Shown here piece after piece: positions 1-44,642 of a stretch of 44,642 nucleotides of DNA. The notes under the pieces were generated by a model that was not told the origin of the DNA, ran no database searches, and was given only the letters and a program-made list of their open reading frames with translations. Both the position numbers and the translations under genes were made by a program. The DNA comes from Bryobacterales bacterium (GTDB taxonomy: Bacteria > Acidobacteriota > Terriglobia > Bryobacterales > Bryobacteraceae): positions 1-44,642 of the forward strand of contig PLEX01000180.1 of assembly GCA_003136575.1 (NCBI GenBank). Reading direction: 5' to 3'. Positions within the stretch are counted from its first letter, which is position 1, and every line of letters starts with the position of its first letter.

Positions 1-37
1 AAGTGAACAGTATTGGGGCTAGCTCGCACGTACGAGC

Positions 38-550
38 TCAAGAAAGACTGGAGCAGTGCTCGCCAGTCCTACGAACAGCTCGCCCATTGCGACCCTGGTA
101 ACGTCGGCTGGCAATCAAAAATCGACGAGCTGGCAGGCAAGAACTAATGTAAACCTCTCCGTACCAGTTGTCTTCGTTGCCCGCCACGACAAAAGATTTT
201 CCGTTGACAGCCGGGAACAAAAGAGGGCGGAATCCAAAGAATCGGTCCGGTTCCGAAATGGGAGCCTCGATATCATCACTGCCACCGTGCTGACGGGCGA
301 CAATGTGTTCGATCTGATGCGGCACTGCGCTATGCTCCTGGCGAAGCTGGGGGACTCGCAACGAGTTAGCCAACCACAACGCCTCTTCCTTCCGATAATC
401 CTGGCTTCGGGTATGGGCGATTGATTCGGCTGGCCGGTCGTCGTCCAGCGTCAGACGCACTCGCTGGTGCTCGTCCAATTCCAAAGGTCCAAGCAGGCGA
501 AGGACTCTCGATTCGAATACGGCATCCAACTGGCGGACCATCGCATTCAA
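38..550 (-). pseudogene. Remnant: DUF104-type antitoxin N-terminus joined to HNH-like core
   Basis: The first ~35 residues (RQLDAVFESRVLRLLGPLEL, then DEHQRVRLTL) look like DUF104 (AF2212-like) antitoxins, whose pattern is an N-terminal strand, 'G/SVLRPLEPL' and 'HQRVRLT'. From about residue 70 the reading changes to QEHSAVPHQIEHIVARQHGG, which resembles the 'F-H-IEHIIA-KHGG' core of HNH endonucleases. The CxxC and CNxxKG zinc-binding parts expected around that core are absent. After residue ~95 a weak echo of the HNH tail (EDNWYGEVY versus D-W-EHF) may remain. In genomes I know of, DUF104 antitoxin genes can sit directly before HNH-type genes, so I infer an internal deletion fusing two decayed genes. 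The ORF is open and could be expressed, but I see no complete active site. Confidence is moderate for the two homologies and low for any function. Confidence 0.4.
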
Positions 551-587
551 ATTGTGCCTGTCTCCCTGTAAACCCCAACCCGTGCGC

Positions 588-593
588 TACAAT
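588..593 (+). promoter_or_regulatory. Putative -10 box of the pyr operon (leaderless)
   Basis: TACAAT ends 7 bases before the pyrR ATG at 601, so transcription would start at or beside the start codon. No Shine-Dalgarno sequence precedes the ATG, which fits a leaderless mRNA. No convincing -35 hexamer is visible at 16-18 bp. Confidence 0.35.
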
Positions 594-600
594 CCCTTCG

Positions 601-1167
601 ATGGCCCTCACCATAGTCAAATCGCAACTCATGAGCGCATCCGAGATCGACCGTACCCTGGTCCGGCTCGCCCACGAAGTCCTGGAACAGACGAAGGATC
701 CCGATAAACTGGCCTTTATCGGTATTCGCCGCCGGGGCGTGCCGCTCGCCCAGCGCCTCGCCGCAAAGATACAGACCCTCGAAAAACGCACTATCCCCGT
801 CGGCATTCTCGACATCAATCTCTATCGCGACGACCTCAGCACTGTAGGCAGCAAACCGCAGCTGAACAACACCGACATCGCTTTTTCGGTCGAAGGCCTT
901 CAGATTATCCTGATGGACGACGTTCTTTACACGGGCCGCACGATTCGCGCGGCGCTCGACGCGCTGTTCGATCAGGGCCGTCCGGCGGTTGTGCAACTGC
1001 TGGTCCTCATCGACCGGGGCCACCGCGAGTTGCCCATCGAAGCGCAATATATCGGTCGCAAAGTCCAGACCACCGACGCTGAAATCATCGAAGTGAAGTT
1101 TCAGGAAATCGATGGGACGGAGAAAGTGCTGATGTGCGAGAGGGCGCAGTCCGAAACCACAGCCTGA
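601..1167 (+). CDS. pyrR: Bifunctional pyr regulator / uracil phosphoribosyltransferase PyrR
   Basis: The product (188 aa) belongs to the PyrR family: type I phosphoribosyltransferases that bind pyr mRNA in many bacteria and have some uracil phosphoribosyltransferase activity. The PRPP-binding loop is clear (ILMDDVLYTGRTIRAALD, near residues 101-118). Other family blocks are LAFIGIRRRGVPLAQRLA near the N-terminus and DINLYRDDLS mid-protein. The reading frame stays open upstream to 421, but the family N-terminus matches the ATG at 601. It is the first gene of an operon with pyrB (3-bp gap) and pyrC. An apparent -10 box 7 bases upstream leaves no room for an attenuator leader before pyrR, so classical PyrR attenuation in front of this gene looks unlikely; regulation elsewhere, or an enzymatic role, remains possible. 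Confidence 0.93.
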   Translation: MALTIVKSQLMSASEIDRTLVRLAHEVLEQTKDPDKLAFIGIRRRGVPLAQRLAAKIQTLEKRTIPVGILDINLYRDDLSTVGSKPQLNNTDIAFSVEGLQIILMDDVLYTGRTIRAALDALFDQGRPAVVQLLVLIDRGHRELPIEAQYIGRKVQTTDAEIIEVKFQEIDGTEKVLMCERAQSETTA

Positions 1168-1170
1168 CAG

Positions 1171-2106
1171 ATGCCCGCCGATACCACCAAATCCCCTCTC
1201 GCCGCCGGCCTGTTGGACATCGAGAGCCTGGAGCGCAGCGAGATTGAAGCGATTCTCGAGCGGGCGCGTTTCTTTCAGCCGCTTCCCAACGAGACTTACC
1301 GCAGGCTCGATTCGCTGCGCGGCAAGACGATCGTCAATCTGTTTTTCGAATCCTCGACGCGGACGCGCGTCAGCTTTGAAATCGCCGCGCGGCGTCTCGG
1401 TGCGGATACGATTTCCATCGCGGCGCAGGGATCAAGCGTTTCGAAGGGCGAGTCGCTCGTCGATACGCTGAACACGCTGGTCGCCATGCGTCCGAACGCC
1501 GTTGTCATGCGGCACTCGGCGTCGGGCGCGCCGCATTTTCTGGCGAAGCATTTGCAGATACCGATCGTGAACGCAGGCGACGGCACGCACGAACACCCGA
1601 CTCAGGGCCTGCTCGATGCGCTGACGATTCTCGACCGGCGCAAATCGCTGGAGAATCTGCGCGTGGCGATCATCGGCGATATCGCGCACAGCAGAGTGGC
1701 GCGATCCGACATTCATCTGCTGGCGAAATTCGGGGCGGAGATCGTGCTCTGCGGACCTCCGTCGCTTGTACCCGTCGAACTGGCGGAACTGGCGCCGGGC
1801 GTGCACATCTCTTACTACATGAAGGAAGCGATACGCGATGTGGATGTCATCATGATGCTCCGCGTTCAGTTGGAGCGCCAGCACGAAGCGCCGATGGCGG
1901 CGAGCGAATACTTCCGTTTCTTCGGCCTGCAGCTGGAGCACCTGGCGCTGGCGCGGCCCGAAGTGATCGTGATGCATCCGGGGCCGATCAACCGGGGCCG
2001 GGAACTGAGTTCCGACGTGGCGGATAGCCAGAGATCGGCGATTCTCAACCAGGTGGAAAACGGCGTCGCGGTCAGGATGGCCGTGCTGGAGCGGATACTG
2101 GCATGA
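1171..2106 (+). CDS. pyrB: Aspartate carbamoyltransferase catalytic subunit
   Basis: PyrB (311 aa, normal length) joins carbamoyl phosphate and aspartate to give carbamoyl aspartate, the committed step of pyrimidine synthesis. The carbamoyl-phosphate site is seen as FFESSTRTRVSFEIAARRLG (S-T-R-T-R, near residues 58-77). HPTQGLLDALTI is the second signature. MHPGPINRGREL near residue 268 carries the conserved Pro-Gly-Pro-x-x-Arg-Gly loop. The ATG follows the pyrR stop by 3 bases, and the stop overlaps the pyrC ATG in an ATGA, so translation is probably coupled. No pyrI regulatory subunit is present nearby, as expected for ATCases associated with a dihydroorotase. Confidence 0.96.
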   Translation: MPADTTKSPLAAGLLDIESLERSEIEAILERARFFQPLPNETYRRLDSLRGKTIVNLFFESSTRTRVSFEIAARRLGADTISIAAQGSSVSKGESLVDTLNTLVAMRPNAVVMRHSASGAPHFLAKHLQIPIVNAGDGTHEHPTQGLLDALTILDRRKSLENLRVAIIGDIAHSRVARSDIHLLAKFGAEIVLCGPPSLVPVELAELAPGVHISYYMKEAIRDVDVIMMLRVQLERQHEAPMAASEYFRFFGLQLEHLALARPEVIVMHPGPINRGRELSSDVADSQRSAILNQVENGVAVRMAVLERILA

Positions 2107-3386
2107 AATCGCTTCTGATTGCCGGAGGCCGCGTCATCGACCCGGCTTCGAAGTTCAATGCGGTGGCCGATGTGCTCATTGTCAATGGCAAGATTGAGGC
2201 TGTCGGACAGGGCTTGGACGCCGGCGAGGGCGTGCCCGTGCTGGATGCCACTGGCGCCATCGTTGCGCCTGGTTTCATCGACATGCACGTGCATCTGCGC
2301 GAGCCGGGCATCGAGCACGCGGAAACCATCGAAACGGGCGCGCGGGCGGCTGCTGCGGGCGGGTTTACCACGATCTGCTGCATGCCGAACACGAGTCCTG
2401 TCAACGACAGCGCGACGGTCACCAGCTACATCGTGCAGCGGGCGCGCGAAGTCGCGGTGGTGAACGTGTTTCCCATCGGCGCGATAACGCTGGGCAGCAA
2501 GGGCGAAGAACTGGCCGCTATCGGTTCGATGCACGAAGCGGGCATCGTGGCGATTTCCGACGACGGTCGGCCGGTGATGAACGCACGGGTGATGCGGCGC
2601 GCGATGGAAACGGCGCGCGCGCTCAACATTCCGGTGATCGACCATTGCGAAGATCTCAATCTGAGCGCCGGCGGCGATATGCATGAAGGCCCGGAATCGG
2701 TGCGGCTCGGGCTGCGTGGAATTCCGTCGGCATCGGAAGACGTGATGGTGGCGCGGGATATTCTGCTGGCGGAACTGACGGGAGCGTCGTTTCATGTGGC
2801 GCATCTCTCGACCATGCGGTCCATGGCGATGGTTGCTTTCGCGCGAAGCCGCGGCATCAGGGTGAGTTGCGAAGTCACTCCGCACCATTTCGCTCTGACC
2901 GACCGGGAACTGGGCTCTTACGACAGCAATTGCAAGATGAAACCGCCCCTGCGCCGCTCGCGCGACGTGGAGGCCATAATCGAGGGCATTCGCAGCGGCG
3001 CTGTGGACGCGATCGCGACGGATCATGCCCCGCATCCTGGCGACGAAAAGATGCAGGAGTTCGAGCGCTGCCCGTTCGGCATTACCGGCCTTGAGACGGC
3101 TATCGGACTGACGCTCTCCGAACTCGTTCATCCCGGCCACATATCCGTAGGGCGTATGGTGGAGTTGTTCACGACGGGGCCGCGGAATGTGCTGCATCTG
3201 AATCGCGGCACGTTGTCGCCCGGCTCGCCAGGAGACGTGACTGTCTTCGACCTGAATCGTGAATGGACTTTTGACGTTGGAAAATCGCAATCGAAGAGCC
3301 GGAATTCGCCTTTCAATGGAAGGCGCTTCAAAGGCGGGCCCGTGGCTACCGTCGTGGGGGGCGGAATTGTATGGAAGATAGAATGA
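2103..3386 (+). CDS. pyrC: Dihydroorotase, class I
   Basis: PyrC (427 aa) cyclises carbamoyl aspartate to dihydroorotate. It is the long bacterial class I form of the amidohydrolase superfamily. Metal-binding signatures are in order: DMHVHLREPG (the HxH, residues ~60-69), VIDHCED (second-metal His), HVAHLST, and TDHAPH (catalytic/metal Asp). The ISDDGRPV segment matches the bridging Asp region of class I enzymes. The start overlaps the pyrB stop (ATGA). The end overlaps the next gene in the same way, so four genes are translationally coupled. Class I dihydroorotases often associate with aspartate carbamoyltransferase, which fits this adjacency. Confidence 0.95.
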   Translation: MKSLLIAGGRVIDPASKFNAVADVLIVNGKIEAVGQGLDAGEGVPVLDATGAIVAPGFIDMHVHLREPGIEHAETIETGARAAAAGGFTTICCMPNTSPVNDSATVTSYIVQRAREVAVVNVFPIGAITLGSKGEELAAIGSMHEAGIVAISDDGRPVMNARVMRRAMETARALNIPVIDHCEDLNLSAGGDMHEGPESVRLGLRGIPSASEDVMVARDILLAELTGASFHVAHLSTMRSMAMVAFARSRGIRVSCEVTPHHFALTDRELGSYDSNCKMKPPLRRSRDVEAIIEGIRSGAVDAIATDHAPHPGDEKMQEFERCPFGITGLETAIGLTLSELVHPGHISVGRMVELFTTGPRNVLHLNRGTLSPGSPGDVTVFDLNREWTFDVGKSQSKSRNSPFNGRRFKGGPVATVVGGGIVWKIE

Positions 3387-6109
3387 TTACCGGCCACAGG
3401 AGCGTACGGCGTTTAGGCCTGATTGCGCTCGCGGTGGTGGTTCTGCTGTTGATGGCGTGCGCGGGATGGGCGTCGTCGCTGCTGATCGAATATTCGTGGT
3501 GGAAGGAGATGGGCCAGGTGAATACCTGGCTCGATTTGTATGCGTGGTCGTCGCTGCCAGTCAGCGTTGGGACGATGGCCGCGTGGCTGGTGCTGCTGAT
3601 CACGCACGCCCGCGCCGTGCGTTTCGCCGGCGGGCGGACCAGCGATTATCCCCTTTACTCAAGGCTCGCCGCGCTTGTGCTGCTGGGGCTTTCGGCCATT
3701 GTGGCGAGTGCGAATCTGGACAGCTCGACGATCATGCGTTTCGCCGGTAGCCGCTCCGTAGACTCGTCACACCTCTATCACGATCCGGTCTTCGGCAAGT
3801 CGGCGGCCTTTTATCTTTTCGATCTGCCGTTCTGGAGCGATATGCGCGGCTACGTTCTGGCCGTAGTGATTCTGGCCATTCTTGTGTATCTGCTGGTTGC
3901 GCGCGGCTGGCAACTGCGCTTCACGCTGCCGGACCTGGGGCGCGGCGCGGTCGATTTGTCGTTCCTGAAACTGGAAGGCGGACTCGAGTCGGGATTTCTG
4001 CGCGGCGGAGCGGCCTTCTTCCTGCTCGCCGTCGCTGTTCGATATTATCTGGACCGGTTCGCGATGGTCTGGGATCAGCACAGGTTTTTGACCGGCATCG
4101 ATTACACCGACGATCATTTCGTGCTGCCTCTGAACTGGCTGGCGATTGCGGCATTGGTGGCCGGCGCCGCGTTGGTGGTGGGCAAACGCTGGATCACGGC
4201 GGGCGCAGTGATCGCGGTGAGCCTGGGGTTGCTGTGGATTGTTCCTTCAGTGGCCGGTTCACTCTACGTGAAACCGAACGAAATCTCCCTCGAACGCGTT
4301 TACATCGAATCCCACATCGAAGCGACGCGCGCGGCATACGGGCTTTCCAGCCAGATTCGCGAAGTGGAAATGCACACCAACCCCAACGCGGCCATCGACA
4401 CGAGCAAGAACAAGATGCTCCTCGACAATGTCCGCCTGTGGGATTGGCGTCCTTTCCACGACACCATCACGCAGATGCAGGCGCTTCGGCCTTATTATGT
4501 TTTCCATTCGCCGCCGGACGTCGATCGGTACGTGATCGATGGCCAGCCGCGGCAAGTGCTGCTTTCGCCACGCGAGTTGGATATTACGCAGCTGCCCGGC
4601 ACGCAATCGAGCTGGATCAATCCGCACTTCATCTACACGCATGGCTACGGCCTGGTGCTGGCGGAAGTGGCGAAGATCACGCCGGAAGGGCAGCCGGTTT
4701 ATCTGATCAAAGATATGCCCGCGGAGATGCGGACATCGAGCCTGAAGCTGACCAGGCCGGAACTGTACTATGGCGAGCTTCAGCAGGACCCTGTGTTTGT
4801 GGATACGGCGCAGCAGGAATTCAACTATCCGCAGGGTTCGGACAACGCGTTCAGCCATTACGAAGGCAAAGGCGGATTTCCGATTTCGTCCCTGCTGATG
4901 CGCTCCGCAGCCGCGCTGCACTATGGCGATTCCAATATCGTGCTAACAGGCTATCTGACCGAGCACAGCCGGATGATGATCCATCGGCGAGTGCGGGAGC
5001 GCCTGCAAACGCTCGCGCCTTATCTCAAATGGGATGGCGATCCGTATCTGGTGATTACGCCGGAAGGCCGCGAGGTCTGGATGATCGACGGTTATACAAC
5101 TTCGGATGCGTACCCGTTTTCGCGCGAGATTCCGGCGTATGACGGCATCAATTACATCCGTAACGCGGTGAAGGCGACTGTCGACGCTTACGACGGCGAG
5201 ACGCACATTTATGTATTCGATTCGTCGGATCCGGTGATCGGGGCTTATCGCTCGCTGTTCCCCGCTCTCTATGAAGACGTGTCGAAAATGCCGGCGGCAT
5301 TGCGCGCCCACGCCCGGTATCCGGAAGAGATGTTCCGCGTGCAGGCGGACGTTTACCGCGTTTATCACATGCGCAATCCGCAGGCGTTCTATAACAACGA
5401 GGACATCTGGGAGTTGTCTAAGTATTCGAGCGGCCAGAATGCCGAGCCGCAGGCGGTGACTCCGTCGTACGCCTATGCGACCTTACCCGGCGAGACGAAG
5501 CCGGAGTTTCTCCTGATGACGACATTCACTCCGGCGACAAAGGAGAATCTGATCGGCGTGATGCTGGCGCGGTGCGATGGCGATAAGCTCGGCGAGATTG
5601 TGGTGATGCAGCTTTCGAAACAGGAATTGATCCTGGGGCCGATGCAGGTTAACGCGCGAATCAATCAGGATCAGAATATCTCGAAAGACCTGACGCTGTG
5701 GAACCAACAGGGGTCGCAGGTGCTTCAGGGTCAGACGCTGGTGCTGCCGATCGGCGACACATTCCTCTATATTTCGCCGATCTATCTGCAAGCCACGCAG
5801 GCGCGCATGCCGCAGTTGAAGAAGGTGGTGCTGGCGATGGGAAATCATCTGATCTACGCGGATTCGTATGAGGAGGGTCTGGCGGAGATCAATGGAGTCT
5901 CGGGAGGTCCGGCCGCGGTGCCGGTTCAGGCGGTCGTTCAGGCTGGCGCGCAGGCGGTCGCTCCGGCGGTTGCGGCGGTGAAGGCGGGCGACCCGCAGCT
6001 GGATAGTATTCGAAAGCATATGGATCGGTATCGCGAACTGGCGGGTCAGGGGAAACTGTCCGACGCCGGGCGGGAGTTGGACGCGATTCAGAGCGAAGTG
6101 TCGAAATAG
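3383..6109 (+). CDS. UPF0182 family large membrane protein
   Basis: The product (~908 aa) is a member of the UPF0182 family, whose function is unknown. The N-terminal ~300 residues hold about seven hydrophobic segments, the first at LGLIALAVVVLLLMACAGWA. The remaining ~600 residues are soluble and probably extracytoplasmic. Family blocks include VYIESHIEATRAAYGL, NVRLWDWRPFHDTITQMQ and YVFDSSDPVIGAYRSLFP. After a Val/Ala-rich stretch (VPVQAVVQAGAQAVAPAVAA) the C-terminus forms a short helical region ending IQSEVSK. I chose the ATG at 3383 because it makes the same ATGA overlap with pyrC that pyrC makes with pyrB; an in-frame ATG at 3371 is an alternative. Joining the pyr operon does not by itself imply a role in pyrimidine synthesis. 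Confidence 0.85.
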   Translation: MITGHRSVRRLGLIALAVVVLLLMACAGWASSLLIEYSWWKEMGQVNTWLDLYAWSSLPVSVGTMAAWLVLLITHARAVRFAGGRTSDYPLYSRLAALVLLGLSAIVASANLDSSTIMRFAGSRSVDSSHLYHDPVFGKSAAFYLFDLPFWSDMRGYVLAVVILAILVYLLVARGWQLRFTLPDLGRGAVDLSFLKLEGGLESGFLRGGAAFFLLAVAVRYYLDRFAMVWDQHRFLTGIDYTDDHFVLPLNWLAIAALVAGAALVVGKRWITAGAVIAVSLGLLWIVPSVAGSLYVKPNEISLERVYIESHIEATRAAYGLSSQIREVEMHTNPNAAIDTSKNKMLLDNVRLWDWRPFHDTITQMQALRPYYVFHSPPDVDRYVIDGQPRQVLLSPRELDITQLPGTQSSWINPHFIYTHGYGLVLAEVAKITPEGQPVYLIKDMPAEMRTSSLKLTRPELYYGELQQDPVFVDTAQQEFNYPQGSDNAFSHYEGKGGFPISSLLMRSAAALHYGDSNIVLTGYLTEHSRMMIHRRVRERLQTLAPYLKWDGDPYLVITPEGREVWMIDGYTTSDAYPFSREIPAYDGINYIRNAVKATVDAYDGETHIYVFDSSDPVIGAYRSLFPALYEDVSKMPAALRAHARYPEEMFRVQADVYRVYHMRNPQAFYNNEDIWELSKYSSGQNAEPQAVTPSYAYATLPGETKPEFLLMTTFTPATKENLIGVMLARCDGDKLGEIVVMQLSKQELILGPMQVNARINQDQNISKDLTLWNQQGSQVLQGQTLVLPIGDTFLYISPIYLQATQARMPQLKKVVLAMGNHLIYADSYEEGLAEINGVSGGPAAVPVQAVVQAGAQAVAPAVAAVKAGDPQLDSIRKHMDRYRELAGQGKLSDAGRELDAIQSEVSK

Positions 6110-6505
6110 GACGGACGCCGCGCATCCTCACCTGGCACGGTCCTACGTTGACGCCTTGCCTGGCCACCTCTGTTGATAGAAACCGCACGCGGGCAAAACA
6201 TACGCTATGCACGGCATCGGAGCGGCTAGTTCCCGGCGGCGATACGCAGGTCCCGGAAGAAGGCCGCGCTCAGCCGCGACTTGGCCTGCGCGGCTTCGCT
6301 CCGCTTATCTGCCCAAAAAGGGTGCCAGACTCGAAGTCTCCAGTTTGCCGCCTGCAGGTTTCAGTGGGCCCGGACGTCGCCCAGCTGCAGAGGCCGCGAC
6401 GCGAGCGAAACCCGGCGTTCCTGGTTACTGGACCGAGCCGTTGACGCGCCAAGAGCTTCGGTATGGCCGACAGCCAGGTTATCTTAATAGCTGGTATCTC
6501 TATTC
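6110..6505. other. Intergenic stretch without a supportable gene
   Basis: This ~395-bp gap separates the pyr operon from the MntA gene. Short open frames exist on both strands but are Arg/Pro/Ala-rich, start and stop at different places and match no family I recognise. A small palindrome, AGACT-CGA-AGTCT, lies at 6327-6339. I see no clear terminator or promoter. Confidence 0.5.
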
Positions 6506-6826
6506 GTGCCGGCTGCAGCGATCCCCACTATCGACGAACTCAAGTCGCTCGCGCCGGACTTCTGCCGCCGGGACGGAGTAGCTCGTCTTGAAGTATTCGG
6601 CTCCATCGCCAGGCGGGAAGCGCGTCCGGGCAGCGACGTCGATCTGCTGGTCACCTTTCGCCCCGGCGTTCACCCGGGCCTCGATTTCTTTTCCATGCAG
6701 GACGAACTTCAGGAGCGGCTCGGGATCCACATCGATCTGCTGACCCGGCGATCCGTCGAAAAGAGCGACAACCCGATTCGCAGACAATCCATTCTCGATT
6801 CCGCCGTGGATGTCTATGCGGAATAG
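6506..6826 (+). CDS. mntA: MntA-type minimal nucleotidyltransferase antitoxin
   Basis: The product (106 aa, GTG start) is a minimal nucleotidyltransferase. It shows the GSx10DxD signature (G-S at IARREARPGS then DVD) at about residues 32-45, followed by LLVTF. In MntA-HEPN (type VII) systems this enzyme transfers AMP to a tyrosine of the HEPN toxin and so inactivates it. The 3' end overlaps the start of the HEPN gene by 11 bp, the usual arrangement. The gene itself looks intact. A full-length partner is not readable in one frame (see the next entry), so the antitoxin may be a survivor of a decayed pair, or the frameshifts may be sequencing errors. Confidence 0.85.
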   Translation: MPAAAIPTIDELKSLAPDFCRRDGVARLEVFGSIARREARPGSDVDLLVTFRPGVHPGLDFFSMQDELQERLGIHIDLLTRRSVEKSDNPIRRQSILDSAVDVYAE

Positions 6827-7174
6827 ACAGCGCGCGTATCTACTCGATATCCTGGATTCCGCCGCGGCCATTCAAGAATACGTTTCCGGTTACACGCTGG
6901 ACCAATTCCTGAGCGATACCAGAACCCAGGACGCCGTTTCTGCGGCGCTTGCTCGTCATTGGTGAGGCCGCCGCCCAACTCACGTCGGAAACAACGGCGG
7001 TGTTCGGGGGCGGTGCCATTCCGAAAAATCGTCGGCATGCGCAATCGGGTCGTCCACGATTACGGGCAAATCGACTTTGAGATCATTTGGGAAACCGTGC
7101 AACTGCACCTGCCCCTCGTACGCGCCGAACTGAAGGCGTGGCTCGACCGGTCTTCGCAGGACGGGACGTTTTGA
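6816..7174 (+). pseudogene. hepT: HEPN-domain (DUF86) toxin, two frameshifts
   Basis: Three consecutive frames together spell one HEPN protein. Frame 1 from ATG 6816 gives MRNRQRAYLLDILDSAAAIQ and on to TQDAV. The next frame gives RRLLVIGEAAAQLTSETTAV. The last gives VPFRKIVGMRNRVVHDY and ends ELKAWLDRSSQDGTF. Frame changes fall at a TTT run (6937-6939) and a GGGGG run (7006-7010). Removing one base at each leaves 357 nt and a 118-aa product, a normal HEPN length. The RNase motif Rx4HxY (RNRVVHDY), which is also the AMPylation target region in type VII systems, survives. As written the gene stops after ~48 codons. Both changes lie in homopolymers, so an assembly or sequencing error is a real alternative to true decay. 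Confidence 0.85.
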
Positions 7175-7256
7175 TGGCGACGAGTCGAAATTCGCACTTC
7201 TGAAGTCGGTGGACAATTTCGTTGTGCCCATGGAAGAATGGCCTGGCCCCGGCAAA

Positions 7257-7316
7257 GGCAGGCGAAAGCGCCTGCCCCACAACGTTGCCGAGAAAAAAGG
7301 CGCAGGCCGAAGGCCT
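7257..7316. repeat. Pair of REP-like hairpins
   Basis: Two GC-rich palindromes lie in the gap between the HEPN remnant and the peptide transporter. 7257-7276 is GGCAGGCG-AAAG-CGCCTGCC (8-bp perfect stem). 7304-7316 is AGGCC-GAA-GGCCT (5-bp stem). Both contain the GCAGGC/GCCTGC word and a GAA-type loop, as in bacterial repetitive extragenic palindromes. The first could act as a terminator but lacks an adjacent T run. Confidence 0.5.
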
Positions 7317-7458
7317 ACTCCACATGCCTGGCCCAGAGTAATTCGGCGAAATTCGGAGTTCCGAAATCCAGCAACTTATCGAGTGGCTCAAGCGGGTCCC
7401 GACGGCTGACGCGGGAGGTCGCGCGGGCGCCGCAAGCCATCCTGCGAAAATAGACGAA

Positions 7459-8958
7459 ATGCCTGAAATCACTTCCGCCGATCCCGGCATCGCGCCAAAC
7501 AATGCCCGTTGGGACCGCTCTTTCTTCGGTCATCCCCGCGGCCTATCCACGCTCTTCTTTACCGAAATGTGGGAGCGATTCAGCTACTACGGCATGCGCG
7601 CACTGCTCATCCTCTTCATGGTGGCCGCCACGCAGAAGGGCGGCCTGGGCTTCCCGACGTCGAAAGCCGGCTCCATCTACGGACTCTACACCGCGATGGT
7701 CTACCTCGTCGGCCTTCCTGGCGGCTGGATCGCCGACCGCATTCTCGGCCAGCGGCGAGCGGTGCTGTGCGGCGGCATCGTCATCGCGTTGGGTCATTTT
7801 TCCATGGCCATTCCGCGCATCGACACGTTCTATCTGGGGCTTGCGCTCATTGTCGCCGGCACGGGTCTGTTGAAGCCCAACATCAGCACCATGGTCGGCG
7901 GGCTTTACTCGAAAGAAGACGCCCGGCGCGACGCCGGTTTTTCCATTTTCTATATGGGGATTAACCTCGGTGCGATGATTTCGCCGCTGGTCTGCGGCTA
8001 TCTCGCCGAAAAGGTTAACTGGCACTATGGATTCGCCGCGGCGGGGTTCGGCATGACGGTGGGATTGATTCAGTACGTCCTTGGCGGGAAGTTTCTTGGC
8101 AGCGCCGGCCTCGAAAGCTACGGGACCGCGGGCGACCGGCGGCTGTTTCGTAACGGACTGTTCGTCGCCGCCGCCATAGTGATCGCCGGCGTCGCGGGGA
8201 CGGTCAGTGGCAATTTGTCTTTGGCCGCAGGGCAGATTTCTGATGGATTCGGCGTCGTGCTGGTGGGAATCATTGTTGCGTTCTTTGTCGGGCTGTTTCG
8301 CACGGGAGGCTACTCCGATATCGAGCGCGGACGCTTCTGGGTCATTCTGGTTTTATTCGTCGGATCGTCGCTCTTCTGGTCGGCCTTCGAACAGGCCGGA
8401 TCGACCTTGAACCTGTTTGCCGAACGCAACACAAACCTGCACGCGTGGAATTCTCCGTTGTGGAAGGGGGATTTCCTCGCCGAGTACTTCCAGTCTCTGA
8501 ATTCGCTCTTCATCATCGCCCTCGCTCCGGTTTTCGCATGGCTCTGGCTTGCCCTGAAGCGCCGCGAACCCACCAGCATCGCGAAATTTTCCATCGGCCT
8601 GCTCTTCGTCGGGCTGGGATTCGCCGTCCTGATTCCCGTCGCAGGCGGCACCGCGGTAAGCCCGTGGTGGCTCACCCTGACATACCTGCTCCACACGATC
8701 GGCGAACTGTGCCTGAGCCCCGTCGGCCTGAGCGCAATGACGAAGCTCGCGCCGGCGCGGATTGGCGGCCTGATTATGGGTGTCTGGTTCCTTTCGATGT
8801 CGCTGGGCAATTACATCGGAGGCCGGCTCGCGTCTTTGTACGAGACATTTCCGTTGCCCGCGCTTTTCGGCGTCGTCGCGGGTTTTTGCATCGTAGTGGC
8901 TGCCCTGTTCGTCCTCCTGTTCAAGCCGGTCAAACGCCTGATGGGGGGCATCCATTGA
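7459..8958 (+). CDS. POT/PTR family proton-dependent oligopeptide transporter
   Basis: The product (499 aa) is a major-facilitator protein of the proton-dependent oligopeptide transporter family, which imports di- and tripeptides across the inner membrane. The N-terminal signature FFTEMWERFSYYGMRALLIL is typical, including the E-x-x-E-R-F-S/C-Y-Y-G motif that couples protons. GGWIADRILGQRRAVLCGG is the loop after TM2, and GTGLLKPNISTMVGGLY is the family's PTR2 signature. About 12 to 14 hydrophobic segments are visible. The ATG at 7459 gives the usual short polar N-terminus. The stop overlaps a TTG of the next gene, so the two may be co-transcribed. Confidence 0.92.
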   Translation: MPEITSADPGIAPNNARWDRSFFGHPRGLSTLFFTEMWERFSYYGMRALLILFMVAATQKGGLGFPTSKAGSIYGLYTAMVYLVGLPGGWIADRILGQRRAVLCGGIVIALGHFSMAIPRIDTFYLGLALIVAGTGLLKPNISTMVGGLYSKEDARRDAGFSIFYMGINLGAMISPLVCGYLAEKVNWHYGFAAAGFGMTVGLIQYVLGGKFLGSAGLESYGTAGDRRLFRNGLFVAAAIVIAGVAGTVSGNLSLAAGQISDGFGVVLVGIIVAFFVGLFRTGGYSDIERGRFWVILVLFVGSSLFWSAFEQAGSTLNLFAERNTNLHAWNSPLWKGDFLAEYFQSLNSLFIIALAPVFAWLWLALKRREPTSIAKFSIGLLFVGLGFAVLIPVAGGTAVSPWWLTLTYLLHTIGELCLSPVGLSAMTKLAPARIGGLIMGVWFLSMSLGNYIGGRLASLYETFPLPALFGVVAGFCIVVAALFVLLFKPVKRLMGGIH

Positions 8959-8966
8959 CGGATAAG

Positions 8967-10097
8967 ATGGCGGAAACAACTCCGCTCTGGCAGCGCTATC
9001 GCGACCAATTCCCGGTGACGAGGAATCTGGTCTACCTGAACCACGCCGCCGTTGCGCCGCTGTCCCGGCGCGCCGCGGAAGCCATGCAGTGGCTCGCGCA
9101 GGACGCGCTCGATTGCGGCAGCGAGCACTATGCGCAGTGGATGGCCGCATATCAGGGCCTCCGCGTTGTCGCCGCCCGCATGATCAACGCTGCGCCCGCC
9201 GAGATTGCCATCGTCAAGAACACTTCGGAAGGAATCGCGACGGTCGCCATCGGAATCGACTGGAAGCCCGGCGATGTTGTCGTCGCTTTCGAAGAGGAGT
9301 TCCCGGCTAACGTCTATCCCTGGAAGCGTTTGGAGTCGAGGGGCGTCGAAATCCGCTGGTTATCCATCTTCGACGATTTGAACCGCATCGACGAAGCCGC
9401 AAAGGGCGCCCGGCTGCTGGCGATCAGTTACGTCCAGTACCTGAGCGGCTACCGTGTGGATCTCGACAAAATCGGCGAAATCTGCCGGCGGAGAGGCTGC
9501 TTCTTTTTTCTGGACGCCATTCAGGGGCTTGGGGCATTTCCCATCAATGTGGAATCGGCCCACATCGACGCGCTCGCCGCCGATGGCCACAAGTGGCTTC
9601 TCGGACCCGAGGGATGCGGCATTCTGTACGTTCGCCAGGCGCTGCAGGATCAAATCGAACCCGTGGAATTCGGCTGGACAAACGTGGCAAAGTACGCCGA
9701 CTACGCATCCCGGGACATGAGTCTTCGCCACGATGCCGGCCGGTACGAATGCGGGACGCTGAATACGATCGGATGCTACGGACTTCGGGCGGCGTTCGAG
9801 TTGCTGCTTGAAATCGGCGTCGCCAACGTAAGCGTCGCCGTTCAGGAGCTTGGCGATCGGATATGGGAAGGCGCGAGAGAACTGGGATTTGAAACCCTTG
9901 GAAGCCGATCCGCCTCCACAGGCGCCGGTATTGTCAGCATCCGAAAGCGGGGAGTGGAGAGCCAATTGATCGTACGCCGCCTGAGAGATGCCAGGTTCAT
10001 CGCTGCGCCGCGCCAGGGTTGGGTGCGAATCGCCCCGCATTTTTACATCGCGCCGGCTGAAATCGACGCGCTGCTTGAAGAACTGCGTAGCCATTAG
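8967..10097 (+). CDS. Class V aminotransferase-fold PLP enzyme
   Basis: The product (376 aa) is a fold-type I PLP enzyme of the class V group (cysteine desulfurase / isopenicillin N epimerase-like). VYLNHAAVAPLSRRAAEAMQ is the N-terminal block. IVKNTSEGIATVA holds the phosphate-binding Thr-Ser region. FFLDAIQGLGAFPINV contains the Asp-Ala-x-Gln that contacts the pyridine ring. LAADGHKWLLGPEGCGILYV carries the PLP lysine (HKW). No Cys-containing desulfurase loop is obvious, so the substrate is unknown; an aminotransferase, epimerase or hydrolase (kynureninase-like) activity is possible. ATG 8967 is preferred; an upstream in-frame TTG at 8955 overlaps the transporter stop. The pairing with a peptide importer suggests amino-acid catabolism, but this is only inference. 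Confidence 0.88.
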   Translation: MAETTPLWQRYRDQFPVTRNLVYLNHAAVAPLSRRAAEAMQWLAQDALDCGSEHYAQWMAAYQGLRVVAARMINAAPAEIAIVKNTSEGIATVAIGIDWKPGDVVVAFEEEFPANVYPWKRLESRGVEIRWLSIFDDLNRIDEAAKGARLLAISYVQYLSGYRVDLDKIGEICRRRGCFFFLDAIQGLGAFPINVESAHIDALAADGHKWLLGPEGCGILYVRQALQDQIEPVEFGWTNVAKYADYASRDMSLRHDAGRYECGTLNTIGCYGLRAAFELLLEIGVANVSVAVQELGDRIWEGARELGFETLGSRSASTGAGIVSIRKRGVESQLIVRRLRDARFIAAPRQGWVRIAPHFYIAPAEIDALLEELRSH

Positions 10098-10117
10098 TTT
10101 CGGGATACCGCGCGGAC

Positions 10118-10135
10118 GCGGAGGCACCGCTCCGC
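10118..10135. terminator. Hairpin between convergent genes
   Basis: GCGGAG-GCACCG-CTCCGC lies between the 3' ends of the aminotransferase gene and the minus-strand hypothetical gene. The position suits a bidirectional terminator. The stem is only 6 bp and no long T run follows, so the call is weak. Confidence 0.3.
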
Positions 10136-10144
10136 TTCGCGATT

Positions 10145-10858
10145 TCACAACGCCAGGGTTCCCCGATAAGTCATTTCCTTAGGGTTGAAAGTGGCGCGCA
10201 GGAGCGTGGCCGTGAAGCTCGCTCCGACTTTCACGGTAAATTGAATGTCCTTGTCCGCAATGGTGAGCGGCAGAAGATCCTTCGAAAAACCAAATATCCA
10301 GGTAGAGTTCCGTTGGCTTACCAGACCTGGCTGAATCGGCGGCCTGCCTTTGGCCGAAAGCTCCGCGCCGGCTTTCAGGCGGTCCGGCGAATAGCTGCCT
10401 TCGAGGCCCCGAACACTGATCACATATCGCCCGTTATATTCCGCCGGGATCGCGGAATGAAGCGCCGCAATCATGGGCGGCGCGCTCTCCCAAATCACCG
10501 TCACCGTGCCTGGCATAATGTCGCCGCATGCCACCAGGCCGCACTCTCCGACCGTGGCCTCGCCGCGACCCTGCCTGGGCTGGCCGTTGGGATCCGGGCG
10601 CAGATCTTCCATCGCCGCCCTGTACTGCGCGGTTACTTGTTTTGCCCACGGGGAATTGGCGGACAGTGCCGCGATTTCGTCGGCCGACCACTGAGTCGGC
10701 GGTTTGACATCCCAGAAATGCGTGGACGCCCAGTTGCGCTTCGGGAGGCAGAGCAAGCCGACGGACGCAATCGGCAAGCACCCGATCAATGCCCGCCGCG
10801 GCAGTTTTGCGCAAGTATGCGGGCTCATTACCGGAGAATTAGCGAAAAGCGTATTCAT
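10145..10858 (-). CDS. Secreted hypothetical protein
   Basis: I do not recognise a named family. The product (237 aa from ATG 10858) has a basic N-terminus and a hydrophobic segment (ALIGCLPIASVGLLCLP), consistent with a signal peptide or lipoprotein-like leader. The mature part begins with FWDVKPPTQWSADEIAALSA followed by NSPWAK, a pattern I associate with secreted acidobacterial proteins of unknown role. A glycine- and arginine-rich linker (PNGQPRQGRGEATVGECG) is followed by a beta-rich C-terminal half ending FNPKEMTYRGTLAL. The start was chosen because AGGTG stands four bases before ATG 10858; an in-frame ATG at 10828 is also possible. The gene is divergent from the response regulator gene. 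Confidence 0.65.
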   Translation of the reverse strand: MNTLFANSPVMSPHTCAKLPRRALIGCLPIASVGLLCLPKRNWASTHFWDVKPPTQWSADEIAALSANSPWAKQVTAQYRAAMEDLRPDPNGQPRQGRGEATVGECGLVACGDIMPGTVTVIWESAPPMIAALHSAIPAEYNGRYVISVRGLEGSYSPDRLKAGAELSAKGRPPIQPGLVSQRNSTWIFGFSKDLLPLTIADKDIQFTVKVGASFTATLLRATFNPKEMTYRGTLAL

Positions 10859-10937
10859 TCGCACCTGCTTTGGTAGTACTAGGTCTATGAACTGCCAAAC
10901 GAAAATTGATATCCTAATAGAGTTGGGCAGCAATCGT

Positions 10938-10973
10938 GTCGCTGGCGGCAAATTCTGTCGCTGACGGCAAATC
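10938..10973. repeat. Imperfect tandem repeat upstream of the response regulator
   Basis: GTCGCTGGCGGCAAATT (10938-10954) is followed two bases later by GTCGCTGACGGCAAATC (10957-10973), differing at two positions. The two copies sit 23 bp before the preferred regulator start and could be an operator, though they may also be chance. Confidence 0.4.
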
Positions 10974-10995
10974 TAAAGATAAACCAATTAATTCT

Positions 10996-11469
10996 ATGAT
11001 CCAACAGTTACCGGAAATCGCCGCGGGAGCTTTGCAACTGGCCAAGCGGCATACCGTCCTCGTTGTGGACGACGAGCAGGATATCCGGAGTCTTGTAGCC
11101 AACGTCCTCACGGGGTATGGCTACAAGGTCGTCACGGCCTCAAGTGCGGCCAAGGCCATCGCTTTGTTGGCCAGGATGGATGCTCCGCCCGATCTTCTGC
11201 TGACCGACGTCGTAATGCCAGGCATGAGCGGCCCGATGCTCGCCGACCAGCTTCTTGCCCGATTCGGCGGAGCCCGCGTGCTTTTCATGTCGGGTTACGA
11301 CGAGCGCCAGGTGGTGCAGCGTTACGTCGTGGAAAAAGGCTTTGCTCTCATCGCCAAGCCATTTCAGCTGGACAAGCTCTGCGCTTCGGTTAAAGACGCG
11401 ATGGAGGCGGGGATAATGGCTCCGCAGCACAACGAAATGCCGGATCTGATGCTGGAGCAGATTCACTAA
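10996..11469 (+). CDS. Single-domain response regulator (receiver only)
   Basis: The product (157 aa) is a lone CheY-like receiver. TVLVVDDEQDIRSL gives the acidic pair, LLLTDVVMPGMSGP the phospho-accepting Asp, LFMSGYDE the conserved Ser/Thr switch position, and IAKPFQLDKLC the conserved Lys-Pro. No output domain follows; the tail is about 30 residues long. It may act by protein-protein contact with a histidine kinase or sigma-regulation partner, as for other single-domain receivers. The start ATG 10996 gives a short leader; an in-frame GTG at 10936 would run through the tandem repeat. No histidine kinase gene is present in the window. Confidence 0.88.
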   Translation: MIQQLPEIAAGALQLAKRHTVLVVDDEQDIRSLVANVLTGYGYKVVTASSAAKAIALLARMDAPPDLLLTDVVMPGMSGPMLADQLLARFGGARVLFMSGYDERQVVQRYVVEKGFALIAKPFQLDKLCASVKDAMEAGIMAPQHNEMPDLMLEQIH

Positions 11470-11514
11470 GAGGCTCGGGTCCTTTCACGGCCAACTGACC
11501 GGCGGCGCGATTCA

Positions 11515-11796
11515 ATGACAAGACGGGTGGTGGCCCGGCGTTGGCTGGTGTCCGGACGAGTGCAGGGCGTCGGTTTCCGATGGTTCGTTGAAGAATGCGC
11601 CCGCCGTATCGGGATCACCAGTGGCTGGGTCCGTAACCTCGACGACGGCCGCGTTGAAGCCTACGCCGCAGGCACTCCCGAACAGCTGGACCTGCTGGCC
11701 GCCCGGCTTCATCAGGGTCCCCCGCATTCCATCGTCCGCGGCGTTGAACAGATGGAAGCGCCAATGCAACAATTGGATTCCTTCGCTATGAAGTAA
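11515..11796 (+). CDS. acyP: Acylphosphatase
   Basis: The product (93 aa) hydrolyses acyl phosphates such as carbamoyl phosphate and 1,3-bisphosphoglycerate. The signature VSGRVQGVGFRWFVEECARR carries the catalytic Arg, and WVRNLDDGRVEAYAAG carries the catalytic Asn with the usual G-x-V-E. Length and order are normal for the family. The start codon is ATG 11515. The gene lies 45 bp after the receiver gene and 21 bp before apt, so it is probably transcribed with apt. An N-terminal stretch of five extra residues (MTRRV) precedes the usual beginning. Confidence 0.93.
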   Translation: MTRRVVARRWLVSGRVQGVGFRWFVEECARRIGITSGWVRNLDDGRVEAYAAGTPEQLDLLAARLHQGPPHSIVRGVEQMEAPMQQLDSFAMK

Positions 11797-11817
11797 CGAT
11801 CCGGAGAAGACACCAAC

Positions 11818-12339
11818 TTGGACGACCTGAAAGAGCTGATTCGCGAAGTGCCGGACTTCCCTAAACCCGGCATCCTGTTTTACGACATTACGACCCTGCT
11901 GAAAGACCCGCGCGGTCTCCGCGGCACGATCGACGCCCTGCGCGCCCAATATGCCGGAGCCGAAGTCGATGCCGTGATTGGCATCGAATCGCGGGGATTC
12001 ATTTTTGCCCCGGCGTTGGCATATGCGCTTGGAGCGGGGTTCGTTCCCGTGCGCAAGCCGAAGAAACTGCCGGCCGAGACGTCCTCCATTTCCTACGATC
12101 TGGAATATGGCAGCGACACGCTTGAGGTTCATAAGGACGCCATCGGGAAGGGATCGAGGGTTCTGATTGTGGACGATCTGCTTGCGACCGGCGGGACGGC
12201 CAGAGCCGTCAGTCAGTTGGTGGAAGGTCTGGGCGGGATTGTTGCAGGATTAGGCTTTGTGGTTGAGCTGACATTCCTGAACGGCCGCGGCAAGCTGAAC
12301 GGGTACGACGTATTTTCTCTGCTGCAGTACGACAAGTGA
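11818..12339 (+). CDS. apt: Adenine phosphoribosyltransferase
   Basis: Apt (173 aa) converts adenine and PRPP to AMP and pyrophosphate. The N-terminus [18 protein letters not shown] is highly typical of the family. The PRPP loop is [17 protein letters not shown] at about residues 117-133. The start is TTG 11818, preceded by GGAGAAG at a suitable distance; no ATG fits the conserved N-terminus. The next frame begins with a GTGA overlap at the stop, but the likely start of ispE is 90 bp further on, inside a repeat element. The neighbourhood (prs two genes downstream) supplies its co-substrate. Confidence 0.95.
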
Positions 12340-12380
12340 CCGGGTCAGCCAATTCTGTGCCTCGGGCTTCTGACGGATCC

Positions 12381-12460
12381 GCGCGAGTTACGCCGCCGAA
12401 CGCGCCTGAACGGGCGGTTGCTCCGATGCCTGGCGCCGCGTCCGGCGGCTCTTGCGCTTC
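12381..12460. repeat. Dispersed ~80-bp repeat, copy 1 (apt-ispE junction)
   Basis: This stretch aligns with 14694-14773. The first 17 bases differ at one position (GCGCGAGTTACGCCGCC against GCGCAAGTTACGCCGCC) and the last 32 at eight. Two compensating indels lie between. The encoded peptides also align in one frame (VTPPNAPERAVAPMPG against VTPPNTAEAVAHPMSG). The copy contains the probable ispE start codon at 12426. Confidence 0.7.
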
Positions 12461-13436
12461 GACGCAACGGGCCGCGCAACGGCAAGCGAGAGTCAGGGCC
12501 TACGCCAAGCTCAATCTCGGCCTGCGTGTTCTCTACAAGCGGCCCGATGGCTACCACGAGCTCCGCACCATTTTCCAGACTATTTCTCTCGCCGACAGCC
12601 TGGAGATTTCGTGCGGGAGGGCCAGTTCGACGCTGATTGAGATGGAGGGGGCGCCCGAGATCCCCGATAATCTGGCGGAACGCGCAGCACGGCTGGTATT
12701 GGAGGCGGCGGGAAAGCATGCTCACGTCCGGATCAAACTGCGAAAGAACATTCCAACGGGTGCCGGGTTGGGTGGTGGATCGTCCGATGCCGCAGCGGTG
12801 CTCCTGGCGCTGCCAGTCCTCGCCGGCATACGCCTTCCGGTTGAGCAACTGACTGCTTTGGCGGCCCGACTGGGCAGCGATGTCCCGTTCTTTCTGTACG
12901 GAGGTACGGCGCTGGGCCTGGGACGCGGCGAGGAGCTTTATCCCCTGCCGGATCAGCCGACGGAACGCGTCCTGCTGATTGCGCCGGCTGTGCATTCTTC
13001 CACCGCCGACGCCTACCGGGACTTGTCCTCAACATTACCCGCCGGTTCATTGACAAATATTGCGTTACAAAATAAACTGGATAGTTTCCAGCGCTTGGCA
13101 TGGGAAGATAATAAGTCAAGCATAATCAACGATTTTGAGAGTGTAGTCATGGCCCGCCATCCGGAGCTGGCCGAGATTCCGGGAAAACTGCGGCGGGCCG
13201 GGGCTACTCGTGTGGCCATGACAGGGTCGGGTTCCGCGATATTCGGAGTTTTCGATAATCCGGGCAAGCTTGAACGCGCCAGGCTCGGTTGGGAAAAGCG
13301 GGCAGCTTCCGGCGAGCGCGCTTTTTCGGTTTCGTTCGTGAGCCGATCGCAGTACCAGAGCGCGTGGCGGCGCTCCCTTGAGGACGATAAGAAAGGTGAC
13401 GAAACATGGCCGCCCCAAAGCCGGCACGCGCGATGA
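12426..13436 (+). CDS. ispE: 4-diphosphocytidyl-2-C-methyl-D-erythritol kinase
   Basis: IspE phosphorylates CDP-methylerythritol with ATP in the non-mevalonate isoprenoid pathway. The GHMP-kinase ATP loop is IPTGAGLGGGSSDAAAVL. The conserved N-terminal block RAYAKLNLGLRVLYKRPDGY and the C-terminal GATRVAMTGSGSAIFGVF are present. The frame is open from a GTG at 12336 that overlaps the apt stop. The only ATG before the conserved domain is 12426, which lies inside the dispersed repeat, so every possible start adds an Ala/Gly/Ser/Arg-rich leader of at least ~27 residues that is not part of the kinase fold. The C-terminus also has a charged extension (EDDKKGDETWPP) that overlaps prs by 31 bp. Confidence 0.92.
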   Translation: MPGAASGGSCASTQRAAQRQARVRAYAKLNLGLRVLYKRPDGYHELRTIFQTISLADSLEISCGRASSTLIEMEGAPEIPDNLAERAARLVLEAAGKHAHVRIKLRKNIPTGAGLGGGSSDAAAVLLALPVLAGIRLPVEQLTALAARLGSDVPFFLYGGTALGLGRGEELYPLPDQPTERVLLIAPAVHSSTADAYRDLSSTLPAGSLTNIALQNKLDSFQRLAWEDNKSSIINDFESVVMARHPELAEIPGKLRRAGATRVAMTGSGSAIFGVFDNPGKLERARLGWEKRAASGERAFSVSFVSRSQYQSAWRRSLEDDKKGDETWPPQSRHAR

Positions 13437-14377
13437 ATCCAGACCGGGTCAAGATATTCAGTGGCAGCGCCAACCCTGGGCTGGCCAGGGAAATCTGCGA
13501 CCATCTTCAGCTGCCTCCGGCCGAGATGAGCCTGAGGCGATTTGCCGACGGCGAAATCCATTTGCAGGTCCTCGAAAATGTCCGGGGCGCGGATTGCTTC
13601 GTCGTGCAGCCCACTTGCGCGCCAGTCGAGTTCCATCTCATGGAGCTTTTGTTAACCATGGACGCCCTGAAGCGCGCCTCGGCCGAGCGGGTGACGGCGG
13701 TGCTGCCGTATTACGGCTACGGTCGCCAGGACCGTAAGGACAAACCGCGCGTTCCGATTTCGGCCAAGCTGGTCGCATCGCTTCTGGAACGCGCCGGAGC
13801 CGACCGCATTATGGCGCTCGATCTGCACGCCGCGCAGATTCAGGGCTTCTTCGATGTGCCGGTGGATCATTTGTTTTTTCGACCTGTGACCGTGGATTAT
13901 CTGAAGTCGCTGGGGATGGCCGATCTGACTGTCGTTTCGCCGGATGCGGGTGGCGTGGAACGAGCACGGTCGATCGCCAAGCGGCTCAATGCGCCTCTGG
14001 CTATTATCGACAAGCGCCGCGAGGAAGCGAACGTCGCGGAAGTGATGAACGTGATCGGCTCGGTGGCAGGGCAGAATTGTCTGCTGGTGGACGACCTTAT
14101 CGACACGGCGGGGACTCTGGTGAAGGGCGCCGAGGCGTTGCTGAGGCAGGGAGCGGCGAGCGTCACGGCATGCGCGTCACATGCCGTTCTCTCCGGACCG
14201 GCTATCGAGCGGATTGAGGAATCGGGAATCCGCGAAGTGGTGGTGTCGAACTCGATACCGCTGACGGAAGAGGGCCGCAACTGCAAAAAAATAAAGCAGT
14301 TGTCCGTTGCTCCGCTGCTGGCCTCCGCGGTCCAGTCGATTCACGAGGAAACGTCGGTCAGCCGGCTGTTTCTTTAG
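13406..14377 (+). CDS. prs: Ribose-phosphate pyrophosphokinase
   Basis: Prs (323 aa) makes PRPP from ribose 5-phosphate and ATP, feeding Apt, PyrR/PyrE, purine, His and Trp synthesis. Signatures are KIFSGSANPGLAREI at the N-terminus, the catalytic flexible loop around YYGYGRQDRKDKPRVPIS, DLHAAQIQGFFDVPVDHL, SPDAGGVERARSIAKRL, and the PRPP loop LLVDDLIDTAGTLVKGAEAL. The start ATG 13406 is preferred because AAAGGTGA lies seven bases upstream; an ATG at 13433 that overlaps the ispE stop would also preserve the domain. An ispE-prs order is common in bacteria. Confidence 0.96.
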   Translation: MAAPKPARAMNPDRVKIFSGSANPGLAREICDHLQLPPAEMSLRRFADGEIHLQVLENVRGADCFVVQPTCAPVEFHLMELLLTMDALKRASAERVTAVLPYYGYGRQDRKDKPRVPISAKLVASLLERAGADRIMALDLHAAQIQGFFDVPVDHLFFRPVTVDYLKSLGMADLTVVSPDAGGVERARSIAKRLNAPLAIIDKRREEANVAEVMNVIGSVAGQNCLLVDDLIDTAGTLVKGAEALLRQGAASVTACASHAVLSGPAIERIEESGIREVVVSNSIPLTEEGRNCKKIKQLSVAPLLASAVQSIHEETSVSRLFL

Positions 14378-14380
14378 ATG

Positions 14381-14410
14381 TTGACTTAGTCATGCGACTT
14401 AGTCTAGGAT
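14381..14410 (+). promoter_or_regulatory. Promoter and palindromic operators of the Phd/PIN operon
   Basis: TTGACT (14381-14386) and TAGGAT (14405-14410) are 18 bp apart, with the antitoxin ATG six bases further on. Two palindromes lie between the boxes: TGACTTAGTCA (14382-14392) and GACTTAGTC (14396-14404), with centres 13 bp apart. This is the expected layout for an antitoxin-bound autorepression operator. Confidence 0.65.
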
Positions 14411-14416
14411 GAATGC

Positions 14417-14647
14417 ATGGAAGTTAACGTTCACGAGGCCAAGACGCATCTTTCACGGATTTTGGAACGCGTAACCGAGGGTGAGGATGTGATTATCATG
14501 CGCTCCAACTCGCCGATCGCCCGTCTGGTGCCTATCCGCTCGCTGCCGGTTCGCCGGGAATTGGGCTGGGCGCGTGGCGAATTCACGGTGCCGGAAGACT
14601 TCGATGCGCCGCTGCCCGCCGAAATCGAAGACAGTTTTTATCAGTGA
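14417..14647 (+). CDS. Phd/YefM family antitoxin
   Basis: The product (76 aa) has the Phd/YefM N-terminal DNA-binding fold: VNVHEAKTHLSRILERVTEG followed by the typical IIMRSNSPIARLVPI. The C-terminal ~25 residues (GEFTVPEDFDAPLPAEIEDS) are acidic and likely disordered until bound to the toxin. The ATG sits about seven bases from the -10 box, so the mRNA is probably leaderless. Unlike most pairs, the toxin start is 133 bp downstream rather than overlapping, because a copy of the dispersed repeat occupies the gap. Confidence 0.92.
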   Translation: MEVNVHEAKTHLSRILERVTEGEDVIIMRSNSPIARLVPIRSLPVRRELGWARGEFTVPEDFDAPLPAEIEDSFYQ

Positions 14648-14693
14648 GACTCGTGTGTTGGATGAGATGCTGGTAGGGACTCCATGGGAACTT

Positions 14694-14773
14694 GCGCAAG
14701 TTACGCCGCCTAACACGGCCGAAGCGGTGGCTCATCCGATGTCCGGCTCCGTGCCCGACGGATCTTGCGCTCC
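14694..14773. repeat. Dispersed ~80-bp repeat, copy 2 (antitoxin-toxin gap)
   Basis: This is the partner of 12381-12460. A 14-bp perfect palindrome, AACTTGCGCAAGTT (14689-14702), marks its left edge. The element holds a small frame (MSGSVPDGSCAPG, ATG 14739) that ends in TAA directly before the toxin ATG. Both copies therefore end just upstream of, or within, the start of a downstream gene. Confidence 0.7.
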
Positions 14774-14780
14774 TGGATAA

Positions 14781-15164
14781 ATGAAGGTCCTCATCGACAC
14801 TCACACGTTTCTTTGGATGGCCGCTGCCCCGGAGAAACTCCCCGCGAAAGCGCGCGAACTCTGCGAAACGTGCGAGTTGATATTCAGCGTGACGAGCGTG
14901 TGGGAGATCGGGATCAAGTGGCAAATCGGGAAACTGGTTCTGCCCGCTCCCCCTAAAGAGTACCTTCCGCTGCAAATCAGGCGCGGCGGCGTTACGGTGC
15001 TGCCGATCCAACTTCGACACACGCTGGCCGCCGCCGGTTTACCGCTGCTTCACAAGGACCCGTTCGACCGCATGCTGGCTGCGCAGTGCCTCGAAGAGGG
15101 GCTGAAGTGCGTGACGAGGGATCCGGCGATTTCAGCGTACGGCGTTGAAGTGATCTGGGAATAG
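14781..15164 (+). CDS. PIN-domain toxin (VapC-like ribonuclease)
   Basis: The product (127 aa) is a PIN-domain RNase partner of the Phd antitoxin. LIDTHTFLWM gives the first catalytic Asp (residue 5), SVTSVWEIGIK the conserved Glu, and LHKDPFDRMLAAQ the C-terminal acidic pair. The DTHxxLW and DPFDRMLxAQ patterns belong to the VapC group commonly paired with Phd-type antitoxins. The ATG follows a TAA from a short frame in the repeat with no gap, and no good Shine-Dalgarno is seen, so its translation may depend on reading of the short upstream frame. All catalytic residues look intact. Confidence 0.92.
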   Translation: MKVLIDTHTFLWMAAAPEKLPAKARELCETCELIFSVTSVWEIGIKWQIGKLVLPAPPKEYLPLQIRRGGVTVLPIQLRHTLAAAGLPLLHKDPFDRMLAAQCLEEGLKCVTRDPAISAYGVEVIWE

Positions 15165-15171
15165 GCGGTCA

Positions 15172-15227
15172 TCGTCGTTTTTTTTCAATAACAAGAAAAC
15201 GCACGCATGCTAAACTTCAAACGACGA
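15172..15227. other. Inverted repeat and T run after the PIN toxin gene
   Basis: TCGTCGTTT (15172-15180), which runs into a longer T stretch, is repeated inverted as AAACGACGA (15219-15227), 38 bases away. It lies in the 256-bp gap before the acyltransferase gene, where I see no other gene. It may be part of a terminator or be incidental. Confidence 0.3.
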
Positions 15228-15420
15228 CTGATACGTGCCTGTGATTGGCTCTGAGTGCGGGGCCACTGGCGGCGTGCCGGCGGAGGCTGGATTGCATCGA
15301 CATTGCCAATCTCAGGCGGCTTCAACGGTGGAACACCCGGACTGTGGTCACGGGGCGAGACTCGTGCGCGCATGCGACGGAGCAAACCCGAACCTCAATC
15401 GTGCGTGCGGGTGAAGCATT

Positions 15421-16566
15421 ATGACTGATTCCGGCGTCGCCTTGCTGCGATCTCACCGAGGCACTGGCGCGAAGCGCAGTGACTCGGAATCGCAGAGCAG
15501 GCAGTCCGGCAACCTCGACATTGTGCGGGCTTTCGCGGTCAGCACGGTCTTCTTCGGCCATCTGCTGGAGACCACAGGCCTCAGAGATTCGCCATTAGTC
15601 GGCAGCTTCGCCCGTTACGGCGTGCTTGTTTTCTTCGTGCACACGTCGCTGGTGCTGATGCGCAGTATTGAACGGCTGGAACTGGACGGGCGGGGGAAAG
15701 TCACTCTCCGATTTTATATCCGCAGATTCTTTCGCATCTATCCTCTCTCCATCGCCTGTGTGCTGGTCGTCGCAGCGCTCGCAGTGCCTCAGATGCCCTG
15801 GAGGAGTGTGATCAGACCGACCCCCGGTGTCGTCCTCTCCAACGTTCTTCTGGTGCAGGATTTCACGGGTGCCCCTTCTATACTGGCGCCGTTGTGGAGC
15901 CTGCCGTTCGAAGTGCAGATGTACCTGGTCCTGCCACTTTGCTATTTTCTGGTGGTTCGGGCGCGAGTCAACGCGTTTATTGTCTGGGCGGCGGGCGTTC
16001 TCCTGTTCGCGCCTCCTCTTTCGATCGTCCGCAATCTGGTCGGGTATTTTCCTTGTTTTCTGGCGGGTGTGATCGCGTACGCCCTGAGCTTCAATCGGGA
16101 CCGACCGCGTGTATCCGGGAAATTCCTTTTTGTATTACTGGTCGTGAGCTGCGGGATCTACACGGGCGCGGCAGGCTGGCTGCAGACGAATGGGTTGAAC
16201 TGGCATTTTCACTCTATGGTTCAGTTGCTCTGCGACTGGGGCTGCTCGTTTGTGATCGGGATCAGCCTTCCTTACTGCTCGGAGGTGGCGATGCCGGTTC
16301 TGCGCAAGGGGGCTCATTTGCTGGCAACCTATTCGTACGGAGTCTATCTGACGCACGTTCCGATCATGTGGGCAACTCTGTTGCTGTTCCCGGCTCTGCC
16401 CGCCGTGCTGCGATGGACATTGTTCGTCTCCGGAGCCTTCCTCGCGCCCGTAGTTGTCTACCGGACGATTGAGCATCCTATGATGAATGCCGGATACCGA
16501 ATTGCCGAGCGGTTCGGCAGTCCCTCCGCGGCTGTGGCACGAATCGACCAGAAGTCTTTCCGCTGA
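15421..16566 (+). CDS. Acyltransferase 3 family membrane protein
   Basis: The product (381 aa) is an integral membrane O-acyltransferase of the acyltransferase_3 family, which usually modifies surface polysaccharides, peptidoglycan or lipids. After a polar ~30-residue N-terminus comes LDIVRAFAVSTVFFGHLLET, where the His is the conserved catalytic residue of the family. FYIRRFFRIYPLSIACVLVV carries the R-x-R-I-x-P motif. About ten hydrophobic segments are visible. It stands alone between the toxin-antitoxin pair and a convergent protease gene, so the acceptor cannot be inferred from context. Confidence 0.88.
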   Translation: MTDSGVALLRSHRGTGAKRSDSESQSRQSGNLDIVRAFAVSTVFFGHLLETTGLRDSPLVGSFARYGVLVFFVHTSLVLMRSIERLELDGRGKVTLRFYIRRFFRIYPLSIACVLVVAALAVPQMPWRSVIRPTPGVVLSNVLLVQDFTGAPSILAPLWSLPFEVQMYLVLPLCYFLVVRARVNAFIVWAAGVLLFAPPLSIVRNLVGYFPCFLAGVIAYALSFNRDRPRVSGKFLFVLLVVSCGIYTGAAGWLQTNGLNWHFHSMVQLLCDWGCSFVIGISLPYCSEVAMPVLRKGAHLLATYSYGVYLTHVPIMWATLLLFPALPAVLRWTLFVSGAFLAPVVVYRTIEHPMMNAGYRIAERFGSPSAAVARIDQKSFR

Positions 16567-16594
16567 TCCGATCTGTTCGTGGAACCAGCGCGTA

Positions 16595-16618
16595 GCGCCT
16601 CGTGTCTCGAAGAGGCGC
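16595..16618. terminator. Hairpin between convergent genes
   Basis: GCGCCTC (16595-16601) pairs with GAGGCGC (16612-16618) across a 10-base loop, between the 3' ends of the acyltransferase and S41 protease genes. It has no T run, so it is only a plausible bidirectional terminator. Confidence 0.35.
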
Positions 16619-16677
16619 GTACGGAGTTGATGTGGTCCGCGAGTCGGCGATAGTAACGACCCGCCGCTCGACGCAAA

Positions 16678-18303
16678 CTACTTTTTCGCGCGTTCGGCCC
16701 GGATTTTGCTCGCGCTGTTCAGCAGCGTCTGCGCCTTGGGCAGTGCGGCCACCGCGGCCTCCACTTCGGGATCGGTCTCGAGAATGTACTTCGTCGATTC
16801 GTCCACGTTGAAGGCGCTCTTGTAGATCTCGCCCTGCATCACGCGGCGGACTTCCTCGTATTCCTTCGTATAGTCCGCTTCATTGAAGGTAAACTTCCGC
16901 GACTGCAGCCAGGAGTGGAACTCGTTCATCTGGGCCGTGTCGAAATTCCACCCGACCGGTAGCTGTTCTTTGTGCAGGGAGAAAAAGTGCTTGGTGTAGG
17001 CCGAGAACATGTCTTCCATCAGAAGGCTGGTTTCAAATGGCCCGCGCTTCGGCGCTTCAAATTTTTCGTCGGGCGAAATGCCGCCGCCGCCGTAAACGGT
17101 GCGGCCGCTGTCGGTCATTTTGACGTCCGCCGGATTCCGCGCCTCGGTGTTGTTGCGGTAGTAATAGTCGAAAAACGAGACGCTCGAGTAGTCGCGCTGG
17201 ATCAGCCGGCCACTCGGCGTGTAGTATCTGGCGGTAGTGAGAGCCAGACCCGTGTTCTCCATTAACGGAAACACTGTCTGAACCAGGCCCTTGCCGAACG
17301 TGTTATCGCCCAGAATCCAGGCGCGATCGTGATCCTGAAGGGAGCCGGAGAGAATCTCCGAGGCGCTGGCCGAATTGCGGTTCACAATGACGACGATCGG
17401 ATAGCTCAACCCGTGATTGCCTTCAGTCGCCTTATACGACCGTTCTTCCGATGCGCGCCCGTGCTGCGATACCACTTCGGCACCTTTTGGCAGCAAATGG
17501 CCGGCCACGGCAACTGCTTCAGTCAGCAGGCCGCCGGGATTGCCGCGCAAATCCAGAACAAGTCCCTGGAGGTGATCCTCATCCAGTTTCTTCAGGGCTG
17601 CCATGAAGTCGGCGCTGGTTGTCTCGATGAAGCCGGTCTTATCGATTCTAAGGTAGCCAATGCCCGGCTTCAGCATAAAATACGCCGAGACGCTGGAGTG
17701 CTCGATTTCGTCGCGGATGAGGTCGAAAACGAGTTCTTCGCCGCCTTCGCCGCGGCTCACTTTAATCTTGACGGCCGTACCGCGCGGGCCTTTCAGAAGG
17801 TCGACGACTTCGGAAGAACCCAGTCCAAGCGTGTTCGTGCCGTTGACGTTGATAATCACGTCGTTGGGACGCAGACCGCCTTTGTATGCGGGCGATCCGA
17901 CAAAGGGATCCACAACAACGGTCTCCATCACGCCGTTCGGCCCGGGTTTGCCCACGATTTCCATGCCAACGCCATAGTAGTGGCCGCGCTGATCGTCGCG
18001 CATTTGCTTCAGGGCCTTGGGGTCGAAGAAGTGCGAGTGCGGATCGAGCGTCAGCAACATGCCGGGGATTGCGCCATCGTAAATCGCGCGGTCGGCGTTC
18101 AGAGGATCGGCGAAGTTCTCTTCGACGGTGGAGTAAAGGCGCGTGAAGTCTTTCACGCTGGCGCTGATTTCATCGTCTCCGCTGGCGGCCGACGCCGTTT
18201 GCGTGGTGGGTCCGAATGTGCCGCCGATGACGGCGCCGGTGAGGACGAGAACCGGAATCAGGAAAAACGACCGGCGTTTGTTCGGCGTTACCAACTGGGC
18301 CAT
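16678..18303 (-). CDS. S41 family C-terminal processing peptidase
   Basis: The product (541 aa) is a Prc/CtpA-type periplasmic serine protease. It has an N-terminal membrane anchor or signal segment (RSFFLIPVLVLTGAVIGG). A PDZ domain follows at about residues 100-190 (GVGMEIVGKPGP, SPAYKGGLRPNDVIINVNG). The catalytic domain contains LVLDLRGNPGGLLTEAV, the nucleophile in VNRNSASASEILSGSLQD, and the Lys in NTFGKGLVQTVFPL. A C-terminal ~120-residue helical extension (after GGISPDEKF) resembles the DUF3340-like tails of large Prc proteases. A GGGAG ribosome site precedes the ATG. The gene is convergent with the acyltransferase gene and follows the VCBS gene on the same strand after 107 bp. Confidence 0.93.
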   Translation of the reverse strand: MAQLVTPNKRRSFFLIPVLVLTGAVIGGTFGPTTQTASAASGDDEISASVKDFTRLYSTVEENFADPLNADRAIYDGAIPGMLLTLDPHSHFFDPKALKQMRDDQRGHYYGVGMEIVGKPGPNGVMETVVVDPFVGSPAYKGGLRPNDVIINVNGTNTLGLGSSEVVDLLKGPRGTAVKIKVSRGEGGEELVFDLIRDEIEHSSVSAYFMLKPGIGYLRIDKTGFIETTSADFMAALKKLDEDHLQGLVLDLRGNPGGLLTEAVAVAGHLLPKGAEVVSQHGRASEERSYKATEGNHGLSYPIVVIVNRNSASASEILSGSLQDHDRAWILGDNTFGKGLVQTVFPLMENTGLALTTARYYTPSGRLIQRDYSSVSFFDYYYRNNTEARNPADVKMTDSGRTVYGGGGISPDEKFEAPKRGPFETSLLMEDMFSAYTKHFFSLHKEQLPVGWNFDTAQMNEFHSWLQSRKFTFNEADYTKEYEEVRRVMQGEIYKSAFNVDESTKYILETDPEVEAAVAALPKAQTLLNSASKIRAERAKK

Positions 18304-18410
18304 AAACTTAAATCTCCCCTTGGGTCCGCTTCCTGCCGCGGCCTCTTAACTCTAAGATACACAACTACCGTCTGCGCACTGATCTGAAAGACGGCGCTAC
18401 AAGGCAGACG

Positions 18411-19724
18411 TTAGTTTTTGGCGGCTGGTTTCCCCGGCGTCGGCCTGGACGAACTCGTCTTCGGGGGAGCCGAACCGGGTTTCGGAGACTTCGTCAGGTT
18501 TTCGGCGATAAAGAGTCCGCTTTTGCCGCCGGCCACGATGTCGAGATCGCCGTCGCCGTCGATATCGACCACGGGAGTTTGCAGGCCCGCGCCCATGCGG
18601 CCGCCGTAATCGATGAGGTGCCGAATCCACTCTAAGCCGCCGTTGCCGGACGGCCCCCGGCCGGTTGCAGGCACCTTCCGGTATTCGTACCAATACAGAC
18701 CCAAAGGCTCTTTTTCGCCCGGGTCCGAGCCGTTATGCGCCATGTAGCGCTTCCCCGTGACCAGATCCAACTGGCCGTCGCCATTCAGATCGACGAGCGT
18801 CGAGGAATGCGCCTGCGACCAGGAATTGTCGATCGTGTGGCGCACCCATGCGGCATCCTTGCCCGGCTCGGCCGGCATTTGCTCGAACCAGAAAATGCCA
18901 TAATCGTGCGCGGCGGTGGTGAGAATATCCCTGCGCCCGTCGCCATTGAGGTCGAGCACGTACATAAAGCCGAAACTGGTGCGGGTCGGCGGGGCTGGCG
19001 GCGTACCCGCTCTTCCCGCCGGAGCGGGCGGCGTCGCCCAGTCGGTCGCGTGGAATGTCCATTTGCCGTCGTTGGCGGGATTTGCCGGGTCGGGCGGCGC
19101 TTCGAACCATCCCTGCGGCGTGAGAATGTCATTGCGGCCATCGCCATTGATGTCGCCGACGCCGATTCCGTGCCCGTAGCTCTTATCGCTCACCACGTGT
19201 TTGACGAACTTGTGGTCTTTCAGCTCAAACCAGGCGAGCGGCACCGTGGGGCGGTCGAATTCCGGCAGAACATCCTGCGTTTTGCCATCGTTTTTCAGAT
19301 CGACCAGAAACGCGAACTCGGTGGGACCGCTGGCATCGATTTCGGTCTTGACCCACTCTTTCACCGAGGGCGACGCGACATTCTTCCCGGGATTCTTCAT
19401 CCAGACGATATTGCCGGAAAAATAACCGAACTGGACGATATCGGGGTAGCCGTCGCCATCCACATCGAGGATGAGGTCGCTGAAATTATCCACGTAGTTC
19501 GACGTGAAATTGATCTCGCGGATCGGATGCTTCTTCCATAACGGCGCTTCGTACCAACTATCGCCGGAAATAATGTCAAGGAGTCCGTCCTTGTTGATAT
19601 CGGCGATAGCGGTAGTTTCCGTGGCGCCGGGATCGATCATCTTAACGCGGAAGGCAATATCTGGTGGACGGCTGGCTGCGGCGAGAATTGCGGCGGTGGC
19701 GATCGGAATCAGGATTTTTCGCAT
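18411..19724 (-). CDS. Secreted VCBS/FG-GAP beta-propeller protein
   Basis: The product (437 aa) has a signal peptide (MRKILIPIATAAILAAASRP). It then shows about seven D-x-N/D-x-D-G-x-x-D calcium-binding repeats (for example DINKDGLLDII, DVDGDGYPDIV, DINGDGRNDIL, DLNGDGRRDIL, DLNGDGQLDLV, DIDGDGDLDIV). These predict a seven-bladed FG-GAP propeller. A Pro/Ala-rich insertion (APAGRAGTPPAPPT) interrupts one blade, and the C-terminus is Ser/Pro/Lys-rich. The frame is open upstream to 20384, but AAGGAG eight bases before ATG 19724 and the signal peptide fix the start. Such proteins are abundant in acidobacterial secretomes; the ligand is unknown. Confidence 0.88.
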   Translation of the reverse strand: MRKILIPIATAAILAAASRPPDIAFRVKMIDPGATETTAIADINKDGLLDIISGDSWYEAPLWKKHPIREINFTSNYVDNFSDLILDVDGDGYPDIVQFGYFSGNIVWMKNPGKNVASPSVKEWVKTEIDASGPTEFAFLVDLKNDGKTQDVLPEFDRPTVPLAWFELKDHKFVKHVVSDKSYGHGIGVGDINGDGRNDILTPQGWFEAPPDPANPANDGKWTFHATDWATPPAPAGRAGTPPAPPTRTSFGFMYVLDLNGDGRRDILTTAAHDYGIFWFEQMPAEPGKDAAWVRHTIDNSWSQAHSSTLVDLNGDGQLDLVTGKRYMAHNGSDPGEKEPLGLYWYEYRKVPATGRGPSGNGGLEWIRHLIDYGGRMGAGLQTPVVDIDGDGDLDIVAGGKSGLFIAENLTKSPKPGSAPPKTSSSRPTPGKPAAKN

Positions 19725-19888
19725 CGGAGCGGCTCCTTGGATTTTGTTCTTCCAGACAATGATATATCCCCAACGGCGCGCCGAGCGGGGGAGGCGCGGA
19801 GGGTCGGGGATTGGACATTCCGTAGCCAATGCGGAGGTTCCTCTGGTGCATCGCGATCCCAGCCAATGCGGCGCCCGAAATCCGACCG

Positions 19889-19921
19889 GGAACAATATCA
19901 GCCGGCGCGGCGTCTTATAAT
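19889..19921 (+). promoter_or_regulatory. ECF-type promoter overlapping a TATAAT box
   Basis: GGAAC (19889-19893) and CGTC (19911-19914) are 17 bp apart, matching the RpoE/ECF-group pattern. TATAAT (19916-19921) overlaps the same region and ends seven bases before the sigma-factor ATG. Autoregulation by the encoded ECF factor together with a housekeeping start is a plausible reading. Confidence 0.5.
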
Positions 19922-19928
19922 CGAAAGC

Positions 19929-20612
19929 ATGTTTGAGGCCCCGGTGACCGGATCCTGTTCGCTGAACATAAATGCGAGTCTCACCTCCGAGCAGCAGGCC
20001 ACGCTTGAGGACCTGGCGCTGGTCTCCGCTCTCCAGCGTGCCGATTCGGATGCCTACGAAACCCTGATCCGGCGGTTCCAGTCGCCCGTTTACAACCTGG
20101 CCTGGCGGTTGCTGGACGATGCCGCCGACGCGGGCGACGTAACCCAGGAGGTGTTCCTGAAAGTTTTCCGCAGCGTCAAGAGCTTTCGAGGCGATAGCAC
20201 GCTGCGCACGTGGATATACCGCATCGCGGTGAACGAGGCTCACAACCGCCGGCGATGGCTGTTCCGGCACCGCAAAGGCGAAACGGGGATTGAAGACGTT
20301 TATTCGGCGGACGACAACCGGGAGGCGCCACTGGTCGATGCCGGCGAAACGCCCTTCGATTTCACGATGAACCACGAGGCGCAATTGCTTCTCGAAGAAG
20401 CGCTGGGCGCCGTCAGTCCGGCGTTCCGGACGGTGCTGGTGCTGCGCGAGGTGGAGGAGTTGAATTATGAGGAGATCGCGAACATTCTCGATATCTCCAT
20501 CGGCACGGTGAAATCGCGACTGGTGCGGGGCCGCGAGGCCCTTCGGCGCTATCTGACCAGCCGGCTGAACCCGGCGGGTTCATTGCAACTGGTTCCGGGT
20601 TCGGTGAAGTAG
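19929..20612 (+). CDS. ECF RNA polymerase sigma factor (RpoE-like)
   Basis: The product (227 aa) is an extracytoplasmic-function sigma factor. Region 2 is ALIRRFQ-like (YETLIRRFQSPVYNLAWRLL), then DAGDVTQEVFLKVFRSVKSF, with STLRTWIYRIAVNEAHNRRR for region 2.3-2.4. Region 4 is FRTVLVLREVEELNYEEIAN, then ILDISIGTVKSRLVRGREAL, a typical helix-turn-helix. The linker is about 60 residues, longer than usual. The ATG at 19929 is preferred because upstream codons run through the promoter. The stop abuts the anti-sigma gene, whose ATG follows immediately. Confidence 0.95.
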   Translation: MFEAPVTGSCSLNINASLTSEQQATLEDLALVSALQRADSDAYETLIRRFQSPVYNLAWRLLDDAADAGDVTQEVFLKVFRSVKSFRGDSTLRTWIYRIAVNEAHNRRRWLFRHRKGETGIEDVYSADDNREAPLVDAGETPFDFTMNHEAQLLLEEALGAVSPAFRTVLVLREVEELNYEEIANILDISIGTVKSRLVRGREALRRYLTSRLNPAGSLQLVPGSVK

Positions 20613-21383
20613 ATGGGTGAAGCTCAAATGGGTGACGCTGTGGAAGAATTCCAATGCAAGTCCGTGCGTGTCAACTTGTGGGACTACGCCGCACGCGAAC
20701 TGCCCGCAGCCGAGCACGCGGCCATGGACTCCCACCTGGATGCGTGCCGGGATTGCGACCGGTGCCTGGCCGACGTCTCTTCTCTCCGGACGGGTTTCCG
20801 GCATATGCCGGTGCAACCCGTTCCTCCGCTTGTGGAGACCAAGCTCCGCGTGATCGCCTCGCGGGAGCGCTCCCGTCAGTTGCTGCTGCAAAATCCCGGC
20901 GCCTGGCTGCGGGACAAATTCGGCCGCGCCATGATGCAGTTCGATAATTTCCTGCGGCCGTATGCCGTGCCTGCTACCGGCGGCCTTCTTACGTCCTGCC
21001 TGTGCTTTTCGCTCATCGCGCAAACCCTGCAGCTCCGGCCTTACCTTCTCGACCTGGACAACGACATGCCGATCGGTCTTTACACGGAAATGACGGTCGA
21101 CGATGTCTCGCCTTTCGACTTCTCAAAGCAGGACGTGACTATGGAATTAACGGTGGACGCCAACGGCGCCGTTACGGACGTCACCCCCCTGCTGCAGAGC
21201 GGTTCTCAGCCGACGCCCGAGCAACTCAATCTCATTGCCGGCTGGGTTCTGTACAGCACCTTTACGCCGGCGGTTCGTGCGGGGCAACGGGTTTCGAGTA
21301 AGCGTCTGTTCGCCATCCGGCATTTCGACGTGGAGGCCCGGCAGTGGTCGCCAACGCGTGAAATACCGGCCGAGGGACTTTAA
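20613..21383 (+). CDS. Zinc-finger anti-sigma factor with TonB-C-like tail
   Basis: The product (256 aa) follows the sigma gene with no gap. The N-terminal domain has the anti-sigma zinc motif H-x3-C-x2-C (HLDACRDC, residues ~41-48) after a helix containing LWDYAARELPAAEH. A single hydrophobic segment (YAVPATGGLLTSCLCFSLIA, residues ~116-135) would span the inner membrane. The periplasmic part (ELTVDANGAVTDVTPLLQSG and on to FTPAVRAGQRVSSKRLF) has the strand pattern of a TonB C-terminal domain, where 'VD-GxV-xxxxxxS' and 'WxFxPAxxxGxxV' are typical. I infer a membrane-spanning signal receiver; the stress it detects is unknown. Confidence 0.85.
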   Translation: MGEAQMGDAVEEFQCKSVRVNLWDYAARELPAAEHAAMDSHLDACRDCDRCLADVSSLRTGFRHMPVQPVPPLVETKLRVIASRERSRQLLLQNPGAWLRDKFGRAMMQFDNFLRPYAVPATGGLLTSCLCFSLIAQTLQLRPYLLDLDNDMPIGLYTEMTVDDVSPFDFSKQDVTMELTVDANGAVTDVTPLLQSGSQPTPEQLNLIAGWVLYSTFTPAVRAGQRVSSKRLFAIRHFDVEARQWSPTREIPAEGL

Positions 21384-21449
21384 CCTTCCGAGACTTCGCT
21401 TTCCGCCTTTCCGTCTCCTCCCTTCCCCAACGGCCTCTTCCTGACAATC

Positions 21450-22196
21450 GTGGCGCGTCAAAAACTTGGTCAACATTTCCTCGCGAGCGAACGCATTCTC
21501 GAGCGCATCGCCCGCGCGGCGTGCCCTGAAAATACCGAACAGGCAGTTGAAATTGGCCCGGGGCGGGGGTCATTGACGGAACGCCTTCTGGATCGCTCAC
21601 GCCATGTGGTGGCCATCGAAATGGACCGGGAACTTGTTGCGCACGTGCGGGAGCGGTGGCCGGAAGATCCCCGCCTTGAGTTGGTCGAAGGAAACGCGCT
21701 GGAAATCGACTGGACGCAGTGGGGTCCTGGCGTGCTCGCGGGCAATCTCCCTTACTACGTCGCAACCGCGATTATCTCGAAATACCTTGCCAATCCCGGC
21801 GAATTGCGGCAAGCGGTATTCCTGATTCAGAAGGAAGTTGCCGAAAGGGTTACCGCGAGGCCGGGCACGCGCGATTTTGGTTACCTTTCGGTGTCGTGCC
21901 AGTATCTGGCGGCAACGGAGTATCTTTTCGGCGTTTCGCCCGGCGCGTTCCGCCCGCCACCGAAGGTGGATTCGGCTGTGATCCGCCTGACGCCGCGGCC
22001 GGATGTTAACCGCGAAGAGGCCCCGACATTCCTCGAATTCGCATCGGTTTGTTTCAGGCAAAAGCGGAAGACTCTGCGAAATAATCTGTCTTCGCGGCAT
22101 CCCGCGGAGATCCTGGCCGCGTTGCCCGCCTCTTCAATGCGCGCCGAGCAACTGAGCGTGGCGGAACTGGTGGAATTGTTCAGGAAGCTCGGCTGA
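21450..22196 (+). CDS. rsmA: 16S rRNA (adenine1518/1519-N6)-dimethyltransferase
   Basis: RsmA/KsgA (248 aa) dimethylates two adjacent adenines in helix 45 of 16S rRNA during 30S maturation. The start RQKLGQHFLASERILERIA is diagnostic. AVEIGPGRGSLTERLL binds SAM, and LAGNLPYYVATAI holds the catalytic NLPY motif. PPKVDSAVIRLTPR and the C-terminal FRQKRKTLRNNL are also family blocks. GTG 21450 is the only start that fits. It lies 66 bp after the anti-sigma gene, so it may be co-transcribed with the sigma operon or have its own promoter. Confidence 0.96.
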   Translation: MARQKLGQHFLASERILERIARAACPENTEQAVEIGPGRGSLTERLLDRSRHVVAIEMDRELVAHVRERWPEDPRLELVEGNALEIDWTQWGPGVLAGNLPYYVATAIISKYLANPGELRQAVFLIQKEVAERVTARPGTRDFGYLSVSCQYLAATEYLFGVSPGAFRPPPKVDSAVIRLTPRPDVNREEAPTFLEFASVCFRQKRKTLRNNLSSRHPAEILAALPASSMRAEQLSVAELVELFRKLG

Positions 22197-22261
22197 TCCC
22201 GACGCCGCCCCCGCCGGCCAGCCGAATCCCCGCATTATCATGGTTTGATCCCGTCCGCCGC

Positions 22262-23698
22262 ATGAGTACTGCCACCCTCTCCATCCTGATTCCCCTGTAC
22301 AACGAGGAAGAGTTCATTGCCGAACTTCTGAGGCGCGTGGTGGCGGCTCCGTTGCCAGACGGACTGGACCGGGAAATCATCGTCGTCGACGATTCGTCCA
22401 CGGACGATTCGGTAGAACTCGTCGAAGAATTCATCAATGCCCACCCGGAAGCGAAAATTCGGCTTCTGCGGCAGGTTCCCAACCGTGGCAAAGGGGCTGC
22501 GATTCGCATGGCCATCGACGCGGCAACGGGCGAGTTCAGCGTCATTCAGGACGCCGATCTGGAGTACAACCCGAACGAACTGGGCAAGCTGATGGGGCCG
22601 CTGCTGCGCGGCGACGCGGATGCCGTCTTCGGCTCTCGTTTTCTGGTTGCGAATGAAACCCGCGTCCTTTATTTCTGGCACTCTGTCGCCAACGGCTGGC
22701 TCACGCTGCTCTGCAACATTGCCTGCGACCTGAACCTGACGGACATGGAAACCTGCTACAAGGCTTTCCGCACCGTGCTGGTCCGGGGTATTCCGCTCAC
22801 CAGCGAGCGCTTCGGCATGGAACCAGAACTTACGATTAAGCTGGCGCGGCGCAAGGCGCGCATCTACGAGACCTCAATCAGCTATCACGGCCGGACGTAC
22901 GAAGAAGGCAAGAAGATCGGCCTTTCGGACGCATTCGATGCGCTGTGGGTCATCCTGCGCTCGCGCTTTACCAGCCGCATCTACCGCGAAGCGGTGCCTC
23001 ATGTTCTCGAAACGCTTTCCGTCGCTCCGCGCTTCAATGGCTGGATGGCGGATACGATTTCCCCGTTTATCGGCGCCCGGGTATTGGAAATCGGCGCCGG
23101 CATGGGCAACCTGACGCGCAAACTTTGCCGCCGCCGAAAGCTGTACGTTGCGACGGACATGAACCCGGAGTATGTGGAACAACTGCGGATGGCTTTCCGG
23201 CACAGGCCTCTGGTGCGGGTAGCCAGGTTCGATACGGAGAGGCCAGAGGATTTTCCCGCGTATGAAGGTGCTTTCGACACGGTGATTTGTCTGCACGTGC
23301 TGGAGCACCTCGCCGACGACGCCTCGGCTCTTGTGCGAATCGGAACCTTGTTGCAGCCCGGTGGCAGGCTGATTCTGCTGGTACCGAACGATCCTTCGGC
23401 TTACGGTTCGCTCGACGCGGCGCTCGGCCATCAGCGCCGTTACGCCAGCGGACGGCTGAAGGACCTTGTCGAAAAGGCGGGATATGAAGTCGAGAAGGTG
23501 CTCGATTTTAACCGCATCTCCACTCCGGGTTGGCATTTTACCGGCAAAGTGCTCAGGACGACAACGGTCTCAACGGCGCTGCTGAAGGTTTTCGACCGGC
23601 TGGTTTGGTTGTGGCGGCGCATCGATTCGGCGTTGCCATGGCAACCGATGTCGCTGATAGTAATTGCCCGCCGCCGTGCGCCGCGGCCCGTGCGCTGA
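22262..23698 (+). CDS. Glycosyltransferase 2 - SAM methyltransferase fusion
   Basis: The product (478 aa) joins two enzymes. Residues ~1-235 are a GT2 domain of the dolichol-phosphate-mannose-synthase type: LSILIPLYNEEEFIAELLRR, IIVVDDSSTDDSVELVEEF, NRGKGAAIRMAID and FSVIQDADLEYNPNELGKLM (the D-x-D region). Residues ~260-475 are a class I methyltransferase: VLEIGAGMGNLTRKLCRRR is the SAM-binding motif, CLHVLEHLADDASAL motif post II, and LLQPGGRLILLVPNDPSAY motif III. No transmembrane tail separates them. A role in modifying a polyprenyl-phosphate sugar or a surface glycan is likely, but substrates are unknown. Confidence 0.9.
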   Translation: MSTATLSILIPLYNEEEFIAELLRRVVAAPLPDGLDREIIVVDDSSTDDSVELVEEFINAHPEAKIRLLRQVPNRGKGAAIRMAIDAATGEFSVIQDADLEYNPNELGKLMGPLLRGDADAVFGSRFLVANETRVLYFWHSVANGWLTLLCNIACDLNLTDMETCYKAFRTVLVRGIPLTSERFGMEPELTIKLARRKARIYETSISYHGRTYEEGKKIGLSDAFDALWVILRSRFTSRIYREAVPHVLETLSVAPRFNGWMADTISPFIGARVLEIGAGMGNLTRKLCRRRKLYVATDMNPEYVEQLRMAFRHRPLVRVARFDTERPEDFPAYEGAFDTVICLHVLEHLADDASALVRIGTLLQPGGRLILLVPNDPSAYGSLDAALGHQRRYASGRLKDLVEKAGYEVEKVLDFNRISTPGWHFTGKVLRTTTVSTALLKVFDRLVWLWRRIDSALPWQPMSLIVIARRRAPRPVR

Positions 23699-23709
23699 AA
23701 GGAGGCTCC

Positions 23710-24615
23710 CTATTTTCCCTCGGCAGGCCCGCCAATTTTCTGCGCCATGCCGATATCGAACTTCCTGAAATCGAAGTCCTCGATATGCACGTTCTCGCGC
23801 AGATTCTTCACCACAATTCGCGCAGCCAGATGATCCTCGCTTCCCACCTGCATCCATAAGCCCTCGCCCAGTGGCGCCTGATCCACATTCATGCTGGTTC
23901 CCTTCTGCACGCTGGCCAGCAGCCCTCCCCCGATGCGGAAGTTATCGTAAAAATGCACTTCGAGCCGCGCCACTTGTTTGTCGGCTTCGTCTATCCAGAT
24001 CGTGCCGGCGAGTTTCTTCGCCGCGCTCTGATCCATGCCGCTGGCCTTCGCGTTCGGATCGCCCGCAAAATCGAAGACCAGCGTGTCCCTGCCGCGGAAC
24101 GAAACGCGCCGCGGGTTCGACGTCTTCGCTACCGCCAGGATCTGGCTGACGATGCGGGCACGTCCGCCGCCCCGCCCGCGCTGTGCGCCGTGGGCAGCTT
24201 TGATGTAGCCTTCGATTTCCTTCTTTACACGCTCCAGTTCGCGTTCCCGCTCATGCGGGCTGAGTTCGACGCCGTCTTTCTTCACGAGCCGGATCACCCT
24301 GTGGCCGTTGACGAAGAATACTTCCGATTCCTCGCTCTTCGTCTCTTTCACAGCTGCGCTTGCATCGAGAGTGTCCGTGCGAACGATCTCGTGGAAGGTG
24401 TAATTCTCCCGAATAGCGTCGGTTTTGTGCTGGTGCTGCTGAACTTCCTTCAGAAGGGCGGTGACATCGGGAATTGCGGCGGTGCTGTCCGGAGCTGTGC
24501 CGGTTTGGGCCAACGCCGCAATCCCGGCGAATAAGGCGAGACATGCGGCCTTGCCGAACGCCGTGTGGTGCAGGTTCTTAAGTTGGGGAACCACGTACGT
24601 CTCCCAGCTTGCCAT
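23710..24615 (-). CDS. Secreted hypothetical protein, possible lipoprotein-handling (LolA-like) fold
   Basis: The product (301 aa from ATG 24615) starts with a signal peptide whose hydrophobic core is ACLALFAGIAALAQT. The mature part has a helical region (VTALLKEVQQHQHKTDAIRE), a strand-rich middle with FVNGHRVIRLVKKDGVELSP, a charged helix (HERERELERVKKEIEGYIKA), and a C-terminal beta region (DTLVFDFAGDP, GTIWIDEADKQVARLEVHFY). The 'TIWID--D-Q-ARLE-HF' block is reminiscent of outer-membrane lipoprotein sorting (LolA/MucB-like) proteins, but I cannot confirm this. The frame is open to 24726; ATG 24615 was chosen because it gives the signal peptide. It lies 70 bp downstream of the phosphate transporter gene on the same strand. 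Confidence 0.65.
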   Translation of the reverse strand: MASWETYVVPQLKNLHHTAFGKAACLALFAGIAALAQTGTAPDSTAAIPDVTALLKEVQQHQHKTDAIRENYTFHEIVRTDTLDASAAVKETKSEESEVFFVNGHRVIRLVKKDGVELSPHERERELERVKKEIEGYIKAAHGAQRGRGGGRARIVSQILAVAKTSNPRRVSFRGRDTLVFDFAGDPNAKASGMDQSAAKKLAGTIWIDEADKQVARLEVHFYDNFRIGGGLLASVQKGTSMNVDQAPLGEGLWMQVGSEDHLAARIVVKNLRENVHIEDFDFRKFDIGMAQKIGGPAEGK

Positions 24616-24685
24616 ACTTGACACCACGTGATATGCATTTGCCGACTGCAAGCCTTTGCCGATGCTCTCCGCGAGAACCCCGCGC

Positions 24686-25687
24686 TCACGCTCCCGGGAC
24701 GAACGCGCGGATAGCCCAGTAGACAAATGCGGAAACCAGTGCCGCCGCGGGTATCGTGAGGACCCACGCCATCACGATTCCGCCGGCCAACTGCCAGCGC
24801 ACGGCCCGCGTCCGCTGAATCGACCCCACACCGGCAATCGCTCCCGCAATGGCATGCGTGCTTGAAACCGGCAGCCCAAGCCAGGTAGCGAAAAGAATGG
24901 AAATCGCGGCTCCGGTCTCGGCGCAGAAGCCGCTTCGCGGGCGCAGGCGCGTGAGACGAGTTCCCATGGTGCGGACAATGCGCCAGCCGCCGCTCATGGT
25001 GCCAAGTCCGATCGAAACGCTGGAGGCCGCGATCACCCATGAAGGAACATGAAAATCCTTCTGTATTCCGCCCGCCACAAGCACAGCAGTAATAATCCCC
25101 ATCGTCTTCTGTGCGTCGTTGGTGCCATGCGCGCAGCTGAACAGCCCCGCCGAGACCAGTTGATAGCGACGAAAATGCCGGTCCATCTGCGCCGGCGTGA
25201 AGCGCTGGAATACCCAGTAAACACCCACCATGAGCAGATAGGCCAAAGCCATTCCGATAAGTGGCGACAGCACGATGAACAGCACAGTTATGCCCCATTT
25301 GCCGGCGACAAGTCCGGTCAACCCGGCCTTGGCAATCGCCGCTCCCGCGTAGCCGCCGATCAGGGCGTGCGAGGAACTGGTGGGCAAAGCCCAATACCAG
25401 GTCAGGAGATCCCAGACGATCGCGCCCAGCAACCCGGCAAGCACGACCCATGGCGTGACCAGCCGGACCTGGACGAAGCCGCTGCCAATGGTAGCCGCCA
25501 CGCCGGTTCCCAGCGCGAAAGCCGCGACGAAGTTGAAGAAGGCGGCCCAGAGTACCGCCACCCCGGGCGTGAGCACACGCGTGGAAACCACGGTCGCAAT
25601 CGAGTTCGCCGCGTCGTGAAAGCCGTTAATGTAGTCGAATACCAGCGCGATCGCGATGATGACGACCACCAGAACGAAATGGCTCAT
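24686..25687 (-). CDS. pit: PiT family inorganic phosphate transporter
   Basis: The product (333 aa) is a low-affinity metal-phosphate:H+ symporter of the inner membrane. Both inverted PD001131-type signatures are present: YINGFHDAANSIATVVSTR near the N-terminus and CAHGTNDAQKTMGIITAVL mid-protein. The paired repeat motifs LPTSSSHALIGG and LPVSSTHAIAGA are also diagnostic. About ten hydrophobic segments are seen. It begins seven bases after the DUF47 gene, a conserved pairing in which the PhoU-like protein accompanies PiT. Confidence 0.95.
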   Translation of the reverse strand: MSHFVLVVVIIAIALVFDYINGFHDAANSIATVVSTRVLTPGVAVLWAAFFNFVAAFALGTGVAATIGSGFVQVRLVTPWVVLAGLLGAIVWDLLTWYWALPTSSSHALIGGYAGAAIAKAGLTGLVAGKWGITVLFIVLSPLIGMALAYLLMVGVYWVFQRFTPAQMDRHFRRYQLVSAGLFSCAHGTNDAQKTMGIITAVLVAGGIQKDFHVPSWVIAASSVSIGLGTMSGGWRIVRTMGTRLTRLRPRSGFCAETGAAISILFATWLGLPVSSTHAIAGAIAGVGSIQRTRAVRWQLAGGIVMAWVLTIPAAALVSAFVYWAIRAFVPGA

Positions 25688-25694
25688 AAAGGGA

Positions 25695-26309
25695 TCAGTT
25701 ATGCTTCACGGAGACGTTCTGAATGATATCGGCGACGTCTTCGCAACGATCGGTAGTGGCCTCGAGCAGTTCGTAGATTTCCTTCTGGCGGATCAGCGCG
25801 ATGGGGTCCTTTTCGTACTGGAATAGACCAGCCAGGAGATTTCGCTCGAGTTTGTCCGCCGCGTTTTCGAGCCGGTTCACTTCGATGCAGAAATCGATAA
25901 CGGCGCGTTTCTGGTGCAGCGCCTCCAGCGCGCGGGCGAGGATCGTGCAACAGGAGTGGACTACCTCCGCCAATTCCGTCACCGCCGGCGGAATCGGCTT
26001 CAGCTTGTAAGCGACGATGCGGAAGGTGACATCGTCGATCCCGTCCAGCACGTCGTCGAGTTTGGTGGCGAGAGCCTGAATGTCTTCGGGATCGAAGGGC
26101 GTGATGAACGTGGCGCGGAGGTTGTGGAAAATGTCGTGGACGACCTGGTCTCCTTCGTCTTCAATGGCGCTCATCTCCTTCTCGATCCGGCAGACTCCGT
26201 CGTAACCGTCGCGCAGCCCGCTGAGAAGAAGTTTCGACGCGCGACACATGATCTGAGTGTGGCGTTCGAAGAGATAGAAAAACTTGTCGTTCTTCGGTAA
26301 CAAATTCAT
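25695..26309 (-). CDS. DUF47 (PhoU-like) phosphate transport regulator
   Basis: The product (204 aa) belongs to the DUF47/YkaA family. It is predicted to be an all-helical PhoU-like protein. Typical blocks are LLPKNDKFFYLFERHTQIM at the N-terminus, EDEGDQVVHDIFHNLRATFI, TPFDPEDIQALATKLDDVLD, and DRCEDVADIIQNVSVKHN at the end. The acidic E-x-x-x-D and D-x-x-x-D pairs match the metal-binding pattern of PhoU relatives. It is first in a two-gene operon with pit. An A/T-rich TAAGAT (26324-26329 on this strand) is a possible -10 box. Confidence 0.93.
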   Translation of the reverse strand: MNLLPKNDKFFYLFERHTQIMCRASKLLLSGLRDGYDGVCRIEKEMSAIEDEGDQVVHDIFHNLRATFITPFDPEDIQALATKLDDVLDGIDDVTFRIVAYKLKPIPPAVTELAEVVHSCCTILARALEALHQKRAVIDFCIEVNRLENAADKLERNLLAGLFQYEKDPIALIRQKEIYELLEATTDRCEDVADIIQNVSVKHN

Positions 26310-26526
26310 GACGATGTGGAGATATCTTAGACTATCGAATCGATATCGACGGCAGGAGTTCCGTCAATTTCCCCTTTCCACTGCCCGCATCCGCGATCTC
26401 CGCGGCAGGCGAACGGGCTCGGCCTGGTCTCCCGATTGCGGTTGGCGCGGCATTGGAGGGCAGGCATTGCCGAAGCTGCGCGGTGGAGCGCGCACGCGAA
26501 CGATCCCGCCGCGAGCTCAACCGGCC

Positions 26527-27333
26527 CTATGCCGTTCCGATCGCGGAATCGGAAGTCAGTGTCCCCGGTGGCCAAAGCAGCCCTTCGCCGAGCAATTCCT
26601 GCAATAGCGGCGTCCGCGGGTAAGGGTGGCCGCGATAGTGCCGGAAGCCCTCGCCGTGCGAGAACCCCACGCGGCGTCCGCGCTCCCTGGTCCATTCCTC
26701 CATAGACTCCAGATAGTCGTCCGTCCCATGGTGCTGCTGAAGCCACCGCCGCTGGCTCGCATGTTCGGCGAGCATCTCCCGCTTGCACCCGAAGGTCTCC
26801 GCGACGTTGACAACGAAGTCCGGCGCGACCGGACGTCCCTCGCGATCTTCGCCCCCTATCGGGTCCATCCAGTAAAGATGCGGAATCGCATCGATCGCCG
26901 GAGCCGGGTCTTCCGCGCCCGTCGTGTAGTTCGGCGCGGGCGCTGCGAAGCAGGCATCGCGCACCAGCAAGCTGGCGGCCTCGTGATCGCCCAGGTAATC
27001 CACGGGTGAGGAAGTCAATACGATTTGCGGGCGTGTTCTTCGCAGCGCTTCCACCACGACGCGGCGCGACGTGTCGCTGTTGAATATCGCGAGGTCGCGC
27101 ATCTCGAGACACATGTAGGCGGCGCCGATCCGCGCAGCCGACCGCGCGGCCTCGGCTCTGCGGACGGCGCCAATTTCCTCGGGTCCCATTTCCCGCGATC
27201 CGCAGTCTCCCGGCGTGAACGTGGCGATGGTGAGCGCGTGTCCCCGATCGGCGAGCAGCGCCATCGTGCCGCCCGCCAGGATCTCAACGTCGTCGGGATG
27301 CGCATGTATCGCCAGAATTCTGGTTCGAGTCAT
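26527..27333 (-). CDS. PIG-L family deacetylase
   Basis: The product (268 aa) is a zinc-dependent deacetylase of the LmbE/PIG-L family, which acts on N-acetylglucosamine-type conjugates (including bacillithiol and mycothiol precursors). The metal/catalytic motif IHAHPDDVEILAGGTMALL is at residues ~9-27, and VDYLGDHEAASLLVRDACF contributes the third ligand. HRDL-like position EMRDLAIF is also seen. The C-terminal region (GTDDYLESMEEWTRERGRRV) resembles family members of the BshB1 type without being decisive. The gene lies on the same strand as the TPR-deiodinase gene upstream, with a 56-bp gap. The substrate is not deducible. Confidence 0.9.
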   Translation of the reverse strand: MTRTRILAIHAHPDDVEILAGGTMALLADRGHALTIATFTPGDCGSREMGPEEIGAVRRAEAARSAARIGAAYMCLEMRDLAIFNSDTSRRVVVEALRRTRPQIVLTSSPVDYLGDHEAASLLVRDACFAAPAPNYTTGAEDPAPAIDAIPHLYWMDPIGGEDREGRPVAPDFVVNVAETFGCKREMLAEHASQRRWLQQHHGTDDYLESMEEWTRERGRRVGFSHGEGFRHYRGHPYPRTPLLQELLGEGLLWPPGTLTSDSAIGTA

Positions 27334-27389
27334 TTTCAGTTTCTATGTTATCGGGCGAAAACCGGAAAGGGCACCCTAATCGGCAGGCG

Positions 27390-29066
27390 CTACCGCCGCA
27401 ACGCCACCGAGCGAATCGCCGTCTCCAGGGCCCTGGCATCGAAGTCCTCTTCGATCAACGCGCTCGAATAACGAACCCGACCGTCGGCTGCGATCACATA
27501 AACATGGCTAGGCCAGGCAGAATACGCCTTTTCCGCTGCGTTCTCGAGTCCGTCCACAACGGCGGGAAATCGCAGATGCAGCTTGCGCTGGCACATCACC
27601 GCGTAACCGTTTTTCTCGTCCATCGACGAGGGCATCGCAAGGTCCACCTTCTCGCGTTCATTGACCGTGCTTTGCCACTGGCCCGTGGCGTGGGCTTCGC
27701 GGATATAAACCTGAAGGAAGGCCACGCTGCCCTGCAACTTCTGTGCGAGGTCGTTCAATACCGGAGCGGCCTTGCGGAAGTTCGGGCAAGTGTAGCTGCC
27801 GAAGACCAGAACCGTTGGTTTTCCCTGGGCCGGAATCCGGGTTGTGCCGCCGCCTTCCGATTTCGCCAGCTGAAATACCGGCGCGGGTTGTCCCTTCACC
27901 GGGCCGGTCTGGGGATCAATCCGGTCGGCAGCTGCCGTCGCTGCCGGCTTCGGCGAATACTTCGCCGCCAGCGCCTGCTCACGCGCCGCTTCCGTAGCCT
28001 TTCCCGATTTTTTGTCGAGGTCCGCCAGGCGCGAATGCGCGGTACCGAATTCCGGCCACTCACGGATAATGCCTGTAAGTTCGGTGCGCGCTTCCTGCGT
28101 CTTGTTTTCGCCGATCAGAGCGTCGGCCAGCGCCAGGCGCGCATCGCTGGCGTTGGGCCGCAGCAGGATGGCGCGGCGAAGAAACGGCTCGGCCTCGGCG
28201 TACTTCCGCCGTCGCGACAGTATCGACGCCGAAAAAAAGTTGGCTTCGTAGTCGTTCGGGTCGGCCTTCAACTGCTTTGCGAAAGCCTCCAGCGCGGCGT
28301 CGGGATCGCCGGCGAAAACCAGCGCCTGCCCGTAGTAAGACTGCACATGGGCGAGATCGGGATTCAGTTGAATCGCGCGGCGCAGCGCGCTCAACGCGGA
28401 TGGGTAATCGTGCGACGTGAACATGGCCATGCCCAGCGCGTACTGCCCTTCCGCCGAAGAGTCGTCCTTTAGAATCGGGTCCAGCACGCGCTGCGCCTCG
28501 GCCGTCTTCCCCGTCTTGAGATAGGCGATGCCCAGCACATAAGCCAGCGCCTTGTCGGACCCCGCATCGCCCGCAAGCGGTTCCACGATGGCAAGAGCCT
28601 GCGCCGGCTCGCCCAGTTGCAGCAGGCAATCGGCCGCCAGCAGTGCCGCCGGATGGCTCGCGGGCTCGGCGTCATGTAACGCGGTCAGAATCGGAGCCGC
28701 ATCTTTTAACCTGCCCGACTTATAATACGCGAGCGCAAGATTCCGCTTCAGAACCGATTGAAATTGTGGCGGCGCGCCGTCGAGAGCCTTCAGGTACTCG
28801 GGGATCGCCTCCTCGTAACGCCCAAGCCCGACCAGCGCGGCGCCCAGATTGGAGTGCGCGCCTACGTTGGAACCGTCGAGGGCCAGGCTCTTCCGATACG
28901 CATCGACCGCGCCCGCCAGATCGCCCTTCTGCTGCAGATCGACTCCCTGACGATAGAGAGCCGAAGCATCCTGCGCCGGCGTCCGGGCCGCGAACAACAG
29001 GACAAGGAGAAGTCCGGCCGCAATCCTACTGCGGCCGCGTGGGCGGGGGCTGATTCCTTCCGTCAT
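27390..29066 (-). CDS. TPR protein with C-terminal deiodinase-like thioredoxin domain
   Basis: The product (558 aa) has a signal peptide (IAAGLLLVLLFAARTPAQ), so it acts outside the cytoplasm. About nine tetratricopeptide repeats span residues ~35-370. A lysine/alanine-rich linker leads to a thioredoxin-fold domain at ~385-555. Its core (LVFGSYTCPNFRKAAPVLND, then FLQVYIREAHATGQW) closely resembles iodothyronine deiodinases, whose active site reads G-S-C-T-Sec-P-F. Here the Sec position is Cys, as in many bacterial homologues. The TPR half is paralogous to the TPR gene at 39408. A redox role in protein or small-molecule reduction is inferred; deiodination is not established. Confidence 0.88.
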   Translation of the reverse strand: MTEGISPRPRGRSRIAAGLLLVLLFAARTPAQDASALYRQGVDLQQKGDLAGAVDAYRKSLALDGSNVGAHSNLGAALVGLGRYEEAIPEYLKALDGAPPQFQSVLKRNLALAYYKSGRLKDAAPILTALHDAEPASHPAALLAADCLLQLGEPAQALAIVEPLAGDAGSDKALAYVLGIAYLKTGKTAEAQRVLDPILKDDSSAEGQYALGMAMFTSHDYPSALSALRRAIQLNPDLAHVQSYYGQALVFAGDPDAALEAFAKQLKADPNDYEANFFSASILSRRRKYAEAEPFLRRAILLRPNASDARLALADALIGENKTQEARTELTGIIREWPEFGTAHSRLADLDKKSGKATEAAREQALAAKYSPKPAATAAADRIDPQTGPVKGQPAPVFQLAKSEGGGTTRIPAQGKPTVLVFGSYTCPNFRKAAPVLNDLAQKLQGSVAFLQVYIREAHATGQWQSTVNEREKVDLAMPSSMDEKNGYAVMCQRKLHLRFPAVVDGLENAAEKAYSAWPSHVYVIAADGRVRYSSALIEEDFDARALETAIRSVALRR

Positions 29067-29168
29067 ATTGCAGCGACCGCCGCTGTCACGCCATCGCGGC
29101 GCCGTCGTTCACGGCGTCACCAGGCAAAGCAGCGGCACTTCGGATCATAGCAAAATCCGGGCGGTGCT

Positions 29169-30815
29169 TTACGGCGATTCGTCGATGACTTCGAGAGCGT
29201 TGATGGCGGCGTAATTCTGGCTGGGAACCAGCGAAATCAGGATCTTGCCCTGTGGGGTTGGCTCAACTCCACGCTGCGTGACAATCACGGCGCGTTTGAT
29301 GGACCCGGACTCCTTCAAAATGTCGAAATTCTTCTTCAGCAGTGCGCCATTGAGCAGAATGTCGAACGCCCGGTTCCCGACGCCCCCGCCCCCCGGGTTG
29401 CCCTCACCAAACCAGTTCTCGGCAAAGTAGAGATTCACCGTGTACTTGCCGGGTTGAGCCACCGGAAGCGCATATGTGATGTTGCCGAAACGCTCGCTGC
29501 GAAACAGTTCCGGGTCCGCATTCTCCACACTGGAATTCAGCCGCGGGATGATTTGCCCGCCCCGGGCGTAATGATCGGGGTCCCACGTTACGCCGCGACT
29601 ATCCGTCAGGCCATGGTCGCGCGCCGCGATTCTGTAGGGCCGTATTTTGCCGGCGACGCCGGGCTGGATGGAGATGGCATTCAGAAACGGCGACTTCGTG
29701 TCGGGCAGAAAGTCCAGATGAACTTTTCCGTCGGCGGCCGGCGAAACATCCTTAAAAACCTTGATATCCGCCATACTCGGGGAACCGGCGTCTGCAATGA
29801 CATCGAAGAGGCTCTCGACGGGCTTTCCATTCAGTCGGACCTGGAACAGGCGGGTTGTCTCGCCCCCTCCCGCCGCGTTGTTTTCGCCGAACAAGGTCTC
29901 GGCAAAGTAGAGCCGCAATTCATAGATGCCCGGCTTCAAGGGAATGTCGTAGCTGAAATTGCCTTCCCGGCGATTGCGGTAGATCTGCTGATCGCGCGTT
30001 CCCCATATCACCTGGTTGCTCGGCGATTGGACCGGGGAACCCCCCGTAAAATAACGGTCGCTTTGCCAGCTCCTTTCAAAGGAATCTGTGTAGCTCCCGG
30101 ATTCCACTCCGCAGAGTATCCGAACCTCCTCGCCTGGGAGCGCGGCCGGGAATGTGCTTACGGACGCTGAAATCCGTCGGTAGTGGCTGCGCGACATAAC
30201 GAAAAGCGCCGCCCCCACGACCAGAAGCGTAAACGCCGCGAGCACCAACCATCTTCTCCATCGGGCGGAACCAGCCGCGTCGTCCGGATGTGGTGAAGCC
30301 GGGCCGATTTCCATCACAGCCGGCACTGTCGCGATCTCAACCGGGTGTGTCGCTTCCTCCTGCGACATGGCGGCAAGCGTGCTCCGCGTTTGACCGTCCG
30401 CCGGGGCCTGAACGGTTTCTGGGTTCCGCAACGGCACCAGCCCTTCGGTTCGCCCGGCTATCGGTGCCGCCGGGGCCCGGACGCGAACAAATTTCGGCGT
30501 GTACTGCCCGGAAGGGATCTCGATCTGGAGCTCGTGCGCCGCCCCCTCGCCTTCGTAGTACTCCTTGAGACGCTTTCTCAGCCTGTGGGCTTCCACCCTG
30601 ACAATCGAATCTCGCTTCTGGTCGAAATCCGGTTTGCGGCCCAAAGCGTCGACCGCGATGTTGTACTCTTTGATCTCGTCGGCTGCTCCGTCGAAGTACT
30701 TGTCGCATACGTACCTCAGCAAGAGAGCGAGATTTGGAGCGCGGCTGAAAATCCCCGACGCCAGGAGTGCATCGACTTCCAGCCGTTCTTTCTCAAACAT
30801 TTCAGCAGTCTGCAT
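29169..30815 (-). CDS. Membrane sensor: winged-helix-like N-terminus, TM, two malectin domains
   Basis: The product (548 aa) divides into four parts. Residues ~8-110 form a conserved N-terminal domain common in Bryobacterales sensors (LLRYVCDKYFDGAADEIKEY and DSIVRVEAHRLRKRLKEYY), which looks like a winged-helix DNA- or protein-binding domain. A Pro/Ala-rich linker follows. One TM segment lies near residue 190-210 (WLVLAAFTLLVVGAALFVMS). Two periplasmic malectin-type domains follow (residues ~230-390 and ~395-545), each with the pattern R-x-F...YxLxLYFAEx-F/W (GIYELRLYFAETLFGENNAA and KYTVNLYFAENWFGEGNPGG). Malectin domains bind disaccharides. The gene is divergent from the TonB receptor gene, so I infer a one-component carbohydrate-responsive regulator. 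Confidence 0.82.
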   Translation of the reverse strand: MQTAEMFEKERLEVDALLASGIFSRAPNLALLLRYVCDKYFDGAADEIKEYNIAVDALGRKPDFDQKRDSIVRVEAHRLRKRLKEYYEGEGAAHELQIEIPSGQYTPKFVRVRAPAAPIAGRTEGLVPLRNPETVQAPADGQTRSTLAAMSQEEATHPVEIATVPAVMEIGPASPHPDDAAGSARWRRWLVLAAFTLLVVGAALFVMSRSHYRRISASVSTFPAALPGEEVRILCGVESGSYTDSFERSWQSDRYFTGGSPVQSPSNQVIWGTRDQQIYRNRREGNFSYDIPLKPGIYELRLYFAETLFGENNAAGGGETTRLFQVRLNGKPVESLFDVIADAGSPSMADIKVFKDVSPAADGKVHLDFLPDTKSPFLNAISIQPGVAGKIRPYRIAARDHGLTDSRGVTWDPDHYARGGQIIPRLNSSVENADPELFRSERFGNITYALPVAQPGKYTVNLYFAENWFGEGNPGGGGVGNRAFDILLNGALLKKNFDILKESGSIKRAVIVTQRGVEPTPQGKILISLVPSQNYAAINALEVIDESP

Positions 30816-30933
30816 GGTCGAACCAATCCACAGGGACCCGAGTGGAGTATATTATGCATCCGGTCTGCAGCGCAAGCGTTTTCAGCGAAAAAATGTCTCG
30901 GCACGACGGCTGGCTGGTACCGGTTCCGGTTTT

Positions 30934-30961
30934 GTTAACGATCCCGGCGCGATTCGTTAAC
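30934..30961. promoter_or_regulatory. Inverted repeat, candidate operator (GTTAACGA arms)
   Basis: GTTAACGA (30934-30941) is inverted as TCGTTAAC (30954-30961), with a 12-base GC-rich spacer. It lies 119 bp upstream of the sensor gene start on the minus strand. Confidence 0.45.
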
Positions 30962-30999
30962 CTCGATGCCACAATTCCATGCATTACCTTTATTATCAT

Positions 31000-31016
31000 A
31001 CATGTAACGTACATGT
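31000..31016. promoter_or_regulatory. Inverted repeat ACATGT-N5-ACATGT
   Basis: Two identical self-complementary ACATGT hexamers are separated by AACGT, forming a near-palindromic 17-bp site midway between the divergent genes. Confidence 0.4.
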
Positions 31017-31213
31017 GACGAGCAGCGACGCAACGGTTAATCTGGCCGATCCGAGAAATCTATACCGAAAACGAACGAGCCGTGCGCCCCGAAGGCTGGT
31101 TTTGCAGCCCGCACGCGATCTGCGAAGGCAGGCCACAACCCGCCAGTCGATTAATCCAACCTTTCGCCACCGTATAATTTTATTCATCACGTTGAAACTA
31201 AAGGCTTTACATC

Positions 31214-31274
31214 GTTAACCTGTCGCGTTGGTACCAAGTTAACCGCTTTATCCTAGCCATGGGCCTCGTATAAA
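31214..31274 (+). promoter_or_regulatory. Candidate operator/promoter of the TonB receptor
   Basis: GTTAACC (31214-31220), TTGGTACCAA (31228-31237) and GTTAACC (31238-31244) cluster just upstream of a possible -10 box TATAAA (31269-31274). A clear -35 is missing, which would suit an activator-dependent promoter. Transcription would start about 60 bases before the ATG. Confidence 0.4.
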
Positions 31275-31343
31275 TGTACTATTCATGAAGCCGACCTTTA
31301 CACAACTTTGCGACAGGGCTGGTTTTGGTCCAATAGGGGTTTT

Positions 31344-34300
31344 ATGACATCTGACAAGAGGTCCACAATAACAGACATGTTTAGAACAAGACTTTTTTTG
31401 GCGCTGGCGACCGCGTGCGTAGCCTTCGCGCCGAACTTGCCCGCGCAATCCATATATACGACGCTGACGGGAATCGTCTCCGATCCGTCTCAGGCAGTAG
31501 TGCCTCAGGCGAAAGTCGTGCTGCGCGATCAGGGGTCGGGGTCCCTGCGCGACACGGTGACGAATAACGAAGGCTACTATACCTTCGCGTCAGTGCCCGT
31601 CGGTACCTACGAGTTGAACGTCGAGGCGAAGGGCTTTGAGAAATACAAAGCAAGCGACATCGAGATGCGCGGCGGCGAAAAGCGTAATCTGAATGTCAGC
31701 CTGACTGTCGGCGCAACCACGGAGACGGTAGACGTGACGGGCGTGAACGACGCCGAGGTTCCGGTCGACTCCGGCGAGAAGTCCACGACGCTTTCCACCA
31801 AGGAGTTGCAGAACTTCATCCAGACTGGCAGCAACGCGGCCGAGTTCATCAAGATCATGCCGGGCTTTGGCATCAATAACGGCACGTCGAACGCCCCCAA
31901 CTACACCGGGGAGGTGATCGGGATCAACGGCGGCGGCAACGCCGGTTCGCAGAGTCCCCTCAACGGAGCGTATTCTTACAATGGATTACCCGGTAATTCT
32001 CTTGACATCACGGCCGACGGAGCCCACGTTTCCGATCCCGGCTGCAATTGCGACACGCCCGTCAACCCCAACTCCGACATGATTGCGGAAATTAAGGTAA
32101 CGATGTCCAACTTCAGCGCCGAGAATCAGAAGGGACCGGCGGTTATCAGCACGGTGGCCAAGTCCGGCGGCAGGGACCTTCACGGTTCCGGGTTCTTTTA
32201 TGCCCGCAACTACGCGATGAACGCCAACGACGCTCTCTTCAATCAACAGGGGCAATCCCGGCCGGAAAACAAGTATTACTACCCAGGCTTTACCGTCGGT
32301 GGTCCGGTTATTTTCCCGAAAACCAATTTCAACAAGAAACGGGACAAGCTGTTCTTCTTTACGGGCTACGAGTACTTCTACCAGGTGCTCGACACCGGCC
32401 TCCTGCAGGCGACCGTGCCTACCGCGAACGAACTGGCTGGCAATTTCTCTCCGGCCTCGGTTGCGGCAGAAGGAAACAAGACGGCATCTGGTGGCGCTCC
32501 GGGACAAATCAACAACACCACCAACCCATTTTTCGGTTCGTTTAACAATGGAGTGCTCGCTCCGTCGTTGATCGATCCCAACATGCAGAACCTGATGAAG
32601 CTCTATCCGACTGCAAACGCCAATCCGAATGCCACCGGCGGCTTCAACTATGTACAGGCTGAAATCTTCAACCAGAACAACACGCAGTGGATGACGCGTG
32701 TCGACTACAACATCAGCGACAGCACCAAGCTGTTCGTTCGGTTCAACCTTCAGGGCGAAGTTCAGCAATTCCCGGTAGGCCTCTGGTGGCGGCAAACCGA
32801 TCAGGTTCCGTATCCGACCCCGATCGAAGGCAAGAACTCGTCCGATTCGATCACAGCTTCGCTGACCCATGTGTTCAGTCCGACCATGACTAACGAGTTC
32901 GTATTCGGCTACACTTATGTCGGCTTCCCGAATGTTTTCCAGGATCCTTCCAAAGTGAACCGCGCGAACGTTGGTTACAGCTACGCCGGTCTCTTCAAGA
33001 ACGGCGTAGCCCAGATGCCCTCATTTGGCGGCCTCGGCTGGACACCGCAGGAAGCCGCTGTGGTTTTCAATCCCGGTGGATTTGAAGCGGGCGGTCCGTC
33101 AGCTGGACTATATGCGGATAAATGGCTTCCCAGCGCCAGCGACACCGTTTCCAAAGTTTGGGGTACGCATACCGCCAAGTTTGGCCTTTTCTGGGAACAT
33201 ATTCGCAACTCCCAGCCGGCAAATAACGACACCAATGGCAACCTGAACGTCTGGGCTTCGCAATCCAATACGACGGGCAACGAATACGCAGACTTGCTCC
33301 TCGGCAACCTGGATCAATACACCGAAACTAACTTCAACCGCATCAATGATATCGGATACACGACTTTCGAGGGATTCGGTCAGGATTCCTGGAAAGTGAA
33401 TAAGCGGCTCACTCTCGATCTCGGTATCCGGTTGACCCACTTCACTCCCTGGGCGGACAACGAAGGCTTCGGCTACTCGATCTTCGATCCTTCCAAGGTC
33501 AATCCGGCCTGCACTCCGATCCAGTATTGCGGATTCGAGTGGCACAAGATCGATCCATCTGTGCCGATAGGAGGTTTCCCGACCCGCGCGCTGTTCTACC
33601 AGCCTCGCGTCGGTGCGGCATACGATCTTTTCGGGAACGGCAAGACAGTCCTTCGTGGTGGATGGGGCCGTTACTACTACCACTCCGGACAGTTCACCAG
33701 CGGTCTTGATGTCGCGGCCGGAAGCGAAACTATTACGCTCGGCAACAACTCCGGGACCAAGACGTACAACTCGGTATCAAATGGCGCGGTGACTCCTCTG
33801 TTGGCAAGCGAGATTTCAACGATCAACCCCGGCACCTCGGCAGGATCGCCGGCAGCCGTCGATAGCACCGATAATAAGCAGCCGCACACCGACAGTTACA
33901 GTGCGACAGTGTCCAGACGCCTTCCGTGGTCAAGTCTGCTGGAGGTGGCCTACGTTGGAAACGTAAGCCGCGATCAGGCGAACAGCAGCGGAGCCGGCAG
34001 CAACATCAATCTCGTTCCGGCCGGGTCCCTCCAGGCTCTGGCGACGAAGCTCGGTGTCTCGAACGCCAATAGCCTCAGCACAGGCCAGATCAATTCTCTT
34101 CGCCCGCTGCCGGAATACAATGACGTTTTCCTGGCCACCAATAACGCCTATTCCAACTACAACGCACTGCAGGTGACGTGGGTCAGAAGCAAGGGTCGTT
34201 ACGTGATCAACATGAATTACACTTACGGGAAGTCGATGGGAATCGTCAACCCGGCGCTCGACCAGTACAATCTCAACAACGATTACGGCGTGCTGGCCAA

Positions 34301-34934
34301 TAATCGCCCGCAGATCTTCAACGCAGCTTATTCCGTCGAACTGGGCAGTCCGGTCAAGAACAAAGCCGCCGGCTCGTTGATCAACGGCTGGCAATTGTCC
34401 GGCATCACGCAGCTTCAAAGCGGGACGAACCTTGTCGGCCAGAGCGGAGAGAACTTCGGAATGGCGCTAAACGGCGCCGTCATTCCGGGGTCGCAGTCGG
34501 CGCTGAACCCGAATGGAGTCGGCATCAGCAACCTGACGCTGCTCGGCACGCCGGACATACAGTTGAATCCGATCGAGACATGTAATCCGGCTTCCGGTCT
34601 TGGACATAATCAGTTCATTAATCCGACCTGCTTCTCTTTCCCCACCAAGGTAGGGCAGAATGGACCGAGCGTACTCGCTCCGATCTATGGGCCGGCGTTC
34701 TTCAACTCGGATCTGGGACTCTTCAAGAACTTCAATATGAGCGAAGGTAAGAGGAAGCTCCAGTTCCGCTTCAATGCTTATAACTTCCTCAACCATCCGT
34801 TGTGGTCGTTTAACGGTAATAACCTCTCGCTTGGCTTCAATCCGAACGGTACAGTATCAACCCCGGATTTCGGAACGGTGAACAGCAAGCAGGGACACCG
34901 TGTGGTACAGGCCGCCGTCAAGTTCTACTTCTAA
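31344..34934 (+). CDS. TonB-dependent receptor, Oar-like, with carboxypeptidase-regulatory domain
   Basis: The product (1196 aa) is an outer-membrane TonB-dependent transporter of the large acidobacterial Oar-like type. A signal peptide (RLFLALATACVAFAPNLPAQ) is followed by a carboxypeptidase regulatory-like beta-sandwich (TGIVSDPSQAVVPQAKVVLR ... NVSLTVGATTETVDV), then a plug domain with NGAYSYNGLPGNSLDITADG, then a ~850-residue barrel. The last residue is an aromatic Phe (VVQAAVKFYF), as required for barrel insertion. AGGGG four bases before ATG 31344 supports that start; ATG 31377 would give a more typical signal peptide. It heads a run of seven genes, so it probably imports the substrate handled there. 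Confidence 0.93.
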   Translation: MTSDKRSTITDMFRTRLFLALATACVAFAPNLPAQSIYTTLTGIVSDPSQAVVPQAKVVLRDQGSGSLRDTVTNNEGYYTFASVPVGTYELNVEAKGFEKYKASDIEMRGGEKRNLNVSLTVGATTETVDVTGVNDAEVPVDSGEKSTTLSTKELQNFIQTGSNAAEFIKIMPGFGINNGTSNAPNYTGEVIGINGGGNAGSQSPLNGAYSYNGLPGNSLDITADGAHVSDPGCNCDTPVNPNSDMIAEIKVTMSNFSAENQKGPAVISTVAKSGGRDLHGSGFFYARNYAMNANDALFNQQGQSRPENKYYYPGFTVGGPVIFPKTNFNKKRDKLFFFTGYEYFYQVLDTGLLQATVPTANELAGNFSPASVAAEGNKTASGGAPGQINNTTNPFFGSFNNGVLAPSLIDPNMQNLMKLYPTANANPNATGGFNYVQAEIFNQNNTQWMTRVDYNISDSTKLFVRFNLQGEVQQFPVGLWWRQTDQVPYPTPIEGKNSSDSITASLTHVFSPTMTNEFVFGYTYVGFPNVFQDPSKVNRANVGYSYAGLFKNGVAQMPSFGGLGWTPQEAAVVFNPGGFEAGGPSAGLYADKWLPSASDTVSKVWGTHTAKFGLFWEHIRNSQPANNDTNGNLNVWASQSNTTGNEYADLLLGNLDQYTETNFNRINDIGYTTFEGFGQDSWKVNKRLTLDLGIRLTHFTPWADNEGFGYSIFDPSKVNPACTPIQYCGFEWHKIDPSVPIGGFPTRALFYQPRVGAAYDLFGNGKTVLRGGWGRYYYHSGQFTSGLDVAAGSETITLGNNSGTKTYNSVSNGAVTPLLASEISTINPGTSAGSPAAVDSTDNKQPHTDSYSATVSRRLPWSSLLEVAYVGNVSRDQANSSGAGSNINLVPAGSLQALATKLGVSNANSLSTGQINSLRPLPEYNDVFLATNNAYSNYNALQVTWVRSKGRYVINMNYTYGKSMGIVNPALDQYNLNNDYGVLANNRPQIFNAAYSVELGSPVKNKAAGSLINGWQLSGITQLQSGTNLVGQSGENFGMALNGAVIPGSQSALNPNGVGISNLTLLGTPDIQLNPIETCNPASGLGHNQFINPTCFSFPTKVGQNGPSVLAPIYGPAFFNSDLGLFKNFNMSEGKRKLQFRFNAYNFLNHPLWSFNGNNLSLGFNPNGTVSTPDFGTVNSKQGHRVVQAAVKFYF

Positions 34935-34989
34935 AGAACCTGGCTGCTACTGAGCTTGATAAACTGGGACGGGATGGCTTTTCCTGTCC

Positions 34990-36090
34990 ATGACGATGAA
35001 TGCAGATAAAGACGTTGAGGGGCGATTCCGAAAGGGATCGCCCCTTCTGCTTGTTCTCGCGGCCTTGTCTGCTTTCGCGCAATCGTCGGTTCCTTCGGGG
35101 GCCAGATATTGGACGGCATCCACGCGTTTCGTCGGATCTTCCCAGTGCGCGATCTGTCATCCGTATGAGGCTGCGAAGTATGCGGCGAGCAGTATGTCGC
35201 GGGCAATGGAATCCGTTACCACTTGCGCCATTCTTCAGGGCGATATACATTACTCGTACCGAAGCGGTGAATACAGCTACTCGATAACTCGCGACGGCGC
35301 GAAGGTGATCTATACCGTTACCAACGGAAAGGAACGATTCACTACGCCTCTCGAGTACGCGTTTGGACGTGGGAAGGCCGGGCAAACATATGTTTACTCC
35401 GTCGCCGGCCGCTACTACGAGAGCCGCGTCAGTTACTACTCGGAGATTAATAATCTCGACCTTACGGTAGGCGCGAGGAACGCCCCGCCGGCGGACCTTG
35501 CCGCCGCCGCCGGCCGGCTGATGGAAGGAAACGATCCGCGAGACTGTTTCGGCTGCCACACGACGGGTGCCCGGCTCGCGGGCACTCTCCAACTCAGGGA
35601 TTACGAGCCCGGCGTGCAGTGCGAGAGCTGCCACGGTCCTGGCGGCGATCATCTGGATGCGCTGATCGCCGGCAAGCCGATCACGGGAACGATCCGGGCG
35701 CTGGCAAACATGGACCCGCAACAGAACAACGAGTTTTGCGGAACGTGTCATCGCACCTGGCAGACCGTAGCGATGCTGGGCATCAAGGGCATCAACACGT
35801 CCCGATTTCCCGCGTATCGCATCACGAGCAGCCCCTGCTTCTCCCTCGATGATCGGCGTATCGCCTGCACCACCTGTCACGATCCCCACGGAGGGCTGGT
35901 ATCGGAAGACAAGGCGTACGATTCCAAATGTACGGCGTGTCACAACGGCTCGGATAAGAAAGTTTGCCCCGTGGCAAAGGAGTCGTGCACATCCTGCCAC
36001 ATGCCCAAAGTGTCCCCGCCGGAGGCCCACCATGCCTTCCCCGACCATTGGTTCCGCATCGTCCATTCCAAAGACGACTACCCCGAATAA
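34990..36090 (+). CDS. Heptaheme c-type cytochrome (C554-like), copy 1
   Basis: The product (366 aa) has a signal peptide (LLLVLAALSAFAQSS) and seven CxxCH haem-binding motifs: CAICH (53), CFGCH (186), CESCH (211), CGTCH (250), CTTCH (293), CTACH (314) and CTSCH (333). The pattern suits a periplasmic or surface electron carrier of the cytochrome c554/c-prime type. Between haems 1 and 2 lies a ~125-residue haem-free, beta-rich segment with YTVTNGKERF, LEYAFGRGKAGQTYVYS and [11 protein letters not shown], which is strongly shared with the paralogue at 40559. Extra cysteines lie at 79, 283 and 326. A long hairpin at 35019-35044 falls inside its signal-peptide codons. Confidence 0.92.
   Translation: MTMNADKDVEGRFRKGSPLLLVLAALSAFAQSSVPSGARYWTASTRFVGSSQCAICHPYEAAKYAASSMSRAMESVTTCAILQGDIHYSYRSGEYSYSITRDGAKVIYTVTNGKERFTTPLEYAFGRGKAGQTYVYSVAGRYYESRVSYYSEINNLDLTVGARNAPPADLAAAAGRLMEGNDPRDCFGCHTTGARLAGTLQLRDYEPGVQCESCHGPGGDHLDALIAGKPITGTIRALANMDPQQNNEFCGTCHRTWQTVAMLGIKGINTSRFPAYRITSSPCFSLDDRRIACTTCHDPHGGLVSEDKAYDSKCTACHNGSDKKVCPVAKESCTSCHMPKVSPPEAHHAFPDHWFRIVHSKDDYPE
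35019..35044 (+). terminator. Hairpin with GAAA loop within the cytochrome leader codons
   Basis: GGGGCGATTCC-GAAA-GGGATCGCCCC has an 11-bp stem with one G-T wobble and a tetraloop, followed by the T-rich TTCTGCTTGTT. It looks like a terminator or attenuator between the TonB receptor and the downstream genes, yet it overlaps the coding sequence for the signal peptide. Confidence 0.45.
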
Positions 36091-36154
36091 ATCCGCCCCC
36101 TCGGCCCAAACGGCGATACAATAGAGAGTGAGCGCGTTATTCCCGCAGTAACCT

Positions 36155-37240
36155 ATGCTGACTCTGATAGCCATTCTGCTGCTTAGTCAATCCCCGGCCA
36201 AACCCGCTGATTTCTCCGCCTTGGCGCGTGATGCAGCCGTGGCGCGCGACGCGGGCCGTCTGGATGACGCCTTCGCCCTTTATACGAAAGCGCTGAAGAT
36301 TCGCCCGGACTGGGACGAGGGTCTGTGGAACGCCGGTTCCATTGCATACGACAAAGACAGGTATTCCGATTGCGCGCCGCTGTTTCGCCGTCTTGCTGCG
36401 ATCAAGTCCGACCTCGCTCCCGCGTGGACTATGCTGGGTCTGTGCGAATACGGACTCCACGACTACGATTTGGCGCGTAAGAGTCTGCTTCAGACGGAAC
36501 AGCTTCACTTCGATGGTCCCGCGGAGCTATCGCGCGCCGCGCGCCTGCATCTGGCGATCGTTTTAACGAAGGCCGGTGGCTTCGAAAAGGCTTTGATCCT
36601 GCTCACCGAGCTGACCCGCATGGATCACAAGACACAGGACATTGCAATAGCCGCCGGTATTGCGGGCCTCAGAAAGCCGTGGGTGCCGTCGGAAGTTCCG
36701 GAGCCGGAGCGTGAGAAAGTCGCATTGCTCGGCGATGCCATGTCGACGGGAATGGAATTGGACGCAAAGGGCGCCATCCCTAAGTTTGAAGCTGCGCTGG
36801 AGAAGTACCCCGACATCGCCGATATCCACTTCCGTTTTGGAGCGTTCCTGATGGAGCAACTCCCGGATCGTGGGATTGCGGAAATCAAGCGCGCAATTGA
36901 GCTGGACCCGAAGCACATCCCGGCGCTTGTGGGACTTGCCAGCATTTATTTGAAGAATGGTGATCTGAAGGCAGCCGGCGAGTACGGACTCCAGGCAATC
37001 TCAGCTGGCCCGGACGACTTCGCGACACATGTGGTTTATGGCCGAGTGCTGCTGGAAAGCGACGATCTTGCGCGCGCCACCTCGGAGTTGGAAACCGCGG
37101 TGCGTCTGGTTCCCGATAGCGCCGATGCCCACTATAGTCTTGCGACCGCTTATTCGCGGCTCGGCCGCCGGGAGGATGCCCAGCGCGAACAAGAGGAATT
37201 CAAGCGCCTGCGCAAAGTGATGGACGCCGGTCACCCGTAA
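36155..37240 (+). CDS. Secreted tetratricopeptide-repeat protein
   Basis: The product (361 aa) starts with a short hydrophobic leader (MLTLIAILLLSQSPAKP) that could be a signal peptide. It is then made of about eight TPR-like helix pairs (for example AGRLDDAFALYTKALKIRPD, ALVGLASIYLKNGDLKAAGE, AHYSLATAYSRLGRREDAQR). No catalytic domain is visible, so a scaffold role is inferred. A TACAAT at 36117-36122 gives a possible internal promoter in front of it. It is followed after 23 bp by the VWFA gene, with AAAGGA as ribosome site. Confidence 0.85.
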   Translation: MLTLIAILLLSQSPAKPADFSALARDAAVARDAGRLDDAFALYTKALKIRPDWDEGLWNAGSIAYDKDRYSDCAPLFRRLAAIKSDLAPAWTMLGLCEYGLHDYDLARKSLLQTEQLHFDGPAELSRAARLHLAIVLTKAGGFEKALILLTELTRMDHKTQDIAIAAGIAGLRKPWVPSEVPEPEREKVALLGDAMSTGMELDAKGAIPKFEAALEKYPDIADIHFRFGAFLMEQLPDRGIAEIKRAIELDPKHIPALVGLASIYLKNGDLKAAGEYGLQAISAGPDDFATHVVYGRVLLESDDLARATSELETAVRLVPDSADAHYSLATAYSRLGRREDAQREQEEFKRLRKVMDAGHP

Positions 37241-37263
37241 CTCAACCAAAGGACCAAAGTGTC

Positions 37264-39408
37264 ATGAAAAAAATATACCTGTCACCGATTGCGATAGCTC
37301 TTGTGTTTCTGAGCGGTCCCGCCCGATCTCAGCAAGCGGCGCCCCAGACCCCTACCGTTAAAGCCAACGTCGACGAAGTTGTGCTCGACCTTATCGTTCG
37401 CGACAAGAAGGGCAAGCCGATAACGGACCTGAAGCCGGATGAGCTGATTATCACCGACAACGGCGTGAAGCAGACCATAACGAGCTTTCGTTTGGTGCAC
37501 GGTTCGGAGGCGATCAGCCAGACGGGCGCCACGACGAAACTCGATCCGCTGCGCCAGTTGCGCCTGGTGACTCTGGCATTCGAAAACCTCGGCGACGCCG
37601 CGCAACGCAAGACCGCTCGCGAGGCTGCGGTGGATCTGATCAAGGGCGAACAGGGCGCGAATGTCTTCTACTCGGTGGTGGCTCTCAATTCCCGGCTTCT
37701 GGTGCTTCAGCCGTTTACGTCGGACAAGGCCCTGCTGACTTCCGCCATCGAGAAGGCGACCGCCGGATCGAACGGGGCGAAGATGGCGTCGGATTCCGAC
37801 GCAATACAAGCACAATTGAAACAGCTGGTGAACGTCAACGGCGTCGCCGGGGCGGACCAGGAGGCAAACCTGATTTCGGCGGCGAACGACCTCGCCGCCA
37901 GTGCGCCTGGACGCGGCGGCGGGGACAACACGGCGCCATTCCTGGCTCAGGTGATGCTCGACATGCTGCGCATGGATGCCGGCGCGGTATCGAGTGGCAC
38001 GCGGTTATCGCTCGAAGCGTTGCGCTCTCTGGTGCAGGGCCTTATCCCGATGCCCGGCCGCAAGTCGGTCCTTTACTTCAGTTCGGGTATGTACGTCCCC
38101 AATGAACTCGACGTGATGTACAACAACCTGATCAGCATGGCGAATCGTTCCAACGTCACTTTTTATTCCGTCGACACCCGCGGAGTCACCACTTATTCGG
38201 ATAACAGTGAAGCCCTGAATGAACTGAGGGGAGCTGCGCACGCCTCCGCCACTGCGGTGACTCAGCAGGGTGGGGCGGTAACCAAGGGCGAGGTTTTTGC
38301 TTCCGATAACGCCGACAACGCCGCCCGCTCCAACATGCAGCTGAAAATACGCGACCTCGCGGAGGCGACCGGCGGCTTCCTGATTGGCGAAAGCAACGAT
38401 CTGCGCGGTCCGCTGCACAACGTCAACGAAGAGATCAGCAGTTACTACGAAGTAACTTACAATCCCAATATCCAGAACTACGATGGCTCTTTCCGCAAGC
38501 TGGCCGTCTCCGAGAGCCGCAAAGATCTCGTAGTCCATGCACGTAATGGTTACTTCGCCCTGCCCCCCGGAGCGGTTGCCACCGGACTGCAGTCTTTCGA
38601 GATGCCTCTTCTGAAGGCGATATCCGATGGCAAGACCTCAGACGACGTGCAATTCGCAGCGGGTGCCCTCGTGCTCCAGCCCAAAGCTGCGGGAACCGAT
38701 GTCTACCTGACGATCGAAGTTCCGCTGCGCGGTCTCCAGCCGAAGGCGGGCACAACCGGACCCACGCAAAACGTTCACTGCGCCATTGCGGTGCTGATCA
38801 AGGACTCCTCCGGAACGGTCGTTGATAAATTGACTCGCGACCGATCCTACAACGTCACCCCCGAGCAACTCAAGGCCGGGAACATGGTGGAGAACTCCTC
38901 CATCTCGCTGCCGTCCGGCAAATATACGGTCGAGAGCGCCGTCCTCGACTACGAAAGCGCAAAGATCGGCATGCATCGCAGTGAACTAACTATTCCGGCA
39001 ATAACCTCCGGCGTTGCCATATCCTCGCTTACGAGCGTCAAATCCTACACGCCGGACGCCAAAGGTCTCGATCCGAACGACCCGTTCCAGTTTCAGGGTG
39101 GCAAAATCGCGCCGACCCTGAACAGTTCCGTCGCCCGCACAGAAGGCTCCGCGCTGCGTCTTTTCTTCACAGTTTATCCGGATCCGAAGATTTCCGCCAA
39201 GCCGACGGCGGAGATCGAGTTTCTACAGAACGGGAAGAGTCTTCAGAAGGTACCCATGCCTCTGCCCGACGCCGATAAGAGCGGCAGAATTCCATTTGTG
39301 ATGACGATCCCGGCGGCCGCAATTCCGGCTGGCGAGTACGAAATCCGGGCCGTGGCGAAGCAGGGCGACAGCTCGTCGGCCACATCGACTCGTGTCAAAA
39401 TCGAGTAA
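37264..39408 (+). CDS. VWFA-related acidobacterial secreted protein
   Basis: The product (714 aa) has a signal peptide (IYLSPIAIALVFLSGPARSQ). It then shows the acidobacterial VWFA-related domain (TIGR03436 type). The opening block is VDEVVLDLIVRDKKGKPITD with LKPDELIITDNGVKQTITSF. A VWA fold follows with GRKSVLYFSSGMYVPNELDV and VTFYSVDTRGVTTYSDNSEA. Metal-site (MIDAS) residues are not in the canonical DxSxS form. A C-terminal ~280-residue beta-rich region resembles Ig-like adhesion domains. It may act as a protein-binding or adhesive part of the cluster. Its stop overlaps the next ATG (TAATG), so translation is coupled. Confidence 0.88.
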   Translation: MKKIYLSPIAIALVFLSGPARSQQAAPQTPTVKANVDEVVLDLIVRDKKGKPITDLKPDELIITDNGVKQTITSFRLVHGSEAISQTGATTKLDPLRQLRLVTLAFENLGDAAQRKTAREAAVDLIKGEQGANVFYSVVALNSRLLVLQPFTSDKALLTSAIEKATAGSNGAKMASDSDAIQAQLKQLVNVNGVAGADQEANLISAANDLAASAPGRGGGDNTAPFLAQVMLDMLRMDAGAVSSGTRLSLEALRSLVQGLIPMPGRKSVLYFSSGMYVPNELDVMYNNLISMANRSNVTFYSVDTRGVTTYSDNSEALNELRGAAHASATAVTQQGGAVTKGEVFASDNADNAARSNMQLKIRDLAEATGGFLIGESNDLRGPLHNVNEEISSYYEVTYNPNIQNYDGSFRKLAVSESRKDLVVHARNGYFALPPGAVATGLQSFEMPLLKAISDGKTSDDVQFAAGALVLQPKAAGTDVYLTIEVPLRGLQPKAGTTGPTQNVHCAIAVLIKDSSGTVVDKLTRDRSYNVTPEQLKAGNMVENSSISLPSGKYTVESAVLDYESAKIGMHRSELTIPAITSGVAISSLTSVKSYTPDAKGLDPNDPFQFQGGKIAPTLNSSVARTEGSALRLFFTVYPDPKISAKPTAEIEFLQNGKSLQKVPMPLPDADKSGRIPFVMTIPAAAIPAGEYEIRAVAKQGDSSSATSTRVKIE

Positions 39409-40562
39409 TGCCTCGGCGTGAGAGTTTCAGGACGTCAGGAATTCTGGTTCTGGCACTGGCGGCGGCGCTTGGGGCCCAGGGCCCGGCCAGACCAACGGCC
39501 CAGCCGCCCGCCGACGACCAGATCCTGAAAGACGCCATAGGTGCCCAGCAGTCCGGCAACACCGACGCCGCGATCCGCGGCTACGAGAAGTACCTCGCCG
39601 CGCATCCGGATAATCCCATCGCGCTTTCGAATCTGGGCGCCGCCTACGCGAAAAACGGCCGCTACTCGGACGCGATCACGCAGTACAAGCACGCGCTGAA
39701 ACTTCAGCCGTCCAACGCGCCGGTCGAGATGAATCTGGCGTTGGCATACTACAAAATCGGCGAAGCGGAAGAGGCTGCGCCGATCTTCGAAAAAGTCCAC
39801 CGCGCCGCGCCCGATCAGTTCCAGCCCACCATGCTTCTCGCCGATTGCTGGCTCGCGATGGGAAAGAACAAGCAGGTTGTGGAACTCCTCGATCCCATCG
39901 CTCAGCAGCGCGCGGACGACCTTGGCGTCGCCTATTTGCTCGGCACGGCGCTGGTGCGCGACAATCAGGTCGAGCGCGGCCAGGTCGTGATCGATAAGAT
40001 TCTCCGCAATGGCGATTCCGCCGAAGCCCGCCTTCTGCTTGGCACCACCAAGCTCAACGGGAACGACTTTGCGGGCGCGCTGGAAGACCTGTCCAAAGCT
40101 GTCGCACTGAATCCGGAGTTGCCGGACCTGTACTCGTTCTACGGCCTCGCGCTGCTGCGCACCGGCGACACGAAGGGCGCGGCGGAGGCCTTCCGCAGGG
40201 AACTGGCCGCCAATCCGAACGATTTCAATTCCAATCTTCAGCTGGGCGCTCTCCTCAAAATGGACGAGAATTACGACGGCGCACTCCCTTATTTAAACCG
40301 GGCCCTCCAGGTTCGCCCCGGCGATCTGGGCGTTCGTTATCAGCTCGCGACGATCGAATTCGCCCAAAATAACGTCGAGCAGGCGCGCGCGCAACTGGAA
40401 GCGATCGTGAAGGAATCGCCAAACTTTACTGAAGCGCATGTCACGCTCGCGACCGTTTACTATCGCCTGAAACTCAAAGCGGAGGGAGACCGCGAACGCG
40501 CAATAGTGCAGAGGTTGAATGCGGAGGCGCAGGAGAAACAGCCGGGAGCGGTTGCAAAGTGA
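39408..40562 (+). CDS. Secreted tetratricopeptide-repeat protein, paralogue of the 27390 TPR half
   Basis: The product (384 aa) has a signal peptide (SGILVLALAAALGAQ) and about ten TPR units across residues 35-375. It aligns over ~300 residues with the TPR part of the deiodinase-like protein on the other arm: both share NLALAYYK, EAAPI, LLADC, a proline at DPI, and the order of helices. It lacks the C-terminal thioredoxin domain. Overlaps TAATG with the VWFA gene and GTGA with the cytochrome gene place it in the middle of a tightly coupled operon. Confidence 0.88.
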   Translation: MPRRESFRTSGILVLALAAALGAQGPARPTAQPPADDQILKDAIGAQQSGNTDAAIRGYEKYLAAHPDNPIALSNLGAAYAKNGRYSDAITQYKHALKLQPSNAPVEMNLALAYYKIGEAEEAAPIFEKVHRAAPDQFQPTMLLADCWLAMGKNKQVVELLDPIAQQRADDLGVAYLLGTALVRDNQVERGQVVIDKILRNGDSAEARLLLGTTKLNGNDFAGALEDLSKAVALNPELPDLYSFYGLALLRTGDTKGAAEAFRRELAANPNDFNSNLQLGALLKMDENYDGALPYLNRALQVRPGDLGVRYQLATIEFAQNNVEQARAQLEAIVKESPNFTEAHVTLATVYYRLKLKAEGDRERAIVQRLNAEAQEKQPGAVAK

Positions 40563-41638
40563 CCCCGGTATTGGCTTGTGTGGAAGCCGGTTCACGTGGT
40601 CTTCGGTTAATCTGCCTCGCCGTACTGCCGCTGGCGATCTGCAATTCAGCTCCGGCCGCAACGTCCGCCGATTGCGCCATCTGCCACCGGGCCGAGACGT
40701 CGCAGTTTGTCCACGCCGATATGACGCGCGCTCTCGAAAGCGGCGCGAATTGCGCAATCCTGAAGGCTAATCCCAGGCTGACGACCACGATCAATGGGTA
40801 CTCTTACCAAATCGAAAGAGTCGGCAACGAGTCGATTTACACCGTGTCCAACGGGAAGGAAACGGTCCGTGTTCCCCTCGAATGGGCGTTCGGGCAGGGA
40901 GAAGCGGGCCAGACTTATATGTTCCAGCGCGACGGCCGCTGGTACGAAAGCCGTGTGAGCTACTATACCGCGGTAAAGGGCCTCGATCTGACCATAGGTG
41001 CGCAGACTGTTCCCGCCCGCAATCTTGACGAAGCGGCCGGGCGTCTTACCGCGCCCACGGAAGCGGGACAGTGTTTCGATTGCCACGCCACTCACGCCGT
41101 CGCAAAGCGCGAATTGACTCTTCCGGATATGACGGCCGGCGTGCAGTGCGAACGATGCCACGGCGATGCCGATCGTCATCTTGCCGCGGAACTATCGGGC
41201 GACAAAGCGAACGCCGCGATGCGCAAACTCGGCGCGATGAGCACCGAGGAGGTTTCCGATTTCTGCGGACAGTGCCACCGAACCTGGTCGCAGATCGCAG
41301 CCCAGGGTCCGCGCGGAATCCTGAATATCCGCTTCCAGCCGTATCGTCTGCAAAGCAGCCGGTGTTACGACGCCGAAGATCCCCGCATCCGCTGCACCGC
41401 CTGCCACGACCCGCACGCGCAGATACGCACCGTACCCGCCGATTACGACGCAAATTGCAAAGCCTGCCACTCGCGCGGCGCGAAGCCGGCGACAAAAGCG
41501 TCATCCCGCATTTGCCGGGTCTCCACGAAAAACTGCGCGACCTGCCACATGCCGCAGCTCGAACTTCCGGGAGCGCACAAGAAGTTCTACGATCATGAAA
41601 TCAGGATTGCCAGGGCCAATGAAAAGTACCCGGACTAA
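40559..41638 (+). CDS. Heptaheme c-type cytochrome (C554-like), copy 2
   Basis: The product (359 aa, GTG start overlapping the previous stop) has a signal peptide ([17 protein letters not shown]) and seven CxxCH motifs: CAICH, CFDCH, CERCH, CGQCH, CTACH, CKACH and CATCH. Order and spacing follow the first cytochrome, including the beta-rich segment between haems 1 and 2 ([37 protein letters not shown]). The two proteins are clear paralogues within one gene cluster. A full-length overlap of about 20 bp or more with the downstream CRTAC1 gene suggests co-translation. A role in electron transfer is inferred from haem content; partners are unknown. Confidence 0.92.
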
Positions 41639-43328
41639 GAGTAAAGCGCGACTCTCGCGCAGGGACATTTTGACGCTCGCCGCCGGCGCGGGTGCGGCGC
41701 GCCTGCTCGGCGCCGACAAAGCGGATGCAGCGCCCGTATTTGAAGAAGTGCCGCCCTCAGTCAGCGGCATCACATGGGTCCATGAAAACGCCATGTCACC
41801 CGAGCGATATCTGCCGGAGACGCTCGGGCCTGGCTGCGCCTTTCTCGATTTCGATAACGATGGCTGGATGGACATCTACCTCGTAAACAGCGGCCCGTCC
41901 GATTTCTACAAGCCTTCGCAACCCATCCGCAACGCGCTTTATAAGAACAACCGCGACGGCACCTTCACAGATGTGACCGAAAAGGCCGGTGTGAGCGGCG
42001 GTACTTTCGGAATGGGGGTCGCGGTTGGCGACTATGACAACGATGGCTGGCCGGATATCTTCGTCACGGCCTACGGCAAATGCATTCTCTACAAGAACAA
42101 CCAGGATGGCACCTTTACCGACGTAACGAAGAAAGCCGGCCTCGAAACACCCGGCTGGACCACGAGCGCCGTCTGGTTCGACTACGATAACGACGGCCAT
42201 CTGGATCTGTTCCTGTGCAGCTTCGTCGACTATGGCACCACCGAACACATGTCCTGCGGCGATAACAAGCTCGGGCGGCACTACTACTGCATCCCGCGCG
42301 TGTTCCGCGGTACCGCGAGTTACCTGTATCACAACAACGGCGATGGCACGTTTACGCAGGTTCAGAAGGGTACCGATATCGAAAAGTCTCTCGGCAAAGG
42401 GCTCGGAGTGGTTGCCACGGATATCAATAACGACGGCCTGATGGATCTCTTCGTCGCCAACGACACAGTTCAGAATTTTCTCTACGTCAATCGCGGTAAA
42501 GACAAGAACGGAAAATGGCAGTTCGAGGAGATGGCGCTCGCCGCCGAAGTGGGATACAGCGACGGCGGCCGCGCGCGCTCCGGCATGGGCGTGGATGCCG
42601 CGGACGTTTTCAACTCCGGCTATCAGGATCTTTTCGTCGCCAACGTCGATCAGGAGATGTTCTCGCTGTACAGGAATCAGAAGAACGAGACCTTCCGCGA
42701 TGTCGCTCATGCTAACGGCGTGGCGCAGTCCACACGCCTGCTCAGCGGCTGGGGGCTGAAGTTTTTCGACTACGATAACGACGGCGCGGTAGACCTGATC
42801 CTCTCGAACGGGCATCCCGACGACATGATCGAGAACTACTCGGCGCAGGTGCATTATAAGGAGCCGATCCTTCTGTTCCATCAGGAAGACGGCAAACTCC
42901 GGGACGTGAGCGCCGAGTCCGGACCGGCGTTCAGCAAGTCCTGGTCGGCCCGTGGTCTTGCCTCGGGCGACTTCAATAACGACGGACTGATCGATATCCT
43001 GATCGCGACGAACGGCGGCGCGCCTGTGTTACTGAAGAATCGTTGCGGCGCGGGCAACAACTGGCTGGGCCTGAAACTACAGGGTGTGAAGTGCAACCGG
43101 GATGCCATCGGCGCGAAGATTCGTTGGTCGGCCGGGGGCGTGGTCCGGTCGCGGCTGAAGAACAATGGCGGCAGCTATTTGTCGTCCCACGATCCCCGTG
43201 AAGTGCTCGGGGTTGGCAAGGCGGACAAGATCGACTGGGTGGAAATCACCTGGCCGCAGCCGAGCGGCAAGGTCCGGAGAATCGAGAATCCGCCGCTGAA
43301 TCGGTATATCGCGGTGTCGGAGGCCTGA
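41619..43328 (+). CDS. CRTAC1-family FG-GAP/ASPIC-UnbV protein with Tat signal
   Basis: The product (569 aa) starts with a twin-arginine signal ([20 protein letters not shown]), so it is probably exported folded. Six or seven calcium-binding FG-GAP repeats follow ([66 protein letters not shown]), predicting a beta-propeller. The C-terminal ~90 residues are an ASPIC/UnbV domain ([40 protein letters not shown]). ATG 41619 is preferred since it gives a standard Tat n-region; an ATG at 41595 adds eight residues. It is the last gene of the cluster and overlaps the cytochrome gene. Confidence 0.9.
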
Positions 43329-43395
43329 CGCTTCGGAGTGCTATTCTGGGGACACTGGTTGTGGTCCTGACGCCGCCGGAAGGGAGGTAACGCGA

Positions 43396-43707
43396 ATGAA
43401 CTCACTGTTGCAGAGCCAGTTCATGCAGGTCGCGTTGCCTATCATGGTGACGCTGGTCGTCACGATCTGGACGTCGCAGTGGTCCCAGAACAAGCGTTTC
43501 GACGACCTGAACGGACGGTTCGCAGATTTGAGGGAAGACCTGAAATACCGTTTCGACGACATAAATCGCCGTTTCGACGAGGTCAACCACCGTTTCGACG
43601 AGGTCAACGCCAGGCTCGAACGCATCGAGACAAAACTCGATAATCACGAAGAACGTCTGGTCCGGCTGGAAGAGCGGACATCTCCGGTCGCCAGACGCAT
43701 TTCGTAA
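43396..43707 (+). CDS. Small membrane-anchored coiled-coil protein
   Basis: The product (103 aa) has an N-terminal hydrophobic segment (FMQVALPIMVTLVVTIWTS, residues ~9-27). A long amphipathic helix follows, built of heptads of the type RFDDLNG/RFDEVNH, predicting a parallel coiled coil. The C-terminus ends EERTSPVARRIS. A strong ribosome site (GGGAGGT) stands eight bases before the ATG. The family is unnamed to me. The 3' end lies 41 bp from the truncated end of the retroelement reverse transcriptase, so the last residues may have been altered by that event. Confidence 0.75.
   Translation: MNSLLQSQFMQVALPIMVTLVVTIWTSQWSQNKRFDDLNGRFADLREDLKYRFDDINRRFDEVNHRFDEVNARLERIETKLDNHEERLVRLEERTSPVARRIS
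43549..43611 (+). repeat. 21-bp period coding repeat (heptads)
   Basis: CGTTTCGACGA recurs at 43549, 43570 and 43591, exactly 21 bases apart, and CGTTTCGACGAGGTCAAC is repeated without change at 43570 and 43591. It encodes consecutive heptads of the coiled coil and suggests recent internal duplication. Confidence 0.7.
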
Positions 43708-43747
43708 ATCAGATCGCTGGCAACTTCATTCGCACCGGCCGTCACAC

Positions 43748-44213
43748 TTACTTTGGTTGACGGAGGTCTTTCAAAATCCGGTGGTCGATCGACGCGAAAC
43801 ACTTGCGAACATCGCACTTCAGCACATAGGGATATCGCCGTGCGCCTTCCTTTGCCCGTTCGAGCGCCCGATGCGTCCCGAAGCCCTTCCGGCAGGCGAA
43901 TGAATCCTTCGAGAAGCGCTTTTCGAAAATCGGTTCGACGACGCGAGTCAGCGCATGATGCACTACGCGGTCCCTGAAAGGCGCAGCCGAAATGTGACGC
44001 GGCTTTGGGTCGCTCACCATGAACGTTCGATAAGGCCCCGGCCGGTAACTGCCGCTGCTGAGTTCTCTCTGCAGCTTCAGCAATTCCCATTCGAGATTCA
44101 GGTTGAACGCGGCCACGTCTGGTCGCCGTCGTTTTCCGGCCGCAGCCGCATGAGCTGCAGCGCAGATTCTGAAAGCTCACAATCGACGGCCACAGATTAC
44201 CTGTTCTCATCAT
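43748..44213 (-). pseudogene. DGR-type reverse transcriptase, frameshifted and truncated
   Basis: The ATG at 44213 overlaps the avd stop (ATGA). The first frame reads GNLWPSIVSFQNLR, the usual start of diversity-generating-retroelement and related RTs. Near 44153-44165 one extra base shifts the frame. The continuation reads AAHAAAAGKRRRPDVAAFNL, LQRELSSGSYRPGPYRTFMV, PFRDRVVHHALTRVVEPIFE and YVLKCDVRKCFASIDHRILK, which covers the RT N-terminal part up to the first catalytic Asp region. It then ends at DLRQPK before the YxDD box. The 466-nt span minus one base is a whole number of codons. The protein cannot be an active polymerase. Confidence 0.88.
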
Positions 44214-44578
44214 GCGGGTTTTCCAGCCGGGCGCGTCGACTTCAGCCATCCACCCGCCATGCGCCCGATCTCATCCAGTCGCCCGACGGCGAAGCTCCAC
44301 GAATCGAGCGCCATCAACTTCAAATCCCTGGCCAGTCTCAACAGATACCGGATGCTGTTGATCTTCCCGATTGCGTCGGCCAGAAGGTGGTCCTTCTTCG
44401 CGCTGTAGGCGGCTTCCACCAGCAACATCAGCACATCGAGCGCTGTCGCACTCAGCCTCTCGCCCACAGTGAACTTATGCGACTTGGGAAACTTCTCCAC
44501 CTTCGGCAGCAGCCACAGGACAAAGTCGTAGGCCTTGCCGACCGCGACAGGTGCGCTCTTGTCGCTACGTTCTCCCAT
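44210..44578 (-). CDS. avd: Avd-like four-helix-bundle protein (DGR accessory)
   Basis: The product (122 aa) resembles Avd, the accessory variability determinant of diversity-generating retroelements, and the related 23S rRNA intervening-sequence proteins. Typical blocks are AYDFVLWLLPKVEKFPKSHK, then FTVGERLSATALDVLMLLVE, LADAIGKINSIRYLLRLARD and LMALDSWSFAVGRLDEIGRM, each an amphipathic helix. The C-terminus is basic. Avd binds the RT as a pentamer in known systems. This copy looks complete even though the RT that overlaps its stop is broken. No template repeat is visible between the two genes. Confidence 0.85.
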   Translation of the reverse strand: MGERSDKSAPVAVGKAYDFVLWLLPKVEKFPKSHKFTVGERLSATALDVLMLLVEAAYSAKKDHLLADAIGKINSIRYLLRLARDLKLMALDSWSFAVGRLDEIGRMAGGWLKSTRPAGKPA

Positions 44579-44600
44579 TACACGCCTTCAAAAAATTTCC

Positions 44601-44619
44601 TCCGGCGCTTCGCGCCGGA
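44601..44619. other. Perfect GC hairpin upstream of avd
   Basis: TCCGGCGC-TTC-GCGCCGGA has an 8-bp perfect stem. On the minus strand it is followed by GGAAATTTTTT, so it may terminate the gene upstream of avd, beyond this window. Its position and stem length also recall hairpins found after variable repeats in diversity-generating retroelements. Confidence 0.45.
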
Positions 44620-44642
44620 TAAGTAGAGTAGAGGAGCACCAC

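Follow-up and report, generated by a model that had tools for sequence, protein, structure and literature searches.

Copper-responsive cluster 1 of Methylococcus capsulatus is among the known systems closest to the arrangement described here: in the available parts of the reports, it combines surface multihaem c-type cytochromes with proteins of the TonB family (PMC4831470), and MCA0421 appears in a multihaem c-type cytochrome and TonB-family context (PMC6281684). An outer-membrane barrel beside a multihaem cytochrome is also described for MtrCAB and the Verrucomicrobia porin-multihaem clusters, and the same source, as far as its accessible sections go, tentatively links planctomycete-specific cytochromes (PSCyt) with sugar utilization on the basis of their neighboring genes (PMC5615132). 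In hydrazine-synthase-like clusters, a CRTAC1-family gene is flanked by haem-enzyme subunit genes, according to the portion of the paper at hand (PMC12758564). Among open-licence papers, no description of the gene set analyzed below was found; the first-pass annotation knew of no characterised equivalent. The genes suggest a hitherto undescribed machine that takes up molecules from outside, most likely sugars, and links this uptake with electron transfer.

The window, a 44,642-nucleotide stretch of a Bryobacterales genome (contig PLEX01000180.1), carries seven open reading frames on the plus strand that occupy exactly the span first proposed for the system (31344-43328). The six junctions measure, in order, +55, +64, +23, -1, -4, and -44 bp; four of them are overlaps or gaps below 25 bp and link five genes, as had been claimed. 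Families were assigned to the seven proteins with Pfam and NCBIfam profiles. By eye, six of the N-termini are Sec-like, including that of the TPR protein P0003, which appears to be exported, and the seventh, that of P0007, contains SRRDILTLA, consistent with the Tat export that had been proposed for the propeller protein. Rfam and tRNA scans of the window returned nothing, and the repeats close to the end of the contig were just propeller blades, coiled-coil repeats, and short pairs that resemble chance matches. A promoter scan gave 5 sites (4.9 expected) and a terminator scan 24 (13.8 expected); no conclusion draws on either.

The system had been thought to consist of these seven genes; judged from sequence and recurrence, it is larger, and two minus-strand neighbors also belong to it. 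P0008 (29169..30815, minus strand), divergent from the receptor gene, matches PF11721 in two stretches (5.7e-38), corresponding to two malectin domains, and by eye has a cytoplasmic N-terminal domain and one transmembrane stretch, which makes it a probable membrane-bound regulator. Homologues of at least 350 bits occur in 12 other loci, with malectin confirmed in all four of those tested, and 20 control loci gave just ~60-bit matches to three proteins. P0009 (27390..29066, minus strand) is a TPR protein with a predicted C-terminal deiodinase-like thioredoxin-fold domain (PF00837, 55.0 bits, gathering 27; NF038285, 130.6 bits, under its cut-off of 250) that contains the motif FGSYTCPNFR and one cysteine. 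This domain was found in 12 other loci and in none of the 20 control loci.

The receptor-like protein P0001 (31344..34934, plus strand) combines an N-terminal regulatory domain (CarboxypepD_reg, 7e-20) with a large outer-membrane barrel (OMP_b-brl_4, 2.1e-142), the makeup of a TonB-dependent receptor. No plug family (PF07715) was matched at 1e-3; a plug-like stretch can be recognized by eye, and its motif reads DGAHVSDPGCNC, where the receptor pattern is DGAHxxDPGCNC. The GCNC element occurs in 28 of 35 clade receptors and in 0 of 27 generic receptors, the 35 including one from the window's own genome (L152) that is a background receptor by its genus-survey bits, and receptors of other classes have GSNN in its place. 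Across 19 genomes from the genus, with 37 candidates scored in each, the receptor formed a distinct clade, with long matches at 869-2741 bits and a background of at most 296 bits among the matches listed. The receptor's cysteine pair would suit a metal as well.

The two cytochromes, P0002 (type 1; 34990..36090, plus strand) and P0006 (type 2; 40559..41638, plus strand, GTG start), each contain exactly seven CXXCH motifs and are 42% identical, so the description of them as paralogous seven-haem cytochromes was correct. Both match PF13435 of the cytochrome c554 superfamily (34.0 and 34.6 bits, gathering 20.8), and P0002 sits in a supported 10-row clade. Their pairing had been taken as a trait of the system; at a threshold of 390 HMM bits, however, two family cytochromes occur only in the window and in one of 59 relatives (L125). 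In an alignment of 55 of the 62 family cytochromes, seven CXXCH motifs are present in 52 rows, and two non-haem cysteines are invariant. The conserved positions in P0006 are M55, H207, H286, M331, H340, and H346, with C269 and C319 as the non-haem cysteines. A methionine in 19 of 19 cluster-type rows is replaced by histidine in 10 of 10 distant rows, and c554, 6i5b, and MccA likewise have histidine in the stretches that align there.

Known enzymes of similar type were considered and set aside. Seven CXXCH motifs rule out cytochrome c554 proper, which has four haems, and the CXXCK of the NrfA catalytic haem was found in 0 of 55 rows, as was the CX15CH site of MccA, so that membership among nitrite or sulfite reductases is excluded. 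MccA has eight haems, one of them at that site. All 55 rows do contain a C-X(11-14)-CH pattern, which we read as a non-haem cysteine ahead of a CXXCH, and no MccA cysteine aligned to the conserved non-haem C326 of P0002, which speaks against an MccA-like copper site. The 55-row profile left MccA unmatched at 1e-5. A fold search with the AlphaFold model of P0006 (pLDDT 83.1, pTM 0.80) returned nothing at E <=0.001, the best match being MccA (E 0.049, TM 0.27).

The remaining plus-strand genes encode two TPR proteins, P0003 (TPR3 type; 36155..37240) and P0005 (TPR5 type; 39408..40562), a VWFA protein, and a propeller. The VWFA assignment of P0004 (37264..39408) is borne out by the acidobacterial family TIGR03436 (255.7 bits, cut-off 81.25), but the DxSxS metal-binding motif (MIDAS) expected of such a domain was read in 0 of 24 aligned rows, 23 of them distinct. 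At E 1e-25, VWFA proteins of this type occur in six of the 19 genus genomes, every one among the eight that have the receptor clade. P0007 (41595..43328) matches FG-GAP_3 (7e-54) and UnbV_ASPIC (1e-13), and its model superimposes on mouse CRTAC1 (9etn; E 5.5e-27, TM 0.69/0.72), followed by GlcNAc-binding fungal lectins, to which the TM is only 0.34-0.50.

Conservation of the neighborhood, the test that the first-pass annotation had itself named as able to refute it, showed the genes to be kept together far beyond the genus. Among 59 related cytochrome loci, the partners found within 8 kb were TPR5 (39, the commonest), the receptor clade (29), TPR3 (25), CRTAC1 (24), and VWFA (16); all five were present at nine loci and none at 11, six of which have full flanks. 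These counts leave out one weak match (L140), and flanks of 8 kb on both sides are available for just 30 of the 59. Among the 44 loci that contain three or more members, the families seen in at least five loci were the six of the set and two probable regulator types. One is the malectin type, found in nine of the 44 clusters, and two scanned proteins of the other gave no Pfam match. One locus (L154), a repeat of another (L107), contributes to the totals of 44 loci, 24 VWFA rows, and 35 receptors. The set is also found outside the window's class, and its recurrence throughout the phylum means that the arrangement did not arise by chance. From sequence comparison, the recurring set in soil and freshwater Acidobacteria comprises a receptor, a seven-haem cytochrome, repeat scaffolds, a propeller, and a probable sugar-sensing regulator.

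Within the genus, the receptor clade and the CRTAC1 clade (at least 64% identity) occupy the identical eight of 19 genomes, a coincidence of 1 in 75,582 for random sets, uncorrected for shared ancestry. Only at 64% is the CRTAC1 cut sharp, because genome G008 has a copy at 59% identity and lacks the receptor clade. The cytochrome occurs in the same eight genomes and in G013. Distances between partner families correlate (r 0.39-0.91, with 0 of 1000 permutations reaching the value for each of seven pairs; the species tree is uncontrolled), and gene orders are rearranged between loci. In genome G018, one locus (L141) reads receptor-TPR-VWFA-TPR-CRTAC1 with the cytochrome absent, and a type-1 cytochrome stands by itself on another contig.

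The locus is best read, tentatively, as a single copy of a module, conserved among Acidobacteria, that joins TonB-coupled uptake to periplasmic multihaem redox chemistry, most likely for glycans or glycoconjugates. It is favored because glycoside hydrolases occur at Terriglobales loci, the regulator has malectin domains, and the propeller has a lectin-like fold. Around the computationally established gene content, recurrence, co-occurrence, clade specificity, and propeller fold, we infer the sugar link, the location, the docking, and the direction of electron flow as follows. The malectin-domain membrane regulator would sense carbohydrate and switch on the divergent operon, and the receptor would import the ligand across the outer membrane. 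The CRTAC1 propeller, with its lectin/integrin-like fold, and an inserted beta domain of the cytochrome would bind the imported ligand. Seated on a TPR partner, the heptahaem cytochrome would take electrons from the ligand or from a partner enzyme and pass them to the respiratory chain; giving electrons is less likely. The VWFA protein and the second TPR protein may be assembly or docking parts, and the TPR-deiodinase protein may add a thiol-redox step in some clusters. Of the earlier idea of a periplasmic or surface redox complex acting on an imported substrate, the form favored here is an uptake receptor with a probable periplasmic complex. A more specific version, which we regard as rather doubtful, is a TonB-coupled periplasmic machine, spread over several classes of Acidobacteria, whose heptahaem cytochrome, bearing a beta insert and a Met-ligated haem and placed on a TPR/CRTAC1 scaffold, oxidises imported glycans or drains their oxidation.

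The evidence for sugars comes largely from relatives. A glycoside hydrolase lies near a same-family cytochrome in six of 10 Terriglobales loci, including that of the cultured Granulicella tundricola, and the families are GH92, GH30, GH29, GH3, and GH31; the annotated record of the Granulicella locus lists GH30, GH88, and an alginate lyase family gene. A receptor lies within 3 kb of the cytochrome in seven of the 10 loci, against an 8% background that assumes ~50 receptors per 6 Mb, a figure from the window's genus and not from Terriglobales. These receptors score 227-322 bits and fall outside the window's clade, and for that reason the sugar link may not carry over to the window. The hydrolase count alone does not differ significantly from random loci (5/37 against 2/42, p 0.17); a wider count does (10/37 against 2/42, p 0.007), but it is post hoc and its test side was examined more closely, with 10 Terriglobales proteins and 0 control proteins scanned singly, which is how the GH30 of L161 was counted. 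The bulk scans covered all 37 Terriglobales ORFs in nine loci (L167 left out, Granulicella taken from its annotated record), 84 of 148 Bryobacterales-type ORFs, and 42 of 51 control ORFs, with the best 25 families kept for each; the hydrolase-free loci L138, L160, L165, and L166 were covered by those 25 families only, save one L166 protein. Bryobacterales neighbors show little sugar bias, with GH31 in two and a sugar-isomerase-like family in three of the 84 ORFs among the best 25 families, and none of the window's seven genes encodes a glycan-degrading enzyme. Glycoside hydrolases, SusD, inner-membrane sugar transporters, and dehydrogenases are all absent from the families recurring in the 44 clusters. 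The earlier guess of polysaccharides gains indirect backing from the malectin regulator, the Terriglobales hydrolases, and the lectin-like propeller; the lack of a recurring hydrolase counts against it.

Reductive metal acquisition, in which a metal chelate (copper, iron, or humic-bound metal) would enter through the receptor and be reduced by the heptahaem cytochromes so that the metal is released, is an unlikely reading that several features would fit. Periplasmic reduction frees metal from some ferri-siderophores, and the clade-specific GCNC of the plug motif and the two invariant non-haem cysteines of the cytochrome could serve such a purpose. In the copper-responsive Methylococcus cluster, as far as its report is available, multihaem cytochromes also stand with TonB-family proteins (PMC4831470). 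Against this, the families recurring in the 44 loci include none for siderophores or metal transport, the adjoining regulator has malectin domains, and the GSNN of receptors from other classes breaks the cysteine pattern.

We consider it improbable that the receptor barrel and the cytochromes form a conduit for extracellular electron transfer to humics or iron oxides. Many of the hosts are bog, lake, and soil MAGs, and a 29-row cytochrome profile matches the PDB chains 6i5b (OcwA; 3.5e-18), 6qvm (3.4e-16), and 6r2q (MtrA; 5.6e-16). These matches, however, are short CXXCH stretches that weaken with the 55-row cluster-type profile (6r2q 9.6e-11, 6i5b 4.7e-8), and the fold search gave nothing at its threshold. 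Moreover, the MtrB-like porin family is absent from the seven proteins, the barrel is that of a receptor and carries a regulatory domain at its N-terminus, and sugar loci occur in Terriglobales.

Little likelihood attaches, too, to thiol or halogen redox, in which the deiodinase-like TPR protein and the cytochrome would reduce an imported disulfide, peroxide, or organohalide. The domain adjoins the TPR-cytochrome pair in several of its 12 other loci, but those loci are related, and matches reaching the deiodinase-like part (E 1e-60) occur in only five of the 19 genus genomes (G000, G006, G009, G014, and G018). P0009 also falls under the NCBIfam deiodinase cut-off and has Cys where deiodinases have Sec, and the 44 loci show no further recurring gene for dehalogenation. 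The earlier suggestion of halogenated compounds is a weak option that depends on a single deiodinase-like domain. That independent exported proteins are mere neighbors without joint function is very improbable: these genomes have large families of both receptors and CRTAC1 proteins, and some cytochromes stand alone, but a single clade per family takes part with matching presence in eight of 19 genomes, orders are rearranged, and the cytochrome is relocated within one genome.

Acidobacteria rank with the most common bacteria of soil, and their expanded CRTAC1, VWFA, TPR, and multihaem cytochrome families are mostly without a known role; co-inheritance of a single clade of each would give these orphan families a testable shared function. 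If the sugar link is true, the glycan module would supply an electron-transfer arm for glycan uptake and a reason why soil bacteria keep exported multihaem cytochromes, and in the more specific, glycan-oxidising form it would be a redox branch of glycan uptake. The set is directly testable, because cultured carriers exist: Granulicella tundricola MP5ACTX9 (locus ACIX9_RS21385-RS21410), Acidobacteriaceae bacterium KBS 96, and Bryobacterales F-183.

Among described systems, TonB-linked glycan loci with SusC-type receptors, including CUT loci, resemble the window in a CarboxypepD_reg receptor that adjoins a carbohydrate-type regulator, and Terriglobales relatives have hydrolases beside the set. 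They differ in that the core here is a multihaem cytochrome with VWFA, TPR, and CRTAC1 proteins; unlike Sus/PUL loci, SusD is missing from the seven proteins and from the families recurring in the 44 loci, where hydrolases do not recur either. Methylococcus cluster 1, compared by gene content and not by sequence, shares multihaem cytochromes and TonB proteins, whereas the available parts of its reports name no CRTAC1, VWFA, or TPR (PMC4831470; PMC6281684). The hydrazine-synthase-like clusters differ in naming ABC transporter binding proteins, with no receptor or heptahaem cytochrome in the portion available (PMC12758564). MtrCAB sets a decahaem MtrA in an MtrB porin, unlike the seven haems, receptor-type barrel, and missing MtrB family of the window, and no PSCyt/PSD family is among the Pfam matches of the seven proteins. 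MccA and cytochrome c554 are among the cytochrome's nearest fold and profile neighbors, although seven haems, no CX15CH, and a weak fold match separate it from the octahaem sulfite reductase. At the level of single proteins, the predicted domain of P0009 resembles iodothyronine deiodinase, with PF00837 above gathering, and the modeled P0007 resembles the CRTAC1 family in its FG-GAP propeller, its ASPIC/UnbV end, and its predicted CRTAC1 fold.

Seven plus-strand genes at 31344-43328 encode, in order, a receptor (P0001, 1196 aa), a heptahaem cytochrome (P0002, 366 aa), a TPR protein (P0003, 361 aa), a VWFA protein (P0004, 714 aa), a second TPR protein (P0005, 384 aa), a second heptahaem cytochrome (P0006, 359 aa) and a CRTAC1-type propeller (P0007, 577 aa). 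Four of the six junctions are overlaps or gaps below 25 bp, the first and second gaps measuring 55 and 64 bp, and all seven products look exported when their N-termini are judged by eye. The two cytochromes, at 42% identity, are paralogues, and the two TPR proteins share only 24% identity. The window is a complete contig of 44,642 bases from a 6.6 Mb source genome in 242 contigs. At the contig end, two minus-strand stretches, 43748-44116 and 44210-44578, look like the remnant of a diversity-generating retroelement: one product is bAvd-like (PF22296, 6e-19), the other a 122-aa fragment of a reverse transcriptase (PF00078, 9e-8). No template/variable repeat pair was seen in 36000-44642.

The first-pass annotation had proposed a system of these seven genes. 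All are present, and the set is bigger, with two upstream minus-strand genes also belonging to it. P0008 (29169-30815), a probable regulator, carries two malectin domains assigned by Pfam and, by eye, an N-terminal cytoplasmic domain and a single membrane stretch; P0009 (27390-29066) combines TPRs with a deiodinase-like thioredoxin-fold domain containing one cysteine in a TCP motif. Homologues of P0008 (at least 350 bits) and of the P0009 C-terminal domain each occur at 12 other loci, versus three weak P0008 matches (about 60 bits) and no match to the P0009 domain when the surroundings of distant cytochromes, 20 loci in all, served as controls. Pfam confirmed malectin in 4/4 P0008 homologues checked and the deiodinase family in 3/3 P0009 homologues. 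A second probable regulator type shares only its N-terminal domain with P0008, and two proteins of this type had no Pfam match.

When named genomes were scanned with an alignment of 19 cytochrome rows, 60 loci came back, acidobacterial by name save L140 (Oligoflexia; E 6e-5, left out of partner counts) and L139. Within 8 kb of the remaining 59 cytochromes lie TPR5 (39 loci), the receptor clade (29), TPR3 (25), CRTAC1 (24) and VWFA (16), with all five partners at nine loci and none at 11, six of which have full 8-kb flanks; these counts are lower bounds because only 30 of the 59 extend 8 kb on both sides. Gene order differs between loci, among them receptor-cytochrome-TPR-VWFA-TPR-CRTAC1 (L086, L088), receptor-TPR-cytochrome-CRTAC1 (L123, L124, L128, L131, L136) and receptor-TPR-TPR-cytochrome-VWFA(s)-CRTAC1 (L109, L112, L120). 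In a phylum-wide sample of 297 genomes the cytochrome (E 1e-30) occurs in 14, the window's own included, of which six, in four families, lie beyond the class; further set members accompany it at five of those six loci (L153, L154, L155, L157, L158), and the sixth, L156, sits at a contig end. L139 (NZ_CAJCHS010000085.1), from a record labelled Nevskia soli (Pseudomonadota), carries the cytochrome and CRTAC1 of the set; its cytochrome clusters with those of Bryobacterales, reflecting either a mislabelled bin or transfer. At five sister-family loci (L052, L053, L055, L056, L057), distant heptahaem homologues have a gene with weak TPR similarity (33-53 bits) as a neighbour, along with a single CRTAC1 gene or a pair of them, the receptor clade being absent, an arrangement that hints at an older cytochrome-TPR-CRTAC1 core.

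Within the window's genus the set draws on particular clades of its protein families rather than on the families at large. Each of 19 genomes has 40 to 67 P0001-like matches among the matches listed, and these divide into a close group (long matches of at least 869 bits, plus two short fragments at 66-69% identity) and a background of at most 296 bits. With cut-offs set after gaps in the match lists were seen, the close receptor and close CRTAC1 groups (the latter at least 64% identity, the next genome, G008, at 59%) occupy the identical eight genomes (G000, G006, G009, G011, G014, G015, G017, G018); two random eight-genome sets among 19 would coincide once in 75,582, kinship ignored. Cytochromes of at least 214 bits occur in the same eight and G013, and at the thresholds used P0004 (6/8) and P0009, including its deiodinase-like part (5/8), are found in none of the remaining genus genomes. 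In G018 a receptor-TPR-VWFA-TPR-CRTAC1 locus (L141) is missing its cytochrome, and a type-1 cytochrome stands alone on a different contig (L033). Distances between partner families correlate in seven pairs (r 0.39 to 0.91; for each, 0/1000 permutations reach the observed value), and because the species tree is uncontrolled this supports common descent and is not proof of interaction.

Paired cytochromes, named in the first-pass annotation, are unusual: at a 390-bit threshold two family cytochromes occur only in the window and L125. In the cytochrome tree P0002 belongs to a clade of ten rows that has support; P0006 belongs to a separate, weakly supported eight-row group drawn mainly from TPR-cytochrome-CRTAC1 clusters. 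The pairing is read as two cluster types combined locally rather than the signature of a system. Seven CXXCH motifs are present in 52 of 55 cytochrome rows and six in three, two of these (L087, L139) being cut by contig ends; no CXXCK or CX15CH motif was found in the 55. M55, H207, H286, M331, H340 and H346 (P0006 numbering), invariant or nearly so, are candidate distal ligands. Because M331 adjoins its own haem histidine, distal ligands may number fewer than seven and one or two haems may be five-coordinate. Position 55 is methionine in 53/53 rows reaching it; in a 29-row alignment it is methionine in 19/19 cluster-type rows versus histidine in 10/10 distant rows, and histidine also in aligned stretches of c554, 6i5b and MccA, each individually weak. 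A methionine haem ligand raises potential and favours accepting electrons, so M55, if a real ligand, would favour electron acceptance by the cytochrome. Two non-haem cysteines, C269 and C319, are invariant across the 55 rows. In the structural model (pLDDT 83.1, pTM 0.80) haem motifs 1 and 2 are separated by an insert rich in strands, spanning roughly residues 59-145, and a PDB fold search with the model returned nothing at E 0.001 or better.

The receptor (31344-34934) carries a clade-specific plug motif, DGAHxxDPGCNC, whose GCNC part occurs in 28/35 clade receptors versus 0/27 generic ones and which is a possible metal or disulfide site. Receptors without GCNC have DGSRxxDIGSNN (L107, L108, L116 and L154, a copy of L107) or DGANLLDPGNQ (L126); the others are L127 and L152, the latter within the background group. 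The histidine and cysteine of this motif, together with a copper-responsive multihaem/TonB cluster of Methylococcus (PMC4831470, PMC6281684), are the grounds for a metal-acquisition reading, in which the receptor would bring in a metal chelate and the cytochromes reduce the metal; we consider this explanation unlikely.

We tentatively favour a TonB-coupled periplasmic redox module serving glycans or glycoconjugates, in which the cytochrome supplies the sole obvious haem redox centre; its electron direction, substrate and partner are what we infer. The malectin domains of the regulator suggest sugars, as do the lectin-like fold of the propeller and the gene surroundings in Terriglobales. CRTAC1, the most conserved part between near relatives (85-87%), is modelled with a fold resembling mouse CRTAC1 (TM 0.69/0.72) and, more loosely, GlcNAc-binding fungal lectins and integrins. 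The VWFA protein is missing the first MIDAS motif in 24/24 rows. An open reading frame outside the set (18411-20384, minus strand) has FG-GAP-like DxDxDG repeats by eye.

Across the 44 loci with at least three members, only set members and the two probable regulator types recur at five or more; a protein-kinase-like family reaches four, and no recurring hydrolase, transporter or dehydrogenase was found among their families. In Terriglobales the same cytochrome family adjoins receptor types other than the window's, with a receptor within 3 kb at 7/10 loci and a glycoside hydrolase nearby at 6/10, its family nearly always different: GH92 (L159), GH30 with CBM6 (L161), GH29 (L162), GH3 with an FGGY kinase and LacI (L163) and GH31 (L164). 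The sixth locus is on plasmid pACIX902 of Granulicella tundricola (NC_015065.1; L168), where cytochrome, receptor, CRTAC1 and TPR genes are surrounded by GH30, GH88, LacI and a gene of an alginate lyase family. Genes of uronic-acid-type polysaccharides and a cytochrome c3 family gene also lie around L168. Relative to nine stretches taken at random from Terriglobales, enrichment is modest: among families listed, hydrolases make up 5/37 neighbours versus 2/42 (p 0.17), and all sugar-type genes 10/37 versus 2/42 (p 0.007) in a post hoc comparison whose control was scrutinised less closely.

No description of this gene set was found in open-licence literature; as far as our searches reach, the domain families are each known, and their combination and clade-specific inheritance are undescribed. 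CRTAC1 genes are reported to adjoin hydrazine-synthase-like genes (PMC12758564), which shows that this propeller accompanies haem enzymes elsewhere too. The set itself is placed among TonB-linked uptake loci.
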